Of a stretch of DNA of 63,679 nucleotides, positions 1 to 63,679 are shown one piece after another. The notes below the pieces were generated by a model. It did no database searches. It saw only the letters and a list, made by a program, of their open reading frames with translations, and was not told where the DNA came from. A program made the translations under genes and the position numbers. How positions within the stretch are numbered: position 1 is the stretch's first letter; every line of letters begins with the position of its first letter. Source of the DNA: a virus; the IMG/VR virus record IMGVR_UViG_3300030102_005966, positions 1 to 63,679 of that record, one strand, 5' to 3'.

Positions 1-730
1 TGCCCTTGATGGAGCCACCTGCTCCGTTAGGGGAAACTTGTAATACGGGTTTTGCACTGCCTCTATAAGAGTCAAGTTCGGCGTCTAAAAGCTTCTGAGC
101 GATAGACCAGTGGTATTCTGCTCGCTGCACATCAGCGTTGTCTTCAGCTACCTTGCCCAGCAGTGCATGTTTCAGTATGGATTTGTCATGAGGGACAAAA
201 ACATTATCGCTGGTGCTGTCAACATGGACATACTTGCGCTTCAGTAGAAGCGTTGCCTTGGAGTTAGAGTCTACCGGAGATACTCTGTATTGCCTACGTG
301 GAGTGCTTAGCAGAGCATCGGGATTATCGGCATACGGGTCTTTCGTAGCAGAGAAACCGTCATCAATAAAGCCCCTCATATGGGACTTATATGTAGCAGA
401 TGCTGTCGTAGCAGGCTCCCCATACCTACGGTAATCATGCCACATGCTATAGATGGGGGCGGGATCATCTTCCAAAATGGCTGATATGACGGAATCATAT
501 CCCACACCGGAAGAGGAGTGGTCTTCCGGTAGAAGCCAAACCCCCTTGCTCACATCCTGCTCCGCGAGGACAACGAGCATATCACGCCAAAAACCCATGT
601 GGTAGAGGCGTGGCATCACCTCATTCAGGGCTATAAAAAATTCAGCATCAGCCGAGGAACCCGCTGGAACGTAGGGGTCTATATACTTGGCGTTAGTAGT
701 TTTTAACGCTGATACTAATGCAGTTGGCAT
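1..730 (-). CDS. Neck/tail connector-like protein, allele A (3' end cut by window edge)
   Basis: The frame starts at the ATG at 730-728 and runs off the window start about two codons before the stop expected from its homologue at 62880-63608. The translation opens MPTALVSALKTTNAKY. It shares with the homologue an MPR-Y-MGFWRDML segment, a YSMWHDYRR segment and an almost identical C-terminus ending in GAGGSIKG. By eye the two proteins are about 65% identical, and this one is three codons longer. The function is not recognised with certainty. Size and position among virion genes suggest a head-tail connector or tail tube accessory protein. It is either a strain variant or a tandem duplicate. 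Confidence 0.7.
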   Translation of the reverse strand, partial: MPTALVSALKTTNAKYIDPYVPAGSSADAEFFIALNEVMPRLYHMGFWRDMLVVLAEQDVSKGVWLLPEDHSSSGVGYDSVISAILEDDPAPIYSMWHDYRRYGEPATTASATYKSHMRGFIDDGFSATKDPYADNPDALLSTPRRQYRVSPVDSNSKATLLLKRKYVHVDSTSDNVFVPHDKSILKHALLGKVAEDNADVQRAEYHWSIAQKLLDAELDSYRGSAKPVLQVSPNGAGGSIKG

Positions 731-775
731 GACTCGTTAAATATAGGGGAAATGGTGGTTATTTCAAGGGGTGGG

Positions 776-1936
776 TTACCCGTCAAGTTCACCCTCTATA
801 ATATTCTTATTGGGATTAATAATTATCTTTTTATCTAAAGGAATACCGCCAGCGTCTAAAAACGGTTCTTCTGTTGTTACTCTTTTATTGGCGGTAACGA
901 TAAAAGATAGATCGTAAGGCGTCGTAGTTGGGGTATCATCCGGAGCGGGGGATGAAGCCCCTATTACAATAGTAGGAGCCCAGTAAACATGGTCAAACAC
1001 CTGCTGACCTATAGGTGGTTTTCCTTCGTTTACGAGTATCTCCTTCCCGCCTAAACCACCCGGACCTCCTCCTCCCTCTAAGGGTCTTCCAGCGACCTCG
1101 GGAGGTGGACCTGTCTCTTGGGGGTCGCGGCTCTCACCGATAACTACACTGTAGTTACCTAAATCATCAGAACCCTCATCAGCTGTTTCTCCTGCTCCTA
1201 TTTCCTCGTCGGTCTTTCCTTTGATACGCATTAACTTCGTAACATCTTGACCGTCTTCAACGTCTTCGTGCCGAGACAACTGCCCTATTTGGGAGTCATC
1301 ACTAGGCTCTTCGGTATTAGGAATTAGGTTTAATCTACAACTTGTTACACCTATAGCTTTATCTCCTGAATCTCCGGGGTCGGCGTTGCATGTCCACTCT
1401 AGCGACAGAGTGCCAAAAGCACCTCCGTCACCGGGTTCAGATTCAGAAAATTCTACGTAACGTAATACGTGCACACTCCCGGTATCCGGCTCCTCTTGTT
1501 CAAAATCAGAAGGAACCGTGCGTATAATTCCTTCTATTGGGTCTTGGCTTTCCACCCCAAACTGCTCCCCACTGGCTATCCTAATAACGGAAACAGTGCT
1601 CCATAGCTCTCCGTAATAAACACGAAGAGTCAACCGTGAGCCCACATCAGAGGGTGGGAGGGGGTTTCCGTTTGCATCTTTAGTAACTTGTTTGGTATAC
1701 CGCTCCATTTTAAATGGATGCACACCAACACCTACAGAGTCTACATCTGTTGGGGGGTGGACATGCCCCGTGGGGTGATCTCCATATTCATTTGAAAAAG
1801 ACGTAGAATCATATGAGGGAAATCTACGTCCCCTGACATTAGGAGTCGTTAGCTCATAATCATCCCGCCCAGCCCCAAACTCACCCTTGCCCTCAGCCCC
1901 ATGGTTAGGAAAATCATTTATAGGTGAGTCCGCCAT
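776..1936 (-). CDS. Unknown virion-associated protein
   Basis: A 386-residue acidic protein with no recognised motif. It is rich in Gly, Asp, Glu, Pro and Ser, with a glycine-rich stretch near residues 285-300 (GGGGPGGLGG). There is no signal peptide or membrane segment. Its start lies 2 bp after the stop of the next gene upstream (1939-3654), so the two are probably translated together. The low-complexity make-up and location fit a tail or appendage protein. The last codons of a second copy are visible at 63654-63679, which supports wrap-around of the sequence. Confidence 0.6.
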   Translation of the reverse strand: MADSPINDFPNHGAEGKGEFGAGRDDYELTTPNVRGRRFPSYDSTSFSNEYGDHPTGHVHPPTDVDSVGVGVHPFKMERYTKQVTKDANGNPLPPSDVGSRLTLRVYYGELWSTVSVIRIASGEQFGVESQDPIEGIIRTVPSDFEQEEPDTGSVHVLRYVEFSESEPGDGGAFGTLSLEWTCNADPGDSGDKAIGVTSCRLNLIPNTEEPSDDSQIGQLSRHEDVEDGQDVTKLMRIKGKTDEEIGAGETADEGSDDLGNYSVVIGESRDPQETGPPPEVAGRPLEGGGGPGGLGGKEILVNEGKPPIGQQVFDHVYWAPTIVIGASSPAPDDTPTTTPYDLSFIVTANKRVTTEEPFLDAGGIPLDKKIIINPNKNIIEGELDG

Positions 1937-1938
1937 TG

Positions 1939-3654
1939 TTAGGTTGTTTTTACATCCTTAAGGGACATATTTTTACTTGTAATAGGAGCGTAGGCTTTAA
2001 CACGTTCTCTTAACCACCCTCCCCGGTAAGGCTTTTGCGTATCTGAAACTATTAAGCTTTCAGGCCAATCTGTGTAATTGGTTTCAGCATAGATAAAATT
2101 AGCTCCTGCCAGTTCCCAAACTGGGTGATCTGTCCCAGTCGTTATAGTTAAATTAATTTCCGTGTGTAGCGTTGGGGGGACATGCAATGTCTCCAAAGGA
2201 GATACAAAACTTACAGGGAGGGGCTGCATAGGAACAACCTTTGTAAGATAATTGTTACCGCCGTCCGCTCCATCTTTCCCCGTAGGAGCCATTCTAAACT
2301 TTTTCTTACGCCAAAACAAAGTAACCTCGACCTTAGTGGGTCCGCTATACGCCTGACGCGCATATTCGGCAAACACAACCGTGTCACCCCCTCCATTTTT
2401 ACGGGTCCATGTATAACCACCAATACCCCCTAGAGCACCATCTAGGTCTCCGTTTGGTTCGCCGGTTCCTGTTAACACCGCAGGCCACGAAAAATTTTGG
2501 TAAGTTGTATATTTAGATACTTGGTTATTGGTATCTTCTTCCTTACTGGGCTTAATTACCTGACGCTCTACAACAGCATACCAGTTATCAGATAGCTGAC
2601 GCCCTTCACGCATAATACCATAGGCGTCTACACCCCAAAAATTGTAGCTTTTTGTGCTGCCTCCGACACCATCATTATAATATTCATCCGCTTGGTCACT
2701 TGAAGATGTTACACTGTATACTGTATCGGGGTCTGCAAATACATGGTGGGCGGCTGTATCAAAATCCCCACCGAAATCTGATCCATCCACGATAACATTT
2801 GTGTCTGTGACCCCCTCATTGTTTGACGTATCAGAAAAATTTGTCGTAGCGTAGACGGGCTCATTTTTATGATAAAGAGTTTCTTTTGAAGGCAAGGCTC
2901 CAAAGTTAGATGTAACGTCTGCCTCTGAAAAAGCTGTAGAAGATGGATCGTTATAGGGAAAAGAATCGTCCACATCCACACGACGAATGGGAACTTTCTT
3001 AACGTAAACTCTCTGCTCTACAACAAACAAGGTGTCCAAAAAGTCATCGCCGGAACGAACCTGTTTGCGTTCAAATAATATATACTCTTTATCAAACAGA
3101 ATCGAACCTGAATTGTGTCCGCCTGCGGATAGTTGAACACCAGTAAAGGGAGTAATCTCCGGGTCACCGGAAGGCATGTATGTATTGAATCCTTTCTGCT
3201 CCCCCCGTTTTAAGGCATTCTCAGAATCAGTAGCTACGTTAAATCCTACATTAGGGAAGTTTGTATCAAAGAAGTTGATTCCAGCTATGTTAGACCCTGC
3301 GGATGACGGAGAGTCACGAGGTATGACATACGTCCTAACCACGGTAGTATACCGTGGGCTTTCAACTCCCGCTTCTTGGAACTCCCAATTATAGTCGTCT
3401 TGATCAGCCCGGTCTTTTACATAATACCAAAGCTGAAACTGTCCCTGCTCATCGTCGTCGCTCTTTATAAGAGCTAACTTAAAATTAGGGAAGCGGTCCG
3501 TGTTTGGGTGGGCAGTCCCGAAAGGAGTATCATCAGCGGTAGCCGCCGAACCAACACTCTTACTACAATCAACCCGTTCAACGACTACAAGGTCGTTGAT
3601 CTTAGGAGTCGCAAAATCAATAACCCGTTGCCTTCTGTTAGACGAAATAGGCAT
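1939..3654 (-). CDS. Unknown structural protein, possible tail protein
   Basis: A 571-residue soluble protein, polar and rich in Asp, Thr, Tyr and Asn, with no recognised domain. It begins MPISSNRRQRVIDFATPK. Repeated short beta-strand-like stretches around V-V-E-R-Q and F-W-R-K-K-K suggest a beta-rich virion component. It follows the 3665-4297 gene by 10 bp and is closely coupled to 776-1936. A tail protein is inferred from gene order only. Confidence 0.6.
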   Translation of the reverse strand: MPISSNRRQRVIDFATPKINDLVVVERVDCSKSVGSAATADDTPFGTAHPNTDRFPNFKLALIKSDDDEQGQFQLWYYVKDRADQDDYNWEFQEAGVESPRYTTVVRTYVIPRDSPSSAGSNIAGINFFDTNFPNVGFNVATDSENALKRGEQKGFNTYMPSGDPEITPFTGVQLSAGGHNSGSILFDKEYILFERKQVRSGDDFLDTLFVVEQRVYVKKVPIRRVDVDDSFPYNDPSSTAFSEADVTSNFGALPSKETLYHKNEPVYATTNFSDTSNNEGVTDTNVIVDGSDFGGDFDTAAHHVFADPDTVYSVTSSSDQADEYYNDGVGGSTKSYNFWGVDAYGIMREGRQLSDNWYAVVERQVIKPSKEEDTNNQVSKYTTYQNFSWPAVLTGTGEPNGDLDGALGGIGGYTWTRKNGGGDTVVFAEYARQAYSGPTKVEVTLFWRKKKFRMAPTGKDGADGGNNYLTKVVPMQPLPVSFVSPLETLHVPPTLHTEINLTITTGTDHPVWELAGANFIYAETNYTDWPESLIVSDTQKPYRGGWLRERVKAYAPITSKNMSLKDVKTT

Positions 3655-3664
3655 GGGTTACGGA

Positions 3665-4297
3665 TTAAGTTTTGCCTATAACGGTTACCGTTATTTTGTT
3701 TCCAACAGCACCAGCGATTGAAAACTTACATTGATCAGTTATATCTGAACCACCTATTGGTGCTTGGGGAACCATTAGGACGGATCGTGATTTAGCGTCC
3801 CCACCTTTAAGTTTAAAATCACCTATAAAATCAGCGGAGTAACCACCACCATACCCACTTGCATCCGCTTGAAAAGTAACATCAGCAGTGTTTGTGGCAG
3901 GGGTTTCAAAAAGGACAGCTACAAGGGTAGCCATAGTTTGAGTGCCTCCCGCTCTATTGTCATTAACGGCAACCCCCTCAGGGTCTTGTTGGTTCTTTGC
4001 AGCGTCACTATCCTCTTGATCAGTGGGGTTATCGCGCATTGTAAATGATACCTTTGTGGACCCTGCGCTTGTTACGACGGTTGATCCAGTTGACCACGTT
4101 AGTGCAAACTCATCAGTTCCCGAACTCCTACCCGTAGCCTCAAAAGAATACGCAATATCAGCTGTAGCTGACGTTATAGCATGGGATACAAGGCTACCTA
4201 CCTTGGGGTTAGATATAACATTCGTCCTATCCGCAGATGACGACATTGTCGCCTGCAGTTGGGACTTACAGATTATTCCTGAAAGTGTTTGTGCCAT
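3665..4297 (-). CDS. Unknown virion protein (beta-rich)
   Basis: A 210-residue protein rich in Ser, Thr, Ala and Gly, opening MAQTLSGIICKSQLQATMS. There is no membrane segment and no recognised motif. The composition is typical of phage structural beta-sandwich proteins. It lies between the 164-residue gene at 4304-4798 and the 571-residue gene, all on one strand with gaps of 6-10 bp, so it is part of a late structural operon. Function unknown. Confidence 0.6.
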   Translation of the reverse strand: MAQTLSGIICKSQLQATMSSSADRTNVISNPKVGSLVSHAITSATADIAYSFEATGRSSGTDEFALTWSTGSTVVTSAGSTKVSFTMRDNPTDQEDSDAAKNQQDPEGVAVNDNRAGGTQTMATLVAVLFETPATNTADVTFQADASGYGGGYSADFIGDFKLKGGDAKSRSVLMVPQAPIGGSDITDQCKFSIAGAVGNKITVTVIGKT

Positions 4298-4303
4298 AAT
4301 ATA

Positions 4304-4798
4304 TTACATGTAAGAACCTACGTCAGGCTCGGGAATCTCTACGTCGGGGGGAACCATGTTCTGCTGCCCTCTGTCGAGGTCAACATTGCGGAACAACACA
4401 AGTGCTGCTTCAGTTAAACTAACTTCGCCACTCATCAAACCTTGAACCACTTGTGGGTTCTCAGCAAGCACTCCCTCAATCTGTGACATCTGCTCCATAG
4501 AAACAGGTGAAGCAGGATCGAAGTCTGCACCGTGGATAGCACGGTAGAGGTCGAACATAACATTAGCTTCCGGAAGGTTAGCGGGAGGTTCTCCCCCACC
4601 TTCAGGAGCTGGCTCAGCCATAGGCTCAGGGGCGGGCTCAGCCATAGGCTCGTCCGCAGCTGCGGGCAGTGCCCCAATAATTACATTAAGAGCTGCGTCA
4701 TTAGACTCAACATCTTGACCTGTTGCAGCAGCTTCTGCCTCAGCAGCAGCCATTCCTTCCTTATCGTAATCAAATTTCTTTTTTCCAACTGTAGGCAT
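4304..4798 (-). CDS. Unknown acidic virion-module protein
   Basis: A 164-residue acidic protein. Its centre (about residues 50-75) carries an Ala-Pro-Glu-Met repeat of the form MAEPAPEP-MAEPAPE. The C-terminal half is helical and acidic and ends DVEIPEPDVGSYM. There is no known domain. The Pro/Glu-rich linker resembles that of the scaffold-like protein at 8569-9798. It is the first gene after a strong terminator-like hairpin downstream of the capsid block. Confidence 0.6.
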   Translation of the reverse strand: MPTVGKKKFDYDKEGMAAAEAEAAATGQDVESNDAALNVIIGALPAAADEPMAEPAPEPMAEPAPEGGGEPPANLPEANVMFDLYRAIHGADFDPASPVSMEQMSQIEGVLAENPQVVQGLMSGEVSLTEAALVLFRNVDLDRGQQNMVPPDVEIPEPDVGSYM

Positions 4799-4819
4799 AA
4801 TCGTTTTAGGTATAAAAGA

Positions 4820-4863
4820 AGGAACCCCGATCCCCCCTCATTGTCAAGCGGATCGGGGTTCCT
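4820..4863 (-). terminator. Rho-independent terminator-like hairpin
   Basis: A 13-bp perfect stem (4820-4832 with 4851-4863, core ACCCCGATC) closes an 18-nt loop. On the minus strand it is followed by TTCTTTTATA. It lies between the 48-residue gene (4884-5030) and the next minus-strand gene. Confidence 0.75.
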
Positions 4864-4883
4864 GTGAATTATGGAGCTAAGAA

Positions 4884-5030
4884 TTAGGCAAGCTCAGTTT
4901 TAAGTTCTGAAAGTTTCATAGCTTTAATTTTCTGCTCTGAAACATCGTAAACTAAAACGAGATCGGTGGCTAAATCAGCGTCAGTGGCGGTGATTGTCTC
5001 AAGGATAGGCGTGTCGTCTAAAGTCGGCAT
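4884..5030 (-). CDS. Small protein downstream of the capsid gene
   Basis: A 48-residue protein starting MPTLDDTPILETITATD and ending KAMKLSELKTELA. The ATG is at 5030-5028 and the stop at 4886-4884. It contains a VLVYDVSEQKIKAM segment, a short beta-hairpin-like pattern often seen in small phage virion proteins. It sits alone between two terminator-like hairpins, directly downstream of the major capsid gene, which would fit a decoration or accessory capsid protein. That role is inferred. Confidence 0.6.
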   Translation of the reverse strand: MPTLDDTPILETITATDADLATDLVLVYDVSEQKIKAMKLSELKTELA

Positions 5031-5058
5031 AATTTTTTACTTGTTGAATTAAATTATG

Positions 5059-5087
5059 CGGGGTTCCCTTTTTACAGGGAACCCCGC
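5059..5087 (-). terminator. Terminator-like hairpin after the capsid gene
   Basis: An 11-bp GC-rich stem (GCGGGGTTCCC with GGGAACCCCGC) and a 7-nt loop lie just downstream of the capsid stop codon. The trailing sequence on the minus strand is ATAATTT, a weak T-tract. It could end or partly attenuate capsid transcription, or protect the 3' end of the capsid mRNA. Confidence 0.65.
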
Positions 5088-5093
5088 TTTAGA

Positions 5094-6428
5094 TTAAGCA
5101 GCAGGTGTCGAGCTAGTGCGCTTGAAGATAATGACGTAACCGAAGTTAGTCTTAATGGGCTTCGAGGCACTCGCCATAATACCACGGAAGAAACCAATGG
5201 TTCCGTCAGGGTTGTATGCGGCGTCAGGGATGTTAGTCCACCTGAAGTCACCCTTATAATCAACGGGATCGAAGGTAAGACCGTTGCCTCCACTAATAGG
5301 AGCAGGAATCAAAGACTCCATCACGTCATCAACGAGGACGTAAGCAGCCTCATATTTAGCACTCTCGTATAAGGGATTCGGGATGATAGTGTTACCGGAC
5401 ACTACGAAAGGATCAACTCTGTCAAGCACGTTGGATGAGGCTGCTCCATCTGTGTAACGAGTAGTCAGGTCATCTACCAAGTGATAGAAGCCACGGAAGC
5501 TCTTCTCAACTCCAAGAGGAGCGATAAGCTCACCAACCTTAGCATTGTTGTAACGCACATCGTCACGGAAGCCAGCTTCAGTCTGAAGCTGATAAGATGC
5601 TTCAGAAGACATGACTACAGAGAAGACCGGACGGCCATTCTCACGACCATAGGCTTTAGCACCTGCTCCAGCACGAATAAGCTGGTAGTAGATTTTGTCC
5701 ATGATCGCGTTGGAGATGTTAGCAGTAAGGTCTGCCTGACCATCGTTGCCCTCGTCAATGTCGGTTTGACCTGCACCGCCGATATCTTGCGTGGTGCTGA
5801 CTTTAGTAGAGTCAGTGCTACCACCTACGGCAAATGAATTCAAGGACTCTACGTTAGTAATGAACGTGCTGGAAGCAGATTTACAAAGAACAGTGTTGTC
5901 AGCAAGACGGTCATACTCGTCACGATAACGCTCTTCCCACGTATTGCGGACGGACTCTTTCATCAAGTCCATGATAGCGCGAAGCTGGTCAGTGCGGTGT
6001 GCGGCATAACGCAGGTCTTCAACATTAATTCTCGGAGATTCGACAACAGCTTTTTTGAGGCTGTAAGGCTTTAGCGACTTGGTGAAGTCGATAGATGCTT
6101 TCTTCTCAAGATTGATTGCGTCTGAAGCGGTAGTCTGCCCGTCAGTGAAACCCGCGTTACTACTAGCACTTCCAGTTTGAACTGCCCGCCAGTCAACACC
6201 AACAGTGCCACTAGCAAGTGATCCACCATCTTTAATAGGCAGAGCACGGTCGTAGATAAGAGTGTTAAGTTGATATCCCATTCCCTCAGGGAACGTGGAT
6301 TGTTTAACAAGGTCGATCCACGGAGAAGTGTGGAGAGTCGCCTTGTGAATGTCATCGCCAATACGATTTGCTTCCTGAGTCAGGATGTTGTTAACCGCAG
6401 CGGCGTCATTTGCAAATGATCCAGCCAT
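5094..6428 (-). CDS. Major capsid protein
   Basis: A 444-residue protein. The N-terminus (NDAAAVNNILTQEANRI...DIHKATLHTSPWIDLV) and the C-terminal part with GFFRGIMASASKPIKTNFGYV match the pattern of HK97-fold capsid proteins of marine podoviruses, recognised by overall pattern and length and not by a signature motif. It has no signal or membrane segment. It follows a 250-bp leader with no gene and is flanked downstream by a hairpin, as expected for a highly expressed monocistronic late gene. The scaffold and portal genes lie upstream in the same orientation. Confidence 0.8.
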   Translation of the reverse strand: MAGSFANDAAAVNNILTQEANRIGDDIHKATLHTSPWIDLVKQSTFPEGMGYQLNTLIYDRALPIKDGGSLASGTVGVDWRAVQTGSASSNAGFTDGQTTASDAINLEKKASIDFTKSLKPYSLKKAVVESPRINVEDLRYAAHRTDQLRAIMDLMKESVRNTWEERYRDEYDRLADNTVLCKSASSTFITNVESLNSFAVGGSTDSTKVSTTQDIGGAGQTDIDEGNDGQADLTANISNAIMDKIYYQLIRAGAGAKAYGRENGRPVFSVVMSSEASYQLQTEAGFRDDVRYNNAKVGELIAPLGVEKSFRGFYHLVDDLTTRYTDGAASSNVLDRVDPFVVSGNTIIPNPLYESAKYEAAYVLVDDVMESLIPAPISGGNGLTFDPVDYKGDFRWTNIPDAAYNPDGTIGFFRGIMASASKPIKTNFGYVIIFKRTSSTPAA

Positions 6429-6683
6429 TGTAATATAAAGTTAAAATGAGTTGTTAGGTTATAAGTGAAGATAGACCTCTCCCCTTTCGGTCGGGAAAAC
6501 GATCTACTTTAAGTGTCTTATGAACCCTGTTTCCTAGAACTAATTTAGGCTAGAGCAACCGGACAGAGATTCGTGGTGTATCATAAGAGACCTAGAACTA
6601 TTCATGGCTAGAGCAACCTAGTCTGTTTACGATACAAAGAAGATAAGGGTAAAAAGACAGGGGGTCAACTGCCTATTTTGTAT
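6429..6683 (-). promoter_or_regulatory. Structured leader of the capsid gene
   Basis: About 250 bp without a gene precede the capsid start. They hold two 28-bp near-identical direct repeats (6533-6560 and 6591-6618, reading GGTTGCTCTAGCC...TAGTTCTAGG on the minus strand). Each is enclosed by its own short complementary flanks (AGAC/GGTCT around one, CTGT/ACAG around the other). The flanks differ in sequence but both can pair, which suggests two similar RNA stem-loops upstream of the capsid mRNA. Promoter elements were not identified with confidence. Confidence 0.5.
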
Positions 6684-7010
6684 CTAATCCTTATTGGGGG
6701 TATGACCGTTGTAGAGCTTCTCCATTATCTTCTCTACATCTAATTCAAGCATGGATATCTTTAAATCCTGACGAACATCAGAGGGCAGAGAACCACTCCC
6801 CCACTTGCCAGCAGGCCACAGTTCGGTGAACTCTGAGTTCTTAGCCACGTCCTTAGCGATCATCTTGATTTGGAAATCGTTGTGCTGGACTTCCGATTGT
6901 AGCTTGGATGCCCACCAAACAATACCACCTGCTTGGATAGCCAGCCCTACGAGTAGAGAAACAATAAATTTAGGGTCGATAGGACTGCTAGATTCTTTGC
7001 AACGGCTCAT
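6684..7010 (-). CDS. Small membrane-anchored protein
   Basis: A 108-residue protein with one clear membrane segment near residues 14-32 (FIVSLLVGLAIQAGGIVWW). A soluble helical C-terminal part follows. The shape, a short N-terminus, one helix and a charged coiled tail, is common among phage spanin-like or holin-associated proteins. The main lysis genes are elsewhere (60-61 kb), so a lysis role is uncertain. It overlaps the 7010-7282 gene by 1 bp, which indicates translational coupling. Confidence 0.6.
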   Translation of the reverse strand: MSRCKESSSPIDPKFIVSLLVGLAIQAGGIVWWASKLQSEVQHNDFQIKMIAKDVAKNSEFTELWPAGKWGSGSLPSDVRQDLKISMLELDVEKIMEKLYNGHTPNKD

Positions 7011-7282
7011 TAATTCAACTCCTTCTTTTTAATTTCCAAGCGATCCCACACCATCTTCTCAGCTAAGTGACTATCCTTCGTCCCTTCGGGCAAGTTAGTG
7101 TGTTCCTGCAACCACTCAAGAGCATTGTGTAGCCCCGTCTTATACAGGGAACAACGATGCTGTAAGTGCATCTTCTGCTCACGCAGGGACTCATAGTCTT
7201 CCCTGAGGGCTTTTGTTTTTATATGGGGATTGGACTTAATATAGTTATTATAGTCCTTATTGGAAATGTGATCAGAAGGCAT
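7010..7282 (-). CDS. Unknown small charged protein
   Basis: A 90-residue, highly charged, mostly helical protein (KALREDYESLREQKMHLQHR) with no recognised motif. It lies in a tight run of small genes from 8534 down to 6684 on the minus strand and ends in an overlap with the membrane protein gene. Confidence 0.55.
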   Translation of the reverse strand: MPSDHISNKDYNNYIKSNPHIKTKALREDYESLREQKMHLQHRCSLYKTGLHNALEWLQEHTNLPEGTKDSHLAEKMVWDRLEIKKKELN

Positions 7283-7283
7283 C

Positions 7284-7490
7284 TTACTTCATTTGATCTT
7301 CGACAGCCTCAAGGAACGATTTAGCCGCATTAACAGCTTCTTTAAAAGACATAGTAGCCAAAACTTTTTTTGGTTTGTCGTGCCCATAACCAGCATCTTT
7401 CAACACAAGATGCTCCTCTACTGTGTTGGCTTTTACAGCGATCCCCTCCTTATACATGTCGTGGGGCTTAAAGGGCTTATCCTTTTTCAT
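7284..7490 (-). CDS. Unknown small protein
   Basis: A 68-residue Lys-rich protein (MKKDKPFKPHDMYKEGIAV...). The centre VKANTVEEHLVLKDAGYGHD resembles a short motif seen in small phage proteins that align with tail or packaging accessory genes, but no family can be named. The start is 1 bp after the stop of a 20-codon frame, and it is 1 bp from the next gene. Confidence 0.5.
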   Translation of the reverse strand: MKKDKPFKPHDMYKEGIAVKANTVEEHLVLKDAGYGHDKPKKVLATMSFKEAVNAAKSFLEAVEDQMK

Positions 7491-7491
7491 A

Positions 7492-7554
7492 CTAGTAACC
7501 AGTTTTTGGTTTGGGCTTAGGCTTAGGCTTGGGCTTTTTAGATGTAGCTTTCAT
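7492..7554 (-). CDS. Possible 20-residue Lys-Pro peptide
   Basis: An ATG at 7554-7552 opens a 20-codon frame reading MKATSK followed by (KP)n and ending TGY. Its stop is 1 bp before the next start. The Lys-Pro repeat resembles DNA- or membrane-binding tails. It is very short, but it fits exactly between two genes with normal spacing. It may instead be a leader for coupling. Confidence 0.4.
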   Translation of the reverse strand: MKATSKKPKPKPKPKPKTGY

Positions 7555-7555
7555 A

Positions 7556-7810
7556 TTATTTTCTACTGCGGTTGGTTGCTTTAAGGAAAGCAGCTTTTTC
7601 TGCCCCAGTGTAAGAAGCTCGTTGCTTGCCTTTGGCGGTTGCTTGTTTCTTTTTTCTGTTTCCCGCTGCTCTTTGAGCGGGCGTTAATGATTCCCGAGCG
7701 GCTTTGGGTAGGTAACGCTCCCCCGTTTCAGATGATTTCTTACCGGAAGAAGTCCCCCAATCCTCTTTTGTCCACTGCTTTAGGGACTTTTGGGGTTTCT
7801 TGTAAGCCAT
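7556..7810 (-). CDS. Small basic protein, DUF5872-like
   Basis: An 84-residue basic protein. The core (about residues 23-60: KKSSETGERYLPKAARESLTP followed by AQRAAGNRKKK) matches my memory of the DUF5872-type domain found in viruses of bacteria and in giant eukaryotic viruses. The function is not known. Its start overlaps the stop of the next gene upstream by 1 bp. The strong positive charge suggests nucleic acid binding, perhaps in the virion. Confidence 0.65.
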   Translation of the reverse strand: MAYKKPQKSLKQWTKEDWGTSSGKKSSETGERYLPKAARESLTPAQRAAGNRKKKQATAKGKQRASYTGAEKAAFLKATNRSRK

Positions 7811-7989
7811 TACTTATAACCTCCACCAGCCTTTTTATACTCACGAGCTAAAAACTGCGCCTTGCGAGCAGACCACTGCCCCGGTTTACCTCCTTTAGAC
7901 CCAGCCATAATACGCTTAAACAAACGCTTACGCATACCGGGCTTCGTGTAGTTACCGGCTTCGTTAACCCGTGACTTTTTACCCGGCAT
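7810..7989 (-). CDS. Small basic protein
   Basis: A 59-residue basic protein (MPGKKSRVNEAGNYTKPGMR... ending AREYKKAGGGYK), with ATG at 7989-7987 and stop at 7812-7810. The pattern KPGMRKRLFKRI...GGKPGQWSARKAQ is one I associate with a small virus protein family that travels with DUF5872-like genes. It is joined to both neighbours by 1-bp overlaps. Function unknown. Confidence 0.6.
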   Translation of the reverse strand: MPGKKSRVNEAGNYTKPGMRKRLFKRIMAGSKGGKPGQWSARKAQFLAREYKKAGGGYK

Positions 7990-8213
7990 TACCTATAGCC
8001 CCCACTGATACGTATTCTCTTCCCCATCGTGGTTTCGTATTTAGCTTCAGCTTCTTTACGAGCTTCCTTAAGCATTTGGGCAGTTATGGTAGGGCGGCTA
8101 TCTTTTTTCTTTTTCACCAACTCCTTCATAGTCTTCCTCATCTTCTCAGGAGACTTAACTTTGTTCGCGGGGATGCGCTTCTTTACTTTGCGTATAATCT
8201 TTTTACCGGGCAT
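7989..8213 (-). CDS. Small lysine-rich protein
   Basis: A 74-residue protein, strongly basic, beginning MPGKKIIRKVKKRIPANK. The rest is a charged helix. It starts with MPGKK like the neighbouring 59-residue protein, so an old duplication of the N-terminus is possible. It is likely a nucleic-acid-binding virion or packaging accessory protein. That is inference from charge and place. Confidence 0.55.
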   Translation of the reverse strand: MPGKKIIRKVKKRIPANKVKSPEKMRKTMKELVKKKKDSRPTITAQMLKEARKEAEAKYETTMGKRIRISGGYR

Positions 8214-8225
8214 TGTTATTAGTGG

Positions 8226-8534
8226 TTACCATTTGACTTTGTCCGCCCAATAAGCGGCGGACATTTTGCCTCGTTTAATGTTCTTAGCATGGCGGGCTTT
8301 AAAGGACGCTCTTTTCTTACGCATCCTATCTGACTCACCTGCCTTCGGCTTCCCAGCAGTTTTAGCTCCTTGCTCTCCGAAGCGGATAATCTTTACCTTA
8401 TCCCCTTCTTTTGCCGCCACTACGTGGCTCTTCTTAGAGTGACCGGGAGTCCGCTTGGGTTTATTAAACCCCGCGAAAGTCTCGCCCCGAAACTGAATTC
8501 GCCCACTAGGTAACCGTTTAAATTTAGCAGCCAT
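8226..8534 (-). CDS. Conserved basic marine-virus protein
   Basis: A 102-residue basic protein. Its C-terminal half (KVKIIRFGEQGAKTAG...FKARHAKNIKRGKMSAAYW) matches a motif I have seen in many marine phage and virus proteins of unknown function, which end in AAYWADKVKW. The N-terminus (FKRLPSGRIQFRGETFAGFN) is beta-rich. It heads the basic-protein run. Confidence 0.65.
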   Translation of the reverse strand: MAAKFKRLPSGRIQFRGETFAGFNKPKRTPGHSKKSHVVAAKEGDKVKIIRFGEQGAKTAGKPKAGESDRMRKKRASFKARHAKNIKRGKMSAAYWADKVKW

Positions 8535-8568
8535 TAGTAAGCATAACTTAACTTTTAACTGTTCTCAA

Positions 8569-9798
8569 CTACCCGGAACCCAAGATGGAGTCAATAGCCT
8601 CCACAAAAGACTTTTCACGAGCAATCTTAGAACCACCCTCAGATGCTGGTGCCCCCGATACCGTAGGCTCTGCTTCCTCATACTCGGCAAGCTTGTCCGT
8701 CAGAGTTTCCGCTTCCTTCCTTGCCCCCAAATACTCACGGATAATAGTAGGTAGGAGCTGGGCAGCAACTGAATTGTATGCAAAGTCAACAGGGTGGACT
8801 ACAGACGGGTCGAGCCCCGCAGCCTTTTCTTCAATGCCACTCATATCCAACCCCTCAAATCCACTTAGGAAAGGCAGTTTTTCATTAACACGCTTCACCA
8901 CATTACGAGTGACGTTCGTCCGAAGTTCCGCTTGCTTAGCCAGTTCCTCGTTTTGCCGTTGCTCTTCCAGTGCCTGCGCCTCTTTTAAAGCTGCGTCAGC
9001 GTTAGTATACAGCTCCTCTCTTCTCTGCAGGATAGGTTCTAGGTCTTCAATAATCCGGTAAACACTTGCCTTGTCCCGGTCAGAGGCAGAATACAAAAGG
9101 TCGCTAAGCATCGAATCCTGCTTAGCAGTATCCTCCTCAGCAATAGCATCAATCAAGTTATCCGCTTCAATTTCGTATTTGGATGCAATTTCACTAGCCC
9201 GTTCCAAAACAGCATTAAGGGGCTCTGCCACCGCTTCTTGGTATGCGGAGGTAGCCTCCAAATCAGTCACCAACTTTTCCTGCTCAAACTCAGCAAGCTT
9301 GGCCTTCAGGGTGTCAAAGTCCTGCCCCTCGACAAGACCGCTCATTTCCTTCATCTTCGCCTCTTGCTCCTTCATCGTCTGACGAAGCTCCTCCACCTCG
9401 GAACGGTTGCTCTTCAGCTCGTTCTTAAGTTGCTTAAAACGGTTGGCAGCTTTCGGAGTCCAGTCATCCCCCACATCCGCAGACAAAGACTCAATAGGGT
9501 CTTCCTCCGCAGCTGGTTCCTCCTTCGTGGTTACTGGTTCCTGTTCCGTGGACGATGGTTCCTCCGTAGCTTTCTCAGGCTCAGGAGTAGGCTCAGGAGT
9601 AGGCTCAGGAGTAGGCTCAGGCTCGGCAACTGCTTCCGGTTCAGGGTTGGTAGCTTGGTTAAGTGCCTTGTCTATAGCATCCGTAAAACTTAAGGCGGGC
9701 TCAGGAGTCGCGTTCGGTAAGGAGGATTCAGGAGTTGGTGCCGCTTCGGGAGCTGCTTCTTGGTTTTCCGCTACTGCGGTGTCTGTATGTGTTTCCAT
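8569..9798 (-). CDS. Scaffold-like protein
   Basis: A 409-residue acidic protein. The N-terminal 100 residues are low complexity, with a Glu-Pro-Thr-Pro repeat encoded by a 12-bp DNA repeat near 9580-9630. A long coiled-coil region follows (about residues 110-290). The C-terminus is helical and ends VEAIDSILGSG. Acid-rich N-terminus, coiled coil and position between portal and capsid are the standard picture for a capsid assembly scaffold. It would act inside the procapsid and leave before or during packaging. No protease gene was recognised nearby. Confidence 0.7.
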   Translation of the reverse strand: METHTDTAVAENQEAAPEAAPTPESSLPNATPEPALSFTDAIDKALNQATNPEPEAVAEPEPTPEPTPEPTPEPEKATEEPSSTEQEPVTTKEEPAAEEDPIESLSADVGDDWTPKAANRFKQLKNELKSNRSEVEELRQTMKEQEAKMKEMSGLVEGQDFDTLKAKLAEFEQEKLVTDLEATSAYQEAVAEPLNAVLERASEIASKYEIEADNLIDAIAEEDTAKQDSMLSDLLYSASDRDKASVYRIIEDLEPILQRREELYTNADAALKEAQALEEQRQNEELAKQAELRTNVTRNVVKRVNEKLPFLSGFEGLDMSGIEEKAAGLDPSVVHPVDFAYNSVAAQLLPTIIREYLGARKEAETLTDKLAEYEEAEPTVSGAPASEGGSKIAREKSFVEAIDSILGSG

Positions 9799-10088
9799 TC
9801 TTCAGGTTGGGTAGGCTGTTGGTTTTGTCCTTTCAAAACAGTTAACTTGTGAATATCACTAAAAGCATCACGGTATCCTGCATACCATGCATGTCGGTGG
9901 CTATTTTCGGAGGGATCGGAACTGACCGTGGAGTTTGTTGGTCCTGCGATTTCTTTGAGTGTAGCTGCTGCCGATTGGAAAGTCTCAGACTCCACGATAG
10001 CTCGCAGTTCCGTAACTTTTTTGGGGTCATTGAACCAATGATTAAGGGGTATAGGTAAAGGTGTAGGTAAGGTTTTGGTTTTGGGCAT
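9771..10088 (-). CDS. Unknown protein between portal and scaffold
   Basis: A 105-residue protein starting MPKTKTLPTPLPIPLNHWFN. Its segment HRHAWYAGYRDAFSDIHKL is typical of small phage proteins found next to portal genes. Its 3' end overlaps the scaffold start by 28 bp, so translation is probably coupled. Function unknown. Confidence 0.6.
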   Translation of the reverse strand: MPKTKTLPTPLPIPLNHWFNDPKKVTELRAIVESETFQSAAATLKEIAGPTNSTVSSDPSENSHRHAWYAGYRDAFSDIHKLTVLKGQNQQPTQPEEWKHIQTPQ

Positions 10089-10094
10089 AAAGGG

Positions 10095-12335
10095 TTAACG
10101 CTGCGCTTGATCCCGCATCTTCATCACGTTCGCAGCGTCCCGCATAGCTTGTTCTTGGTTGAACTTCGCCTGCTTTATCTCCATGTCCAGCTGGGCTTTT
10201 TGCTGGGCCATTTGCATCTTCATCTGATGCTCTTGGAGTTTGGCGTCCATCATGGGGTCGCCTTGCTGCTCGGCCCCTTCGGGTGCAGCCTGCGCTTGGT
10301 CGCGCTGAATCTTTTGCACTTGCTTGGAGGTATTATTAATCATCTCCTCTGCAAACTGTAGTGCTTGGTTAGCCTCACCTACCATAGCTTCCTGCGAAGG
10401 GTCTTGGGCAAGAAGCTGAGTCGTCTCAGCGATATGCTGATAGAACGCCTGCATAGCAGGAAGCGACTGAACGGGGTCTGCCACCCCTTCATTAAGCTGC
10501 TCGATAAGTAGCATCATCTCCGGAACATGGATCTGGAGGTGGGCTCCATGAATCTCATTAGACTCAACAGGCACGGGGGTTCCCTGCATTAACTGCTGGT
10601 TCTCAAAGAACGCAATCTTATTATCTACTGTCGGACGGGCTTCTTCTACCTGCGGTGCGTAGCGGTCAGCGAGATCGTGACCTACGCGAGTTGAGACAAT
10701 ATCCCTAGTCAGGTTCTGACGCCCTACCTCATCGAACGAACCTGCTATCGCCTGCAACTCGCGTAGAGCCACTAATCGGTTAGCATAACTTCCATTTCCG
10801 ATAGAGCGCACTGCTTTCGTGCGAGCTACATCCAAGGTTCGGATAAACGACTCCGATATACCCCGGTTAGCGCAACGGGTATAAAAATCCTTAAGGGCTG
10901 GGTCAGACTTCTTGGAAGTCACTATACGGCGGACTACTTCACGGAGAAGCCTATTCCAACTTGAATAGAAAAGATTTAAGGAAGCTCCTGAGAGGCGGGT
11001 GCTAACATCCATGTCAGCCACCACTTGCATTTGGTTCCTGTATGGCGACCCCTGTTGTGGTCCATACGTGCTTACGGTATCCGTGTTTAATGCCAGCTGC
11101 TGGGATATATCCTCAAGGGCTGGCTGCACCGCCGTGCCTAGGTTCGGAATTGCCTTCTCGATAATGTTGACGTTCGGAGACAACACGGCATAGGCTCCGT
11201 AGTATGTAAAGCCCAACTCATCCAACGCACGTTGGCTGTCGGGTTGGATCATTACCGCAGAAGCGAGCATCGCTCCGTCAATCATTTGGCACCTCAAACG
11301 GTTGCTCGTCTGAATGTGGTTGAATATACGGTGACCTAAACCACGAATAGAGTGGTAAGTGCCATTGCTCCCCGTCCCGTAGGTAAATATAACGTAAGCC
11401 TGCTCGGGGGTTTCATAGCGAGAAATCTTTTTGTATAGAAATTCCTTAGGGCTGTTTTCCGCTGCGATATAGTGAGAAACACTTCCATCTATTTCGCGCA
11501 CCCAAAAGTGCAAGACGGATACGGTGGGGTTTTGATGCCCCGCATGTAAATCATTATTTTTTAGCTCTTGTTGGGTTGCCTCCCAGTCAGTGTATGTATG
11601 GTGTCTCGATGTCCTCCCGCTTGTGCTGGCATTCTTTACGATCACCCGCTTAACTTCATCCACATCCCACCCTACACGGGCTGCTGCCTTCTCATTCTTA
11701 ATGAAGGCATACAGCTCGTGCAGGTGGTATTCACGACGACCGATGGCAATGTCGATAGCGTTTTCAGATGCTGGGGTTTGGCGGGGAATCAAAATGTCCG
11801 TAAAAGAACCTACCCGAAAACGCCACTCGTCGGGCGTATCAAAGTAAGTGATTCCTGTGCCATGTTTAATGAATGATGTGCAGAGCCTCAAGTAGCTTGA
11901 ATGAAACTCAGGCCACGAGCGCAGCATATGAGTAATCTCTTCCGCTACAATCCCCTCTTGCTCGGTTATCTCGGCAGGTTCCCCTTCGGTTCCTCTAACC
12001 TCAACCAGTCGCTCAAGCGAAGAATAAAGATCCACATAAGCGGACAGGGATATATCAAGCAAGCGTTGTGCTTCTCCAAAGTTTAAGTTGGTCTTTAACC
12101 CCTGACCACTAGCCGAAAGAGCCCCAGCATCGTAGGGATTAGCTCCATCAAACATTGCGTCAATACGAGCGCGGTTAATAGATGAGGACTCATCCGCTCG
12201 GCGCAATCCGTGATAAATGTTTATTGCGCTTTTTACGTCTTTTAATCTTGGTTCTACGGGCTTCCCTTTATCGTCAAGAGAGCCGAGACCGTCTAAGGCG
12301 TTAAGCTCGAAATTCGTCTCATACATTGAATGCAA
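10095..12335 (-). CDS. Portal protein (head-tail connector)
   Basis: A 746-residue protein. It has the length and build of podovirus portal proteins: an N-terminal helical domain, a central body with R-GLGHRIFNHIQTSNRLRC, and a C-terminal Gln/Met/Lys-rich coiled tail (about residues 660-746). The dodecameric portal forms the DNA gate of the head and binds the terminase. Scaffold and capsid genes follow downstream in the classic order. The family is assigned from pattern and context, without a catalytic motif to confirm it. Confidence 0.75.
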   Translation of the reverse strand: MHSMYETNFELNALDGLGSLDDKGKPVEPRLKDVKSAINIYHGLRRADESSSINRARIDAMFDGANPYDAGALSASGQGLKTNLNFGEAQRLLDISLSAYVDLYSSLERLVEVRGTEGEPAEITEQEGIVAEEITHMLRSWPEFHSSYLRLCTSFIKHGTGITYFDTPDEWRFRVGSFTDILIPRQTPASENAIDIAIGRREYHLHELYAFIKNEKAAARVGWDVDEVKRVIVKNASTSGRTSRHHTYTDWEATQQELKNNDLHAGHQNPTVSVLHFWVREIDGSVSHYIAAENSPKEFLYKKISRYETPEQAYVIFTYGTGSNGTYHSIRGLGHRIFNHIQTSNRLRCQMIDGAMLASAVMIQPDSQRALDELGFTYYGAYAVLSPNVNIIEKAIPNLGTAVQPALEDISQQLALNTDTVSTYGPQQGSPYRNQMQVVADMDVSTRLSGASLNLFYSSWNRLLREVVRRIVTSKKSDPALKDFYTRCANRGISESFIRTLDVARTKAVRSIGNGSYANRLVALRELQAIAGSFDEVGRQNLTRDIVSTRVGHDLADRYAPQVEEARPTVDNKIAFFENQQLMQGTPVPVESNEIHGAHLQIHVPEMMLLIEQLNEGVADPVQSLPAMQAFYQHIAETTQLLAQDPSQEAMVGEANQALQFAEEMINNTSKQVQKIQRDQAQAAPEGAEQQGDPMMDAKLQEHQMKMQMAQQKAQLDMEIKQAKFNQEQAMRDAANVMKMRDQAQR

Positions 12336-12368
12336 AATCTAAAGTGTTTTGAACACAAATACAAGTGC

Positions 12369-12848
12369 TTATAGGGAGCCGCTCGCTAGGTCTACAACGG
12401 TATCGACAGCAAGGAACTTACGGGAGCCATCTGAACGGTATAGCGTGACATACGACTTGTCGCGCTTCATGGTAGCTCGCACTGGGTAACACTTGCCAGC
12501 ATTCGGTCCCCTCTTCGGAGGGTCTATGCAGTAGATGGCTCCGTAGTGCGTGGTTGCGTATCGCGGGAAGCCGGGGACGATGGTCGCCTGCAGTCCTTCC
12601 AGTATCTCCTCACGGGTCAGGTATTCGGATGGGGGCTCGCCAAACGTAGATTCGGCTAGGCGAGTAGAGTCGAACACCCACTTCTCGCCATTATCCTTGT
12701 ATACCTGTGCATACCACTTGCCGTTCTTAAATTGTTGTATGAGGCGTTTCCCCTCGCGCCACACGTTCCCGTCAGGCGTAAGGCAGTATTTCAAAGCCCC
12801 ATCTATAAATACACTATTTTCCGGTGCTGCTATAACGGTTGTAGCCAT
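12369..12848 (-). CDS. Unknown protein, NUMOD-like fold possible
   Basis: A 159-residue protein. The segment PGFPRYATTHYGAIYCI resembles the NUMOD4-type motif that precedes HNH homing nucleases. The protein has no HNH residues and ends soon after (SYVTLYRSDGSRKFLAVDTVV). It may be a nuclease remnant or a DNA-binding module used for something else. A hairpin pair lies directly upstream at 12871-12931. Confidence 0.5.
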   Translation of the reverse strand: MATTVIAAPENSVFIDGALKYCLTPDGNVWREGKRLIQQFKNGKWYAQVYKDNGEKWVFDSTRLAESTFGEPPSEYLTREEILEGLQATIVPGFPRYATTHYGAIYCIDPPKRGPNAGKCYPVRATMKRDKSYVTLYRSDGSRKFLAVDTVVDLASGSL

Positions 12849-12870
12849 TAGAGAAAATTATTGAATCTGC

Positions 12871-12931
12871 CCTATATATAAACTATTTCCTATATAGGTC
12901 TGTGGTTTATTCTACTTTAGAATAAATTACA
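12871..12931. promoter_or_regulatory. Two inverted repeats upstream of the 12369-12848 gene
   Basis: The first is CCTATATA with TATATAGG (12871-12878, 12891-12898). The second is a 14-bp stem, TGTGGTTTATTCTA with TAGAATAAATTACA, and a CTT loop (12901-12931). Two of its pairs are G-U if the plus strand is transcribed. The second stem shares GTTTATTCTA...TAGAATAAA with the perfect 18-bp hairpin at 48091-48129. It could be an operator or a transcript end. Confidence 0.55.
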
Positions 12932-12968
12932 TACTGCTTCTCAGAAACTTTTCAACTTATTGTTTCAC

Positions 12969-13229
12969 TCAAGACTTTTCTTCTTTCTGCATCTCTGCCC
13001 ACAACTCAGCCGCCCGTTTTAAACGTGAGCGGTGTAAGCGTTCCTTGTTCTTGCGGTAATATGCGCGGTTGTATTTGCGCGTATTCTCCAACCACTTGGG
13101 GTCTGTCTCCTTACGTAGCTCCTTACGCCTTTTTATCGCTTCCTTGTTTTCTTCGTAGTATTTCTTTTGGTAGGCTTTACGGGCATCCTTGTTTTCTTCG
13201 TAGTATTTTTGCTTGTCGGGATTGGGCAT
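12969..13229 (-). CDS. Small charged repeat protein
   Basis: An 86-residue Lys/Glu/Tyr-rich protein with two copies of a KKYYEENK-type repeat (around residues 8-12 and 23-30). It is wholly helical. Short proteins of this make-up often stand alone in phages or at the front of HNH nucleases, but no nuclease residues follow here. It is the last minus-strand gene before the hairpin-rich region. Confidence 0.5.
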   Translation of the reverse strand: MPNPDKQKYYEENKDARKAYQKKYYEENKEAIKRRKELRKETDPKWLENTRKYNRAYYRKNKERLHRSRLKRAAELWAEMQKEEKS

Positions 13230-14508
13230 CCTTATTCATATGCGCGGTTGAATTGGTGTCAAATTTTTTCTTATACTCTCATATATAGATATGCACACGC
13301 GCACGAAAATACGCCACCCTACGGGTGGCGTATTCTGATAACTTCCGACAAGATGTCTAATCTCTAATCGAGATTAGACATAAAAAGATTTGCAACTCCC
13401 TTATAGTGAATACTTAACCCCTAAAGGGTTAAGTATTCAGGGTTCAGGAACCACCTCATCTCGCGTGTGTAGAGAGTGATTTCGCATGTGCACGGCTCTG
13501 CTAAAGCAGAGCGGGGGTTGTATTTCGTTTTGTTGATGACCCTCTCGTTCAGTGTGGAGTATATCCATACTCCACACTGAACCCTGCGCGTTGGTTAAAG
13601 GAACTTGTTCCTTTAACCCGATTCATTAACCATTTTGGATTCAATCAGTTTATATCAATGCATTGATATAAACACCTGTGCGCGAATACTGGAACAAGTT
13701 CCAGTATTTTCCTGAGCTGGAGGCAAGGCAATTTTGGGAAGTGAGCTGACCATCTACCGATGGTCGTGCGCGTTGCTCTGCTTGCAGAGCCAATTTAATC
13801 GGTGTTTTTAGCCTTTGGCTCTGCTAAAGCAGAGCGTCTGCGCGACAGTGCGTGGCTAACAAGTTAGCTCCTGCCCTGTAGCACTCAGCCCCGCCTAGCG
13901 CGGCGCGGATAAGGCGGAGGCGCGACCCAGTTATTTTCTCTGAAAATAACTGAAAAAAAAGAATTTGCCAAGTTCGGCGTTTTGGTGCTAGTGTTTTTGG
14001 GTCATCGGAAATCGACTGACCGAGCCGAACGGTTCGCTGGCTGAACTTGATCGCCAGTCGCCGGGAGAGAGAGATCCTGCTCTCCTGCAAATTTGGCTAC
14101 TCATCCTTGATCCCTTCCTTGTTTGGTAAGGCAGATAGGATGAACCCTACGGGGTTTAGGATAGCTACTATGGTAATTGGAGAAGAATATCTTCGACTTT
14201 TGAGGCAATAAAGTTCCCTCATGGAGATGCACAGCATCTAATCGAAGTAACGATCCATGGTGGTAGTGAGCTGGGATGTCCATGCTTTAGCATGGTCATG
14301 AGTCTTGAAGACGCTCGTCTCCCTCACAGTTAACTGGCTAGGAAGCTGAATCATGTAGTGGATGATTAACTGTCCTACAAGGAAACATGTTGGTTAACAA
14401 TTAAACTCCTTCGGGAGACAATTTCAAAGTTTATAAAGATTTCATTTAAACCCGTTTGGATACAATCCAAACACAACCGCTACCTTCGGTAGCTTAGAAA
14501 GGAACATC
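13230..14508. repeat. Non-coding array of short perfect palindromes
   Basis: About 1.28 kb with no convincing gene. It contains many separate inverted repeats with different sequences: 13308-13334 (12 bp, loop TAC), 13354-13380 (11 bp), 13407-13439 (14 bp), 13495-13512 (GCTCTGC), 13547-13582 (16 bp, loop ATCC), 13593-13618 (12 bp), 13648-13673 (26-nt perfect palindrome), 13685-13708 (11 bp), 13748-13765, 13775-13790, 13818-13835, 13928-13952 (11 bp), 14225-14237 and more. GCTCTGC/GCAGAGC occurs three times; the others are unique. Frames of 60-88 codons on the minus strand here look accidental. Confidence 0.75.
14451..14508 (+). promoter_or_regulatory. Two-hairpin leader, copy 1
   Basis: Hairpin 1 is GTTTGGAT/ATCCAAAC (14454-14472, loop ACA). 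Hairpin 2 is GCTACC/GGTAGC (14479-14493, loop TTC). The ribosome-binding site AGAAAGGA follows at 14497-14503, and the ATG is at 14509. The same layout precedes seven more genes. Confidence 0.75.
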
Positions 14509-15009
14509 ATGGCTAAAGCTAAGATGACCAACCGTAAAACAGCAACTAAGAAAGTTGCTAAGAAAGCTCCTGCCAAACGTAAAGTTTGGAAGAAGCGTCC
14601 AGCAACCAAGAAGGTTGCCAAGGAGACAGCAACCAAGAAGGTTGCTAAGAAGGTGAGTCCAAAGGACTCCACCAAGGAACGGAAGACCGCTCCGGTCTTC
14701 AACCCTCTCGCTACAGCATTTGCTGTAGCTAGGGAAGCAATCGAACTCTTCCGACAGGGAGAGATCGAAGACCTGAGTTTCCTTTACAAGGAACTCACTG
14801 CCTGTTGCTCCGCTAGGAGCAACGGAGACGGTAGCCTTGCATCTCAGATTGAGATGCAACAGTGGAGGCACAACTTTGCCTCCATCCTCTTCGGTATCCT
14901 TGAGGATACCTTGCAAACCGTCGAAGACGGTGGCTCCCTTGAGGAACTCAAGGGTAGGATAGTGGAACAAGTTCCACAAGCTGAGGACTTTGTATCCTCC
15001 ACCCTGTAA
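14509..15009 (+). CDS. Histone H1-like N-terminal protein
   Basis: A 166-residue protein. Residues 1-60 are Lys/Ala-rich with repeated ATKKVAK units, as in bacterial histone H1-like proteins, and are likely to bind DNA or RNA. Residues 65-166 are a separate neutral to acidic helical domain with no recognised family. It is the first gene of the plus-strand accessory block and carries leader copy 1. Its codons contain inverted repeats such as GAGGAACTCAAG-type pairs and CATCTCAGATTGAGATG. The Lys-rich part may package DNA, but that is inferred. Confidence 0.65.
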   Translation: MAKAKMTNRKTATKKVAKKAPAKRKVWKKRPATKKVAKETATKKVAKKVSPKDSTKERKTAPVFNPLATAFAVAREAIELFRQGEIEDLSFLYKELTACCSARSNGDGSLASQIEMQQWRHNFASILFGILEDTLQTVEDGGSLEELKGRIVEQVPQAEDFVSSTL

Positions 15010-15091
15010 AGGGTAGGAGTTCAAGGAACTCCGAGTCAGGGACACTGTAGGTAACTACAGTGTCCTTGCGTTGGAAGTCTTTGTTTAACCC

Positions 15092-15151
15092 GTTTGTATC
15101 CAAAGGATACAAACACAACCGCTACCTTCGGTAGCTTAGAAAGGATAGCTT
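15092..15151 (+). promoter_or_regulatory. Two-hairpin leader, copy 2
   Basis: Hairpin 1 here is GTTTGTATCC/GGATACAAAC (15092-15114, 10 bp). It differs from copy 1 on both arms and keeps full pairing. Hairpin 2 is GCTACC/GGTAGC at 15121-15135. AGAAAGGA follows, with the ATG at 15152. Confidence 0.75.
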
Positions 15152-15403
15152 ATGGATAAGCTATTGGAACTGTTGGATAACATTCTTAACGAATGTACTG
15201 ACAGTGCTGTTATACAGCAACTTGTTTACATGAGGTTGGCTTTAGTCAACCTCAGTAAACGAAAGGGTGGATGCCCTAAGTTCACAACTGTTTACAGTTG
15301 TGCGTTCGGTCATCTCTTTGAAGAGATGATGAAGCTACAGGATGCAGAACTCGAAGAGATCTGCATGGAACTTGATTCCCCTCATGAATATGAGGAAGAA
15401 TAA
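15152..15403 (+). CDS. Unknown small protein
   Basis: An 83-residue protein, helical, with three Cys and an acidic C-terminus. No family recognised. Its coding sequence holds several hairpins, for example CATCTCTT/AAGAGATG at 15311-15328 and TGCTGT/ACAGCA near 15205. A second small gene begins 1 bp after its stop. Confidence 0.6.
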   Translation: MDKLLELLDNILNECTDSAVIQQLVYMRLALVNLSKRKGGCPKFTTVYSCAFGHLFEEMMKLQDAELEEICMELDSPHEYEEE

Positions 15404-15404
15404 A

Positions 15405-15590
15405 GTGGTCATAAAGACCATCAACTCTCCGATTCAACGGAGAGTATGGCAGAGCATGACTCTTAGTCATGCTATGAAGCAAGCCCCAACTCCATCGGAG
15501 TTAAGGGCTAAGTCGGCAACCCAGTCCAGTAAGGGCTGGGTTGATTTCTTGGAGTCCAGTCTTACAGACTGTAAGCTGAAGCTGGACTGA
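15405..15590 (+). CDS. Unknown small basic protein
   Basis: A frame ending at 15590. The start chosen is GTG at 15405, directly after the TAA of the gene before and about 10 nt after a GAGGAA site. ATG at 15384 or 15390 is possible with overlap. The product is about 61 residues and basic at its start. Inverted repeats tile the frame: 15425-15444 (CTCTCCG), 15453-15473 (AGCATGACT, 9 bp), 15482-15509 (nested), 15553-15588 (nested). Confidence 0.5.
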   Translation: MVIKTINSPIQRRVWQSMTLSHAMKQAPTPSELRAKSATQSSKGWVDFLESSLTDCKLKLD

Positions 15591-15598
15591 ACACTCCA

Positions 15599-15624
15599 CC
15601 CTCCACCCTCTACAGGGTGGAGGG
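15599..15624 (+). repeat. 11-bp hairpin, copy 1 of a repeated element
   Basis: CCCTCCACCCT (15599-15609) pairs with AGGGTGGAGGG (15614-15624), loop CTAC. A second copy with a 13-bp stem is at 16115-16144. Both stand between genes and lack a T-tract, so they may be mRNA-end or processing hairpins. Confidence 0.65.
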
Positions 15625-15654
15625 TTCAACCTAAATTAGAAAGGAACTTAGCCA

Positions 15655-15882
15655 ATGGCTAATTACATCAACACTTTACAGGAAGCTGTAAAGGAACATC
15701 ATGCTGACAAAGAGAGAGCAATCGAAACAATTAATTGTTTCATGAACTATCTCCAATCATCCAAGTTTTGGAATGATACCACCATCCAAGTTGTAGAAGT
15801 TGCTAGACTTCTACACAACATCAAGTCAGAACTTGATGTTGATAGATACGAACCCGATTGTATCCAAAAGATACAATCATAA
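15655..15882 (+). CDS. Unknown small protein
   Basis: A 75-residue helical protein (MANYINTLQEAVKEHHADKE...). No family recognised. An AGAAAGGA site stands 10 nt upstream. The frame holds long inverted repeats: TGTAGAAGT/ACTTCTACA (15792-15815), an 11-bp CAACATCAAGT/ACTTGATGTTG (15816-15841) and GATTGTATC/GATACAATC (15856-15878). The last doubles as hairpin 1 of the next gene's leader. Confidence 0.6.
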   Translation: MANYINTLQEAVKEHHADKERAIETINCFMNYLQSSKFWNDTTIQVVEVARLLHNIKSELDVDRYEPDCIQKIQS

Positions 15883-15913
15883 CCGCTACCTTCGGTAGCT
15901 TAGGAAGGAACTT
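15856..15913 (+). promoter_or_regulatory. Two-hairpin leader, copy 3 (overlaps the end of the gene before)
   Basis: Hairpin 1 is GATTGTATC/GATACAATC (15856-15878), lying in the last codons of the 15655-15882 gene. Hairpin 2 is GCTACC/GGTAGC (15885-15899). AGGAAGGA follows, and the ATG is at 15914. Confidence 0.7.
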
Positions 15914-16105
15914 ATGGCATCAAACTATAAGTTTTATAGACGACCAGCAATCGTCATTCGCTCCAACGCTAAAAGCGGTGGAGGCTATGCCCTTCAGAGG
16001 CAGAGCGATGAGCTTTATGAAAAGCTCATGGAGGCAGAGGCAGTGATAAGATCACTGCAAGCGAAGCGGAGACTTCGCATTCCCTTGGAAGACCAAGATT
16101 GGTAG
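15914..16105 (+). CDS. Unknown small protein
   Basis: A 63-residue basic protein (MASNYKFYRRPAIVIRSN...) with a short helical middle (DELYEKLMEAEAVIRSLQAK). No family recognised. It has its own two-hairpin leader and is followed by the repeated CCCTCCACCCT hairpin. Confidence 0.55.
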   Translation: MASNYKFYRRPAIVIRSNAKSGGGYALQRQSDELYEKLMEAEAVIRSLQAKRRLRIPLEDQDW

Positions 16106-16114
16106 TCCATACTC

Positions 16115-16144
16115 TACCCTCCACCCTCTACAGGGTGGAGGGTA
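16115..16144 (+). repeat. 13-bp hairpin, copy 2 of a repeated element
   Basis: TACCCTCCACCCT pairs with AGGGTGGAGGGTA, loop CTAC. It is the same core as at 15599-15624, extended by two pairs on both arms. It lies between two genes. Confidence 0.65.
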
Positions 16145-16173
16145 TAACTTAAACAGAAAGGATACAAAGTATC

Positions 16174-16395
16174 ATGCCTTCTTTTAGAACCAAGACAGCA
16201 AGTCAGTCTCACCTCGATCTTCGTGAGGCTAAGAGGTCTTGCTGTATACCAAACCACCAAGATACTTGGTGGTTCAAAGACAAGCCTTGGAAGAAACCCA
16301 AGGCTTGGAGAGGATCGAAACTAGCCAAGAGGCTTTCCGCTAAAGCGGAAAGAAAACAAGCAAAGCTTAACTTAAACAGAAAGGATACAAAGTGA
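16174..16395 (+). CDS. Unknown small basic protein
   Basis: A 73-residue Lys/Trp-rich protein. No family recognised; basic charge suggests nucleic acid binding. Three hairpins lie nearly back to back inside the frame: AACCACCAAG/CTTGGTGGTT (16252-16274), CAAGCCTTGG/CCAAGGCTTG (16281-16307) and CTTTCCGCT/AGCGGAAAG (16333-16352). The C-terminus NRKDTK is encoded by the AGAAAGGATACAAAG ribosome-binding motif of the next gene, whose GTG start overlaps this stop. Confidence 0.55.
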   Translation: MPSFRTKTASQSHLDLREAKRSCCIPNHQDTWWFKDKPWKKPKAWRGSKLAKRLSAKAERKQAKLNLNRKDTK

Positions 16396-16733
16396 GTATT
16401 GAGAATGATACCGTGACAGGTGGTGAATATCCCTCATGGGATAATCACACTGCAAAGTTATTCAGAGATGCTAAAGCATCTGCTGAACTATTTACTCCAC
16501 CACTTTATAAGTGGATGGAGTATGCTGATGATGATCGTAACCCCCTTGGGGTTACTGATGGTAAGGTTCTTAACCTTACCGAACCCGACCCCGGAGGGGT
16601 CGAAGAGATTGGCTTTGGTATTCCTATGGAATACCAAGATGACACTCCGTCATTTGAAACCCAACCAAAACTTAACCCTGAAGGGTTAAAGAACCTCAAA
16701 GAAAGGACACAAAGTAATGGATACTACGTATAA
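16392..16733 (+). CDS. Unknown small acidic protein
   Basis: A 113-residue acidic protein starting at GTG 16392 (overlap GTGA with the previous stop). The GTG is placed by the AGAAAGGATACAAA motif. No family recognised. Inverted repeats inside include CCCCCTTGGGG-type and GGTATTCCTATGGAATACC-type pairs. Its 3' end overlaps the next gene by 17 bp. Confidence 0.55.
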   Translation: MSIENDTVTGGEYPSWDNHTAKLFRDAKASAELFTPPLYKWMEYADDDRNPLGVTDGKVLNLTEPDPGGVEEIGFGIPMEYQDDTPSFETQPKLNPEGLKNLKERTQSNGYYV

Positions 16734-16932
16734 CGGCTGGAGAAATCGCTCCACTTGGTTAGTTAATGTTTGGTTTAACCCAACATCCTCTGATCTTGAC
16801 TCCATAAAAGAAAGTCTTGATCAAAAGGTAGATGATCTACGTAACTCTAATGATATGCTGGACAACTTCCTCGCTGACCATATCAATTTAGATGAAATTG
16901 ATTGGGAGGAGTTAGCTGAGGCTCTCGCCTAG
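16717..16932 (+). CDS. DUF7249-like small phage protein
   Basis: A 71-residue protein with the N-terminal motif YNGWRNRSTWLVNVWF and an acidic helical rest. The motif is one I recall from a small phage protein family (DUF7249-like), function unknown. A composite hairpin follows the gene. Confidence 0.65.
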   Translation: MDTTYNGWRNRSTWLVNVWFNPTSSDLDSIKESLDQKVDDLRNSNDMLDNFLADHINLDEIDWEELAEALA

Positions 16933-16946
16933 GTGCAGGCGAAAAA

Positions 16947-17028
16947 CACCACCCTCTCGGAAAGGTGGTATAGCATTCTCTAACATAGTGTAGAGAATGC
17001 ATACCTCCTTTCCTTAGAGAGGGGGGTG
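16947..17028 (+). ncRNA. Composite long hairpin between genes
   Basis: One extended fold made of stacked helices: CACC/GGTG plus CCCTCTC/GAGAGGG, GGAAAGG/CCTTTCC, GGTAT/ATACC and an inner 10-bp GCATTCTCTA/TAGAGAATGC with an 8-nt loop. There is no T-tract after it. It may stabilise or cleave the transcript upstream of the AAA+ gene. Confidence 0.6.
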
Positions 17029-17060
17029 AGCAACCGAATTTCAAAACCCCCTTTTGATAA

Positions 17061-17120
17061 CCCGTTTGGATTCACTCCAAACACAACTGCCACTACGGTG
17101 GCTTAGAAAGGACATAGCTT
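17061..17120 (+). promoter_or_regulatory. Two-hairpin leader, copy 4
   Basis: Hairpin 1 is GTTTGGA/TCCAAAC (17064-17082). Hairpin 2 is GCCAC/GTGGC (17089-17102), which differs from GCTACC/GGTAGC on both arms. AGAAAGGA follows at 17105, and the ATG is at 17121. Confidence 0.75.
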
Positions 17121-18251
17121 ATGGCTAAGTCAGAAGTGCCGATAAGAAAGTTATCGGTTTCAGAAGTTGGTGCTATTGCACCACTCACCTATCAGACAAA
17201 CAGATTCTTCTGTTTGCTGGGCAAGGGAGGCAATGGTAAAACTACCATCGCTTCCACCGTGGTAGCTCCGGCTATCGGAGCTACTAGGGCAATGATCCTG
17301 AACTTCTCAGGATCATCTCCGATGGAGGTTCTTGGTTACGGCATCCCCGATGCTTCTACAAGAGACCTTTGGTTCTCTTGTCCTGAGAATCTCCCTACTA
17401 GGGAGAGGATCGGGGATGAGAAAATCCTTCTCGTCCTTGACGAGTTCACTGACTGGGACTTAGCAGTCCAGTCACTGTTCAAGTCTTGCTTCAACCCTGT
17501 TGATGGTGAGGCGAAGATCGGGACTCACGTTCTTGGTAAGAACGTCAAGATCATGGTGACTGGTAACCGTCGCCAAGACGGTTCCAGTAAGTCTTCGGTT
17601 CTGTCTGCTCCACAAGTGGAGAGACAGTTTACTTACATCCTTGAACCCACTCTTGATGAGTGGATTCAGTGGGTAGCCGACGAAGGCTTCGGTGACTCCG
17701 CCATTTTGACATATCTTGATATGGCAAATGGTCTTGAGGGAGTTGACCATTTCAATCCTATGATTGGAACTTGGGAAGGTGCTCCTCATCCATGTCCTAG
17801 GACATGGGATGCCGCTATCCGGTCAGTGTCTTTGACATCTGACCAGAACCTCCAGTCTATCCTTCTTGAAGGATCGGTTGGAATTGAAGCAGGCTCTGCC
17901 TGTATGTCCTTCTTGAATACTGTAGCAACTATGTTGCCAGTATACAAAAGGATTAGGGATGGAGTGGAAGAGATGGCACTCGACTCTAATGGAGTCGAAC
18001 GCTCACCCCAAGACCAGTATGGTCTTGTCCACTGTGCTCTCCGCAATCTCCTGAAGGAGACTGCGTCAGACCCTGAGGCAGCAGTAGTCGAAGACTCTGC
18101 TGGTAATACTGACATCGACTGGTTCGTCGATAGATTCCTTCTTGCTGGCAAGAATGAGATCGGTGAATGGGGCTACTCCGCTACTAAGCGGAATGGAGTT
18201 CCCATCAACAACCACCCTAAGCGTGAGCGTCTCCAAGGATTTGGAGACTAA
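17121..18251 (+). CDS. AAA+ ATPase, MoxR-like
   Basis: A 376-residue protein. Walker A is GKGGNGKT (residues 34-41), Walker B LVLDE (near 104-108), and a sensor-1-like MVTGN ends at N149. These match the AAA+ MoxR/CobS type, which works as a ring chaperone with a VWA partner. Here the VWA protein is encoded at 19370-20953, with one unknown gene between. At least six inverted repeats tile 17139-17316 within the frame, including one over the Walker A codons (17233-17248). The two-hairpin leader precedes it and a composite hairpin follows. The target is unknown; phage remodelling or assembly roles are possible. Confidence 0.8.
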   Translation: MAKSEVPIRKLSVSEVGAIAPLTYQTNRFFCLLGKGGNGKTTIASTVVAPAIGATRAMILNFSGSSPMEVLGYGIPDASTRDLWFSCPENLPTRERIGDEKILLVLDEFTDWDLAVQSLFKSCFNPVDGEAKIGTHVLGKNVKIMVTGNRRQDGSSKSSVLSAPQVERQFTYILEPTLDEWIQWVADEGFGDSAILTYLDMANGLEGVDHFNPMIGTWEGAPHPCPRTWDAAIRSVSLTSDQNLQSILLEGSVGIEAGSACMSFLNTVATMLPVYKRIRDGVEEMALDSNGVERSPQDQYGLVHCALRNLLKETASDPEAAVVEDSAGNTDIDWFVDRFLLAGKNEIGEWGYSATKRNGVPINNHPKRERLQGFGD

Positions 18252-18262
18252 GCGCACTCACA

Positions 18263-18342
18263 CTTCCCTCTTAGGAGGGGGGTTAGTAACTACTCTTTAT
18301 GCAGTAAAGAGTAGTTACACCCCCTCCGTTAAGAGAGGGAAG
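18263..18342 (+). ncRNA. Composite long hairpin between genes
   Basis: Stacked helices: CTTCCCTCTTA/TAAGAG-AGGGAAG (2-nt bulge), GGAGGGGG/CCCCCTCC (18274-18281, 18320-18327) and a 14-bp GTAACTACTCTTTA/TAAAGAGTAGTTAC (18286-18299, 18305-18318) with loop TGCAG. There is no T-tract. Its design matches the one at 16947-17028 with unrelated sequence. Confidence 0.65.
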
Positions 18343-18350
18343 ATAAACAA

Positions 18351-18410
18351 AACCGTTTGGATACAATCCAAACACAACTGCTACCTTTGGTAGCTTAGAA
18401 AGGGTTAGTT
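18351..18410 (+). promoter_or_regulatory. Two-hairpin leader, copy 5
   Basis: GTTTGGAT/ATCCAAAC (18355-18373) and GCTACC/GGTAGC (18380-18394, loop TTT) are followed by AGAAAGGG and the ATG at 18411. Confidence 0.75.
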
Positions 18411-19307
18411 ATGGCTAACACTGTTATCGTCGATGACAAAAAGATCGACACCAAAATGCGAAGCATAGTGAAATGCACTTTCACTGCTTCTTGTCCAGCA
18501 GCTACGGTGGTTCACCGTGTTGCCACTGAGAAAGTCAGTGACATCTACAACTCCAGCGACGAAGTCGCTTGGGTAAAGGTAGCTCCGATTCCCCGTAAGG
18601 GGAGTGTCTACGGTAGCTTAACCTCTGTTATTAACTCTACTGGAGTTAAGATCAGAGACATGGGCTTACCTTGTAAGACCGGAGGGACTTACATCCAGTC
18701 TGCTGATATCGAAGAGGTTATTACCATCTTCGATGAAGGTCAGAAGGAACTTGATCGACTTATCAAAGTCGTTCTTCCGGCTGAGTGGGACGGTATCGTA
18801 GCTAAAGCTACGAAGGATATGGGGGAACTTGCTAAAGCAGTTCCCATCCCAACTGCTGAAGTGTTCGGTTCCAAGTTTGGAATGGACATCATTTGGGAGC
18901 ACAGCCCTCAAGATATTGAGGGGACTGTAATGAAAGGAGTTGCCAACGAAGTTGCGGCTCGGATCAGAGCACAATCAAAGAAGTCCACTAAGGACATGTT
19001 TGTCACTGCTCATGGAGCACCTATTCAGGAAGTCATTACCTTCCTGACTGACACAATCAAACACCTTAGTGGTGGTAAGAGGTTGGGTCAGAAGAGGTTC
19101 GACAATGCCGCTAAAGCGGCTCAGAAGTTAGCGAAGAAAAACATTCTCGATCTCCCTGAGATTGAGAGTGTTATCCAAGCTATGGCTTCGATTGGTGCAA
19201 CCAATCGTGATGACATTGTCACTGACAGTGACAAGGATAAAGTCATCGAGAAAGTGAAACACGCTACCAAGGTAGCGTTGACTGCCAAGGCAGACCTTGG
19301 TCTGTAG
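18411..19307 (+). CDS. Unknown partner gene between AAA+ and VWA
   Basis: A 298-residue protein, mixed N-terminus and helical C-terminal half (about residues 180-298, rich in Lys and Ala). No domain is certain. Phage MoxR-VWA cassettes often carry a helical protein such as DUF3150 in this slot, so a similar adaptor role is a reasonable inference from position only. The frame is full of inverted repeats like its neighbours. Confidence 0.6.
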   Translation: MANTVIVDDKKIDTKMRSIVKCTFTASCPAATVVHRVATEKVSDIYNSSDEVAWVKVAPIPRKGSVYGSLTSVINSTGVKIRDMGLPCKTGGTYIQSADIEEVITIFDEGQKELDRLIKVVLPAEWDGIVAKATKDMGELAKAVPIPTAEVFGSKFGMDIIWEHSPQDIEGTVMKGVANEVAARIRAQSKKSTKDMFVTAHGAPIQEVITFLTDTIKHLSGGKRLGQKRFDNAAKAAQKLAKKNILDLPEIESVIQAMASIGATNRDDIVTDSDKDKVIEKVKHATKVALTAKADLGL

Positions 19308-19314
19308 TTAACCC

Positions 19315-19369
19315 GTTTGGATACAATCCAAACACAACTGCCACCTCCGGTGGCTTAGAAAGGAACACT
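19315..19369 (+). promoter_or_regulatory. Two-hairpin leader, copy 6
   Basis: GTTTGGAT/ATCCAAAC (19315-19333) and GCCACC/GGTGGC (19340-19354, loop TCC). The second stem again differs from copy 1 on both arms with pairing kept. AGAAAGGA follows, and the ATG is at 19370. Confidence 0.75.
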
Positions 19370-20953
19370 ATGAGTGTTGCTGTTAGAGCGAAAGCTCGTG
19401 AAATTCCTAGCTACGTAGTAGCTGGGTCAAAGATATCCGTTCCCATTAATGGGAAGGACATCCTTGCTAGGGCATTGAGAGTAGTCAGAGACTACTGTCC
19501 ACTTGCCTACGGCAAGTTGGTAGCCATGGACTGGTTCGGCACTGACCGAACTGCCTACGGTGCTACCGATGGTAGGAAGCTTTTGCTTAATCCCAAGGGA
19601 TTAGCGAAGCTGGCAGAGACATCCGACCCTGTCGGACTGACTGCCTTCTTGCTTCTCCATGAAGCTTACCATGCTTTGCTTGGTCATGGTCATAGACTGA
19701 AAGGTCTTAACCACGATTTAGCAAATCGTGCCGCTGACTACTCAATCAACTGGTTGATTAGTCAGGAGAACAACAAGTATGATAGGGAACACTTCCCTAT
19801 CATCGAAGGTGCTCTGCTTGATTCTCGCTTTGACAATATGTCAACCATCGAGATATACCGTCAGTTGCTCAAGGAGCAACCCGAACCACCTCAGGGTGAC
19901 AACCCTGAGGGGGGTGGAGGTGGAGAACGGATCAACGTCAACGGCACTCCTAATCCCGAAGGGGATTCGGAGGACGGTGATGGTGACGGAGACACCGAAG
20001 GTGGTAGCACCGAAGGTGAGGACACTGGAAGTGGAAACACCGAAGGTGACGAAGACGGTGAAGGCACTGAAGGTGGAGACACCGAAGGTGACGGCGGGGA
20101 TGACACCGAAGGTGACGACTCCACTAGTGGAGGAGGAGCTGACACCAACCCCGGCAAGCCGAAGTCTGACAGTGAAATTCTCGGAGATGACTTTGCTGGC
20201 AAGGGAGGTCAAGATACCTTCGAGCCGAAGGCTAATCCGAAGGAGAAGAAATCTCAGGAAGAGATTGAGAAGGAGATTGATCAGCACAACGAAAAGGTTG
20301 TGTTGATTGATCGGATGGCTGAATCCTGTGGGATTGGTGGCTCTGCTGGAACACGTTCTGTTGCAGAACAGAACAGTGTTACAAAGAAGCCCTTTGACTG
20401 GGCTTCCTATCTCATCCACTGGATGTCAGCAAGGCTGGATGAAGGTTGGAACAAGATGTTCAACACTCCGATGTATTCCTCTACAGGAATGGTTTGTGCT
20501 GGACGAGAGAGAAAGTCAGCTGGAAAGCTGGTCATCGTCGTAGACGATAGTGGATCTATCTATGATAGACTTCTCAAGTTGTTCTTGCTCTGTGTCCAAG
20601 AAGTCTTGGACGAGATGAAGCCTGAGGTTATACACCTCATTGCTGTAGACAACCACTATCCTACAGAGGATAGACAGTGGGAGTTAAGACCGGGGGACAC
20701 CGTCCCCGACAGACTCCCCAATGGTGGTGGAGGCACTGCTTTTCAGCCAGCATTTGACTGGGTGGAGGACAACTGTCCTGACTGTGATGGTCTTGTCTAC
20801 ATCACTGATGGTCAGAGCTGGGATATCAGTGATATCCGCGAGCCGGACTATCCGGTCTTTTGGTTGAGCTGGTGGCTCAACAAGGATAGCTTCCCCTTTG
20901 GGGACGCTCACCGGATTGATCCATCAATCGCCAGTTACGACCACGGTCGGTAA
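19370..20953 (+). CDS. Metallopeptidase-like/VWA protein (CobT/DUF2201-like)
   Basis: A 527-residue protein. Residues 1-165 are a peptidase-like domain with HEAYH (97-101), a HExxH-type zinc site as in DUF2201 proteins. Residues about 165-265 are a low-complexity Gly/Asp/Glu/Thr linker (repeats of GDTEG). Residues about 370-527 form a VWA-like domain with DDSGS (about 391-395), a MIDAS-type metal site, and GGTAF later. Proteins of this build work with MoxR/CobS ATPases, here at 17121-18251. Hairpins inside include CACGATTT/AAATCGTG (19712-19730), GATAGGGAA/TTCCCTATC (19781-19801) and CTCAGGGT/ACCCTGAG (19890-19909). Confidence 0.8.
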   Translation: MSVAVRAKAREIPSYVVAGSKISVPINGKDILARALRVVRDYCPLAYGKLVAMDWFGTDRTAYGATDGRKLLLNPKGLAKLAETSDPVGLTAFLLLHEAYHALLGHGHRLKGLNHDLANRAADYSINWLISQENNKYDREHFPIIEGALLDSRFDNMSTIEIYRQLLKEQPEPPQGDNPEGGGGGERINVNGTPNPEGDSEDGDGDGDTEGGSTEGEDTGSGNTEGDEDGEGTEGGDTEGDGGDDTEGDDSTSGGGADTNPGKPKSDSEILGDDFAGKGGQDTFEPKANPKEKKSQEEIEKEIDQHNEKVVLIDRMAESCGIGGSAGTRSVAEQNSVTKKPFDWASYLIHWMSARLDEGWNKMFNTPMYSSTGMVCAGRERKSAGKLVIVVDDSGSIYDRLLKLFLLCVQEVLDEMKPEVIHLIAVDNHYPTEDRQWELRPGDTVPDRLPNGGGGTAFQPAFDWVEDNCPDCDGLVYITDGQSWDISDIREPDYPVFWLSWWLNKDSFPFGDAHRIDPSIASYDHGR

Positions 20954-20999
20954 CCAATCGTCCTAAGCATGACATTAAACTGCTTACTTATACTAACCC

Positions 21000-21038
21000 G
21001 TTTGGATATAATCCAAACACAAAACAGAAAGGAAGCCA
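21000..21038 (+). promoter_or_regulatory. Single-hairpin leader, copy 7
   Basis: GTTTGGAT/ATCCAAAC (21000-21018, loop ATA) is followed by CAGAAAGGA and the ATG at 21039. The second hairpin is absent. Confidence 0.7.
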
Positions 21039-21257
21039 ATGGCTTATGAAAAAATAGCGGTTAAGATTAACCGTAGAGATGGAGATGGAGTGTATTACAT
21101 ACAGTCCATAAAGGGATCAGTAACCCTTACGGTTATCATTGATAACCAAGACGAAACGCTGAGAGTAGGTGACGAAGTGTCTGAGAAGGAGGTTGAATAC
21201 CTCGTTGATCGGCATAGGTCTTACTCTGTAACTATAAGCAGTGTGAAAGGAGGTTAA
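21039..21257 (+). CDS. Unknown small protein
   Basis: A 72-residue beta-rich protein (AVKINRRDGDGVYYIQSIKG...). No family recognised. An AAAGGAGG site near its end serves the next gene, whose start is 3 bp after this stop. Confidence 0.55.
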   Translation: MAYEKIAVKINRRDGDGVYYIQSIKGSVTLTVIIDNQDETLRVGDEVSEKEVEYLVDRHRSYSVTISSVKGG

Positions 21258-21260
21258 GTT

Positions 21261-21689
21261 ATGTGGATACATAGTGAAAAAGGATTCCTCTCTATAGTAG
21301 AGTTCATTGGGAGTCCCGATAACTTGCTTGTAAGAGCAAGGTATGACGGAGACATTGAACGTATCTTTGGAGAAGATACTTATGTGATGGCTGGAGCTGG
21401 CTCTGACTATGAATTCCGGGCTGTTGTTCCTAGGGAACAAGTGTCTGCTGTCATTCATAGAATGGTTGACGAAATTAGTTACCCTAATTTTAAAGACCGG
21501 ATGGAGAACGTCCATCGTCGCCAACATTCGGACTACCTAGGTAGTATCCACCCTGCTATCAAACCATCAACTGATATGGTTGAAGTAAAGCAAAATGCTT
21601 TACATAGAGTTTGGGAAGTTATGTTCCAAGCTCAACAAGAAGCTGACGCTTGCATAGACTGGACTAATGTAGTCGAGACTAGTGAGTAA
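21261..21689 (+). CDS. Unknown protein
   Basis: A 142-residue acidic protein beginning MWIHSEKGFLSIVEFIGSPD. The N-terminal half has beta-strand patterns (LLVRARYDGDIERIFG), the C-terminal half is helical. No family assigned. It is coupled to the 72-residue gene before it by an AAAGGAGG site. Confidence 0.55.
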   Translation: MWIHSEKGFLSIVEFIGSPDNLLVRARYDGDIERIFGEDTYVMAGAGSDYEFRAVVPREQVSAVIHRMVDEISYPNFKDRMENVHRRQHSDYLGSIHPAIKPSTDMVEVKQNALHRVWEVMFQAQQEADACIDWTNVVETSE

Positions 21690-21701
21690 ATAAACAAAAC
21701 C

Positions 21702-21755
21702 GTTTGGATACAATCCAAACACAACTGCCACTACGGTGGCTTAGAAAGGATCAAC
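21702..21755 (+). promoter_or_regulatory. Two-hairpin leader, copy 8
   Basis: GTTTGGAT/ATCCAAAC (21702-21720) and GCCAC/GTGGC (21727-21740) are followed by AGAAAGGA and the ATG at 21756. Confidence 0.75.
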
Positions 21756-22295
21756 ATGAAAGATGTTGAAACTAAAGTAGCCGATTACATCGGTAAAAAT
21801 CCTGCATTTAGAATGCAGGTAGCTAAGTTCCTGCTGTCACAGGAACTATTAGAAGAGGGTTATACCCTGAGTTCTTCGGAACCGGAGGTGACCACTCCCC
21901 CCAAACAAGAGAGGGTAAAGAACACGACCACTACTGGTCATGTTCTCTACTGGAGCAACAAACTTCTGAATGACAGAGCAGAGGAAGTTGCTAGGATAAT
22001 TCAGGAACTTGTTCCTGACACCACCCTTGATGGATGCCGTGGTAAAAACACCAACGGTATGAAGTCGGTTGTTCACAACCTGTGGCGAGGCAAGAAAGCA
22101 GTGGATGCTGTTGAACTGGCGTTAGGTGAACCTAACTCCATAAAGTCCCGAAGGACTATTGGAAGACAAACCGCTAGTCGGTTTGTCAATCGCTTCCTAG
22201 TTCCTTACTTCCTCCTTGAGGACAGGGGACACTTCGATAAGGCAGACCCTTCCAAGGGAATGGGTCTTGAGGATTTAATTGCTTCAAACCTGTAG
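21756..22295 (+). CDS. Unknown protein
   Basis: A 179-residue protein. Residues 1-45 are a helical N-terminus, a Pro/Thr linker follows, and the rest is basic and helical (TGHVLYWSNKLLNDRAEEVA...). No domain recognised. The basic C-terminal part suggests nucleic acid or protein binding. It is the last gene with the two-hairpin leader. Confidence 0.55.
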   Translation: MKDVETKVADYIGKNPAFRMQVAKFLLSQELLEEGYTLSSSEPEVTTPPKQERVKNTTTTGHVLYWSNKLLNDRAEEVARIIQELVPDTTLDGCRGKNTNGMKSVVHNLWRGKKAVDAVELALGEPNSIKSRRTIGRQTASRFVNRFLVPYFLLEDRGHFDKADPSKGMGLEDLIASNL

Positions 22296-22312
22296 CAATT
22301 AATCCACACTCC

Positions 22313-22345
22313 ACCCTGTCTCCTCCACACTGGAGGAGGCAGGGT
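22313..22345 (+). repeat. 14-bp hairpin between genes
   Basis: ACCCTG-T-CTCCTCC pairs with GGAGGAG-G-CAGGGT around loop ACACT. The single non-Watson-Crick pair is T with G, which pairs as U-G in plus-strand RNA but not in minus-strand RNA. Confidence 0.65.
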
Positions 22346-22377
22346 ATTAAACAACAAACAAGAAAGGATACAAAACA

Positions 22378-22698
22378 ATGAGTGTTTTGACAAAGACCGT
22401 GAAGACGGAAACAAAAGAACCGCTACCGAGTGTAGCGGAATTATTAGAACTGCTGGAAAACATCAGCAGTCACATGAACGAAGCCAGTAGTTTACTGGGG
22501 GATGTTGAAGGCTATGTCGAAGACGTAGTCGAAGAGGTTAAGGGTATAGACGGGGAGAACAAATCCTATGAGGTAGAGCAGTTGCTCTACGAGAATGTCA
22601 TACTCCAAGCTGATAGCATCAGCATCGACAATGAAATTGGCGAGGTCAATGATATTGTTAATAGCCTCCATAATGATATGGAGGTAGGTGATGAGTGA
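22378..22698 (+). CDS. Unknown acidic coiled-coil protein
   Basis: A 106-residue acidic helical protein (Glu, Val, Asp rich). No family recognised. Inverted repeats inside include CCGCTAC/GTAGCGG (near 22420), ACTGCTG/CAGCAGT, GTAGAGCA/TGCTCTAC and CCTCCAT/ATGGAGG. Its stop overlaps the next start. AGAAAGGATACAAAA precedes the ATG. Confidence 0.55.
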   Translation: MSVLTKTVKTETKEPLPSVAELLELLENISSHMNEASSLLGDVEGYVEDVVEEVKGIDGENKSYEVEQLLYENVILQADSISIDNEIGEVNDIVNSLHNDMEVGDE

Positions 22699-22855
22699 AT
22701 CAACAGAGGACTTCTTAGAAAGGTTTGAGCAATTCTTAATGAAAGAAGTTGGCGAGAACTGGTACTACGAATTCACAATGGAAGAAGACTCAACCTTATA
22801 CTTCAAGGTATTGAATGTGTGGGGTGAGCAGTTCAAGGAGGACAACGATGAGTAG
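22691..22855 (+). CDS. Unknown 54-residue protein
   Basis: ATG at 22691 overlaps the end of the previous gene by 8 bp. The product (MSESTEDFLERFEQFLMKEV...) is acidic with aromatic residues. A GGAGG site near its end leads to the next start. No family recognised. Confidence 0.5.
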   Translation: MSESTEDFLERFEQFLMKEVGENWYYEFTMEEDSTLYFKVLNVWGEQFKEDNDE

Positions 22856-22961
22856 CAAAATAGAAATGATACTTTCGTTGATCACGCTACCCACTATAGG
22901 AATAGTGGGGTTCTTGGTGATGATCATCAAAGAGAAACTAAACAGAAAGGATACAAAGTGA
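22848..22961 (+). CDS. Small single-span membrane protein
   Basis: A 37-residue protein with one hydrophobic segment (about residues 7-26, LSLITLPTIGIVGFLVMII) and a basic tail. The tail NRKDTK is encoded by the ribosome-binding motif of the next gene, as in the gene at 16174-16395. Start and stop overlap both neighbours. Confidence 0.5.
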   Translation: MSSKIEMILSLITLPTIGIVGFLVMIIKEKLNRKDTK

Positions 22962-23287
22962 AGATTATAAATATACTTGTAGGAGATGCAGATCAAGCTA
23001 CCGACATTTGTCGGATGCTTAATCACGCCGAAGCAGTAGGAGAACTCGACTTCTCCTTTGACGTATCAGTAACAGATACTGAATCGGATGAAGATGAAGA
23101 ACCGGAGGTTGTCATGTCATGGGATAGAGAGATGTTCTTTGAGGATGACGAAGTCACCGATGAGGAGTGGGCTGAGTGTTGTGCTAAAGCAAATGGCATG
23201 GACTGCTCCGGAATATGGGAGGATGTGGCTTTTACAATCGAAACTCATCTAAAGGAGATGAGGGAAGCAAAGAAAGGAGATGCCTAA
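22958..23287 (+). CDS. Unknown acidic protein
   Basis: A 109-residue strongly acidic protein, GTG start at 22958 fixed by the AGAAAGGATACAAA motif. The middle has a run of Asp and Glu (DTESDEDEEPEVV), so a DNA mimic is possible but unproven. Inverted repeats inside include CCGACA/TGTCGG and GGAGAA/TTCTCC. Confidence 0.55.
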   Translation: MKIINILVGDADQATDICRMLNHAEAVGELDFSFDVSVTDTESDEDEEPEVVMSWDREMFFEDDEVTDEEWAECCAKANGMDCSGIWEDVAFTIETHLKEMREAKKGDA

Positions 23288-23444
23288 CATCAAGATGTTC
23301 ATCTACAAATCGGGCGACTACTGGAAGATATGTTCTTCCAACAACCCAACCAATGTGATTACTCTTGATGACCCGAAGGGTGCAAAGAGAATTGCTTGGT
23401 GCTTGGGCTGGAAGTTGGTTCGCAAAAAGGAATGGGACTCTTAG
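23280..23444 (+). CDS. Unknown 54-residue protein
   Basis: ATG at 23280, preceded by AAAGGAG, overlapping the previous gene by 8 bp. The product is basic and Trp-rich (MPNIKMFIYKSGDYWKI...). No family recognised. Confidence 0.45.
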   Translation: MPNIKMFIYKSGDYWKICSSNNPTNVITLDDPKGAKRIAWCLGWKLVRKKEWDS

Positions 23445-23590
23445 TCCTGCCAATATATTTAAGACCAGTGGTAGCCCTGCTGGTGCATAGCTTTGTAATG
23501 GCGGATGTCATTACCTATGTGCTGGCGGGGTTACTTATGGTCTATAGAAACTGCATGTTAATGCAACAGCAACAAGATAAAACAAGATAA
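23432..23590 (+). CDS. Possible small membrane protein
   Basis: A start at 23432 gives 52 residues with a hydrophobic region (MGLLVLPIYLRPVVALLVHS) and a second one near VITYVLAGLLMVY, ending in a Gln-rich tail. The ribosome-binding site is poor, so this is less certain than its neighbours. Confidence 0.35.
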   Translation: MGLLVLPIYLRPVVALLVHSFVMADVITYVLAGLLMVYRNCMLMQQQQDKTR

Positions 23591-23605
23591 AAGGAGATAA
23601 TTAAA

Positions 23606-23926
23606 ATGAAGAAAAAATATTACACACTTTTTGTTACGGAAGAAAGTGATTATCATTGTGAAAGGATAGTCGCAACTTACGAGGCTGAAGAAAACTCAAA
23701 CCCAAAAGATCTTTTTGATCTATTCTTAGAAGAACAAAATGAGAAGAACGCTTGTTGGAGTGCAACAGAGGGAAAAATACCTAACAACAACTCATCGTAT
23801 GTAGTCGAAGGAATAACAGTATCAGACTCTCCTGTATACTTCATCCATTTAGATGAAGTAGATGGAAGTAAATACAATAAGGGTTTAGGACTCATTCACG
23901 ATCCATCAAACAGACTAGGATTTTAG
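23606..23926 (+). CDS. Unknown protein
   Basis: A 106-residue protein (MKKKYYTLFVTEESDYHCER...), with an AAAGGAGA site upstream. It is AT-richer than the genes before it and has few inverted repeats, so it may have a different history. No family recognised. Confidence 0.5.
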   Translation: MKKKYYTLFVTEESDYHCERIVATYEAEENSNPKDLFDLFLEEQNEKNACWSATEGKIPNNNSSYVVEGITVSDSPVYFIHLDEVDGSKYNKGLGLIHDPSNRLGF

Positions 23927-23941
23927 TCCCGAATATTAATA

Positions 23942-23961
23942 GCCCCCTCTTCGGAGGGGGC
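23942..23961 (+). terminator. UUCG-loop hairpin
   Basis: GCCCCCTC pairs with GAGGGGGC around loop TTCG. The very stable fold lies right after the stop of the 23606-23926 gene. There is no T-tract, so it may be an mRNA-end stabiliser. Confidence 0.55.
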
Positions 23962-23984
23962 ATCCAAAACAGAAAGGATACAAA

Positions 23985-24299
23985 GTGAGTAAACAAAAAG
24001 AAATTCATGTAGAATACGAGTTGATTTTGCGGTATCAAACCGACACTGAACTCGTCTTAGACGTAAGAAAAGATACTGTCGATTCAGATGGCGAACCTAT
24101 AGAAGAAGAGTATGTCGAAGGATTTTTCTACGACCATCGGGATCTCAAGAAAAACTATAAAGATGCTGTCACAGAATTCCTTGAACTAAAAGAAAAATAT
24201 CCCGATGCTCATGTCACCGATGATATTCTAGAGGAAGCAACAGAGTTATTAGCAATCCGTTACGGCAAAGGCTCATGGGAGGTAGCATCAAATGGGTGA
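23985..24299 (+). CDS. Unknown acidic protein
   Basis: A 104-residue protein. GTG start at 23985 is set by AGAAAGGATACAAA. It is acidic and helical in its second half (DAVTEFLELKEKYPDAHV). No family recognised. Overlaps the next gene by 8 bp. Confidence 0.5.
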   Translation: MSKQKEIHVEYELILRYQTDTELVLDVRKDTVDSDGEPIEEEYVEGFFYDHRDLKKNYKDAVTEFLELKEKYPDAHVTDDILEEATELLAIRYGKGSWEVASNG

Positions 24300-24627
24300 A
24301 CGAAATCCCAAGAACAAATCAGTCTACGTGGTGGAGCTTGAGCTTGCTGTTTCAGAACGGGGGTTCTTCAAGAAGAACAACCCTGACTACAAGGAAGGTC
24401 AACCATGCGTCTACGTAGGCATGACCGGACGCGAACCAACCGAAAGGTTTGCAGTCCATAAGAGTGACAGCCCGAAGGGAAGCCGAAAGGTAAGACGCTT
24501 CGGGATCAAACTCCTACCGGAGTTATACGAACACCTCAATCCCATGACATGGGATGAGGCTACTAAGCAAGAAAAAGAACTGGCTGACACCCTCCGTAGC
24601 AAAGGCTACGGAGTGGTGCAGTCTTAA
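24292..24627 (+). CDS. GIY-YIG-like nuclease domain protein
   Basis: A 111-residue protein that looks like a lone GIY-YIG domain: VYVVELE near residues 11-17, VYVGMTGREPTERFAVH near 41-57, and a basic segment after it. In this family the second Tyr, Arg and a downstream Glu act in DNA cutting; a Tyr-Val-Gly-Met-Thr-Gly motif and an Arg are visible, and a Glu lies further on. A homing or DNA-repair role is possible. Confidence 0.55.
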   Translation: MGERNPKNKSVYVVELELAVSERGFFKKNNPDYKEGQPCVYVGMTGREPTERFAVHKSDSPKGSRKVRRFGIKLLPELYEHLNPMTWDEATKQEKELADTLRSKGYGVVQS

Positions 24628-24643
24628 CGAGAAAGGATACAAA

Positions 24644-25057
24644 ATGGTTAGGCTACTTTATAGTGATGTCCCTCGTATTTACGAGAAAGACCAACGGTGG
24701 GAAAACTCCATGATACCTTATGCTGATCATTACGTTATGAGTAATGGAAATCTTACAAGGCTCGAAGGAACAGACCCCGGACACAGCTACGGTTACTTTG
24801 CTACAACCGTAGCCCAAGGAATAGTAATGGACACTCCACCGGAGATGGAACATCGCAATCAAAGCCCAATCCCCTGCATATACGAAGATAACTGGATGCA
24901 TTTCAAGTGGGAAGTTATCGACCAACTGCTCCCGATCTATGATCGTGCTGACGATTGGACTAGCGAAGTTGGTTTGGATAAAGAGGTAGTGGATCAGACA
25001 GAGTGGGACTCATGGTGTAAACCTGCTGATGGTTGGGATTCACTTGATGTCTATTAA
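24644..25057 (+). CDS. Unknown protein, tandem family member 1
   Basis: A 137-residue acidic protein. The ATG at 24644 is chosen because the AGAAAGGATACAAA motif precedes it. Its segment DNWMHFKWEVIDQLLPIYDR matches NWM-FQ-DELLPIYDD in the two genes downstream, so the three form a tandem family. No known function. Confidence 0.6.
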   Translation: MVRLLYSDVPRIYEKDQRWENSMIPYADHYVMSNGNLTRLEGTDPGHSYGYFATTVAQGIVMDTPPEMEHRNQSPIPCIYEDNWMHFKWEVIDQLLPIYDRADDWTSEVGLDKEVVDQTEWDSWCKPADGWDSLDVY

Positions 25058-25074
25058 AATAGAAAGGATACAAA

Positions 25075-25566
25075 ATGGTTAAGCTAACAAAACAGACTAG
25101 TGGTGGATATAATCATCCACGATTAATCCGAAACAATAAAGGGGACACGGTAAATTCTTTTACGGTGTATAACTCTGAGTGGTATGACGAACAACTTGCT
25201 GACTGCAGTGGCGACTTGATGTATACTCGCGGTGAAACAGCGATTCCGGAGGAAGATATTCTGAATGCAAAAGAATCCGGTCGGTCGCGTCGGTGGCGAC
25301 CCGACGAAAGTAACTGGATGGACTTCCAAATATCTGTTCATGATGAACTTCTTCCCATCTACGATGATTGTGTGAGGGACAATGATTGGTATTGCAGAAA
25401 GCGAAGGGGGTGTCACTCTTCCTTCGCCATCGGTGAGGGAAGTATTCCTGCACCAGCAGAGGGAGACTTCAACCACGCTAGAAGAACCCATACCTATTAC
25501 CAATCAGTGGCAGAGATGAGGGAAGCAGACAAAAAAGCTGAAGAAAAAAGGATACAAAATGGTTAA
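25075..25566 (+). CDS. Unknown protein, tandem family member 2
   Basis: A 163-residue protein starting MVKLTKQTSGG, with SNWMDFQISVHDELLPIYDD at its centre. It is longer than its relatives because of a C-terminal addition ending in the Lys/Glu-rich KKAEEKRIQNG. That tail is encoded over the ribosome-binding motif of member 3, and the two genes overlap by 8 bp. Confidence 0.6.
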   Translation: MVKLTKQTSGGYNHPRLIRNNKGDTVNSFTVYNSEWYDEQLADCSGDLMYTRGETAIPEEDILNAKESGRSRRWRPDESNWMDFQISVHDELLPIYDDCVRDNDWYCRKRRGCHSSFAIGEGSIPAPAEGDFNHARRTHTYYQSVAEMREADKKAEEKRIQNG

Positions 25567-25894
25567 GCTAACGACGACGAGATATCCCCCTAGTCCTGTT
25601 ACAGGGAAGAGGGGTGGAGGTTTCCGGACTGTATATAATACAGACTGGATAAAAACTCCCCACTACTATGGGGCTACGGATGTTATCCAACATACTGAAT
25701 GGAAATGGGGGCGCGGGGCTACCTATCTCTTGGAGATTCCGGAGGAAGCTATTGATAACAAAAAAGAAAGCTTTCCTAATGAAAGTAATTGGATGAACTT
25801 CCAAGTTCATGCTCAAGATGAACTTCTTCCCATCTTCGATGATTATGCGAGAGAGATTTATGAGAATGCTCACCGGGATGGAGTTCCATTCTAA
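25559..25894 (+). CDS. Unknown protein, tandem family member 3
   Basis: A 111-residue protein starting MVKLTTTRYPPSP, with SNWMNFQVHAQDELLPIFDD. The shared start MVKLT and core show recent duplication with member 2. It is the last gene before a 1-kb non-coding stretch. Confidence 0.6.
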   Translation: MVKLTTTRYPPSPVTGKRGGGFRTVYNTDWIKTPHYYGATDVIQHTEWKWGRGATYLLEIPEEAIDNKKESFPNESNWMNFQVHAQDELLPIFDDYAREIYENAHRDGVPF

Positions 25895-26041
25895 ACGAAC
25901 AGAGACTAGGAAATCGTAGGAGAGCTACGATCCGGGTTCTTTTATACTTACTTATCCCGTGTGGGGTTAAGTAAGAAAGTAACTGGAAGGGTTATATTTG
26001 TTTTCCCCCAGTTCACCCTCATTGAACACTCTGTTTGTTTA

Positions 26042-26080
26042 CCCCCTTGTCTACCTCACGGTAGGCAAGGGGGTTTTTTT
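26042..26080 (+). terminator. Rho-independent terminator
   Basis: CCCCCTTG-CTACC pairs with GGTAG-CAAGGGGG, with a T-G pair between the helices and loop TCAC. A run of seven T follows. It ends the plus-strand accessory operon. Confidence 0.85.
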
Positions 26081-26196
26081 TATGTCCACACTCCACACTC
26101 CACCATTTTTAATGGTTCGTGGTTGGCGTTAGCCAACACCAACACCCATGCCACTCCCGTATACGCGAGTATACGGGGCTTTAAAAACCCACATTT

Positions 26197-26242
26197 GCCC
26201 AGTTCTCAGTCGCACATAGCGATTGGGGGCTGGGCTTTTTTT
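26197..26242 (+). terminator. Rho-independent terminator
   Basis: GCCCAG (26197-26202) pairs with CTGGGC (26230-26235) around a large loop, followed by TTTTTTT. It is a second terminator behind the first. Confidence 0.75.
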
Positions 26243-26602
26243 GTGCCTACGAACAGGGGGTAGGACAACGGCGGGGGGACACGCACACCTTTTTCGATTG
26301 GCGGTTTTGTATCCAAACTAGCCACCACTAAAGAGGGGGGTTGAAAAAATGAGATGATGCACCCCTTTATTTTTTGGCGTTTTTGTATCCAAGCTGGTTT
26401 CAGGGTTAATCGAGATAAGATTTCTATAGAGTTAAGTCGTTGATAATAAGGGAGGGATAACCCGTTTGAATACATTTAATTTTAGTTACAGAGTGTTAAA
26501 CCTCCCGACGAAAGTAAGTATGTGGCGGAAAAGAATTTAATTAGGGGGTGTATGAACTCGAGACACGTAGTTTTTGTATCGCCTGCCACGCAGCCGCACG
26601 CA

Positions 26603-26692
26603 GCGCGGGCTTTTTAAACTGATTTGGATACAAAATGAATTTACCGGGCGCGGGCTTTTTAAACTGATTTGGATACAAAATAAATTTACCGG
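26603..26692. repeat. 45-bp tandem repeat (two copies)
   Basis: Two copies (26603-26647, 26648-26692) differ by one base and end in a partial third. Each contains TTTGGATACAAAAT and a GCGCGGGC run. Confidence 0.8.
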
Positions 26693-26742
26693 GCGCGGAC
26701 GGCTGCGCGGGCAGCGTAATCGTTTTTGTATCCAAAGTCCTT

Positions 26743-26788
26743 ACGTGTGTGCGCGTGTGCGTGTGCGTGTGCGTGTGCACACGTGTCG
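26743..26788. repeat. GTGTGC simple repeat
   Basis: Alternating purine-pyrimidine tract, mainly GTGTGC units, bounded by ACGTGTG and CACACGT, which are complementary. Such tracts can leave the B-form and may be a replication or recombination feature. Confidence 0.6.
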
Positions 26789-26796
26789 CGGGGGAG

Positions 26797-26844
26797 GAGC
26801 AGGACATGTTACCCTTGAAAGAGCAGGACATGTTACCCTTGAAA
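26797..26844 (+). promoter_or_regulatory. 24-bp perfect tandem repeat upstream of the 26899 gene
   Basis: GAGCAGGACATGTTACCC... occurs at 26797-26820 and again at 26821-26844, without mismatch. A weak promoter (TTTACA at 26863-26868, 16 nt, TATATG at 26885-26890) follows just before the ATG. The repeat could bind a regulator or initiator. Confidence 0.6.
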
Positions 26845-26898
26845 AAGAATTGGAATCTGTTCTTTACATGTTAAAATATATGGCTATATGTTATAACC

Positions 26899-27231
26899 AT
26901 GAAGATCGTTAGAGAGATACTTCCGAACGGAGTCCCTATGGTTGTTCAAGCTGAAATAGATGAGCATAATGATATCATCGACGGTTCGGTAAAGGTGTTT
27001 CCAATCTTCCCTTCCCCTCAAGAGAATACGGAGGAAGCTTTAATGGACAGTTTAGGCACGCCCGTCATAGAACTAGACCCACACAAATGCCACATAGGGG
27101 AGGAGTTCCCCTTCGATTGTTCAAAGTTTGAGCGAAGGCTACAGAAAACCCTTAACCACAGTTACGCCAAAGAATTCCTAAAATTCATAATGAACCCTGA
27201 CCAAGACCAAGACCAAGACCAAGACCAATGA
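26899..27231 (+). CDS. Unknown protein with DQ tail
   Basis: A 110-residue acidic protein. The C-terminus is a run of Asp-Gln pairs encoded by a six-base repeat GACCAA (five copies near 27199-27228). The ATG lies a few bases after a possible promoter, so the mRNA may be nearly leaderless. Overlaps the next gene by 4 bp. No family recognised. Confidence 0.5.
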   Translation: MKIVREILPNGVPMVVQAEIDEHNDIIDGSVKVFPIFPSPQENTEEALMDSLGTPVIELDPHKCHIGEEFPFDCSKFERRLQKTLNHSYAKEFLKFIMNPDQDQDQDQDQ

Positions 27232-27575
27232 GTTTAAATCTACAACGTAAAATAGATGGAGCGGATATACGTGACGCTATCTCTGAATTATCCGGCTTCA
27301 GTTCAGCTGAACTAGCAGACCCCCAGCTAAGGTGGAATAGAAAGATAGCATCTTGGAGGGCACTCGGGCTTTACATCGGTAGGGAGCGGGGACTCTCTTA
27401 CAAAGATGTGGCTAATTTCTTTGGTGTCCACGGCATGACTGCCTACCACTCGTATAAAAAAGTAACTTATGAGTTGGCTACAGACGAAACCGTATCCAAC
27501 TTGATCAAAAAAATAGAATACAAAATAGATAACAAACATGAAAACGACGACCGCGAAATCCAAGACTCCCCTTAG
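27228..27575 (+). CDS. DnaA domain IV-like DNA-binding protein
   Basis: A 115-residue protein. Residues about 35-95 (RKIASWRALGLYIGRERGLS-YKDVANFFGVHGMTAYHSYKKV) follow the DnaA C-terminal pattern: a helix, Leu-Ser-x-x-Asp-Val-x-x-Phe-Phe-Gly, then a signature-like helix where DnaA has DHTTV. It lacks the AAA+ part of DnaA. It may bind origin-like sites, and the repeat-rich region at 25.9-26.9 kb stands just upstream. This is a family-level inference. Confidence 0.6.
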   Translation: MSLNLQRKIDGADIRDAISELSGFSSAELADPQLRWNRKIASWRALGLYIGRERGLSYKDVANFFGVHGMTAYHSYKKVTYELATDETVSNLIKKIEYKIDNKHENDDREIQDSP

Positions 27576-27846
27576 GCACATCCCATGCCCAACTTTTGGT
27601 TACTCCGTATGGAGGGCACAGCAGGGCGTTAACCTAATCGGGCATGAGGACTTGGTTCTACTCAACTTTATAGAATGTGACAAAGGGGGCTTCCAATGCC
27701 TAAGTATGTTGACTACCGAAGAGGAAGATCGTTACCATATTCTCGGTAGCAAGGAAGACGATTTGAATACAATCCTGTTTAGTGGAACTGACAGGCGCAT
27801 GGCAGAAAGATACTTCTACCACATGGCTTCCCGATATCTAGAATAA
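27538..27846 (+). CDS. Unknown protein
   Basis: A 102-residue protein (MKTTTAKSKTPLRHIPCPTF...) overlapping the 27228-27575 gene by 38 bp. It has no recognised domain. It is the last plus-strand gene before the large minus-strand block, and two hairpins follow its stop. Confidence 0.5.
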   Translation: MKTTTAKSKTPLRHIPCPTFGYSVWRAQQGVNLIGHEDLVLLNFIECDKGGFQCLSMLTTEEEDRYHILGSKEDDLNTILFSGTDRRMAERYFYHMASRYLE

Positions 27847-27915
27847 GGTTCGTGCTGTCTCCTTATTCTAGGGGTGAACCCCGATTCGACCACTACTCGG
27901 ATCGGGGTTTTTTAT
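27838..27915 (+). terminator. Tandem hairpins and terminator between convergent genes
   Basis: CTAGAATAAGG/CCTTATTCTAG (27838-27848, 27861-27871) overlaps the stop of the plus gene. AACCCCGAT/ATCGGGGTT (27877-27885, 27901-27909) follows with TTTTTATTT. The T-tract works for the plus strand only; the giant minus gene ends at 27912. Confidence 0.75.
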
Positions 27916-30900
27916 TTACCCACCTCTTCAACGCGAGGCAATTTGCTAAACTCATCAAGATAGATGTCGAGTCGGCGTCTACCCTTACCGTCCCGAAGGG
28001 CTGGCTTGGACAATATGTTCTGTATGAAATCCCTTGTGGGTGGGATACGCCCAACCGAATTCTTATAAAGCATATTCAGACGCTGGTTGGATACATTAGC
28101 TTCCTTCATCATGCTGAAGGCTCGTTCCTTTGTTAGCCCCGCTTTCTCGCCACCACGGATTTTCCGCACCATATCATCATGCAAACGGACAAGTCCTTTG
28201 TATTCATCACGAGCCATCTGTCTTATCTCGGATTCAGTGAACTCACGAGTCTCGGAAAACAGTCTGTTTTTCTTGCTTCGGATTCGGTCATATGTTCCAC
28301 GCATATCCCCAAGGAACCTGCTAAATAACTTAGGCGCATCTACATCGTGAATCTTAAATGGTCTAATCTCTTGAGCTATTACACCCGTTGATGTGTATTC
28401 CCAATCCTCAAAATCTTCTCCGCGAACATCCCAAGCTCGGTTAACTGCCTTAAGCATTTTGGGTTCAAAAGCATCACGATAGATAAAGTTTATTAGCTTC
28501 TTGGATTTCTCTGATGGTAGGTCAATGGACTCGTAAATCGGGTTACCCGTCATGGGGTCGATGTTTCTGTAGAAGGCGTTATATAAAGTGCCCCACATGA
28601 TCTGCTCGTCCGCGAAGATATCGAATGTCAACGTCCCTAGAATATCTGCGAAGACATCTCCTTCACGGTTGTTCAACAAGGATTCCACTCCTCGGAGTAA
28701 CGGATCAAGTATAACTGCGAAGGGGTTGATAAACGTCAGGTCAAACATCTTCGGTTTCTCACCTTCCTTCTTATTGGGTAGGTAGAAGAATGTGTTGTCT
28801 CGGGCATACTCAGGAACGCCCGCCCTCATGAACTCATCCTCCTCATCACCGAAACCTAGAATACCCTTGAGCAAGTAGGAGGCTCCTATTCCCATAACGC
28901 CTAAAGTTCCACTAGCTCCTACAAACCTCCACCTACCTCGGGCTTTCTCCACAGCGTTACCGCTCTTCATTTCTTGGAGTGCTAACTTAAATGTATTCAC
29001 AGTAATTCTAGGAACCTCAGTTTTAAAACGGAGGAACGGTGAGTGGAATACATGCAACCACTTGTCTTGGAATGCCTTAACGATTGGGAGTGTTTGGCTA
29101 TAGGACTGCGAGGTCATCAGAACTTTCTTCGCAGCCATGCGCTCAAGTTCATCATCCGTCCTGTTTTGTAAATTGCTCCCGTCAGAAACCCTGTTTGCGT
29201 GATCCCTGCCTTTCTTAAGAGTCTTTAGCTCATGCTCAAAATAAGCAATCTTATGAGCCGCATCAATGGCGAACGATATATCTTTTGCTTTCTCCAGTGG
29301 AACTTCCCACAAAGCTTTCTTTGTCTTGCTCAGTAGCTTTTCGCTATTCTTCAAAAGCCTGTCCAAATCCGAAGTCATGGAATCCACAGACTTAGTGCCG
29401 GTTAGTAAATCCGAAATCAGATTTGTATTCACATCATCCCCAATAATGTTTAGGGCGTGTAGCCTCATCCGGTAGTCGTCTAATGGTTTTGTATCCATTC
29501 CAACTATCGTCCCCAGTTCCCTTCCTGTTTCTGTAAGGAGTTTCGTAATGCCCGCCCCCGGAGCTAACCCCTGCATCGGACCAAAATATATGAGGTTAGA
29601 TAAGGCGTTGCGTAGGTAGAACCCAGCTGATCCCAGTGTCTTGAAAGCCATGGATAATCCAGTTGTCCGTGAAGCAACCTCCAATGCTTTCTGCATATAG
29701 TTCTCAGCCGAATTAACTTGTGACTTCCTCACAGCCTTGCTGAAATGAGCATTCAAACCGTCCGCTAATTCAGGCGGTCCAAACAGCTCTCCTCGATTAT
29801 GCCCTTCCTCATCTATAAAATTAGTGAACGGGTCATACTTAGCAGACCTAGCCGCTCCTCCAAGGGACTGGCGTCCCCTGACTGGTATAAATTTTTCATA
29901 CTTAGTGGCTTCAACTAAGTTATCGGATTCTCTTGCCTCCCGTATTTTCTCATCCAGCTCGGCGCGAGTTAGTAGCCACCCACTCTTACGCCCGATAGTT
30001 GCCGAGTGACGTAGGAACGCTTGGTTACTAGCCATCGTCCCCACAGTCATAATGGATCTAAAGAGATTATCAAGGTTGGAAGACTCGTCGTATTCCCCTA
30101 ACAGTTTCCTCAAAGCCGGAGGCACTTCCTTGCGCTTGCGGATGTTGTCGATGAGGGGCTTGAACGGCGAACCCTCGCCGTAGCGTTTTGCCTTATTGTC
30201 TTGGTATTCAAACGAATCAACATACTCTTGAGCCGCATTCATGCCGTAAGTGTTGCCTTGGTTGAGCCTCTTGTAGTTAGCCAGTTCCTCGTCCGCTTCT
30301 GCTTTGGCTTCAGACTCGCTCATCTTAGAACTATCCATAAGCCTCTTTACAGTCGCCTCTCTGAACTGATCCTCAAAGAAATCTGCCGCCATGCTACGAA
30401 CCTTATGGAACTCAGAATCTTCCATGACCCGCTTACCCCAATCAGCCTCCGTAAACATTTTATAAGCGCGAGTTAGGTAGATGCCCATGTTGGCATCGAA
30501 GTGCGCTTTCATGCCACCCCCTAGATTGTAGAGAGAACTAACTTCAGAAGAGAGGTCATCAAGTAGATTACGAAGAGATACTAGATGATTGACCAGTTCT
30601 TTACCGTTAGGTAAACGCTCAAGAGTATAAAGAGCATTTGCCTTCTTTTCATGTAACCCGAGAGCTACCGCTTCTTCCTTGGCTTTGATCTTCGATATCC
30701 TATCATCTTGTGCCGTTTGGTAGAGAGCCAAAGCTTGGTCATACGTAATGTCCCCTGCTTTTTGTCGAGTGCCGATAGCCTCTATAGAAGTAGCGTAGTC
30801 TGTTTCAATTATAGCAAGGTCTTCTTGTGATACGTAAGCTCCCTCAGAATCTCCAATAGCGGCTGAAAGAAGAGTCGCGTCGGCTCCTTCTACAGAACCG

Positions 30901-33900
30901 AAAGATTTCTTCAGCAGTTTATCGAGCTTAGTTTTGTATTGCTTAACGACAGCTCCCACTGCTCGCTGAAACCCTCGACGATTGTCGTCTAGGTCTGTAA
31001 TGCGTCTATCCAGTTCACCTTGAAATATAGCCCACCCCGGTTTTTCATAGTCACCTGTATGGAAGAAAGGTATCTCAAGTAGCTTCTTAGCTGATGTCCC
31101 GAAGTCTACCCTACCGGAACCGATGTCTAAGGGGATATGGGACTGATCCGTTGGTTTGGATCTAAATTGGTTAGCAGGGTCTGCCTTCATACTGCTGTGC
31201 AGGCTGGCTCCGGAATCAATTAGAACCTTGGCTTTCTTCTCCCTAACCTCAGATAGGCGTAAGGAGTGGGCGGCAGTATAGCGACCTCTTAGTTTTTGGT
31301 TCCAACTCATCTCAGAAGGGGCACTTTCTACCCCTCCAAGGGATTGCTCATGGATAGCCATAAGTGTTTCGTGTGGAGCCGGACCGGGGTTAAATATATC
31401 CACAAATACAGTGCCCCCTTCTTCCTGTTCGGAAATCTCGTCAGGATAGTATGAGCGGGGCAACTCATCAGCGGATACCATGTTAATGCCCTCTCCTCTT
31501 TTTACGCCCGTTAACTGAGACAATGCGCGAGGGAATCTCTGATTATAGTTTTGGCGGTGGATGTTCCCTCCGTATTGCAGGTTCACTCCCTCTCCTCTTT
31601 GGATACTTCCGGATTTATTACCAGCCGCAACCTCTTTCCGTATGTGGTTGAGTAAGTCATCCCCAACCTTAGATGCCATAACAGAGTGGGGGACAGTTCG
31701 GATTTCCTTTTCGTAGTTCAATTCATTTTCATAACTACGCGCACCTCCTTGAGTTTCCGTAATAGCCCCATTAAAAACTAGGCTCCCTCTGAACAGGCTA
31801 CCGGACTGTCTCCGACTGGTGGGATCAACCGTGGGGGTTTGTATCAAATGACCTACTTTGTTGCCCCCTTTAAGAACAACTTCTGTTAGCACCTCGTGAG
31901 GCTCCGGCTCTTTTCCAAAGAACATTTGGGCAGTTCCTTGGACATCTGCCTTACCCATCCAAGAGCCCACCATATTAAGAAGCTTCTCAAATTGATATAG
32001 TTCGGTGGGCTCCGCTACTTTTGCCAATTCCTTTTGTAGGCGGGGGCTTATCCCCAGCAAAAAGTCGTCTATGTTATTAGTGGGGACTGCTAAGTTACCG
32101 TGGTTTTTAACTACATTGGCAGAGCGAGAACTAGCTAACTTCTTGTAGCCTTCCAATACGCCCATGAGTTTCTTAAGATTGGGGATCTTCTTAGCCTGCT
32201 TCTGTATGGATTCCTCACTTACGAAAACAAGCTCCCCTATATTCTCAACGTCACCTCCCGTTAAAAAGTTTTGATACAATTCCGAGTTCCCCTTAGCGGT
32301 GTCCGGGTATCTCGCAATCGCTTGCCTCCACTCTTGCTGTTTCTTAGGCTTCCCGGCTGACGTAAATGTCAATGGTTTGAAACGAATATGGAACCCATCC
32401 CCTTCCGGGTTGAGGGGAGCCATCATGGAAATAGACAAAGGCTCATCGGGAGTGTCGGGGATATTCCCTTGTTGGTCAGTGCTAAGCAGCGTTGGGGGTC
32501 TACCTTTTGCACGGATCACTACTCTCGGACTGCTCGCCCCCACGCCCGAAGTTATGTTATCGCCTTCAATTATATTCCACTCAACACCCTGAACATTAAA
32601 CCGTTCGGCGTCGGACTCAAAGGAATCAACGATATGCTCTCCTGTGCTCCATGTGAGGTAATCATACTTACCATTTTTGAGTGCAAAAGAAAGAACACGC
32701 TCAAGAGCTTTCTCCGCGTATTTGTCGTTATAGCGTTTAGGTGGCTTAGTGCTTCGAGCTTCTTTAGTAGTTGTATCCAAAGACACTAACTGGTCTCCAG
32801 TTCCCTTCTCACTCCACTCCAAGTGGGTAGTGTTTTGTGCAACATTACCCACCAAACCACTGGCTGTTATGACATTGAAGTGCTGCATCCCTACGCTTAA
32901 ACCTTCAATAAACTCATGTGTGCCATATTCCTCTCCCAACAAAGAAGCTAATTGGGATTGCTTACGGTCTACACCTCGGGAGTCGGATACCCAGTCTGAT
33001 TGGATTTCCTCTACGTGCAGGGCTAAACTACCGTCAGGAGTCTCCCTCTCCGTTAATCGAATATGCGCTAATATGTTATAGGCATCTTCATCAAAAGCAG
33101 TGTCAACTCCACTGCCCATAACCGCTTTCTTACCAAAATGGCGGGAGGTATGTGCCGCAGTATCCGGGTCTCGGGGAATGGTAAGGAGAATTTCTTTATA
33201 AGGTTTTTCCCCTCTCTTCCCTCTCCGTAATTCCCATGCTTGGTAGTCTTCGGAATCCTCAAAAGGAGCCCCCATAGCAGGTGCTAGATGCCTACTGTGT
33301 TCCAGCACATAATCGTGATAACCCACCGTTCGGTGGAAATGTGCTTCCTCAACAGGTGAGGCGTCTCCCCGTCTAAGTTCGCCAATAGGAACGTCTTCCC
33401 TCTCCGGAGAGGTGGGGGTTGTGTATTCCCCGGTTTCCGGATCAATGCGAAACTCTGTTGCGGTAGGGTCAATTTCTTGGGGAGCCAGTGGGTCTCCTTC
33501 TGCATACCCTTTCATCACCCCTTCAATCAAAACCTCTCCTGTGTTAGCGGTAACCTTACCCGTCTTCCAATCAATCGAGAGAACGTCACGGGCAACGGTT
33601 TCGTCCGCATAGCTATCTTGGATTCTGTTAGATATGAGGTCTTCGTAAAAGGTATACTCTATGGCAAGTCGAGATAAAGTAGATGTATCAAAAATAGCTT
33701 GGGGTTGGTAGTGGGTATCGGAATCTTTAATTACTACATCTTTGCGATTATCGGAAGCAATCCAACCACCTACTGCAAACTCCATATCTGCCTCTAAGTA
33801 GTCAGGGATTGGTTGCTTTAAATAGTTTTTCAGGTCTTTAAGTTCACCTTCCTCCGGTATCGTGAACTTACCTAAATCGAGTAAGACGCCTTGGGTAGAC

Positions 33901-36900
33901 ACGGGGTTATACTCCATTATCTCCGTAGCAAGATCGAAATCTTCCTCGGTTTCTAGCTTTCTTATCAACTGAGTATCTCCCCCGGAGAAAGCTTTGCGGA
34001 GATTAACTAGCCGATGAACTATTAGCTCAACGGTAAGCCCGTCTAAAATTTCTAATTGTTCATGAGAATTAAACAGGGGCTCTGTCCGAGTAAGGACAGC
34101 ATTTGTTATTGTTTTGTTTTGAGCTGCTAAAACAAAATTCCTAGCCATCTCCCCATCATCAAACGACTGATATGATTCCCGAAGCCCCTCAAGAAAAGCA
34201 GTTGCCCCACTTATAGTAAAGGTTTGGGTTTCAATCTGTGTGCGGAGATTAGCTACTTTCTCACGGGTGAACACATCAAACTCTGCTCCAAAGTCGTCAG
34301 CCAAAAAGTCATAAAGAGCCTCGTTTGCTCTTATATAAACGGGCTCCGAGTCTAGCTTGGGGTCATCATCAGTAAGAGGGACATCAACCAGTTCGACTCC
34401 TGTATCCCCTTTACGTAAGGAGAACCGATGTGACCTTTCAACGTCAACAATCTTAAGGTTGTTGTCGGATATAAAATCCAAAACCTCTTGCTTCAAAACC
34501 TTGCCTGCTCCGCGAATAACACTCCCCTTTTCGTCGCGGTCTTCTTGAGCGCGATCTGTATTTAGCTCCGGATTAAATGCCGCCTCAAGTCCCCGATCTA
34601 CGAGGAACTCAAACTCAGATTGAGGAACGCCCTGCTGGAAGAAAATGGCTCTAACTTGATTCCAATCTAGTCCCTTCTTTGCCCAGTTACTTTCTTCAAC
34701 CGCTTTAGCAGCTTTGGAATACCAGTAAGTTTCTTGGGTGTCCTTATCTAAAGAGGATACAAAACTAGGACCGCGCCTCGTGGCTCGGATGGATGTGTTA
34801 AGTTCTTCCGATATCCCCGCCTTCCGGAGCAAATTCAATCGGCGTTGCTTCAACATTGCCTTCATGGGCTCATTGCCTGTTTTAAACAACGTATCAACTA
34901 GCGTGTCTATTGTATCCTCCTTGACGGCGGCGACACGCCTCGCGGATCTTTTAAGGTCAGCATCTGACATACCACCAAACACCTTAGCGGACATTTCATT
35001 CATTGATGGGTCACGCAAGGATTCCCACTCAGTTACTTCATCATTCCACGCCTCACCTTTAGGAGCACCCTGTGCCCTGTATTCCAACGCTCCACCGGGA
35101 TCAATGTGTGTGGCAACATCTACCCCGATCTGTTTCCCCTTGGCGTCCACCACGGGTTGCATCATTAAATTATCAGCTACCAGCCCCACGGCATCCCAAT
35201 TTGCAAGCCACGCATGAGCTGCAAAATCCTGCTGGGCAGACTCAACATGCTCTGGATTATTTGTATCGAAAGCCTTTAACTCCGGAACCCACTCGGAAGC
35301 CGTTCCCAGCTTTCCATCTAGCTCAACAAAATAAAGCGGGACTGTGGTGGACTTAGTAACCCTGTAGAGGAGGGAAGCAAGCATTTCATTACCTGCATGA
35401 TCTCTCGACTGGGACTCCTTGTAATAAAACGTGGTCCCGTCTTTAGTTGTATAAAGACCCCCCGGATTTGACCCTAGCTGCCCCCCTATCCGCTCCCACT
35501 TGGACTCGTCAGGGCTGTGCCTCGGGTGAAGATACAGATCAGAGATATCAAAATCAGTATCAAGCCCCATATCACCATACTCCCTTCTCTCGGAACTGGC
35601 GAAGGTCTGCCTTCCCCCCAAGGCGACGGATGACAACTGCCAGTTTTTAATGGGTTTTCTATCGTCCTCTGTTTGCAGCTCATCAAACAAATCAGCGGAA
35701 GTTTCCGAAGGAGCGTATTTAAATCCGATGCTATGGGCATCCTGAAGGTCTTGAATATACTTGGCTATCTTTACTTCTTCCGCTATTGGTCCCCGCCCTT
35801 TCCGTAGATCATCAAGAACCTCGTCATCTAAAGGTTTGAGGTCGTTACCAAACCGGGCAGTTGGTAACATTATATCCCCGAAAACTGACGTTAATATAGT
35901 CCCCGCTTGTATGGTGGGGGTGTCAGGGTCTTCTGATATATATCCTTCTCCGGTAAGAGAATACCTAGCTTCTTTGGATACTTTGTCGTTAATTAAATCT
36001 AGCCTTTCCGCTGATACAGGGTTTCGTGCGAGCCACGCAGATATTGCTTTGTGGGCTGTGCGAGGAGTTCCCGCCTTAATCTCAGACTCAAGGTTATCCC
36101 CACCAAAATCTCCTGACATGGTTATACTGCGGAAAACAAAATCAGCAGCTCCCGTGGACGCCCTAAGGGAAGTCCTATTCATGTCGCTAGTGTGGAAGTT
36201 ATTACGCTCCTCAATGTCAACGATCTTGAGGGTATCCGTATTTATAGTGGCTCCGGCAGAATTTTTAATTAGATTAGAAGAATGAACTCGGTCTTTGTTC
36301 CATGGTTTAGGTTCAATCGGGTTAAAGTTTTCGTCCACCTTGCCTTCGGGAGAGAAGAACGGAACCCAAATATTTGGTGACATACCCTCAGCAGGATCAC
36401 TTTGCCAGTCCTCATACATGCGGACAGTGGTAGCTCCTGCTTCTTCAGCTACAGAAGCATTTTCCCACGAATAGAAACTACCTCCACGTAAAGCCTCTAG
36501 GGTTTTTCCATTTAAGTATCTATCTTTTATATGATCCAACTCTTGGGATAGTAATGACCTAAACTCAGCTACTACATCTTGAACACTAGTAGCTCGATAC
36601 TTTATAAAGGAATCCATCTCAGATTCATTTATATTGTTAGTGTTGGCAAAGACCTCACTAAGCGTTTGTTCAACAGGGGGTCCGGCGTCGCCTATCCGTT
36701 CACGTTGAAGGCTCTCTTTTTCCTTTGCTATTTCTTCGGCGGCTACACTATCATCCTCCTCAACCCCCATACTATAATCCTCAAGCCTACCCTCCAGTTG
36801 GTGTATAAGAAAATCTTGCTCATTTAGTGCTTCGAGAAGCTTTTTATTCTCCTCAAAATTATCCATGGCACGTTTTGAGTCCCGTTCAATTAGCGTGTCG

Positions 36901-39900
36901 TTCCACTTGCTAACGTCATAGTCGTTACGAAAATCAAATGGATTGTCTGATTTTATCCCAACTTGATATAAGTCCGTAGGACGGAAAGACACAACACCAA
37001 CATCGGAGGTCACTACAGAAGCTTCCGGGTCAGAGGCAAAACCTACCGAGGTAGCTCCTACCTTCTGTAAAGCCGTTGGGTTACCAGTGAATCCAGCCTC
37101 CTCCCATACTTTTTTGTTAAAGCTTCCTTCTAACGCCTGTCGCCTAAGATACTGTTCAGCAGGGAGCCTTGTAGTTATGCCCTGCAGGGCATAATCGGGG
37201 TCATCAACCAATTCGGCTAACCTCCTCTCGTATTCTTTAGTTATAAAGGGAGCTAGTTGCGCCTGAACCTTCGGAGGAAGTAAAGTAAGTGATCTTATGT
37301 CGTATCCCCTAGCCTCTCGCACATCTGTCCATATGCCTGCAAACCTCCATGATTTCCATTCTTGAGCAAACTTTATATCGGGGGCGGCAGAAAAACCATC
37401 ATTCTCCGTCCGGAACTTTGATGGCGGGTTAAACAAGGCATTAGTCCCGTGCCAAAAAGATGTCTGCATCCCCGCCGCTTTTTGGTTCTTCGTTACCTCC
37501 ATAGAGAGTGTAGCGAAAGACCTGTTGTTATCTACACTCCACGCCTCAAGGACATCGTTAAAGGTAGCAATAGCTGTTTGCTCACGCAGATAAGCTTTAA
37601 CTTTAGCTAAGCCTGCCTCTACCTTAGTGCGGAATGCTCCGTTACGTTTGACTGTGGGGTCGTCTTCTTCAACAGCTTTAATAATTGCCTCGGCGGAAAG
37701 GTTAATCTGCGCTGGGTTAACTTTCCCAGCGGTGGCGGCGATTGGCTCTAAAGGTAGTATAGTATCAGCGGTTTCTTGCGCTTCGGTATTTTCACGCAAA
37801 ACTTGATCGAGAGACTTAAAATCGCCCGATACACCATTATAAAGGTCATGAAGAATTACTGTAGGGTATTGCAAACCCAAGTCTTTCCAAAGATACGCAG
37901 GTCCGAATGCCTTATAATCATTAGATGTTACTGAGGAGAACCACAAAGGTTTATCTTCTTCAAAAGCTTGAGCTGCCTCTGCATAACGTGCGTCGAACCT
38001 ATCTTGTAATGAGTCATCGCCGTTGTCCCCATTAAGAGCAGTTCGCCATGCCTTGTGTCCTTCTTCCAACGTATCAGCCACAATGGAGGACTTACGTGCC
38101 TCAATCGAAGAAGGTGTAATCCGGCGAGCGGCTGGGACAATTTCTCCTCGGGTGTCGAGAAGTATCGGAGGAACGGAGGCTCCCTCAAAACCAGCAGCAG
38201 AAAGTTTTTTGGATAGAAAGTCTTTAAGCTTAGTGGTCGATTTAGGGTTATTCCGAATCCAATTCTGAACTGCCCGGTTACGGTCGTAATCAGTGTGGCT
38301 ATTATTTAAGGACACTTGCAGGTCGTCATCGCCTTTATCCCCTGTTAAAGCTTTTGAATAAACAGCATCTTCCGCACCTGTAAGCGCAGCTGTCCCCGCA
38401 AAAAACTTATCGCGTAGCGCAAACAAACTGTCTGCCGGATTAGCTGGGTCAAAAGTAAGAACACCAGGGTCATACCGATACCCGTTTTGCATCGCATGGT
38501 ATTCCTCCTCGATTGATTTGAGAGCAGCTTCATACCTAGGATTGTTTCGTTTGAAACGAGATGCCACTGACATACGGGCATACATACGCTGTAGTGCGTG
38601 TTTCATCACTTTAAACAGTGATGGCTTCTGGCTAAAGAAACGCTGAGCATCTTCCGTAGTAGCTCCGTTAACTCTTATTTGAAGTTGCTGGCGCAGGAAC
38701 TCATCCATTAAAAGACGCTTTCGGTTTGCTACTACTTCAGGGTCTTCGGACTGGAGTTCTGCAGTTAGCTCCGCTAAATCTTCCTTAGACCTATTTGCGT
38801 AATAAGCCTCTGCCATTTCCACAAACTCTCGATCTGTAGTCTCATCAATTAAGGCATCTAACTCTGACTGACTTACCGACTCAACAGCAGCAACGTGTAT
38901 GATTTCTTCGTCCCAAATGTAGTCAACAATCTTCTGCAGGTTATGGTTACCCATATCCCCCGCCTCTTCTAGAAACAGTCGTTGAATTAAATTATCGGGG
39001 CTTACGTATACAGTTCCTAAGGATTGATACATGACATTACCTTGGGTAGCCATGCTGTCAGGCATCAACGCTATTCTTACATGGTGTCGGTAAGCAAGTC
39101 CATTAAGCCTTTTGGATACAACCTTAACAAGTTGGTTAGCCCTGCGGAGAGTGGTGGGTGACCATCCTTTTATAGGTTCTCCCTTTGATGTCGTAGACGA
39201 CATCAAAGCAGATTGCATTGCCCCCTCAAACTCATTTGTCCAGTTGCGTCTATCGGCTCGGATATCCTTAATAACTTTAGGTGTAGGAGCTGGGGTGGTC
39301 GTAGGAGTTACTACTTCGGGAGTTGACTCAACTTCAGAAGCCGTTCCTGCAAAAGCATCAACAGCCGCATAACCGTCGGCGGCTTGTGTAATAGCCTCAT
39401 TAGCTGCCGCTTCAAGAGCCGTAGTAAATGATAAAGCGTTTTCGTTGCTTGACCTTTGAATAGGTAAAGCGAATGAAGTGACTTGCTCTAAAGCTTCCCG
39501 ATATCTACTTACCTGTCCGGGCTGTATGTTTAGATTAAATACTCTAAGAATAGCATCAAGGACTCGTCTAAAAACATTCGGAGACGATTGGCTAGATAGA
39601 GCTTTTAGAACTCCTTGGAACTCCGGGGAAGTAAAAAGATGAGATATAAACTCGTCAACACTACCTAAAGCATCCGCGACAAGTGGGGTCATCATCCCGT
39701 TCTTTGATGCTTCCGTGGCAATTTCTGCCATTAAATTTTCGATGCCTTCAATCGCAGCTTGTTGCTCCGGGGTGATTACTGGAGCAGTGCTCCCCGGAGG
39801 TCTGTCAGCTCCTTCCGGAATACCCCTTACTATATCAGCCGTAAGGGCGTGTAAATATTCATGAAGAAGAACGCCGGAAACACCCGCCCCGTTATGACCA

Positions 39901-42900
39901 TTAACAAATATAGCTACCGTGTGGGTTCCGTCAGATGACTTTGTATACTTACCAGCTAGGTGTCCTTGCTGGGAACTTGTAAGGACGAACTTTACATTAC
40001 GTATAAAGTCTTCGCTGCGGAGCAGCATTTTAGCAGCCAGCTTACGAAGGGGGTCAGGATCAGTCGATTCAATTTTGCGTAAGGCAGATATAACTGTCTC
40101 AGGGTCGCCATTAACTAAACCTAATGTATCAATTTCGTTTAAGTTTTGCTCTAGGATAGCTTCTTCGTTTAGCTCAGTTACATACGAGTTAGCGAATAAC
40201 TCAAACGAAGCTGACCGCACCGACCGAACGAGGTTGGTTGTCTGCCTATCAGTTAAATCGGAGCGGAGAATACGTTTAGCGTATGCTCGCATAGACCCCA
40301 TGAATTCTGCATCTTCTTCGATATTACCGTAAACGGAATCAGAACCAGTCCAATACAACCGGAGTAAAGCAGCAAGCGGTCTGCCCTTCTTTCCGGGCAC
40401 GTTTGTTATAAAATCAAATAAAGCGTTTAGCTCAGTCCCTTCATTAGGTCCGGAAGTAGCCCAAGAGAACAAAACGCCTAAGGCGTCCTCATTTGAAAGG
40501 CTTTCAACGTAATCACGAGCGTCACCCCCATAAACACTACGGGTTAAGAAATTATTTATCTGCCCCCGCACTGACTGCACCTTGCCTAAGAGAGCAATAG
40601 AAGCGCGAGTTAACGGGATAAGAACCCTAGTGGATCGGCGGGGTAGCCCAGCCGCAACCATGGGTTCTACCAAAGCGTCAAGCTTTCGCTCTTGGGCAGT
40701 TGTATTAGACTCATCAAGGGGTTTCTTAGCTGCTTTCCATACTTTTACATTAGCGGCTTGTCTCCTGCGGTTCTGTAAATTTTGATACCTGTCCTTTACC
40801 CGAGTGGCAATAGCTGGGATATCCGGCATACGCCCCTCAGAAAAAAGAGAGTTATTTAATACAAAGTCACGTAAGAAAATATTTAAAACCGCATCGGGCT
40901 GCGTTGTCGGGTTACTTAAAACAGGAAGTGAATCAGCCACAACACGAGCTGTCCCGCTTTTACCGAGTTGAGTCCTCTGTAGCAAAGCAGGAATAGCTCC
41001 CGCCGTAGGAACAAGAAGCTCCCCTCTTTTGGTTTGCCGTGTCTCTACTAAGCCATCGGCAATTAACCCCTGTCTAAGAGACAACAAGTGAAGCATTAAC
41101 TGAGCTTCTAACTTAACCGCAGACTCAGCATGAGAAGCAGCATCTTTACGCAGACGAGTGCGCTCCCCCTCAGCGGGCTGAGCAGGACGCAGAAGGTTTT
41201 CAAGGATGGAGGGATCGGAATCAAAGTATTGACGGAGAGACCCTATTGCCATTTCGACAGGAACCGATTCCCCGTCTTCGACCATTACAGTGTCCCCCTC
41301 GTTATTGATAGTATAGGCTCCCTTACCCACATCATAAGATGAGACACCAAATAAGCTTACCAGTCTTCCTAGTTGAGCAAGCGTATTGTCATATGTAGGT
41401 AGTGGCTCTCTAACTACATTTAGGGATACTACAGTGCCTCCTTGGACAACCCCTTTAACTAGACCCGTTGAGTCGTCAAAAAGGATTGCAGGGTTGACTT
41501 GGTCAGTTCCCCTAGGAACTCGGACAGGAACCCCATGAGCAAGTAGCAAAGATACTGTTGCAGGATCATTGTCAAATACCCCTAGACCTTCGGAGTCCAC
41601 ATAAGCACGTATCTTTCCATCTTCGTCCCGTATAACTTTTTTATCAGATCCCTTAAGACCTTTGTAACCCCGTGCTGGGCTTACTTTAACTTTTGGATAC
41701 TTTTCGTTTATTTTCTCAGCGAGAAGCTCTGTCTTTTGCTTATAGTAATTAGCAGGATACTTACTCCTAGAGGGCATCCCCCGCTCCCCCGGCTTTAGCT
41801 CAACGAGTTCACCCGAATGGACTAAAGCATTAAAAGCTAATACTTCGGCGGCAGTATATCTATCGTCTATAAATTCTTCTTTTGTAAGCTTCTTACGTGT
41901 AGTTGCTTTTTTCTTAGCTTTCTTAGCTTTCTTAGCTTTCTTAGCTGCTTTCTTCTTAGCTGATTTTTTCTTATCCCCTACCTGAAGTTCGTTCAGCCTC
42001 TGTTCAGCTTCATCTTCACTCTCAGCCGCTACGTCATCACTAGATATCTCAAGCTGGGCAGCTGTATCTTCACGAGAACTAGGAACGGCTTGCTCAGGTT
42101 TGTTCTTTTCAGCTAACTCAGCGGCACTAAGATTTTCTGATCCCTTTAAATGGTCAACTGCAGTTCCTACTGGATCAGTTTCGGCACTATCGTCTACCGA
42201 TACCACAGGAACATCAGCCGTCGTAGCTGCTTCAGATGTTATGGGCTCGCTTTCCTGTATGTCGTTAAGGACAGAATTAGTAATAACGCTTCGAGCCCCA
42301 CGACCTAGTTTATATTTGGATTCTTTGTCCGCTTTCTTTTGCCTCTCTAACATGTCTATGGCTTGCGCCACAGACTCCGGGTTAACATTTTTGCGGAGTT
42401 CACCCAAAAGCTCCATCATGTCTTCGTCAGAAGTAGACTTAGGAGGAGCTGTATTAGCATCCGGAGTTGTGTTTTCAATCTCTCTGTCGATGCGCTCAAT
42501 TTCTTTTGACGCTCTAGCAAACCCTTTTTCTTGCTGCTCTCTCTTAGCCTTAAATTCAGCAGGTAGCGAGGATCGGAACACCGCTATCTTATTCATTTGC
42601 TCAGCTAACGTAAGAGCCTGCCCCGTCCATTCTCCCGTGTATGGGTTTCTCACTCCAATTATAACCCCACTATCCGTGACATTATAATCCGGGTCATTAG
42701 TAACAGCCGCGACAGAGTCTTCATTTTCCAGCCGAGGAAGAAGCTCCTGTTGTTCTTTGGTAAACTCTTGAGAGACTTCTGAGTCCGCAGTCTCCAGCTC
42801 TTTGCGTAAGGGAGCCAGTGCAGAATGCAGCATATCCCAATGAGTAAATCTTTGCTTTGAATCAAAATGCCGGAACTGCTCTTCCTCTTCCACTAACTCA

Positions 42901-45728
42901 GTGGTTGCCGCCTTAGCAAGCATCTCTCCCTCTGCCCCTTCTGCCATGGGTATCATCTGATCCGCTCTAGGCTGCAAAGCAGGTTTAATAATATCGTTAC
43001 TCCGTTGCCTGCCTTGAGACATAGGAACAATACTGGCTCCTTGAACCATGGCTCGGGTAAACCTATCGAAGTATTCTGCAGAATACATCGAACCGGACTC
43101 CTTCAGAGCACTTAAAACTTTGTCTGTTACGACATCACGGTATTGAGAAATTTCATCCCGCACACGCCGGAGCCCCAACTTTTTAGAAGTAGCAGCTAGT
43201 GAAGACTGCAGAGTTGTAGTTGCTCCAGCGGTGACTCCACCAAGAGCCGCCGCCATTAAGGTGCCCGTCAACCACTCCCCAAAGGAAAGTTTCTCGTTGG
43301 TTGCATGTGCAACAAGGGGTTGATTAATGGCTTCATCCAAACCTTCTTCTAAACTTTCCCACCACACATCCCCCGTTAGTAATTTAAGTGACCTTATAAC
43401 AGAAGGAATAATACCTTTGGATGCAAGTTCTTCTGTAAGTAGAGCAGCCGCTACCTCACGGGTTTTTTGGTCGTCAAACCTCTTAGACCCTTTGAGCATT
43501 TTATTGAGGACATACCCCATTTCCTTGCCTGTCAGCCGCTTCTCAAGAGCCCTTTCTAGTCCACCTCTTCCTAGTGCACTAAAAGCACCTGTTATAGATG
43601 CAGTTATAAACCCAGCTAGTAACCCAGTGCCAACTGCTTTTTCATGAATTTCTTCATGAGTCATGTCGGGATTGGCTTCCTTAAGTGAAGTGTATACAAC
43701 CGAATAAGTTGAACTGGAACTCCGGACAAAAGCAGGAACCATAGCTCCCGCGACAGTGGTAACTCCTTTAGATCCTTTTATAGTAGTAAACGTCTTTCCA
43801 ACATGAGTCCAAAAAGGAAGAAGGTCTCCCTTCATCACTTGTTTAGAGGTTGCATTTAACCCCTTTGCAACCGTAGTAGCCCCTTGAGCTGAAACTTTTA
43901 CAGACGCCGAGAGCATCTCGTCCACCGCTCCTCTTCCTAGTTTAGTAGCCGGGGCTGTAAGTGAAGTCTTAACAACAGATGACTGAGCACCTCTTCTTCC
44001 CAGTCCCGTTACAGCCGCTTTTCCTGCCGCTTTTAAAGTCTGTTTAAGAGCAACCCCACCTGCAACAGCTGCCGCACCAGTTCCTGCCGTAGCTACGGTA
44101 GCTACAACACCCGCAAAAATGTCAACAATAGCCGGAAGTAAAGTTTCGACAGCAGATACACCAAAACCCCAGCCACCTTCCCAGTGACCAAACATGTTGG
44201 CTACTTGCCTGCGCCGAGCAGCATCCGCCTGAACCTCTGCTATATACTCACGGGCTCCTTCGCTTTCAAATGCAATAGCAGGGATTGCAGCCGCTAACGA
44301 ACCGAAGCCTCCGTGGACAACTGTATCGAACGCCATCCCACCGAAGTTCTCAAGGTTGTCGTAGTTGTCAGGGTTAGCTAGGAATGTATCAAAAATCTCT
44401 AAGGGGTCGGTAACTCCAGCCACTGCTGCTGCTTCTTTGTGTGCCAACCATTGTTCAGAAGTTGCTGCCGTATCAGTTAGTAGGGTGCCGTAGTGTTCGT
44501 AGGTATTACGTAAAAATGACTCCCGTTGAGTGCGTAAAAGCTTTTTCTGAAAGGGGGTATATTTTTTAGACGACTCTACTGCGTTTTCAAAGACATCCTT
44601 CTTTAACATCAAAGAAGGATGGGCGGCAACCCCCATCGGACCAGTTACCCGGATACTGTCTTCAGGGTTATCCCCAGCTTCGTATTTAAAAAAATCGTCC
44701 CGTTGAACTGATTCCATGGTGACCTGCATCTGCAGCCACTCTTTTACCACTTCCGGTGAATAAGAAGTCCACTTTAAGTAGGGATCAATACCTTTCTTAG
44801 TAAACGATTTGTTGGACTCATAGCCACGCTCTTCATCACGAGCATCAGCTAGGGCAGATATTATCCGTTTTACAGCACCTGACCGGACTGTAACATCTTG
44901 AACATTCTCCTCATCCAATCCACCTTCAAGAACATCAAAGATTAAGTTTGCCCGTCTTAAGGCTCTCTCATTATCTTTCGTAGGGGACTCACTGATCCGC
45001 TCCATTATGGACTGAATAGCGGAGCCTACTGACTGCAACTCGGCAATACGCATCAGAGTAGCTTTACCCTCTGAACCCTCAACCTCTCCAGTGTGGGCAG
45101 TGACGTAAGGGAGGTCTGAAGACTTGAGTAATCCAGCGTCCAACGAATCTTGAACTGCTTTAGTGTATCCTACTGCCTCTACAACAGATGAGTTAGTAAT
45201 AATTCGTGGACCTTCTTCGGTAGCAATAGAAGCGAATGCAAATTTACCCCCACCCACTAAATCCTCAATAGACTCTTTGTATTGTTTATTAAGGTCAGCC
45301 TGTTGGTCGGGAGTCAGGTCGCTCAAGTCCTCCGCATTCCACACTTCGCCTCTCTTATAATCCCACTGATTAATTAGTGCGAGCTTTTCGTCGTTAACGG
45401 CAGGTAGTTCTGTTAACCCTTTGCTTTCAAAAAGACCAGTAGACTGCTCCTGCTCCGTCAACAAGTCGTTGGCTTGCAGCTCAGTGAACATTGTAGAGTG
45501 CAGTGCCACCTCATTAGAGTTAGTCCACTTGTGCCCTTTATTGATGTGGTCACGACGAACAAAATCAGCATAATCAAAAAGTTCATCTCTACCTGTAAGA
45601 GGGGACTCCGTTTCCGGTCGGGATGCCCGTAAATCAAGCAACGTCATAGAAGGCGAAAAAGGAACAGTTGGTGTCTGTTCCTTTGGGTTCGCCGGAGATG
45701 TGGTGGGTCGGCTAATATCAACTGACAT
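27912..45728 (-). CDS. Giant polyvalent virion protein (5938 residues)
   Basis: One unbroken frame of 17.8 kb, 28% of the genome. Visible parts: hydrophobic helices near residues 515-575, 700-730 and 820-845; a Lys/Ala-rich segment near 1250-1285; a zinc protease motif HEYLH near 1953; a possibly degenerate EEIIH near 2275; a WHGT ADP-ribosyltransferase-like segment near 2757; a kinase-like region with GGQLGSNPGGLYTTKDGT and DPGGALEYRAQG (3410-3550); LHVEEIQSDW and WSTGEH segments near 4240-4360; and LPD38-like stretches and membrane helices to the C-terminus (about 5300-5800). This is the build of polyvalent proteins that phages deliver with DNA to protect it or modify host proteins. Domain names are from motif memory; positions are approximate. 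Confidence 0.8.
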   Translation of the reverse strand: MSVDISRPTTSPANPKEQTPTVPFSPSMTLLDLRASRPETESPLTGRDELFDYADFVRRDHINKGHKWTNSNEVALHSTMFTELQANDLLTEQEQSTGLFESKGLTELPAVNDEKLALINQWDYKRGEVWNAEDLSDLTPDQQADLNKQYKESIEDLVGGGKFAFASIATEEGPRIITNSSVVEAVGYTKAVQDSLDAGLLKSSDLPYVTAHTGEVEGSEGKATLMRIAELQSVGSAIQSIMERISESPTKDNERALRRANLIFDVLEGGLDEENVQDVTVRSGAVKRIISALADARDEERGYESNKSFTKKGIDPYLKWTSYSPEVVKEWLQMQVTMESVQRDDFFKYEAGDNPEDSIRVTGPMGVAAHPSLMLKKDVFENAVESSKKYTPFQKKLLRTQRESFLRNTYEHYGTLLTDTAATSEQWLAHKEAAAVAGVTDPLEIFDTFLANPDNYDNLENFGGMAFDTVVHGGFGSLAAAIPAIAFESEGAREYIAEVQADAARRRQVANMFGHWEGGWGFGVSAVETLLPAIVDIFAGVVATVATAGTGAAAVAGGVALKQTLKAAGKAAVTGLGRRGAQSSVVKTSLTAPATKLGRGAVDEMLSASVKVSAQGATTVAKGLNATSKQVMKGDLLPFWTHVGKTFTTIKGSKGVTTVAGAMVPAFVRSSSSTYSVVYTSLKEANPDMTHEEIHEKAVGTGLLAGFITASITGAFSALGRGGLERALEKRLTGKEMGYVLNKMLKGSKRFDDQKTREVAAALLTEELASKGIIPSVIRSLKLLTGDVWWESLEEGLDEAINQPLVAHATNEKLSFGEWLTGTLMAAALGGVTAGATTTLQSSLAATSKKLGLRRVRDEISQYRDVVTDKVLSALKESGSMYSAEYFDRFTRAMVQGASIVPMSQGRQRSNDIIKPALQPRADQMIPMAEGAEGEMLAKAATTELVEEEEQFRHFDSKQRFTHWDMLHSALAPLRKELETADSEVSQEFTKEQQELLPRLENEDSVAAVTNDPDYNVTDSGVIIGVRNPYTGEWTGQALTLAEQMNKIAVFRSSLPAEFKAKREQQEKGFARASKEIERIDREIENTTPDANTAPPKSTSDEDMMELLGELRKNVNPESVAQAIDMLERQKKADKESKYKLGRGARSVITNSVLNDIQESEPITSEAATTADVPVVSVDDSAETDPVGTAVDHLKGSENLSAAELAEKNKPEQAVPSSREDTAAQLEISSDDVAAESEDEAEQRLNELQVGDKKKSAKKKAAKKAKKAKKAKKKATTRKKLTKEEFIDDRYTAAEVLAFNALVHSGELVELKPGERGMPSRSKYPANYYKQKTELLAEKINEKYPKVKVSPARGYKGLKGSDKKVIRDEDGKIRAYVDSEGLGVFDNDPATVSLLLAHGVPVRVPRGTDQVNPAILFDDSTGLVKGVVQGGTVVSLNVVREPLPTYDNTLAQLGRLVSLFGVSSYDVGKGAYTINNEGDTVMVEDGESVPVEMAIGSLRQYFDSDPSILENLLRPAQPAEGERTRLRKDAASHAESAVKLEAQLMLHLLSLRQGLIADGLVETRQTKRGELLVPTAGAIPALLQRTQLGKSGTARVVADSLPVLSNPTTQPDAVLNIFLRDFVLNNSLFSEGRMPDIPAIATRVKDRYQNLQNRRRQAANVKVWKAAKKPLDESNTTAQERKLDALVEPMVAAGLPRRSTRVLIPLTRASIALLGKVQSVRGQINNFLTRSVYGGDARDYVESLSNEDALGVLFSWATSGPNEGTELNALFDFITNVPGKKGRPLAALLRLYWTGSDSVYGNIEEDAEFMGSMRAYAKRILRSDLTDRQTTNLVRSVRSASFELFANSYVTELNEEAILEQNLNEIDTLGLVNGDPETVISALRKIESTDPDPLRKLAAKMLLRSEDFIRNVKFVLTSSQQGHLAGKYTKSSDGTHTVAIFVNGHNGAGVSGVLLHEYLHALTADIVRGIPEGADRPPGSTAPVITPEQQAAIEGIENLMAEIATEASKNGMMTPLVADALGSVDEFISHLFTSPEFQGVLKALSSQSSPNVFRRVLDAILRVFNLNIQPGQVSRYREALEQVTSFALPIQRSSNENALSFTTALEAAANEAITQAADGYAAVDAFAGTASEVESTPEVVTPTTTPAPTPKVIKDIRADRRNWTNEFEGAMQSALMSSTTSKGEPIKGWSPTTLRRANQLVKVVSKRLNGLAYRHHVRIALMPDSMATQGNVMYQSLGTVYVSPDNLIQRLFLEEAGDMGNHNLQKIVDYIWDEEIIHVAAVESVSQSELDALIDETTDREFVEMAEAYYANRSKEDLAELTAELQSEDPEVVANRKRLLMDEFLRQQLQIRVNGATTEDAQRFFSQKPSLFKVMKHALQRMYARMSVASRFKRNNPRYEAALKSIEEEYHAMQNGYRYDPGVLTFDPANPADSLFALRDKFFAGTAALTGAEDAVYSKALTGDKGDDDLQVSLNNSHTDYDRNRAVQNWIRNNPKSTTKLKDFLSKKLSAAGFEGASVPPILLDTRGEIVPAARRITPSSIEARKSSIVADTLEEGHKAWRTALNGDNGDDSLQDRFDARYAEAAQAFEEDKPLWFSSVTSNDYKAFGPAYLWKDLGLQYPTVILHDLYNGVSGDFKSLDQVLRENTEAQETADTILPLEPIAATAGKVNPAQINLSAEAIIKAVEEDDPTVKRNGAFRTKVEAGLAKVKAYLREQTAIATFNDVLEAWSVDNNRSFATLSMEVTKNQKAAGMQTSFWHGTNALFNPPSKFRTENDGFSAAPDIKFAQEWKSWRFAGIWTDVREARGYDIRSLTLLPPKVQAQLAPFITKEYERRLAELVDDPDYALQGITTRLPAEQYLRRQALEGSFNKKVWEEAGFTGNPTALQKVGATSVGFASDPEASVVTSDVGVVSFRPTDLYQVGIKSDNPFDFRNDYDVSKWNDTLIERDSKRAMDNFEENKKLLEALNEQDFLIHQLEGRLEDYSMGVEEDDSVAAEEIAKEKESLQRERIGDAGPPVEQTLSEVFANTNNINESEMDSFIKYRATSVQDVVAEFRSLLSQELDHIKDRYLNGKTLEALRGGSFYSWENASVAEEAGATTVRMYEDWQSDPAEGMSPNIWVPFFSPEGKVDENFNPIEPKPWNKDRVHSSNLIKNSAGATINTDTLKIVDIEERNNFHTSDMNRTSLRASTGAADFVFRSITMSGDFGGDNLESEIKAGTPRTAHKAISAWLARNPVSAERLDLINDKVSKEARYSLTGEGYISEDPDTPTIQAGTILTSVFGDIMLPTARFGNDLKPLDDEVLDDLRKGRGPIAEEVKIAKYIQDLQDAHSIGFKYAPSETSADLFDELQTEDDRKPIKNWQLSSVALGGRQTFASSERREYGDMGLDTDFDISDLYLHPRHSPDESKWERIGGQLGSNPGGLYTTKDGTTFYYKESQSRDHAGNEMLASLLYRVTKSTTVPLYFVELDGKLGTASEWVPELKAFDTNNPEHVESAQQDFAAHAWLANWDAVGLVADNLMMQPVVDAKGKQIGVDVATHIDPGGALEYRAQGAPKGEAWNDEVTEWESLRDPSMNEMSAKVFGGMSDADLKRSARRVAAVKEDTIDTLVDTLFKTGNEPMKAMLKQRRLNLLRKAGISEELNTSIRATRRGPSFVSSLDKDTQETYWYSKAAKAVEESNWAKKGLDWNQVRAIFFQQGVPQSEFEFLVDRGLEAAFNPELNTDRAQEDRDEKGSVIRGAGKVLKQEVLDFISDNNLKIVDVERSHRFSLRKGDTGVELVDVPLTDDDPKLDSEPVYIRANEALYDFLADDFGAEFDVFTREKVANLRTQIETQTFTISGATAFLEGLRESYQSFDDGEMARNFVLAAQNKTITNAVLTRTEPLFNSHEQLEILDGLTVELIVHRLVNLRKAFSGGDTQLIRKLETEEDFDLATEIMEYNPVSTQGVLLDLGKFTIPEEGELKDLKNYLKQPIPDYLEADMEFAVGGWIASDNRKDVVIKDSDTHYQPQAIFDTSTLSRLAIEYTFYEDLISNRIQDSYADETVARDVLSIDWKTGKVTANTGEVLIEGVMKGYAEGDPLAPQEIDPTATEFRIDPETGEYTTPTSPEREDVPIGELRRGDASPVEEAHFHRTVGYHDYVLEHSRHLAPAMGAPFEDSEDYQAWELRRGKRGEKPYKEILLTIPRDPDTAAHTSRHFGKKAVMGSGVDTAFDEDAYNILAHIRLTERETPDGSLALHVEEIQSDWVSDSRGVDRKQSQLASLLGEEYGTHEFIEGLSVGMQHFNVITASGLVGNVAQNTTHLEWSEKGTGDQLVSLDTTTKEARSTKPPKRYNDKYAEKALERVLSFALKNGKYDYLTWSTGEHIVDSFESDAERFNVQGVEWNIIEGDNITSGVGASSPRVVIRAKGRPPTLLSTDQQGNIPDTPDEPLSISMMAPLNPEGDGFHIRFKPLTFTSAGKPKKQQEWRQAIARYPDTAKGNSELYQNFLTGGDVENIGELVFVSEESIQKQAKKIPNLKKLMGVLEGYKKLASSRSANVVKNHGNLAVPTNNIDDFLLGISPRLQKELAKVAEPTELYQFEKLLNMVGSWMGKADVQGTAQMFFGKEPEPHEVLTEVVLKGGNKVGHLIQTPTVDPTSRRQSGSLFRGSLVFNGAITETQGGARSYENELNYEKEIRTVPHSVMASKVGDDLLNHIRKEVAAGNKSGSIQRGEGVNLQYGGNIHRQNYNQRFPRALSQLTGVKRGEGINMVSADELPRSYYPDEISEQEEGGTVFVDIFNPGPAPHETLMAIHEQSLGGVESAPSEMSWNQKLRGRYTAAHSLRLSEVREKKAKVLIDSGASLHSSMKADPANQFRSKPTDQSHIPLDIGSGRVDFGTSAKKLLEIPFFHTGDYEKPGWAIFQGELDRRITDLDDNRRGFQRAVGAVVKQYKTKLDKLLKKSFGSVEGADATLLSAAIGDSEGAYVSQEDLAIIETDYATSIEAIGTRQKAGDITYDQALALYQTAQDDRISKIKAKEEAVALGLHEKKANALYTLERLPNGKELVNHLVSLRNLLDDLSSEVSSLYNLGGGMKAHFDANMGIYLTRAYKMFTEADWGKRVMEDSEFHKVRSMAADFFEDQFREATVKRLMDSSKMSESEAKAEADEELANYKRLNQGNTYGMNAAQEYVDSFEYQDNKAKRYGEGSPFKPLIDNIRKRKEVPPALRKLLGEYDESSNLDNLFRSIMTVGTMASNQAFLRHSATIGRKSGWLLTRAELDEKIREARESDNLVEATKYEKFIPVRGRQSLGGAARSAKYDPFTNFIDEEGHNRGELFGPPELADGLNAHFSKAVRKSQVNSAENYMQKALEVASRTTGLSMAFKTLGSAGFYLRNALSNLIYFGPMQGLAPGAGITKLLTETGRELGTIVGMDTKPLDDYRMRLHALNIIGDDVNTNLISDLLTGTKSVDSMTSDLDRLLKNSEKLLSKTKKALWEVPLEKAKDISFAIDAAHKIAYFEHELKTLKKGRDHANRVSDGSNLQNRTDDELERMAAKKVLMTSQSYSQTLPIVKAFQDKWLHVFHSPFLRFKTEVPRITVNTFKLALQEMKSGNAVEKARGRWRFVGASGTLGVMGIGASYLLKGILGFGDEEDEFMRAGVPEYARDNTFFYLPNKKEGEKPKMFDLTFINPFAVILDPLLRGVESLLNNREGDVFADILGTLTFDIFADEQIMWGTLYNAFYRNIDPMTGNPIYESIDLPSEKSKKLINFIYRDAFEPKMLKAVNRAWDVRGEDFEDWEYTSTGVIAQEIRPFKIHDVDAPKLFSRFLGDMRGTYDRIRSKKNRLFSETREFTESEIRQMARDEYKGLVRLHDDMVRKIRGGEKAGLTKERAFSMMKEANVSNQRLNMLYKNSVGRIPPTRDFIQNILSKPALRDGKGRRRLDIYLDEFSKLPRVEEVGK

Positions 45729-45744
45729 GTATCTAAATAGATTA

Positions 45745-47058
45745 TTAATTTCCTAAGCTAAAGGCAGGGTTTCGGGCAGGGGCTTGGGTATTTCCGGTAG
45801 AGTCTTCTACTATAGACCCTAAAATATTTGTTTCTCTATCAAGATAAAATCTAACTAAAGCAGCTGCATCTTGCAAAGGAGCTAAGACGTTTTTATTTTT
45901 CCAAGTGTAAGTCTTTCTATCTTCAATTATTTTATTAAGGTTTTCTATTGCGGGGTCATCCTTTAATACCCGTTCAGGTGCCACTATAGCAAGTAAAGAA
46001 AGAATATTACCGGCAATAGTGGCAGGGTCTGTCTTTATATTTCTACCCCCAAACGCACCATAACCCATAGTATCATCCGCGCTTGCCACAAAGTTTTTCT
46101 CCAGTGATTGCAATCTCTCACGGGCATCTGATATCCGCTTTATACGTAAGTTATATCGTTGAAGATTAAACTCTCGCTCCGCCTTAGTCGCAGATATACG
46201 CCTATCAGCAGCAAAATAGCTTGCTGCCTGTTTAGCGATGAGTGCTGATTGAGAGTGTAAACCCAAATCATCTATTAACTTCCCTTGATCTTCTGTCGAT
46301 AAGTCAGACAAGACCTGAGCCGCCTGAAGACCAAAAGACCTATCAGCTCTCTTGGCTGCATCTTCATATTGCCTCTCGCCAGTTAACTCCGCACGAGCAC
46401 TTCCAACCATAGAAGCTATGCGAGGTCTGTCCATTAGAGCAGCTACTTGGGGATCACGGGAAAGGATGCCTATCTTCTGCAGCTTTACTTCCCTAGATTC
46501 GGGTCCAGCCATAATATTACCGATCCGCCCACTTAACCCACCAAGCATATCTTCTACCTCACGATCCTTTCCTATGTCGCGGCGGAACGCTGCCAATTTT
46601 TCAGAAGCTGCTTGAAAAGCTTGCTCTGAGGCTCGGGTTCTCATGTCGCGCTCAGCACGTTTAGCTTGTAACTCTTCAGCAGCCAAGGCATCTCCTGTAA
46701 ACCCACTTGCATACTTATCAACTAACATCTGCTGCTCGCTACTAGATAAGCCGGAAGAACCTAAGGAACCAAAAAACTGCCCCCGTAACGGAGCAATATC
46801 TCTTTCAAAGTCTAACCCGCCTGCTGTTGCTTGAGCCTGCAACGCCTGAATATCACGCGCAGCTTGATCAAGTTCCCGAAACTCAGGACGCATAATGCTC
46901 GGTTCTTGTAACCGAGCCATCTCTGCAGCCGCCGCCATCTTCCCTGCTTCACCCCTAAAGCCTTTCTTGGCTAGTCGCCGGGATGCTCTTTTAAGACGCG
47001 AAGAATTACGGTCGAGAGACCGCCGTTGTGTAAAAAAGGTATCGTCAGGTGATGGCAT
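45745..47058 (-). CDS. Coiled-coil virion protein
   Basis: A 437-residue protein, mostly helical, Ala/Glu/Arg-rich with long coiled-coil stretches (about residues 25-330). There is no membrane segment or recognised motif. It lies 16 bp upstream of the giant gene on the same strand, so it is probably an internal virion or ejected companion. Confidence 0.6.
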   Translation of the reverse strand: MPSPDDTFFTQRRSLDRNSSRLKRASRRLAKKGFRGEAGKMAAAAEMARLQEPSIMRPEFRELDQAARDIQALQAQATAGGLDFERDIAPLRGQFFGSLGSSGLSSSEQQMLVDKYASGFTGDALAAEELQAKRAERDMRTRASEQAFQAASEKLAAFRRDIGKDREVEDMLGGLSGRIGNIMAGPESREVKLQKIGILSRDPQVAALMDRPRIASMVGSARAELTGERQYEDAAKRADRSFGLQAAQVLSDLSTEDQGKLIDDLGLHSQSALIAKQAASYFAADRRISATKAEREFNLQRYNLRIKRISDARERLQSLEKNFVASADDTMGYGAFGGRNIKTDPATIAGNILSLLAIVAPERVLKDDPAIENLNKIIEDRKTYTWKNKNVLAPLQDAAALVRFYLDRETNILGSIVEDSTGNTQAPARNPAFSLGN

Positions 47059-47060
47059 TA

Positions 47061-48053
47061 TTACTTTTTCTCCTTAGTTGCTTCCCTAAGTAGTGGGTTT
47101 GTGCCGGGAGGTGTATACACCGGACCAGCCTCTGCCTCGTCTTTTGATATATTAGGCACGGTTGCTCCTCTCTTTGTAGTCCCTGTAGTCCCTGTAGTCC
47201 CTGTAGTCCCTGTAGGTTTTTTCTTGTAAAGATCCATAAACGACTGACCCGATTTCTTAGACCCTCTATACGACACGCCCCGTTCGGTTTGAGTAGCTAC
47301 CATAGGCGTATTTGAACCTTTGGTTTTTTGAGCAGTAGGAGTGCCCGCAGACTTTCTTGCGGTGGCTATTGATCGTCTTAAATTTTTAATGCTATCTTCT
47401 TTATCCCACTTTTCTTTCCACCGAGCATCCTGCCCCCTTTTCTCACGCTCATAACGCTGCTGGGGAGTTTCCCGCTTACCGGCTATGGACTGCCTAATCT
47501 TTTGTATTTTTCCTGCTTGTGTGAGGTTAGCTTTTTGTTCAGGGGTTTCTGCATACGTCCTTGCTAAGAAATCAGAAACGTCTTTTCCGCGCAACCCCAG
47601 CCCTGCTGCTTTTTCTTCCATCCCCGGTTGACCGAGGACAGCGGCTCTAATATCTTTGTCGCTCCCTTTTGTCTGTTCTTCTTTATATTTTTCATACATA
47701 CCCTTTAGCTCTTTAGCAAAACCCTGACGGGCTTTATTTAATTCGGAACGGGTGGTGTATTTTGGAGCGGCAGGGGCAGCAGGGGCGTCGTCGCGGTCAA
47801 ATTTCTTTTTTTGAATATCACGAAACAATTTCATGAATTGTTTTGCTCGCTTCGCTTCGCCTTGAGCCCCTGACCTATCTATCGCATCCAATTCCTTAGT
47901 AGCTCCTTTTGGCTTTGGTGCTTGTCCGAATAAGAAGTCAGCTAATCCTGTAGGTGTTGGTCCGAATAAGTAATCAGATAAGTCCTTTCCTGCGAGTGGT
48001 TTCTCGTTACCGTTTGCCATCGTATAGTTTAATTTTTTTGTGTCCAAAGTCAA
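47061..48053 (-). CDS. Basic low-complexity virion protein
   Basis: A 330-residue Lys/Arg-rich protein with a Gly-Thr-Thr repeat (about residues 280-293) encoded by a nine-base DNA repeat near 47181-47220. No domain recognised. Spacing of 2 bp to the coiled-coil gene shows coupling. Likely an internal DNA-associated or ejection protein, inferred from charge and neighbours. Confidence 0.55.
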   Translation of the reverse strand: MTLDTKKLNYTMANGNEKPLAGKDLSDYLFGPTPTGLADFLFGQAPKPKGATKELDAIDRSGAQGEAKRAKQFMKLFRDIQKKKFDRDDAPAAPAAPKYTTRSELNKARQGFAKELKGMYEKYKEEQTKGSDKDIRAAVLGQPGMEEKAAGLGLRGKDVSDFLARTYAETPEQKANLTQAGKIQKIRQSIAGKRETPQQRYEREKRGQDARWKEKWDKEDSIKNLRRSIATARKSAGTPTAQKTKGSNTPMVATQTERGVSYRGSKKSGQSFMDLYKKKPTGTTGTTGTTGTTKRGATVPNISKDEAEAGPVYTPPGTNPLLREATKEKK

Positions 48054-48090
48054 GAGCTGGACTTGACACCTATAAAGTTCTCTTAAGTAA

Positions 48091-48129
48091 TGTCTGTAGT
48101 TTATTCTAAAATAGAATAAACTACAGACA
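48091..48129. promoter_or_regulatory. Perfect 18-bp hairpin
   Basis: TGTCTGTAGTTTATTCTA pairs with TAGAATAAACTACAGACA, loop AAA. It stands between the terminase large subunit and the 47061-48053 gene. No T-tract follows. It shares its inner part with the imperfect hairpin at 12901-12931, so the two may be operator sites for one regulator or RNA elements. Confidence 0.7.
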
Positions 48130-48149
48130 GGGTATAGAAAAGTTTATTA

Positions 48150-49925
48150 CTACGAAATAAGAGAGCTGTCAGTTGGGCGTAAAATTGACGTTAAGTTCTT
48201 CAGGCTCCGTTTTGGTTTGCTTAAAGTTTGATTGTTTTCGTCGGGGGGTGATACAGCAGTGAGCCCGTGTCGCTGGCGAGCTAAGTCCAAACAAAGAAAC
48301 GCTGCGTCTGCCAAGTCAGGGGACTTACCAAACCTCGCCTTGAACGCTGGTTTGGATTCAATACGAATACGGAGCGTCCCGCCCTTAACTGTTTCGTAGT
48401 TTCTACCCGTAATCTCCTGAGCTAAGTCAGCGTTGATGCCAAAGAATTGTTTTGTTCTGATCAGTTCCTTACCCACCCACCAAAGCTCGGACACACGATT
48501 CATGTAGAGTTCCGTGCCTACTAGCTTACTATTCTCACTCACCCTCTTATCCGATGCTTTACCACCAAAAGAAACGCGAAGAATCTGATCGCTCCATTCC
48601 CCTGCAAGGACATCGCAAAAAGGAGCACCCGCACCAGTGCTGTCCACAGCGAGGTCTTGGCCTGCAATGCCGCGTTTCTTGCACTCATCCACAATCTGCC
48701 TCACAATCTGAAAAGTCCTCGGGACCGCTTTGTTGGTGGCATCGTCCGTGATTTCCACCAAATCACCCAGCTCGAATACAAAGTGCCCTTTTGTATCGTA
48801 GCCAACTTTTCCGCAGGCGAGCACCGTCCGGTCACCTCCATTAGTAAAGGCGGGGTCGAGCCCTGCAATAGGTGTGGGTTTGCCTGACCACTCCACAGAA
48901 CCCATAGCTCCTGACTGGGCTAGTTCTGCTTCGTTGTATATCCCTTCAGCCTCGTCCGAATCAAAGAACACAGCCCGCACCATTCGCATATACCCCCTAC
49001 TCTTAGGACCGAGCAAAGCCTTGTCTTCGTTGAGCTTTTCGGTCGTAGGTAGCCAAGGATATATAGTCTCCTCCGCTATTACGTTTGGTGACTTCTCCCC
49101 ATCGAAGCGGAGATATTTCCCGTTCCACTTAGTAGTCCAGCTTTCTGCTGTCTGCGTGTCAATCAAATCCCATCCCTCTTTCGGTTCACTCCACACTCCA
49201 AAGGCGTCAAACCGAGAATTGGGATTGGACATCCCGATCATCTGGAATTCAGGGTTCTTCGACAGGTTAGATAATCCAGCTTGGAGTATGGATTCGCTGA
49301 TTTCCGAAAGTTCGTCGCAAACAACGAGAACGCGCTTTTGCTTGATTCCGATGAACTTACCTACAGCTTCTCTTGTCCTACTCCGCTCTGCTGCGATTAG
49401 AGCCAAGCCAGCCCGTTCGATTAGAGTCCCTTTCTCGTTTACGTAACTTGCGCTACCTATCGAGTCACGAATCTTGATGGGTGCTCCTTCGATTACCGTT
49501 AGCAAACTAATGACTGAACCCCATATCCGCTTCCTTGCTTCCCTAAGTGTTGTGGATGTAAGCAAGATAAGGGTGTCTCTCGGTTGTGATAACCAGTTAA
49601 GGACTGCCCATGCCGCCATGGTGTGTGACTTACCACTGTTTGCAGCCCCACCTATAGCAACATACTTGTTCTGAATCACGGCACGAATCATCTCCACCGC
49701 CCAAGGATGCTTTACCATTAACGGTTCAGGTAAGTCGGGATGATTCCACAGCTCGTCACATAGCCGCCAAAAGTAATACTCTCGCGCTTTGTTAGAACCG
49801 TGGTGAGCAAACCCATAAAGTAAAGCGGTGAGCAAGCTTGTGGGCTTTATCATAAGCCCTCCTACATCCATCTTTTTAGTTTTGGGGTCTATACGTGGCT
49901 CGAAGACAGGTAATGATTTACTCAT
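48150..49925 (-). CDS. terL: Terminase large subunit
   Basis: A 591-residue protein. Walker A GGAANSGKS is near residues 89-97, and Walker B VLVVCDE is near 200. The C-terminal nuclease part has LDPAFTNGGDRT (near 355), VDSTGAG (near 428) and PDLADAAF (near 538), the metal-binding acidic residues of the RNase H-like fold. It pumps DNA into the head through the portal and cuts it. It is divergent from the small subunit at 49968, with a promoter between. Confidence 0.9.
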   Translation of the reverse strand: MSKSLPVFEPRIDPKTKKMDVGGLMIKPTSLLTALLYGFAHHGSNKAREYYFWRLCDELWNHPDLPEPLMVKHPWAVEMIRAVIQNKYVAIGGAANSGKSHTMAAWAVLNWLSQPRDTLILLTSTTLREARKRIWGSVISLLTVIEGAPIKIRDSIGSASYVNEKGTLIERAGLALIAAERSRTREAVGKFIGIKQKRVLVVCDELSEISESILQAGLSNLSKNPEFQMIGMSNPNSRFDAFGVWSEPKEGWDLIDTQTAESWTTKWNGKYLRFDGEKSPNVIAEETIYPWLPTTEKLNEDKALLGPKSRGYMRMVRAVFFDSDEAEGIYNEAELAQSGAMGSVEWSGKPTPIAGLDPAFTNGGDRTVLACGKVGYDTKGHFVFELGDLVEITDDATNKAVPRTFQIVRQIVDECKKRGIAGQDLAVDSTGAGAPFCDVLAGEWSDQILRVSFGGKASDKRVSENSKLVGTELYMNRVSELWWVGKELIRTKQFFGINADLAQEITGRNYETVKGGTLRIRIESKPAFKARFGKSPDLADAAFLCLDLARQRHGLTAVSPPDENNQTLSKPKRSLKNLTSILRPTDSSLIS

Positions 49926-49929
49926 TCAG

Positions 49930-49958
49930 TTGAAATTTTTGAATACAAAGAGTATAAT
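49930..49958 (+). promoter_or_regulatory. Sigma-70-type promoter for the replication region
   Basis: TTGAAA at 49930-49935, 17 nt, TATAAT at 49953-49958. The GTG start is at 49968, so transcription would begin within a few bases of it and the mRNA would be leaderless or nearly so. Confidence 0.7.
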
Positions 49959-49967
49959 TTACATATT

Positions 49968-50573
49968 GTGGCAGCGAAATCTAAAAAACCACAGTTACTT
50001 CAACGGGCTCTTGAGCTTTATAACCAAGACTACAAGCTCAATGCGATTAGCAGAGAGCTAGGTATTCACTCGTCTACTCTTCGGCGGTGGTTTCGTAAAG
50101 AAGGAATTGAAGCAAAGACCAACCCCCACGGCAGTAATCCACGAGAAGAAGACCCCGACCCACTTCAAACAGCTGTTGATAACAATCTAGAAGACGCCAC
50201 CGCAGAAGCTATTAAGCTTGCAGCACATGACGCAAGGTTAGCCGAAGACAAGGCGATGATGGAAATTGCCGAGTCGCAATCTAGCCCAGCTGAAAAATAC
50301 CAAAGCTACGTCGCTGCAGCCTCTATTAAGATATTACGTGATTCAATAAAAAACTTACGCGGACCCCGGACAGTTAAGGAGTTAAGCGAGTTGGATCAAT
50401 TAATACGTAGAAACCTAGGGCTCAATTCTAGGACAGGTGGAGGTCAAAGTAAGATGCAAATTGACATCAGCATTTTAAATGACACGAAAGCGGATAGAGG
50501 TGGTGGAGCCTTGAAGGTTGAATCCAAAAAAGTAATTGAGGCTGAAACCATTGAGGACTCTGAAGATGTTTGA
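49968..50573 (+). CDS. terS: Terminase small subunit (probable)
   Basis: A 201-residue protein with an N-terminal helix-turn-helix (residues about 15-45, YNQDYKLNAISRELGIHSST, then LRRWF) and an oligomerisation-type helical rest. The GTG at 49968 is chosen as no upstream ATG exists and the promoter ends there. Size, fold and position next to the large subunit fit a small terminase, which binds the packaging site. The opposite strand to terL is unusual. Confidence 0.7.
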   Translation: MAAKSKKPQLLQRALELYNQDYKLNAISRELGIHSSTLRRWFRKEGIEAKTNPHGSNPREEDPDPLQTAVDNNLEDATAEAIKLAAHDARLAEDKAMMEIAESQSSPAEKYQSYVAAASIKILRDSIKNLRGPRTVKELSELDQLIRRNLGLNSRTGGGQSKMQIDISILNDTKADRGGGALKVESKKVIEAETIEDSEDV

Positions 50574-50811
50574 ACCTGACGAAGATTACTCCGATGGGTT
50601 ATTAAAATACCCCGATCTAGAACAAGCGTTTATAGGACCTGTAGAAAGGCACGGGAAAGCCCCTATTGCGTGTTACTCAAAAAAAGACACGATCAATCTG
50701 TTGCAGAGAAAACTACGTGTGTCGGCTAGTGAAGCTCATGAAACATATGAGTTTGATCTTCTGCAGATAGATCACGGAGAAGCCACTCCTGTATTCTTAG
50801 ATGATACCTAG
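50566..50811 (+). CDS. Unknown small acidic protein
   Basis: An 81-residue protein. The ATG at 50566 overlaps the TGA of the previous gene. It has SKKDTINLLQRKLRVSASEA, a helix-turn-helix-like pattern, and an acidic rest. No family recognised. Confidence 0.5.
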   Translation: MFEPDEDYSDGLLKYPDLEQAFIGPVERHGKAPIACYSKKDTINLLQRKLRVSASEAHETYEFDLLQIDHGEATPVFLDDT

Positions 50812-50814
50812 GAT

Positions 50815-51063
50815 ATGTTCCCCGACCGTATTATCGTTAAAGACCCTGCTGTAATCGTTAGGAAGAACTTACCTCAGGGTGAGTTTACTTTTGAACAGCA
50901 CAAAATGCTGGGTGTCTTTTTCTTGGTTATTCCGAGCACAGCCAAAGAAGTTTATTACCTACAGATGCTCGGCAAGAACATAGACCTATTTATTCCTGCC
51001 TCCGGGGACGGTCTAATTGTTCGACAAAAATGTTTAGGCGCAGGTATCCCTCTTGCTGATTAA
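50815..51063 (+). CDS. Unknown small protein
   Basis: An 82-residue beta-rich protein (MFPDRIIVKDPAVIVRKN...). No family recognised. The start of the resolvase gene overlaps its stop by 1 bp. Confidence 0.5.
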   Translation: MFPDRIIVKDPAVIVRKNLPQGEFTFEQHKMLGVFFLVIPSTAKEVYYLQMLGKNIDLFIPASGDGLIVRQKCLGAGIPLAD

Positions 51064-51545
51064 TGATTATTGGTATTGATAATGGTCTCGACGGGGGTCT
51101 CGTCGCAATATCTAAGCACACTGGTGGCATTATATCTAAAACAGTTATGCCCACTATGCGTCGCGCTGGAAAACGTGAAGTCAACACGGTTGAGGTTTAC
51201 AAGTGGATGGTTGGATTGCACACTCCATTTTGTATTGCTATCGAGGAACCGTTGAAACATGCTCGTTCTTCTCAAGCCGTTAGGTCAATGGGAATTAGTT
51301 TCGGTAAAATATTAGGAATGGCTGAATGCAAAGGCTGGGACATCATGTGTATCAGCGTTCACAAATGGCAAAAGCAAATGCTCGGACATATACCAAAAGG
51401 GAAAACGAAAGAAGCTGCCCTCGACCTAGCATATGAATTAGTTCCCGACGAGTGCTGGCAAAAATCAAAAAGGGCAAGCAAGCCCCACGACGGCATGGTT
51501 GATGCCTTTCTCATTGCCCGATACGTGCGTGGGAAAACTGCTTAA
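51063..51545 (+). CDS. RuvC-like Holliday junction resolvase
   Basis: A 160-residue protein of the RNase H-like fold. It shows GIDNGLDGG with Asp6, a strand ending in IEEPL (Glu 61/62), and DGMVDA near residues 139-146. These are the acidic residues that hold two metal ions in RuvC. It would resolve branched DNA before packaging. Length equals the phage RuvC type. Confidence 0.75.
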   Translation: MIIGIDNGLDGGLVAISKHTGGIISKTVMPTMRRAGKREVNTVEVYKWMVGLHTPFCIAIEEPLKHARSSQAVRSMGISFGKILGMAECKGWDIMCISVHKWQKQMLGHIPKGKTKEAALDLAYELVPDECWQKSKRASKPHDGMVDAFLIARYVRGKTA

Positions 51546-51594
51546 TTCAATTTTTTTCTAGACACCATTGAGGAGTCGTCGTAGATAACCCCTC

Positions 51595-52890
51595 ATGAAA
51601 ACTCTGTTTACGAAACAGGAAGAAGCAGCTGACTTCTTCCTAAGGACACTGAAGGAAGGCAGAAACACTCTCGACGCATCAGCCGTCGGGACAGGTAAAA
51701 CTGTTGTAGCTGCCTACGTAGCCGAAAAACTTAAATGCCCCGTAGCGGTAATATGCCCTAAGGCAGTGATACCCTCATGGGAACGCGAACTAAACGAACG
51801 GGGTATAAAACCCATATTCGTTTTGAATTACGAAAAGATAAGAAGGGGTGTGGCTCCACACATGCGGAAGTCAGGTAAAAAAATTATGACATGGCACCTC
51901 CCAAAAGACACCCTCATACTTATGGATGAGATACAGAGGGCAAAAGGACCGTATACTCAGAACGCTCAGTTATTAATCTCGTTAATCCAACAAGGATACC
52001 GGGTGCACGGAATGAGTGCGACCGCTGCGGAAGACCCTACAGAAATGCGCCCACTAGGATACATGCTTGGACTCCACAGCCTTAACAAGTCTGAGGGAAT
52101 ACTTTCAAACTGGTATAGGTGGATGGGTCAGCATGGGTGTAAAAAAGATCACTGGGGTCAGTGGCGTGTTGTCTCTCGCTCACGTATAGCAGGAGTGCGT
52201 GAAAAGATTTTTGGCACTACTGGACACAAGCTGACTGTCTCAGACTTTCCGGACTCCTTTAAAAACAACCGTGTATTTGAGGAACCTATACAATTCTCCA
52301 GTAGCAGTAAGATTGCTAAGGCTTACGAAGATTTAGGTATAACGCCGAGCATCGTGGAGTCCTATGTTGAGAACGGAACGGTTACTGATAGCGAGCACAT
52401 GCTGGTTAACATCCTTAGGGCACGACAACTTGCCGAGAGCTTCAAGGCAGTTGACCTCGCGGAGATGGCTCAAGACATGTTGGATGAAGGAAATAGTGTA
52501 GTTATTTTCGTGAACTTCCGAGAGACTGTTGATCTTCTGACCGCTAAATTGAATTGCGGAAGGATTGACGGAGGGCAGACCGTTGAAGAAAGGCAAAAAG
52601 TTATCGACGACTTCCAAGCAGACAAGACTCATGTGGTGGTCGCCAATATTGCTGCAGGGGGAACTGGACTATCACTACACGATTTAAATGGAAACCGACC
52701 CCGTGTTAGTTTAATATGCCCCACATTTGCAGCAAAGGACTACGTTCAAACTCTCGGACGGATACACCGTAATGGAGCCAAAAGTGATGCGCTCCAAAAA
52801 GTGCTGATAGCTGCGGACACCGTAGAAGAAAATGTAATGACTGCTATCAACAGAAAACTAAGTAACATGAAAGAGCTATTAGAAGTATGA
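51595..52890 (+). CDS. SNF2/DEAD-like helicase
   Basis: A 431-residue superfamily 2 ATPase. Motif I AVGTGKT is near residues 30-36, motif II MDEIQ near 110-114, MSATAAE near 140, motif V AAGGTGLSL near 350 and motif VI QTLGRIHRNGA near 385-395. The short size and motif VI fit phage SNF2-like helicases used in replication or recombination. It overlaps the nuclease gene by 4 bp. Confidence 0.85.
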   Translation: MKTLFTKQEEAADFFLRTLKEGRNTLDASAVGTGKTVVAAYVAEKLKCPVAVICPKAVIPSWERELNERGIKPIFVLNYEKIRRGVAPHMRKSGKKIMTWHLPKDTLILMDEIQRAKGPYTQNAQLLISLIQQGYRVHGMSATAAEDPTEMRPLGYMLGLHSLNKSEGILSNWYRWMGQHGCKKDHWGQWRVVSRSRIAGVREKIFGTTGHKLTVSDFPDSFKNNRVFEEPIQFSSSSKIAKAYEDLGITPSIVESYVENGTVTDSEHMLVNILRARQLAESFKAVDLAEMAQDMLDEGNSVVIFVNFRETVDLLTAKLNCGRIDGGQTVEERQKVIDDFQADKTHVVVANIAAGGTGLSLHDLNGNRPRVSLICPTFAAKDYVQTLGRIHRNGAKSDALQKVLIAADTVEENVMTAINRKLSNMKELLEV

Positions 52891-54023
52891 CTGACTCACC
52901 CGACCACGCATCAAGGGGTCATCACCCCCACTCACCCTCATCTCTGAAATACAAACACGCCTGCGCCGGATACAATAGCCGGGAAGGGACAAGTGCTGCA
53001 GCAGAAAAAGGAACCCGTATCCATGAGGCTCTTGAAGTCCGTGACCCTTCAGCCCTTCACGACGAAGAAGAGGTGAGCATATATGAAGAAATAGTAAAAG
53101 AGGAAGCAACCTTTCTCGACTCATTTACAAACGGTAGTTACACGGAACACAATGAAGTAATGCTGGATGTCGAGCTGGATGGAACATCCACCTATGGAAC
53201 ATGCGACCGACTTATTCTCGTAGGCGAAGACCAAGCTATCCTCGCGGATTACAAGACAGGCATATCTGTTATCGACGAACCTCGCGAGAACTGGCAGGCA
53301 AAAGCTTACACTGTCGGTGCTTTCCAGCGTTACCCCCACATTGAGACAATCCAGTTTGTATTCTACGTCCCCGTGAGAAACCAAACTCTGACGGGTGAGT
53401 TTAAACGAGAAGAACTCCCTCAGCTTATTGAAGAGCTATCCAATGTAATTAAGAGGGCAGAGGAAGTAGTGCCCAAGTGGGAGAAAGGAGCCCCACCCCT
53501 GTCTGATTTAAGCCCAAATGTAAACTGCAGATTTTGCGCTTACGAAGACAGGTGCCCTGCTCTTGGCGGTTTAGCTATAGAAGTTGCTTCCCGTGTTGCA
53601 GCAGGAAGCATCCCCGACGGAGATATTGAGAATCCCGAAGACCCGGAAACAATGGAGAAGCTTTGGTCAGTTGCCAAAATCGTATCGAACTGGGCATTGC
53701 GGATCAAATCGAAGGCGATAGCAATGGCTAAGGATGGAGTTGAATACCCATCGCTTCGTCTGCGCTCTATGGGGTCTCCACGGAAATGTAATGACAACGT
53801 GAAGCTGTTAGAAATAGCAGCTCAAATTTCTGATGTGGAGAATGAGGAGGAACTTCGGAGAGAGATTATTGAAATGGCTAATTTACCCTTACGAAAAGTA
53901 GCTGATATGGTAGGTAGTTACGCCGAGGAGGGAGAAAAAAGACAAAAAGCCAATGATTTTCTTGACGCAGCTGAGAAGGCGGACATAGTAAGCACTTCAG
54001 AAGAAAGATTCACTCTTTCCTAA
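52887..54023 (+). CDS. RecB/Cas4-like nuclease with Fe-S cluster
   Basis: A 378-residue PD-(D/E)XK nuclease of the DUF2800 type. The active site is CDRLIL...ILADYKTG (near residues 107-125; Asp, Asp, Lys), then a Gln-x3-Tyr (QAKAY). Cys26 and the C-terminal cluster CRFC...C (about 214, 217, 223) form a probable 4Fe-4S site. It may act as a 5' exonuclease with the helicase at 51595 and the binding protein at 54055. Confidence 0.8.
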   Translation: MTDSPDHASRGHHPHSPSSLKYKHACAGYNSREGTSAAAEKGTRIHEALEVRDPSALHDEEEVSIYEEIVKEEATFLDSFTNGSYTEHNEVMLDVELDGTSTYGTCDRLILVGEDQAILADYKTGISVIDEPRENWQAKAYTVGAFQRYPHIETIQFVFYVPVRNQTLTGEFKREELPQLIEELSNVIKRAEEVVPKWEKGAPPLSDLSPNVNCRFCAYEDRCPALGGLAIEVASRVAAGSIPDGDIENPEDPETMEKLWSVAKIVSNWALRIKSKAIAMAKDGVEYPSLRLRSMGSPRKCNDNVKLLEIAAQISDVENEEELRREIIEMANLPLRKVADMVGSYAEEGEKRQKANDFLDAAEKADIVSTSEERFTLS

Positions 54024-54054
54024 AACACTAAACACTAAACACTAATCTTTAATC

Positions 54055-54699
54055 ATGAGCACTAAAGTAGCGAAGAAAGAAAAAGAAGAGTTGGCAGTAG
54101 CTGAGTTGCCTAAATTAATCATCAGCGCAGAAGACATTGAAATTCCCAAGCTCAATGTTATTCAAAAGCAAAGCAACATCGACGGTAACCCCGGCTCCTT
54201 GATGCTAGAACAAACCCACGAGATTGTGGGTAAAGACCAAGAGGTCTCCGTGACTGTTGTCAACGCTGTCAAAAGATGGCGAGAGGACATTGACTTTGAC
54301 CTCGACGAGATGCCTCGTTATGCAGATAGCGAAGAAGAACGTGCAGCTTTGCAAGCTGACTCCAACTGGTCTGTTATTGAAATCTCGGACATTGTTTTGC
54401 TTTTTGAGAAACCTGAGGGTGGCGATGATACCGTCTACCCTTACCCTATCGGGGACTCACAGTATGCCCTCGGTAAATTGAATGTGCAGAAGGACGGATA
54501 CCGTTGCACCTACAAAAGGCTCGCTACTTATGCAGCCTTTAATCCAACTCAGCCCTTGGCTTCTATCAAATGGAATTTCAAGTGCGAGTTGCTCACAAGA
54601 GGAAAATACTCGTGGTTCGTCCCATCCCTTACCGTAAGCTCAGATGAGCCTTCCGGTGAGGTTGTTGACTTCATCAGTAAGATTTGGACTACTTCCTAA
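54055..54699 (+). CDS. Probable ssDNA-binding protein
   Basis: A 214-residue acidic protein with a basic start (MSTKVAKKEKEELAVAEL). Position between nuclease and polymerase and its beta-rich middle fit a single-strand binding protein or annealing protein, but no family motif is clear. Ends 1 bp before the next start. Confidence 0.5.
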   Translation: MSTKVAKKEKEELAVAELPKLIISAEDIEIPKLNVIQKQSNIDGNPGSLMLEQTHEIVGKDQEVSVTVVNAVKRWREDIDFDLDEMPRYADSEEERAALQADSNWSVIEISDIVLLFEKPEGGDDTVYPYPIGDSQYALGKLNVQKDGYRCTYKRLATYAAFNPTQPLASIKWNFKCELLTRGKYSWFVPSLTVSSDEPSGEVVDFISKIWTTS

Positions 54700-54700
54700 C

Positions 54701-54925
54701 ATGACTGCTGAACCCAACTTTGAAATTTCAGTCCTTGAAGGTGAAATCGAGGGGACTGAAAAAATGATTGAGGATATATCCCAAAAGATTGTGATCCTTG
54801 AGAACCAAAAAAATCGACTGACCTATGTCTTGGAGGTATTTAACGATACCCTTAAAGGACTTAGTGAATCACCCCAACAAGGGGTCATGACACTGGAGAG
54901 TAGCTCTTGTGCTACGGAAAGTTGA
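54701..54925 (+). CDS. Small coiled-coil protein
   Basis: A 74-residue helical protein (EGEIEGTEKMIEDISQKIVI...). The ATG at 54701 follows the previous stop directly. Heptad-like spacing suggests a dimer. No family recognised. Confidence 0.5.
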   Translation: MTAEPNFEISVLEGEIEGTEKMIEDISQKIVILENQKNRLTYVLEVFNDTLKGLSESPQQGVMTLESSSCATES

Positions 54926-54987
54926 TAAACATACACTTTCAGTGTGCTTGGTGGATCTGAGCAATAAATCAAAAACACTGATCAACT

Positions 54988-55034
54988 AACCCCGGCAATC
55001 TCTTCGTGTCCTTTCGAGGTTGCCGGGGTTCTTT
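54988..55034 (+). terminator. Terminator-like hairpin before the polymerase gene
   Basis: An 11-bp stem AACCCCGGCAA/TTGCCGGGGTT, extended by TCTC/GAGG with a wobble, and a short tail CTTTA. It lies 8 bp before the polymerase start, so it may act as an attenuator for polymerase expression. Confidence 0.65.
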
Positions 55035-55042
55035 ATGCCCGA

Positions 55043-56803
55043 ATGAAAACATACGCGTTAGACTACGAATCTTATTACGACAAAGAATGTTCGATCAAAA
55101 CCCTCGGACCGCTTGGCTATTTCTCCCACCCGGACTTTGATCCTTACCTAATGTCTGTTGTAGGAGACGATGGTTTTGAATGGGTGGGGGACCCAAAAGA
55201 GTTTGAGTGGAGTAAGCTGGAAGGGCAAAGAGTTCTTTCCCACAACGCTGCATTCGATGAGACTCTGTATCTTTTTGGAGTAGAGAAGGGGTGGTGGGAC
55301 TCCGTAAATGTGGGTGAATGGTTATGCACCGCCGACATGGTTGCCTTCTGTGGATTGCCGAGATCACTGAAGAACTCATCAGCGGAGTTATTTGATTTAG
55401 AAGTATCCAAAGAAACTAGAGACTCAATGAGGGGTAAGAACTGGGAGGACATGGATGACGACTTTAAAAAAGAAGTGTGTGAATACGCACTGAAAGACTC
55501 AGTCCTTTGCCTTCGTTTATGGGAGGAACTTAAAGATAAATGGCCTAAAGCGGAGCAGGAAATAAGCACAGTAAACCGAAGGTGTGTGCAGAGGGGTCTA
55601 CCCATCAATACCAAACTTCTTAAAGAGCAGAAAGATATATTAACTCAACGCCTCTTTGAAGCGGAGAACTCCATACCTTGGATCGGAAATGCCCCTCCAT
55701 TATCGAGGAAAGCTTTTAACGAAGAATGCCGGAAGTTAAACTTAGAGCCTCCCGCAAGCCTCGCCTTATCAAGTGAGGAAGCCAACGATTGGATTAAGAA
55801 GCACGGGAAAGAACACTTATGGATTGGAGCCGTTAGGGACTACAGAAGAATCAATAGTATCAAAAAGAAATTAGAGAGCTTTGACTACGCTACACTGAGT
55901 GATGACCGATTCTACGGTGGGTGCCTGTATTTCGGAGCCCATACCGGGAGGTTCTCAGGGTCAGGAGGTAATCTTAATCTTCAGAACCTACCCCGAGGGG
56001 ATATGTTTGGTGCGAACCTGCGCCACCTCATAGCCCCGAAGAAGGGGCGGAAGCTAGTCGTGGCTGACCTGTCACAGATTGAAGTCCGCACATTATGCTG
56101 GCTGGCTAAAGACACAATGGCTCTTGAAGAGATTAGAGAAGCTAGTGATATCTACGAAGTATTCGCCCGACGCTTTGGCGTGTGGGATGGTGATGATGGT
56201 CAGTTTGGTGAGGAGGAGCCTGAACTTAGGCACCGTGTGAAAACGATGGTGCTTGGTTGCGGGTATGGGGTAGGAGCTAAAAAGTTTGCATCCATTGCAG
56301 GTATGACCGTTAAGCAGGCGACAGATCGTGTGAACTTGTATCGCACTAGTATGACCAAGGTGGTTGCCTTATGGAACTTTCTTAATCGCAGAGTCCATGT
56401 GTGCTACTCTCAACTCTTACCCTTTTCTTTTCCTCTGCCCTCAGGACGAGTTATGAACTACGGGAATGTTAAAGTAGTTCTGCAACACGGACGTAGGCAA
56501 TACGTAGTTATGATCAACAAAGGGACGAAGAAGATTCCTATGAAAGTGTGGGGTGGGCTTCTTTCCGAAAATTTATCGCAGGCATTGGCGCGAGACATTT
56601 TTTCATACATCCTGACGCAACTACACAAGAAAGGACATGAAGTAATCCTACACGTTCATGACGAAGTTGTAATCGAATGTGACGAGGAAAAAGCAGACGA
56701 GGTATTAGAGGATGTGCTAAGGGTAATGTCCGAAGCACCCCCATGGATACCGGACATCCCGCTTGCTGCCGAAGGAAAGATTCTAAATAAATACGAAAAA
56801 TAA
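55043..56803 (+). CDS. Family A DNA polymerase with 3'-5' exonuclease
   Basis: A 586-residue protein. The exonuclease has Asp7 and Glu9 (ALDYESYYD), SHNAAFDE near residue 70 and YALKD near 148-152. Motif A is ADLSQIE (Asp about 341), motif B RHRVKTMVLGCGYG (Arg396, Lys400, Tyr408) and motif C HDEVV (Asp540). The residue at the E. coli Pol I Phe762 position is Leu404. It is a T7-like replicative enzyme. Confidence 0.9.
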   Translation: MKTYALDYESYYDKECSIKTLGPLGYFSHPDFDPYLMSVVGDDGFEWVGDPKEFEWSKLEGQRVLSHNAAFDETLYLFGVEKGWWDSVNVGEWLCTADMVAFCGLPRSLKNSSAELFDLEVSKETRDSMRGKNWEDMDDDFKKEVCEYALKDSVLCLRLWEELKDKWPKAEQEISTVNRRCVQRGLPINTKLLKEQKDILTQRLFEAENSIPWIGNAPPLSRKAFNEECRKLNLEPPASLALSSEEANDWIKKHGKEHLWIGAVRDYRRINSIKKKLESFDYATLSDDRFYGGCLYFGAHTGRFSGSGGNLNLQNLPRGDMFGANLRHLIAPKKGRKLVVADLSQIEVRTLCWLAKDTMALEEIREASDIYEVFARRFGVWDGDDGQFGEEEPELRHRVKTMVLGCGYGVGAKKFASIAGMTVKQATDRVNLYRTSMTKVVALWNFLNRRVHVCYSQLLPFSFPLPSGRVMNYGNVKVVLQHGRRQYVVMINKGTKKIPMKVWGGLLSENLSQALARDIFSYILTQLHKKGHEVILHVHDEVVIECDEEKADEVLEDVLRVMSEAPPWIPDIPLAAEGKILNKYEK

Positions 56804-58969
56804 ATGCAATACAGATACATTAAAAACCTAAAAGAGAAGAAAGTAAGCGTATTCACCGATCCTTCATCCCTCACACATACTAAACCTACCTTTGCTTCTA
56901 AAGCAGCTTTTAGGGACTGGTGCTCTGATAGCACTACCGATCACGTATTCTATTCGACGGTAGAAGGGGACAACCCTGCTTTGAGGATTTCAAACGACAA
57001 CCCTCCTCATGCTATTTGGGGGATCGTAGGAGACTACGATTCATCCGTAGATTGGGACATTGTTGACAAGATGATAACAGCCCAATGCCGGGGGCATATG
57101 CCTACGTGGAGGGCAAAGACAGAGTCAGGTTACATCCGTCTAGTATGGGAGTTTGAAACTAAGATGCCCATAGACCCTGACCTTTTTATTCCTTTTATGA
57201 AAAGGCTTTCGACGGCACTCAACATGGAGCGGGTATTCGCAGGCTTTGACTCAGCTTCTCTCAGATCAAATCAATACTTTGAACTTGGTGCAGAGTGGGA
57301 ACGTATTGGTGATCCTTTACCGGAATCGTTTTATCGAACTGCCTTGCTTAAGGCAGCAATGGACAAACCGCCCCAAGCAGCAGAGACCTCAATCCCTATT
57401 GATGTAGTAGCCTCCGAAATTGAAAAGAGATTCCCCGGACGGTGGGATGGAGAGTTTACTATAGGGGCTCGCGGTCCTTTGTTTTGGATAGATGATGGAA
57501 TTGATCGTGAAGGGTGTCAGGTAGTTGATGACGGGATTGTTTGTTACAGTGACCGAGCGGGGAAAGGATTTGTAACATGGCGCGAGATACTAGGTAAAAA
57601 GTTTGTTGAGGATTACGAGACTAAAAAACTAGGGGACTTACTTGATCACTACTGGTTCAACGGGAAGAGTTTTTTCAAACTGGTCTACGGGTCAGCAGTA
57701 ACGATTCCTAAGGAGCAACTTATCTTAGAGCTTCGTAGAGCCGGGTATTCACCAAGAGCCAAGAAAGGTCAACCCCTGTCCGAAGTAGAGGCGGCTATAC
57801 TCACTATATCTAATGATAACCGTATAGATGAGATTGCTCCCGTTGTATTCTCAAAGGATCGTATAGTCACATACAACTCACACCGCATACTTAACAACGC
57901 GAATATCTCTCCTGTAGAGCCTGCTGACGATGGTGACCCATCTCTTTGGCCTTTCTTACATGATTGGTTACACCAGCTGTTCGTTAATGACGGGCGTCCA
58001 ACCGTTGAGTATTTCTTCGCATGGATGAAACGATTCTACCACGCGATACTGGAAAAGACAGATGACCAAGGGCAAGCCCTTATCCTTGTTGGACCAACTA
58101 ACAAGGGTAAATCACTTCTATCCAATCGAGTTATCAGTGCGATGGTTGGAGGGTTCGCGGACGCCTCCGACTACTTAAGTGGTCAGACAAACTTTAATAA
58201 AGACCTAGCTGGTAAAGCCGCTTGGGTTATTGACGACACAACCTCAGCCGCTTCTTTTCAAGACCAGCGGAGGGCTAACGAGCTTATAAAAAGGACAGTA
58301 GCAAATCCTCGAATAGAGTATCATGCAAAATACGCGGATGCTGTCTCAGTCCCATGGACAGGGCGCATTATATTTAGTGTCAACGAAGACGCTAACAGCC
58401 TGTCTGTTATACCAAGCTTGGACTCCAGTAACCGCGACAAACTGATGGCTCTGAGGGTTAGTGATAACGCAACAAGTAACTTCCCACCTAACACGGTCGT
58501 CGAACAAATTATTGAAGAGGAGCTACCCCACTTTGGGAGATACCTTTTAGACTGGGGAGTCCCACAAGAAATAGAAGGACTCAACCGCTTTGGCGTTATT
58601 AGTTACATTGATAAAACCATAGCCACTGCTGCTTATGATAACTCAAGCCGAAGCAGTGTAGCTGAGCTTGTTGAGTTCTTTGTCCGCCGTGCCCGTGAAG
58701 GCGGGATGTCAGGGTTGTGGCAGGGCACCCTGACCGACTTTCAAGTTAGCCTCCATGAGTTTAATGCAGGCAATACTGTTGGTATGTCGCGCAACCTTGA
58801 GTTTGTGCGTCGAGGTATGTTAGTTATGGAGGACTCTAGTAGGAACGACAAAACGCTTCGACCTATTAGATCAACAGATACTGGGAGTGGTAAAGTTTGG
58901 GAGATATCCCTTGATACTGCTTATGATATAGCGCAAAGCTTAAAGAGCCCTGAGCCTGTAAGCCCATGA
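56804..58969 (+). CDS. Primase-SF3 helicase
   Basis: A 721-residue protein. The N-terminal half looks like an archaeo-eukaryotic type primase, with GDYDSS near residues 75-80 (metal-binding Asp pair) and a later segment GYIRLVWEFE. The C-terminal half is a superfamily 3 helicase: Walker A GPTNKGKS near 430 and Walker B WVIDD near 475. This pairing is common for phage and plasmid primase-helicases. Directly after polymerase (no gap). Confidence 0.75.
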   Translation: MQYRYIKNLKEKKVSVFTDPSSLTHTKPTFASKAAFRDWCSDSTTDHVFYSTVEGDNPALRISNDNPPHAIWGIVGDYDSSVDWDIVDKMITAQCRGHMPTWRAKTESGYIRLVWEFETKMPIDPDLFIPFMKRLSTALNMERVFAGFDSASLRSNQYFELGAEWERIGDPLPESFYRTALLKAAMDKPPQAAETSIPIDVVASEIEKRFPGRWDGEFTIGARGPLFWIDDGIDREGCQVVDDGIVCYSDRAGKGFVTWREILGKKFVEDYETKKLGDLLDHYWFNGKSFFKLVYGSAVTIPKEQLILELRRAGYSPRAKKGQPLSEVEAAILTISNDNRIDEIAPVVFSKDRIVTYNSHRILNNANISPVEPADDGDPSLWPFLHDWLHQLFVNDGRPTVEYFFAWMKRFYHAILEKTDDQGQALILVGPTNKGKSLLSNRVISAMVGGFADASDYLSGQTNFNKDLAGKAAWVIDDTTSAASFQDQRRANELIKRTVANPRIEYHAKYADAVSVPWTGRIIFSVNEDANSLSVIPSLDSSNRDKLMALRVSDNATSNFPPNTVVEQIIEEELPHFGRYLLDWGVPQEIEGLNRFGVISYIDKTIATAAYDNSSRSSVAELVEFFVRRAREGGMSGLWQGTLTDFQVSLHEFNAGNTVGMSRNLEFVRRGMLVMEDSSRNDKTLRPIRSTDTGSGKVWEISLDTAYDIAQSLKSPEPVSP

Positions 58970-59226
58970 CAAGAGAAGACATAGAGGTATTTATCGAAAA
59001 CATAACCGAGGAAACCATCCTGCTCGCTGATGGTTTAGACGAAGCTTTTCTAGGGGTAGCTACAGAAGAAGATGTCCCACGAGCAGTCTACTCAATAGAG
59101 AGATGCATCAAGGCTTTTACCAAAGAGGGAATGAGCGAAGAGGAGGCAGCAGAATACTTTTGGTTTAATACTGCTGGGGCTTACGTAGGGGAAAAAACCC
59201 CTATTTGGATTAGCACCCCTTTGTAG
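58966..59226 (+). CDS. Unknown small acidic protein
   Basis: An 86-residue acidic helical protein (MTREDIEVFIENITEETILL...). It overlaps the primase-helicase end by 4 bp and the opposing nuclease-like gene by 17 bp. No family recognised. Confidence 0.55.
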   Translation: MTREDIEVFIENITEETILLADGLDEAFLGVATEEDVPRAVYSIERCIKAFTKEGMSEEEAAEYFWFNTAGAYVGEKTPIWISTPL

Positions 59227-59752
59227 ATTTAAAAGACTTAGGCGGGTTTAGCTCACTAATATCTATTTTGAATCCAGCTAGTCTATGTTCATACCCATTT
59301 ATATCAACTTCCCCCTCAGCTATATATTGAGCTTCGTCTAGAAAAGTAGATACAGGAAGCCAGCCAACAATATAAACTCTTTGGAAATCCCTGCGAACAC
59401 GAGTAAACAAAAACACATCGGCTTCGGGAGTCATGTCAACCGCACCGTTTACAAAAGCACTAAAATGAGGAGCAGGAGAACTCCCGCAAACTTTGGATTT
59501 TACTTCAACCTTTTGTTTCCGATAAACAATATCGTAAAAACGGATTGTATCTCCTACGTATTTACTACGGGGAAGATATTTATTAACCGCAATTTCGCCA
59601 AGGCACCCAGCCAGTCGGTTCATGTTAGCCGAAGGGGAGCCGGGGACAATACCTAGCCGACACGCTCGTTCATGAGCTAAGGTAACATCACGACTAGAGG
59701 GAGTGAAGACGACAAAATCTTTGACCGTCTTAAACCTTCGGGCTCTCCTCAT
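59210..59752 (-). CDS. PD-(D/E)XK-like protein
   Basis: A start at 59752 gives about 180 residues (MRRARRFKTVKDFVVFTPSS...). The motif GCLGEIAVNKYLP followed by RFYDIVYRKQKVEVKSK has a Glu, an Asp and Glu-x-Lys in the usual nuclease order. The ATG is 5 bp after the stop of the zincin-like gene. Nuclease activity is inferred from the motif only. Confidence 0.55.
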   Translation of the reverse strand: MRRARRFKTVKDFVVFTPSSRDVTLAHERACRLGIVPGSPSANMNRLAGCLGEIAVNKYLPRSKYVGDTIRFYDIVYRKQKVEVKSKVCGSSPAPHFSAFVNGAVDMTPEADVFLFTRVRRDFQRVYIVGWLPVSTFLDEAQYIAEGEVDINGYEHRLAGFKIDISELNPPKSFKSTKGC

Positions 59753-59757
59753 GTTAA

Positions 59758-60060
59758 CTAAGATTGTATCCTCTTTAAAATAGCATCCCACGCAGGAAAA
59801 AATATTTCTTCCATACATCTAACGATAGGCTCTTGTTCGTATCGTTCAGACCACGCCAACCCGGATAAGAACAAACTAGCCTCCATCATCTCATGTCGGA
59901 GGGTATCAAGAGCTACTTCTTCAGAAAGCCCAGTATTAATTTGTATCTTTTTTTCGTCGTGGAAATACTCCCCGAAAGTGTCGCTATCAGTCCCCTTAAA
60001 CGGTTTGACTACTAAACGGATTCGCCGTCCAGCAATACTCACTGTTTTGGGAAACTTCAT
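59758..60060 (-). CDS. Zincin-like protein
   Basis: A 100-residue protein with LRHEMMEASLF, a HExxx-type zinc-site sequence (His, Glu, then Glu in place of the second His). Small phage proteins with this pattern are often annotated as metallopeptidases of ImmA/IrrE type. The missing second His makes activity uncertain. Confidence 0.5.
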   Translation of the reverse strand: MKFPKTVSIAGRRIRLVVKPFKGTDSDTFGEYFHDEKKIQINTGLSEEVALDTLRHEMMEASLFLSGLAWSERYEQEPIVRCMEEIFFPAWDAILKRIQS

Positions 60061-60066
60061 TTTTCC

Positions 60067-60624
60067 CTACCATCGACTGGCTAAATTAGTGTAAAGGCGA
60101 AGTCCACTTGCTATAGATAAAGCAATACCTTCTTTATGGTTAAGGGCGAGATCCCAGTCGCACCGGTTTGAACCAAAAAAGGGTTCAGCTATAACAGCAG
60201 GGCAGTGAGTTAATCGCAAAAAAGCGGCTCCTCTGCTGCCTTTTCTCCTCCCTTTAATCCCTCGACTAGTAAGCGTAGGAAAGGAATCTTCCATAGAGTC
60301 TCGGAGAGACCGAGCTAATAAACGCCCCTGCTCACTGGTTTCCCAATATAGCCACTCATGCCCCGTTGCAGATGGGGTGGCTGAGTTAAAGTGCAACTCG
60401 ACGGCTATATCAACATTGTCATCCCTAAGCTTTCGAGCAAGCCACTTCATAGAACTCGTGTATCCATTACCGGAGTAAGAATCGTATACGCGAATGGGAA
60501 GCTTAACTTTATCAATTATTCGATCAGCTAGGTCGCAGTTATAGTCATATTCACTAGTATGCCCATTAACTGCAATAGCTCCGCAGTCTCCTTGCCTACT
60601 GTGACCTACGCAAAGAGCAATCAT
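60067..60624 (-). CDS. N-acetylmuramoyl-L-alanine amidase (endolysin)
   Basis: A 185-residue Amidase_3-type enzyme. VGHSRQGD near residue 7 gives the first His, VELHFNSA near 78 the second, and AEPFFGSN near 147 the acidic residue. It would cut the peptide bond to muramic acid in the cell wall. It lies with holins and a lipoprotein. No signal peptide is seen, so it depends on a holin. Confidence 0.85.
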   Translation of the reverse strand: MIALCVGHSRQGDCGAIAVNGHTSEYDYNCDLADRIIDKVKLPIRVYDSYSGNGYTSSMKWLARKLRDDNVDIAVELHFNSATPSATGHEWLYWETSEQGRLLARSLRDSMEDSFPTLTSRGIKGRRKGSRGAAFLRLTHCPAVIAEPFFGSNRCDWDLALNHKEGIALSIASGLRLYTNLASRW

Positions 60625-60860
60625 TTACCTCCCTCCCCGATGACAACGGCACGGCGGTAGCTCCACTCGCTGTGGAACTTCTGACCCCGCCCTAATAGGA
60701 CTCCTTCAGCAAACTGATACTCCACACCCTTTTTCAGGGTAACGTGTGGGGGATCATAGATTGCTGAATTTGTTGCGTTCAAGTCGCTCGCGCTGCGCCA
60801 ATCTTTCGAGACGCAGCTTTGCAGCAGGACTACCGTCAGCAGCAGCCCTATCCATTTCAT
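60621..60860 (-). CDS. Small lipoprotein, o-spanin-like
   Basis: A start at 60860 gives a lipoprotein signal: MKWIGLLLTVVLLQSCVS with a lipobox ending in Cys. The mature part is about 65 residues. It overlaps the 60754-60951 frame by about 107 bp in another frame, as Rz and Rz1 do. Its position next to the amidase suggests outer-membrane disruption. Confidence 0.6.
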   Translation of the reverse strand: MKWIGLLLTVVLLQSCVSKDWRSASDLNATNSAIYDPPHVTLKKGVEYQFAEGVLLGRGQKFHSEWSYRRAVVIGEGGK

Positions 60861-60951
60861 CTTGGATACTATATAAATAGACACGTTGCTTCCAACTGAC
60901 GTATGCAGAATACGCATTACACGCGGCTGCTATCGCCTTGAAAATACTCAC
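60754..60951 (-). CDS. Small helical protein overlapping the lipoprotein gene
   Basis: A 65-residue protein with GTG start at 60951. The N-terminal part (SIFKAIAAACNAYSAYVSWK) is amphipathic or a weak membrane helix; the rest is charged and helical. Overlap with the lipoprotein frame suggests an inner spanin partner, but a clear membrane anchor is not seen. Confidence 0.5.
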   Translation of the reverse strand: MSIFKAIAAACNAYSAYVSWKQRVYLYSIQDEMDRAAADGSPAAKLRLERLAQRERLERNKFSNL

Positions 60952-61112
60952 TTCTTCTTATTCAGCACCGACCACACAAGACCAACGAGGGTCACAATGG
61001 CAGATACACCAGTTGTGATTTGATCGTCGGATGCGATCCCGGCCTGAGTCATGAAGCCTCCCCCGAAGGTGAGGATGTGTCTTACGATTCCTAGTATAGC
61101 GTCTTTACTCAT
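60948..61112 (-). CDS. Holin, Pam3-gp28-like
   Basis: A 54-residue protein (MSKDAILGIVRHILTFGGGF...SDDQITTGVSAIVTLVGLVWS) with two membrane segments separated by a short Asp-rich turn. This matches the Pam3-gp28 type of phage holin. The 3' end overlaps the next gene's GTG. Confidence 0.7.
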   Translation of the reverse strand: MSKDAILGIVRHILTFGGGFMTQAGIASDDQITTGVSAIVTLVGLVWSVLNKKK

Positions 61113-61288
61113 TTTTTATTCTTGTTCTTTAACAGATGATACAGTGAAACCACTGCAACTGCAATTCCTAAAAGACCTCCCAAAATCTGAATAGCCCACT
61201 CCATCTGTTCTTGATACGGAGAGAGAACCGCGAGTGTTGATCCGGCTATTCCGGTGGCTCCTTTAGTGATTATCTCTCCGGTGTTCAT
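61109..61288 (-). CDS. Second small holin-like membrane protein
   Basis: A start at 61288 gives 59 residues: MNTGEIITKGATGIAGSTLA and a second hydrophobic segment near WAIQILGGLLGIAVAVVSLY, then a Lys-rich tail. It has the length and form of a class II holin or antiholin. Overlaps the holin start by 4 bp. Confidence 0.6.
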   Translation of the reverse strand: MNTGEIITKGATGIAGSTLAVLSPYQEQMEWAIQILGGLLGIAVAVVSLYHLLKNKNKK

Positions 61289-61539
61289 TGTAATCCATTC
61301 AGTAGCGTCTCTAGCGGGGAATACACCCAATCGGCAGGTATTTCGTCTACAAGAGACTCTTCCTCTTCTGAAGTTAATAGATGGTAGCGGCTCGATACTT
61401 TAATTATACCCCTGTTAGCTCCGCCCTCTTCAGCATATACAGACCAAACCATAGGCGTTGATAAACCCTCATCGGTAGCCCCTTTTTCAGAACGCTCTAC
61501 GGCTTCTTGGTAGCTGTCAAAAACTAGATATTTTTTCAT
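61285..61539 (-). CDS. Unknown small protein near lysis genes
   Basis: An 84-residue protein (MKKYLVFDSYQEAVERSEKG...). The N-terminal pattern is common in small phage proteins found after tail fibre genes. No role known. Overlaps both neighbours by 1-4 bp. Confidence 0.55.
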   Translation of the reverse strand: MKKYLVFDSYQEAVERSEKGATDEGLSTPMVWSVYAEEGGANRGIIKVSSRYHLLTSEEEESLVDEIPADWVYSPLETLLNGLQ

Positions 61540-62567
61540 TAAAAGTGATTAAATGCGGCGTTTATATTAGCTACAATACCTGAATCATTTGATGACTGAT
61601 TAGAGTCATAAACAATGAATTCTTGAATTGGCCCGTTGTGGGAGTAGTTACCACCAAGACTGTGGTGACCTATACCTTGATTACTAGCCGTCCCTGCAAA
61701 GGAAACACTATTAGAAGAAGAACCGGAGTGAGAGCCAGCAGTTCCGTTATGGCTTATAGTCTGAGAAGACGTAGACGCATTGAAGGAAAAAATTCTTGGA
61801 ATATCAAGGTAGTCAAAAGCGGCAGACGGCCCTCCTCCTCCGAATCCGGGGGGATAATAGCCTGTATCTTCGTGCGGCCCTGTCTTAATAGAACCTAACC
61901 CTAAGTTAGAATAAAATATCTCATCACCACTGCTATATAAAAGATGACCGCAATATTCGGTAGCCCCATCACTTAACCACCATGTGCTACCTATTGGAGC
62001 CGCACCATAAGATAGGGCAAGGTCGACCTTGCTTACCCAAAAAACAGATACGTTTCCTATAGATAGACCTGAGTTACTTACTTGCAGAAAACTGGTGTCA
62101 GCAACGTCCGAATCAGTCACAAACTTTACAGCAGTATTAACTGTCCCGCCCGATCCACTTGTTACTAAGCTCCCTCCGTCATATATTCGGGGTTGCTCGC
62201 CGGGAGTATTAGAAGTCGCGTTAGACCCCTCTCCCGATTGGTCATACCAAGTATCCACATACCCCTCGTTGTTAGAACCCGTAGCCCCTGTTACAAAAGC
62301 ATCTAAAGTATCTCCTGAACCGACTGGATTGTTAGCAGTAGGTGAGTCCCCTGCCACGATTCCATTATCATTAAACGCTATGTCAGCAGTCTCATCATCG
62401 TCATTCCTGACCTTCATGGCATACCCCGTATAATCAGTCCGTAGTTTACGAACCGAATACGCTCTATGAGCATTCGGGTAAGTATCCAACAGCAACGGTG
62501 TGCTGGCGAACAACCCACTCGCTGGGTCAGCGGTTAAACCGCCACCTAATCCAAGTCGGGGAGCCAT
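61539..62567 (-). CDS. Tail fibre-like protein with arabinofuranosidase-like fold
   Basis: A 342-residue protein. The segments AYSVRKLRTDYTGYAMKVR, YVDTWYDQSGEG and QPRIYDGGSLV match the alpha-L-arabinofuranosidase B catalytic-domain pattern often found in phage tail fibre and receptor-binding proteins. The rest is Gly/Ser-rich. It may bind or cut surface sugars of the host. Confidence 0.65.
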   Translation of the reverse strand: MAPRLGLGGGLTADPASGLFASTPLLLDTYPNAHRAYSVRKLRTDYTGYAMKVRNDDDETADIAFNDNGIVAGDSPTANNPVGSGDTLDAFVTGATGSNNEGYVDTWYDQSGEGSNATSNTPGEQPRIYDGGSLVTSGSGGTVNTAVKFVTDSDVADTSFLQVSNSGLSIGNVSVFWVSKVDLALSYGAAPIGSTWWLSDGATEYCGHLLYSSGDEIFYSNLGLGSIKTGPHEDTGYYPPGFGGGGPSAAFDYLDIPRIFSFNASTSSQTISHNGTAGSHSGSSSNSVSFAGTASNQGIGHHSLGGNYSHNGPIQEFIVYDSNQSSNDSGIVANINAAFNHF

Positions 62568-62573
62568 GGTTCT

Positions 62574-62852
62574 TTAGGCGGCGTGGTAGCAGAGGACTGT
62601 TCCACTATCCAAGGTGACTTTGGAAAACTGTCCGTAGATGGTGATTCCCGCAGGAAGAGTAACGCCCCCCTTTAGGGCTTTTGCTCCCACACCAGTATCA
62701 GTAAGTTCATCCCAAGTAGTTCCCGAAGCATCTAAGACGGCATCCTCAATAACGAGAATAGCACATATGTCCTTTTCGATTGACTCAGTTCCACTACGCA
62801 TGGTTGCTCCAGCCTGACCGAAGGATTGTTTTTCAATGTTGTTTGTAGCCAT
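62574..62852 (-). CDS. Unknown small virion protein
   Basis: A 92-residue protein with a beta-rich C-terminal half (GGVTLPAGITIYGQFSKVTL). It sits between the fibre and the connector-like gene. The pattern suits a decoration or tail accessory protein; not certain. Confidence 0.5.
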   Translation of the reverse strand: MATNNIEKQSFGQAGATMRSGTESIEKDICAILVIEDAVLDASGTTWDELTDTGVGAKALKGGVTLPAGITIYGQFSKVTLDSGTVLCYHAA

Positions 62853-62879
62853 AGCTAATTATGTTTGAATATAAAATTG

Positions 62880-63608
62880 TTAATACATGCCCTTGATGGA
62901 GCCACCTGCTCCGTTAGGGGAAACTTGTAATACGGGTTTTGCGCCTCCCCTATAAGAATCGAGGTCAGCGTCTAAGAGTTTTTGGCAAGTCTGCCAGTGG
63001 TATTCAGCCCGTTGTATATCGGCGTTGTCTTCAGACAATTTTCCTAAGAAAGCATGTTTAAGAACCGATGGGTCATTAGGCACGAACACCCTATGCGAAT
63101 CCGCGCTGACATCAACATACTTTCTTTTCATCAAGAAAGTCGCTTTCGTGTCTGAATCTACAGGGGAAATCCTATACTTCCTTCGGGCGGGGTCTATGGC
63201 GGCTCCACTACCATCATTGGCGTAATCATCAAATAAAGTAAACCCATCGTCAATTACTCCCACCATGTGTGACGTATAAGTCGCGGAAGCTGTTGTCGAA
63301 GGTTCTCCAAATCGACGGTAGTCATGCCACATACTATATAAGGGCGTAGGGTCGTCATCCAAAATACACGAAAGTATACTGTCATACCCCACTCCTGTAG
63401 AGGCAACATCTTCAGGTAGTATATACACCCCTTTGTGGACGGGTTGCTCCGCAAGAGTGGTCAACATATCCCGCCAAAAACCCATATTGTAAATACGGGG
63501 CATAATCTCGTTCAAGGCTTTGCGGAACTCCACTGCTCCTGTCTGAAGCGATGCATCCAAATACTTTTGGTATTTGGACTGTAAGTCCTCTGCGGTAACT
63601 GCTGGCAT
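62880..63608 (-). CDS. Neck/tail connector-like protein, allele B
   Basis: A 242-residue complete protein. It contains MPRIYNMGFWRDML, YSMWHDYRRFGEPST and ends GAGGSIKGMY. It is the homologue of the truncated 1-730 frame at about 65% protein identity. The 5' flank (from 63603) and last codons are identical in DNA to the other copy. Its place upstream of the tail fibre and downstream of the virion protein (second copy at 63654-63679) matches one locus read twice. Confidence 0.7.
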   Translation of the reverse strand: MPAVTAEDLQSKYQKYLDASLQTGAVEFRKALNEIMPRIYNMGFWRDMLTTLAEQPVHKGVYILPEDVASTGVGYDSILSCILDDDPTPLYSMWHDYRRFGEPSTTASATYTSHMVGVIDDGFTLFDDYANDGSGAAIDPARRKYRISPVDSDTKATFLMKRKYVDVSADSHRVFVPNDPSVLKHAFLGKLSEDNADIQRAEYHWQTCQKLLDADLDSYRGGAKPVLQVSPNGAGGSIKGMY

Positions 63609-63653
63609 GACTCGTTAAATATAGGGGAAATGGTGGTTATTTCAAGGGGTGGG

Positions 63654-63679
63654 TTACCCGTCAAGTTCACCCTCTATAA
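63654..63679 (-). CDS. Last codons of a second copy of the 776-1936 gene (partial)
   Basis: These bases equal 776-801 exactly, including the stop codon, and stop at the window edge. They show that the genome continues from here into the sequence at the window start. Confidence 0.7.

Follow-up and report, generated by a model that had tools for sequence, protein, structure and literature searches.

A presumed early operon of a marine phage, coding sequence included, is saturated with short perfect hairpins

A real and extreme excess of short perfect hairpins was confirmed in one region of the phage DNA analysed here (the window: the whole stretch of 63,679 nt, IMG/VR record IMGVR_UViG_3300030102_005966). 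The affected block contains about 190 stems per 10 kb, i.e. approximately one short perfect hairpin per 50 bases, roughly ten times the number expected by chance, and it was demonstrated that synonymous codon choice accounts for a large part of this excess. The best explanation, to which we give a nearly even chance, is continuing selection for a bulk density of local hairpins in the RNA of the early operon.

The source phage is uncultured and marine, and its gene set (terminase, DNA polymerase, helicase, primase) is that of a tailed phage.

Extent of the block and the predicted transcription unit

Stems were counted when perfect, at least 6 bp long and closed by a loop of 2-8 nt. A two-rate maximum-likelihood analysis placed change points at 13,300 and 23,340, separating 19.0 from 2.4 stems per kb, which bears out the claim of an earlier note that a hairpin-saturated block starts at about 13.3 kb; elsewhere in the window the density is 1.8-3.1 per kb. 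Most bins within 13-23 kb hold 14-25 stems per kb (the composition expectation is about 1.4), and those of the remaining window mostly 0-4. Coding and non-coding DNA of the block are equally dense (20.9 and 22.1 stems per kb), and the density drops along the operon from 22 to 20, 14 and 7 per kb. The thinning towards about 25 kb described in the earlier note is a genuine lower-density enrichment, but it reaches about 26.2 kb (6.9 stems per kb in 23.5-26.24 kb, and 1.7 per kb beyond). All six hairpins named there as examples are present, although the spacing is wider than the 20-40 nt given (median gap 23 nt, mean 36 nt).

The block begins approximately 25 nt downstream of a predicted rightward promoter, and the density equals background beyond two strong predicted terminators (26,041-26,235); promoter and terminators are consensus predictions. 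Thus, the hairpin density coincides with one predicted transcription unit, and this coextension favours an RNA-level cause. The unit, a rightward and presumably early operon, extends from about 13.28 kb, where the divergent promoter lies, as far as the terminators at 26.07-26.24 kb. The features are listed below; G001 denotes a relative (IMG/VR 3300029448_000033), an independent contig from another metagenome.

13248-13277, + strand: predicted rightward promoter, TTGAAT-18-TATACT (in G001 TTGAAT-16-TATACA, in the same place)
13258-13335, no strand assigned: family-conserved divergent intergenic element, GTCAAATTTTTT - ATATATA - AAAA - GGGTGG
13300-23340, + strand: hairpin-saturated block, about 19 perfect stems per kb in coding and non-coding DNA, from Poisson change points and the hairpin list
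13308-13952, + strand: non-coding array of 13 perfect hairpins (6-16 bp), several spaced by TGCGCG
13547-13582 (16 bp), 13648-13673 (12 bp), 15816-15841 (11 bp): example hairpins
16252-16274 (10 bp), 19779-19803 (11 bp; first given as 19781-19801), 20821-20837 (7 bp): example hairpins
13999-14440, + strand: non-coding stretch with fewer short hairpins; short identical blocks common to G001, GGGTCATCGGAAA and CCATGGTGGTA
14454-14493, + strand: first copy of a two-hairpin gene leader, GTTTGGAT-ACA-ATCCAAAC / GCTACC-TTC-GGTAGC, then the ribosome-binding site AGAAAGGA
15092, 15856, 17064, 18355, 19315, 21000 and 21702, + strand: starts of further leader copies or variants
14509-15009, + strand: lysine-rich protein gene, 15 stems (1.9 in synonymous shuffles)
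17121-18251, + strand: AAA ATPase gene (PHROG 1297), 23 stems (2.2 in shuffles)
18411-19307, + strand: gene without assigned function, 17 stems (1.8 in shuffles)
19370-20953, + strand: DUF2201 VWA-like / putative metallopeptidase gene (PHROG 1314), 32 stems (2.9 in shuffles)
23340-26235, + strand: promoter-distal part of the same predicted unit, density lower, still raised
26041-26074, + strand: predicted intrinsic terminator, 15 bp stem then T7
26197-26235, + strand: second predicted intrinsic terminator, 17 bp stem then T7

In both this phage and G001 the GGGTGG box lies within the first hairpin. The stretch at 13999-14440 is possibly a separate structured RNA; Rfam contained no match for it or for the hairpins. 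The stem sequences, said to differ throughout, mostly do so, except that the leader recurs in front of eight genes, its copies differing by paired changes, and that the stems ACCCTCCACCCT and GCTCTGC recur within the block. In the leader hairpin the motif TTTGGATAC forms a palindrome, and the motif occurs again in both orientations at 26.3-26.75 kb; no other IMG/VR contig matched the recurrent leader pattern. ARAGORN placed a tRNA at 16029, but its anticodon is incomplete and the call is probably an artefact of a hairpin.

Codon choice, stem anatomy and relatives

The genes of the block contain 136 stems where synonymous-codon shuffles give 17.6 (z up to 17.7), whereas control genes mostly equal their own shuffles. 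The tested genes in 28-59 kb gave z values of -1.3 to 1.5, in agreement with the earlier observation that the structural and replication regions lack the feature; the comparison that had been proposed as a refutation, with synonymous shuffles and the genes of 28-48 kb, therefore left the claim standing. Where four inner pairs are given, the fifth is formed at 82% of the sites with a synonymous choice, versus 41% in shuffles. Of the suggestion that selection works through synonymous codons, these two comparisons show the codon component; as to the process that wrote it, simulations accommodate selection and copying alike.

In nine block genes local folding is stronger than in shuffles by 2.4-4.1 kcal per 40 nt (z of single genes -6 to -18), and in three genes of G001 by 2.2-2.6 kcal per 40 nt, the control genes of the same phage differing from theirs by +0.1 to -0.8 kcal per 40 nt. 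The antisense strand gives equally strong folding z-scores. The stems carry no extra amino-acid cost and are not moved toward variable residues, and the ribosome-binding sites are kept open (stem coverage of 0.04 at -16 to -8, versus 0.28 overall).

The stems are Watson-Crick paired with abrupt ends, 6-11 bp long in coding sequence and 6-16 bp in the block overall; the long intergenic ones (11-16 bp) are nearly all perfect. Stem extension has a roughly constant probability (about 0.6), and pairing past the first mismatch is absent (0.28 versus 0.25). Mismatches at stem ends are resolvable in 38.4% of cases, against a baseline of 37.8%, so codon constraint does not explain the ends. Perfect stems occur without gradual imperfect ones, and simulated selection for contiguous stems yields the same. 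The loops, earlier described as 2-7 nt, are indeed short but concentrated at 2-5 nt, with a preference for 2-3 nt and an approximately 10-fold drop by 7 nt, and the closing pairs are pyrimidine-purine (84% and 94% for 2-nt loops). RNA energies favour loops of 4-8 nt over 3 nt and do not predict the preference of the phage; DNA energies predict neither this preference nor the closing-pair bias. Neither RNA nor DNA thermodynamics accounts for the short-loop spectrum, which fold-back copying would be compatible with. Sense-strand stems show a weak excess of G.U over A.C in the window (37 versus 15); across 27 relatives the values are 1.87 and 1.12 (control genes 1.30 and 1.11).

In G001 the same operon is likewise saturated (12.1 stems per kb), with 33 in-gene stems versus 3.6 expected. 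Its proteins are 61-74% identical to those of this phage, but third codon positions only 43%. In the three genes compared, 4 of the 34 stems of G001 (68 in this phage) stand at identical positions, with no clear excess of divergence in one arm over the other or over unpaired DNA. Among 48 relatives the early-operon genes show enrichment relative to the control genes in their own records (Wilcoxon p=0.005); outside G001 the enrichment is weak or absent, and relatives do not share the closing-pair bias. Moderately enriched relatives were rejected as milder cases: the excess in L194 stems largely from one repeated intergenic palindrome, and that in L156 largely from dispersed non-coding repeats. 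No close relative of the block was found, nor any terminase relative in 50,697 phage records; matches in bacterial genomes were mixed MAG contigs and indicated no host.

Explanations for the hairpins

Under selection on the early transcript, the feature would be a property of one RNA, that of the rightward, presumably early operon. Selection would act on the bulk density of short, fast-folding hairpins rather than on single structures, so that hairpins would turn over while the proteins are kept, preserved by means of synonymous codons and variable residues. We infer that the selected molecule is RNA. Coextension with the transcript and the weak G.U excess favour RNA; the loop spectrum, which the RNA model does not predict, the equally strong antisense folding and the abrupt perfect stems count against it. 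The likely benefit is conjectural: the hairpins may shield the approximately 12.8-kb transcript, with its 1.2-kb untranslated leader, from ribonucleases, RNA-targeting defence or Rho, the protected molecule probably being a long, poorly translated phage RNA. Depletion of ribonuclease motifs (RNase E-like) and of UpA is small and confounded, as all self-complementary dinucleotides are depleted. We tentatively propose, at somewhat less than an even chance, that the whole operon, coding sequence included, is a chain of short perfect hairpins protecting the first long transcript of a DNA phage, and that selection for bulk structure keeps it up as single hairpins come and go. If protection is its role, such an operon is a natural counterpart of engineered highly structured mRNA.

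Fold-back template switching is a rival of nearly equal standing, though less likely than not. As the region is replicated, a nascent 3' end would fold back over 2-5 nt, pair with a short complement and copy it, time and again turning near-palindromes into perfect hairpins; purifying selection would retain mainly those that spare the protein, and the hairpins would be a functionless by-product. The perfect stems with constant extension and no pairing past the first mismatch, the ends unexplained by codon constraint, and the 2-5 nt loops with their closing pairs suit a tight fold-back. There are precedents in nematomorph mitochondria (PMC6649704) and rRNA hairpins (PMC8794818), and a conversion model with 30-50% free codons attains the observed density and stem statistics. 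Under strict protein conservation, however, the model does not get beyond about 6 stems per kb of coding DNA, far from the near-equal coding and non-coding densities observed; the stems show no shift towards variable residues, divergence is not clearly higher in either arm, and the start just past the predicted promoter and the end at the predicted terminators are left unexplained.

Simulations of selection and of copying, run on random coding sequences, both reproduce the stem-length, stem-end and mismatch statistics. The idea that template switching perfects near-palindromes is thus matched by simulation, but so is selection. Three arguments were dropped: (i) scarce G.U pairs as evidence for a DNA process, since simulated RNA-energy selection is also dominated by Watson-Crick pairs, (ii) the abrupt stem ends, the constant extension and the absence of pairing past mismatches as signs of copying, since contiguous-stem selection gives much the same, and (iii) equal coding and non-coding density as fatal to copying, since the model with 30-50% freely variable codons attains equality. 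The sole mode of selection excluded by simulation is one saturating at 6 bp.

A function at the DNA level, in which the hairpins would serve within single-stranded DNA or be bound by proteins (for example as an origin, as recognition sites or as N4-like vRNAP hairpin promoters), is unlikely. The N4 virion RNA polymerase promoters are short hairpins with 3-nt loops. The leader motif recurring beyond the terminators, a different repeated intergenic palindrome in other relatives and the alternation of the non-coding array with TGCGCG speak for such a role, as does the ATPase gene adjoining the VWA gene, N4 having an annotated ATPase/HNH pair (gp24-gp25). Against it, approximately 140 in-gene stems differ in sequence, unlike a recognised site, DNA energies fail on loops and closing pairs, and duplex DNA would not extrude stems as short as 6-8 bp. 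The gene content of N4 is partly similar (ATPase gene, giant gene on the opposite strand), but in the N4 stretch examined there are 3.3 stems per kb and never more than 8 within 1 kb, whereas here hairpins run throughout genes. Motif B of the N4 polymerase was not found in the giant 5938-aa protein, which showed no convincing similarity, and a PDB search gave no RNA polymerase match.

Evasion of guide-RNA immunity, a specific version of selection on RNA or DNA, is very improbable. A hairpin in nearly every 30-40 nt would make the spacer or target self-fold, weakening CRISPR interference at the first-expressed genes. The median gap is indeed shorter than a typical CRISPR spacer, and the effect depends on neither sequence nor position and turns over, but most relatives show the trait weakly or not at all. 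Amplified metagenomes contain fold-back chimaeras, but intact reading frames and recurrence in the independent G001 contig, together with conserved proteins and the limitation to one operon, refute an amplification or assembly artefact in practice, and its probability is negligible.

Known systems and significance

The literature search found no described phage system of this kind, consistent with the same statement in the earlier note, and nothing comparable seems to have been described in phages. The closest precedents, genome-scale ordered RNA structure (GORS) and nematomorph palindromes, fail defining tests. GORS likewise involves pervasive coding-sequence structure beyond codon-shuffled controls, but it is genome-wide and occurs in positive-strand RNA genomes; here, in a double-stranded DNA phage, the structure consists of short perfect hairpins confined to 13.3-26.2 kb and surpasses shuffles by several kcal per 40 nt. 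Nematomorph mitochondria also carry perfect inverted repeats in conserved coding genes, many species-specific in position and few imperfect (110 of at least 15 bp in four genomes; mean 43 bp, mean arm distance 37 bp; PMC6649704), but their arms are 15-142 bp and more widely spaced. Quasipalindrome correction by template switching similarly yields perfect Watson-Crick short-loop stems through copying of one arm (PMC8794818, PMC7202029, PMC8604942), but is known from scattered single events, whereas here a steady state would extend over one operon with its surroundings spared. In cells and dsDNA viruses, mRNA folding in mid-coding regions is under weak selection of the same direction; yet for 650 dsDNA viruses folding scores beyond the start region come out at zero or just below it (PMC7063772, PMC3072339), far from the single-gene values obtained here. 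Conserved RNA structures of the Rfam type differ in that here hardly any stems are shared with G001.

The novelty lies in the form, since pervasive coding-sequence structure is already known from RNA viruses. If fold-back is the cause, this would be the most intense template-switch mutagenesis known to us in protein-coding DNA, in one operon only, and replication of the region would be opened to study. If selection on RNA is the cause, local structure can be written into a whole viral operon with the proteins left intact, which would point to a strong threat to early phage RNA, from nucleases, RNA-targeting immunity or Rho. With either cause, the operon carries a silent-site code far stronger than the folding biases of the tested control genes.

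Density and anatomy of the hairpins

Between 13 and 23 kb, perfect stems (≥6 bp, loops of 2–8 nt) occurred at 13–25 per kb (approximately 1.4 expected), while the other bins mostly contained 0–4, which bears out the hairpin saturation claimed for this region in the earlier note. The density changed at 13,300 and 23,340, and stems of at least 10 bp were located mainly at 13–20 kb. Stretches of the comparison phages T7, N4, T4, crAss001, HTVC010P and lambda had means of 1.2–3.8 stems per kb, and their densest 1-kb bin held no more than 9. The claim also withstood comparison with synonymous-codon shuffles: genes between 14,509 and 22,698 carry 136 stems versus 17.6 in the shuffles. The highest z-scores were those of the VWA gene (17.7), the ATPase gene (14.7) and the gene at 18411–19307 (12.4), against −1.3 to 1.5, and 3.2 in one case, for the genes tested outside the operon.

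RNA folding analysis (40-nt windows) revealed that nine block genes fold 2.4–4.1 kcal/mol more strongly than their shuffles, compared with +0.1 to −0.8 kcal/mol for the polymerase, terminase, helicase and left-operon genes. In a survey of 650 dsDNA viruses, folding scores beyond the start region were zero or slightly negative (PMC3072339). Of the unrelated genes tested for comparison, lambda gene O (L228 38686–39585), which contains the origin iterons, showed the largest gain over its shuffles, 1.65 kcal per 40 nt.

Between 13.3 and 23.5 kb, 188 non-overlapping hairpins cover 35% of the sequence (median gap, 23 nt). Enrichment over the control was approximately 30-fold for loops of 2–3 nt, 13-fold for 4–5 nt and 2–3-fold for 6–10 nt, with little above 15 nt. 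The closing pair was 5'-pyrimidine/purine-3' in 84%, 77% and 69% of the 2-, 3- and 4-nt loops, respectively, and in about half or less of those of at least 6 nt. Non-coding stems extend to 16 bp, versus 6–11 bp in genes, at equal density. Registers placing just one pair out of three at a wobble position were rarer (27 vs 57 and 47), the pattern that a protein constraint on the hairpins would give. Ribosome-binding sites are kept open (stem coverage 0.04 at −16 to −8). Eight genes are preceded by a two-hairpin leader followed by AGAAAGGA (one copy lacks the second hairpin), and the second hairpin varies by paired changes (GCTACC/GGTAGC, GCCACC/GGTGGC). The 5' half of the leader palindrome, TTTGGATACAAAA, occurs about six times in both orientations at 26300–26740 and recurs in the relative G001 (IMG/VR contig 3300029448_000033). 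TGCGCG follows hairpins of the non-coding array at 13585, 13679, 13767 and 13839, an arrangement also found in G001.

GORS and the nematomorph coding palindromes each share part of this pattern, but the block lacks at least one tested defining feature of each. A search of the open-access literature with narrow terms found no phage precedent for a hairpin-saturated operon, in agreement with the note, to which no described phage system of this kind was known.

Limits of the block

The following predicted signals delimit the putative transcription unit:
13,248–13,277, promoter TTGAAT-18-TATACT, with a similar promoter in G001
26,041–26,074, one of the two strongest + strand terminators
26,197–26,235 (+), the other of these terminators

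The block starts approximately 25 nt downstream of the promoter. Up to 21 kb there are 22 and then 20 stems per kb; the figure falls to 14 as far as 23.5 kb, to 6.9 as far as 26.24 kb and to 1.7 thereafter. Across the divergent promoter, the leftward operon (1–13283) contains 3.1 per kb, a mild excess over the 1.8 of 28–63.7 kb. An RNA-level cause is argued for most strongly by this match between the block and a single predicted transcription unit.

Several other elements were noted in and around the unit. The divergent intergenic region holds a family-wide conserved element (13258–13335, and upstream of homologues of g10095, the leftward-operon gene at 10095–12335, in approximately 40 relatives): GTCAAATTTTTT - ~20 nt - ATATATA - ~18 nt - AAAAA - ~12 nt - GGTGG, a candidate promoter pair or origin. 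The non-coding stretch at 13999–14440 (also locus L116, ~5330–5860, reverse) has the short blocks GGGTCATCGGAAA and CCATGGTGGTA in common with G001 and promoter-like sequence ahead of it, and is a candidate structured RNA. It had no match in Rfam, and a model built from the window and G001 matched, among the loci searched, only G001, its own training sequence. Beyond the terminators, at 26745–26790, the alternating purine-pyrimidine run GTGTGCGCGTGTGCGTGTGCGTGTGCGTGTGCACACGTG is a candidate Z-DNA or origin-like sequence.

The phage group and the history of the trait

The window, a single virus record of 63,679 bases, carries tailed-phage genes (large terminase, DNA polymerase A, helicase, Cas4-like exonuclease and primase). 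IMG/VR contains 446 relatives of its terminase and none were found in 50,697 phage records, and thus the group appears to be uncultured. The phage may be marine, judging by where related IMG/VR contigs originate. Four terminase matches in bacterial MAG contigs fell in different bacteria and indicated no single host. A giant open reading frame of 5938 aa (27912–45728, −) is weakly conserved among relatives; it had no match in Pfam or, for its N-terminal 3000 residues, in PHROG, and nothing convincing in PDB (weak pentatricopeptide-repeat similarity only, E 0.006).

Among the relatives, G001 has a homologous operon that is also saturated (12.1 stems per kb; 33 stems vs 3.6 in shuffles), and it shares the bias towards short loops and the closing-pair preference. 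In the other relatives the trait varied between absent and moderate (the pooled in-gene ratio was 2.0 for the early operon vs 1.5 for control genes, paired p=0.005; 6.2 in L175 and 3.7 in G011). Across three orthologous genes, the 34 stems of G001 and the 68 of the window have just 4 positions in common, the hairpins being placed differently over conserved residues. The first non-coding hairpin is common to both, with a compensatory change (AATACGCCACCC/GGGTGGCGTATT vs AATACACCACC/GGTGGTGTATT).

The left-operon protein (10095–12335) of the window groups with that of L140, a relative without the trait, and that of G001 with L141/L194, whereas in the block genes (17121–20953) the window and G001 are mutually closest (ATPase, 74% vs 44–48% for the next relatives). 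These conflicting groupings point to a mosaic history: either the operon was transferred from one lineage to another or the trait has two origins. Relatives have a different palindrome, TTAACAACTGAGTTGTTAA, ahead of many early genes (in L194, ~2–5.5 kb upstream of the g10095 homologue), which suggests a lineage-specific leader or operator subject to replacement over time.

Selection or copying

The earlier note proposed selection for structure through synonymous codons or template switching. Simulations of selection and of fold-back copying, run on random synthetic coding sequences, showed that each process could reproduce the stem statistics. Selection for global RNA folding energy fell below the local hairpin density and spread loops to 10 nt. 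Energy parameters prefer loops of 4–8 nt over 3 nt (RNA) or of 4–5 nt (DNA); since neither set predicts the observed 2–3 nt, the hairpins are not governed by plain thermodynamic stability. Such loops would be better accounted for by RNA that folds fast and locally as it grows, or by a 3' end that folds back.

With 30–50% of codons free, copying and contiguous-stem selection each yielded the observed density, extension probability (~0.6), stem ends and few mismatched stems; saturating selection was the sole model excluded.

We tentatively favour selection on the early transcript over fold-back copying. Copying, which the short loops and these simulations would allow, is a nearly equal alternative. 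In coding DNA it yielded no more than ~6 stems per kb when restricted to synonymous outcomes, and it leaves the coincidence with one predicted transcription unit unexplained. There was also no sign of one-sided rewriting, as amino-acid conservation is equal in stem and unpaired codons and divergence is about the same in the 5' and 3' arms. In relatives, whose genomes are not independent, G.U stems on the sense strand are in excess over A.C stems (1.87 vs 1.12; control genes, 1.30 vs 1.11), which favours sense RNA; in the window this excess is weak, and antisense folding z-scores are as strong as sense ones. The two processes may act jointly, copying as the source of the stems and selection as the reason they persist in this transcription unit.

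Under selection on the early transcript, the hairpins could plausibly protect it from nucleases, RNA-targeting defence or Rho. Such a function is supported in kind by the link between coding-sequence structure and mRNA half-life reported in PMC6883848.
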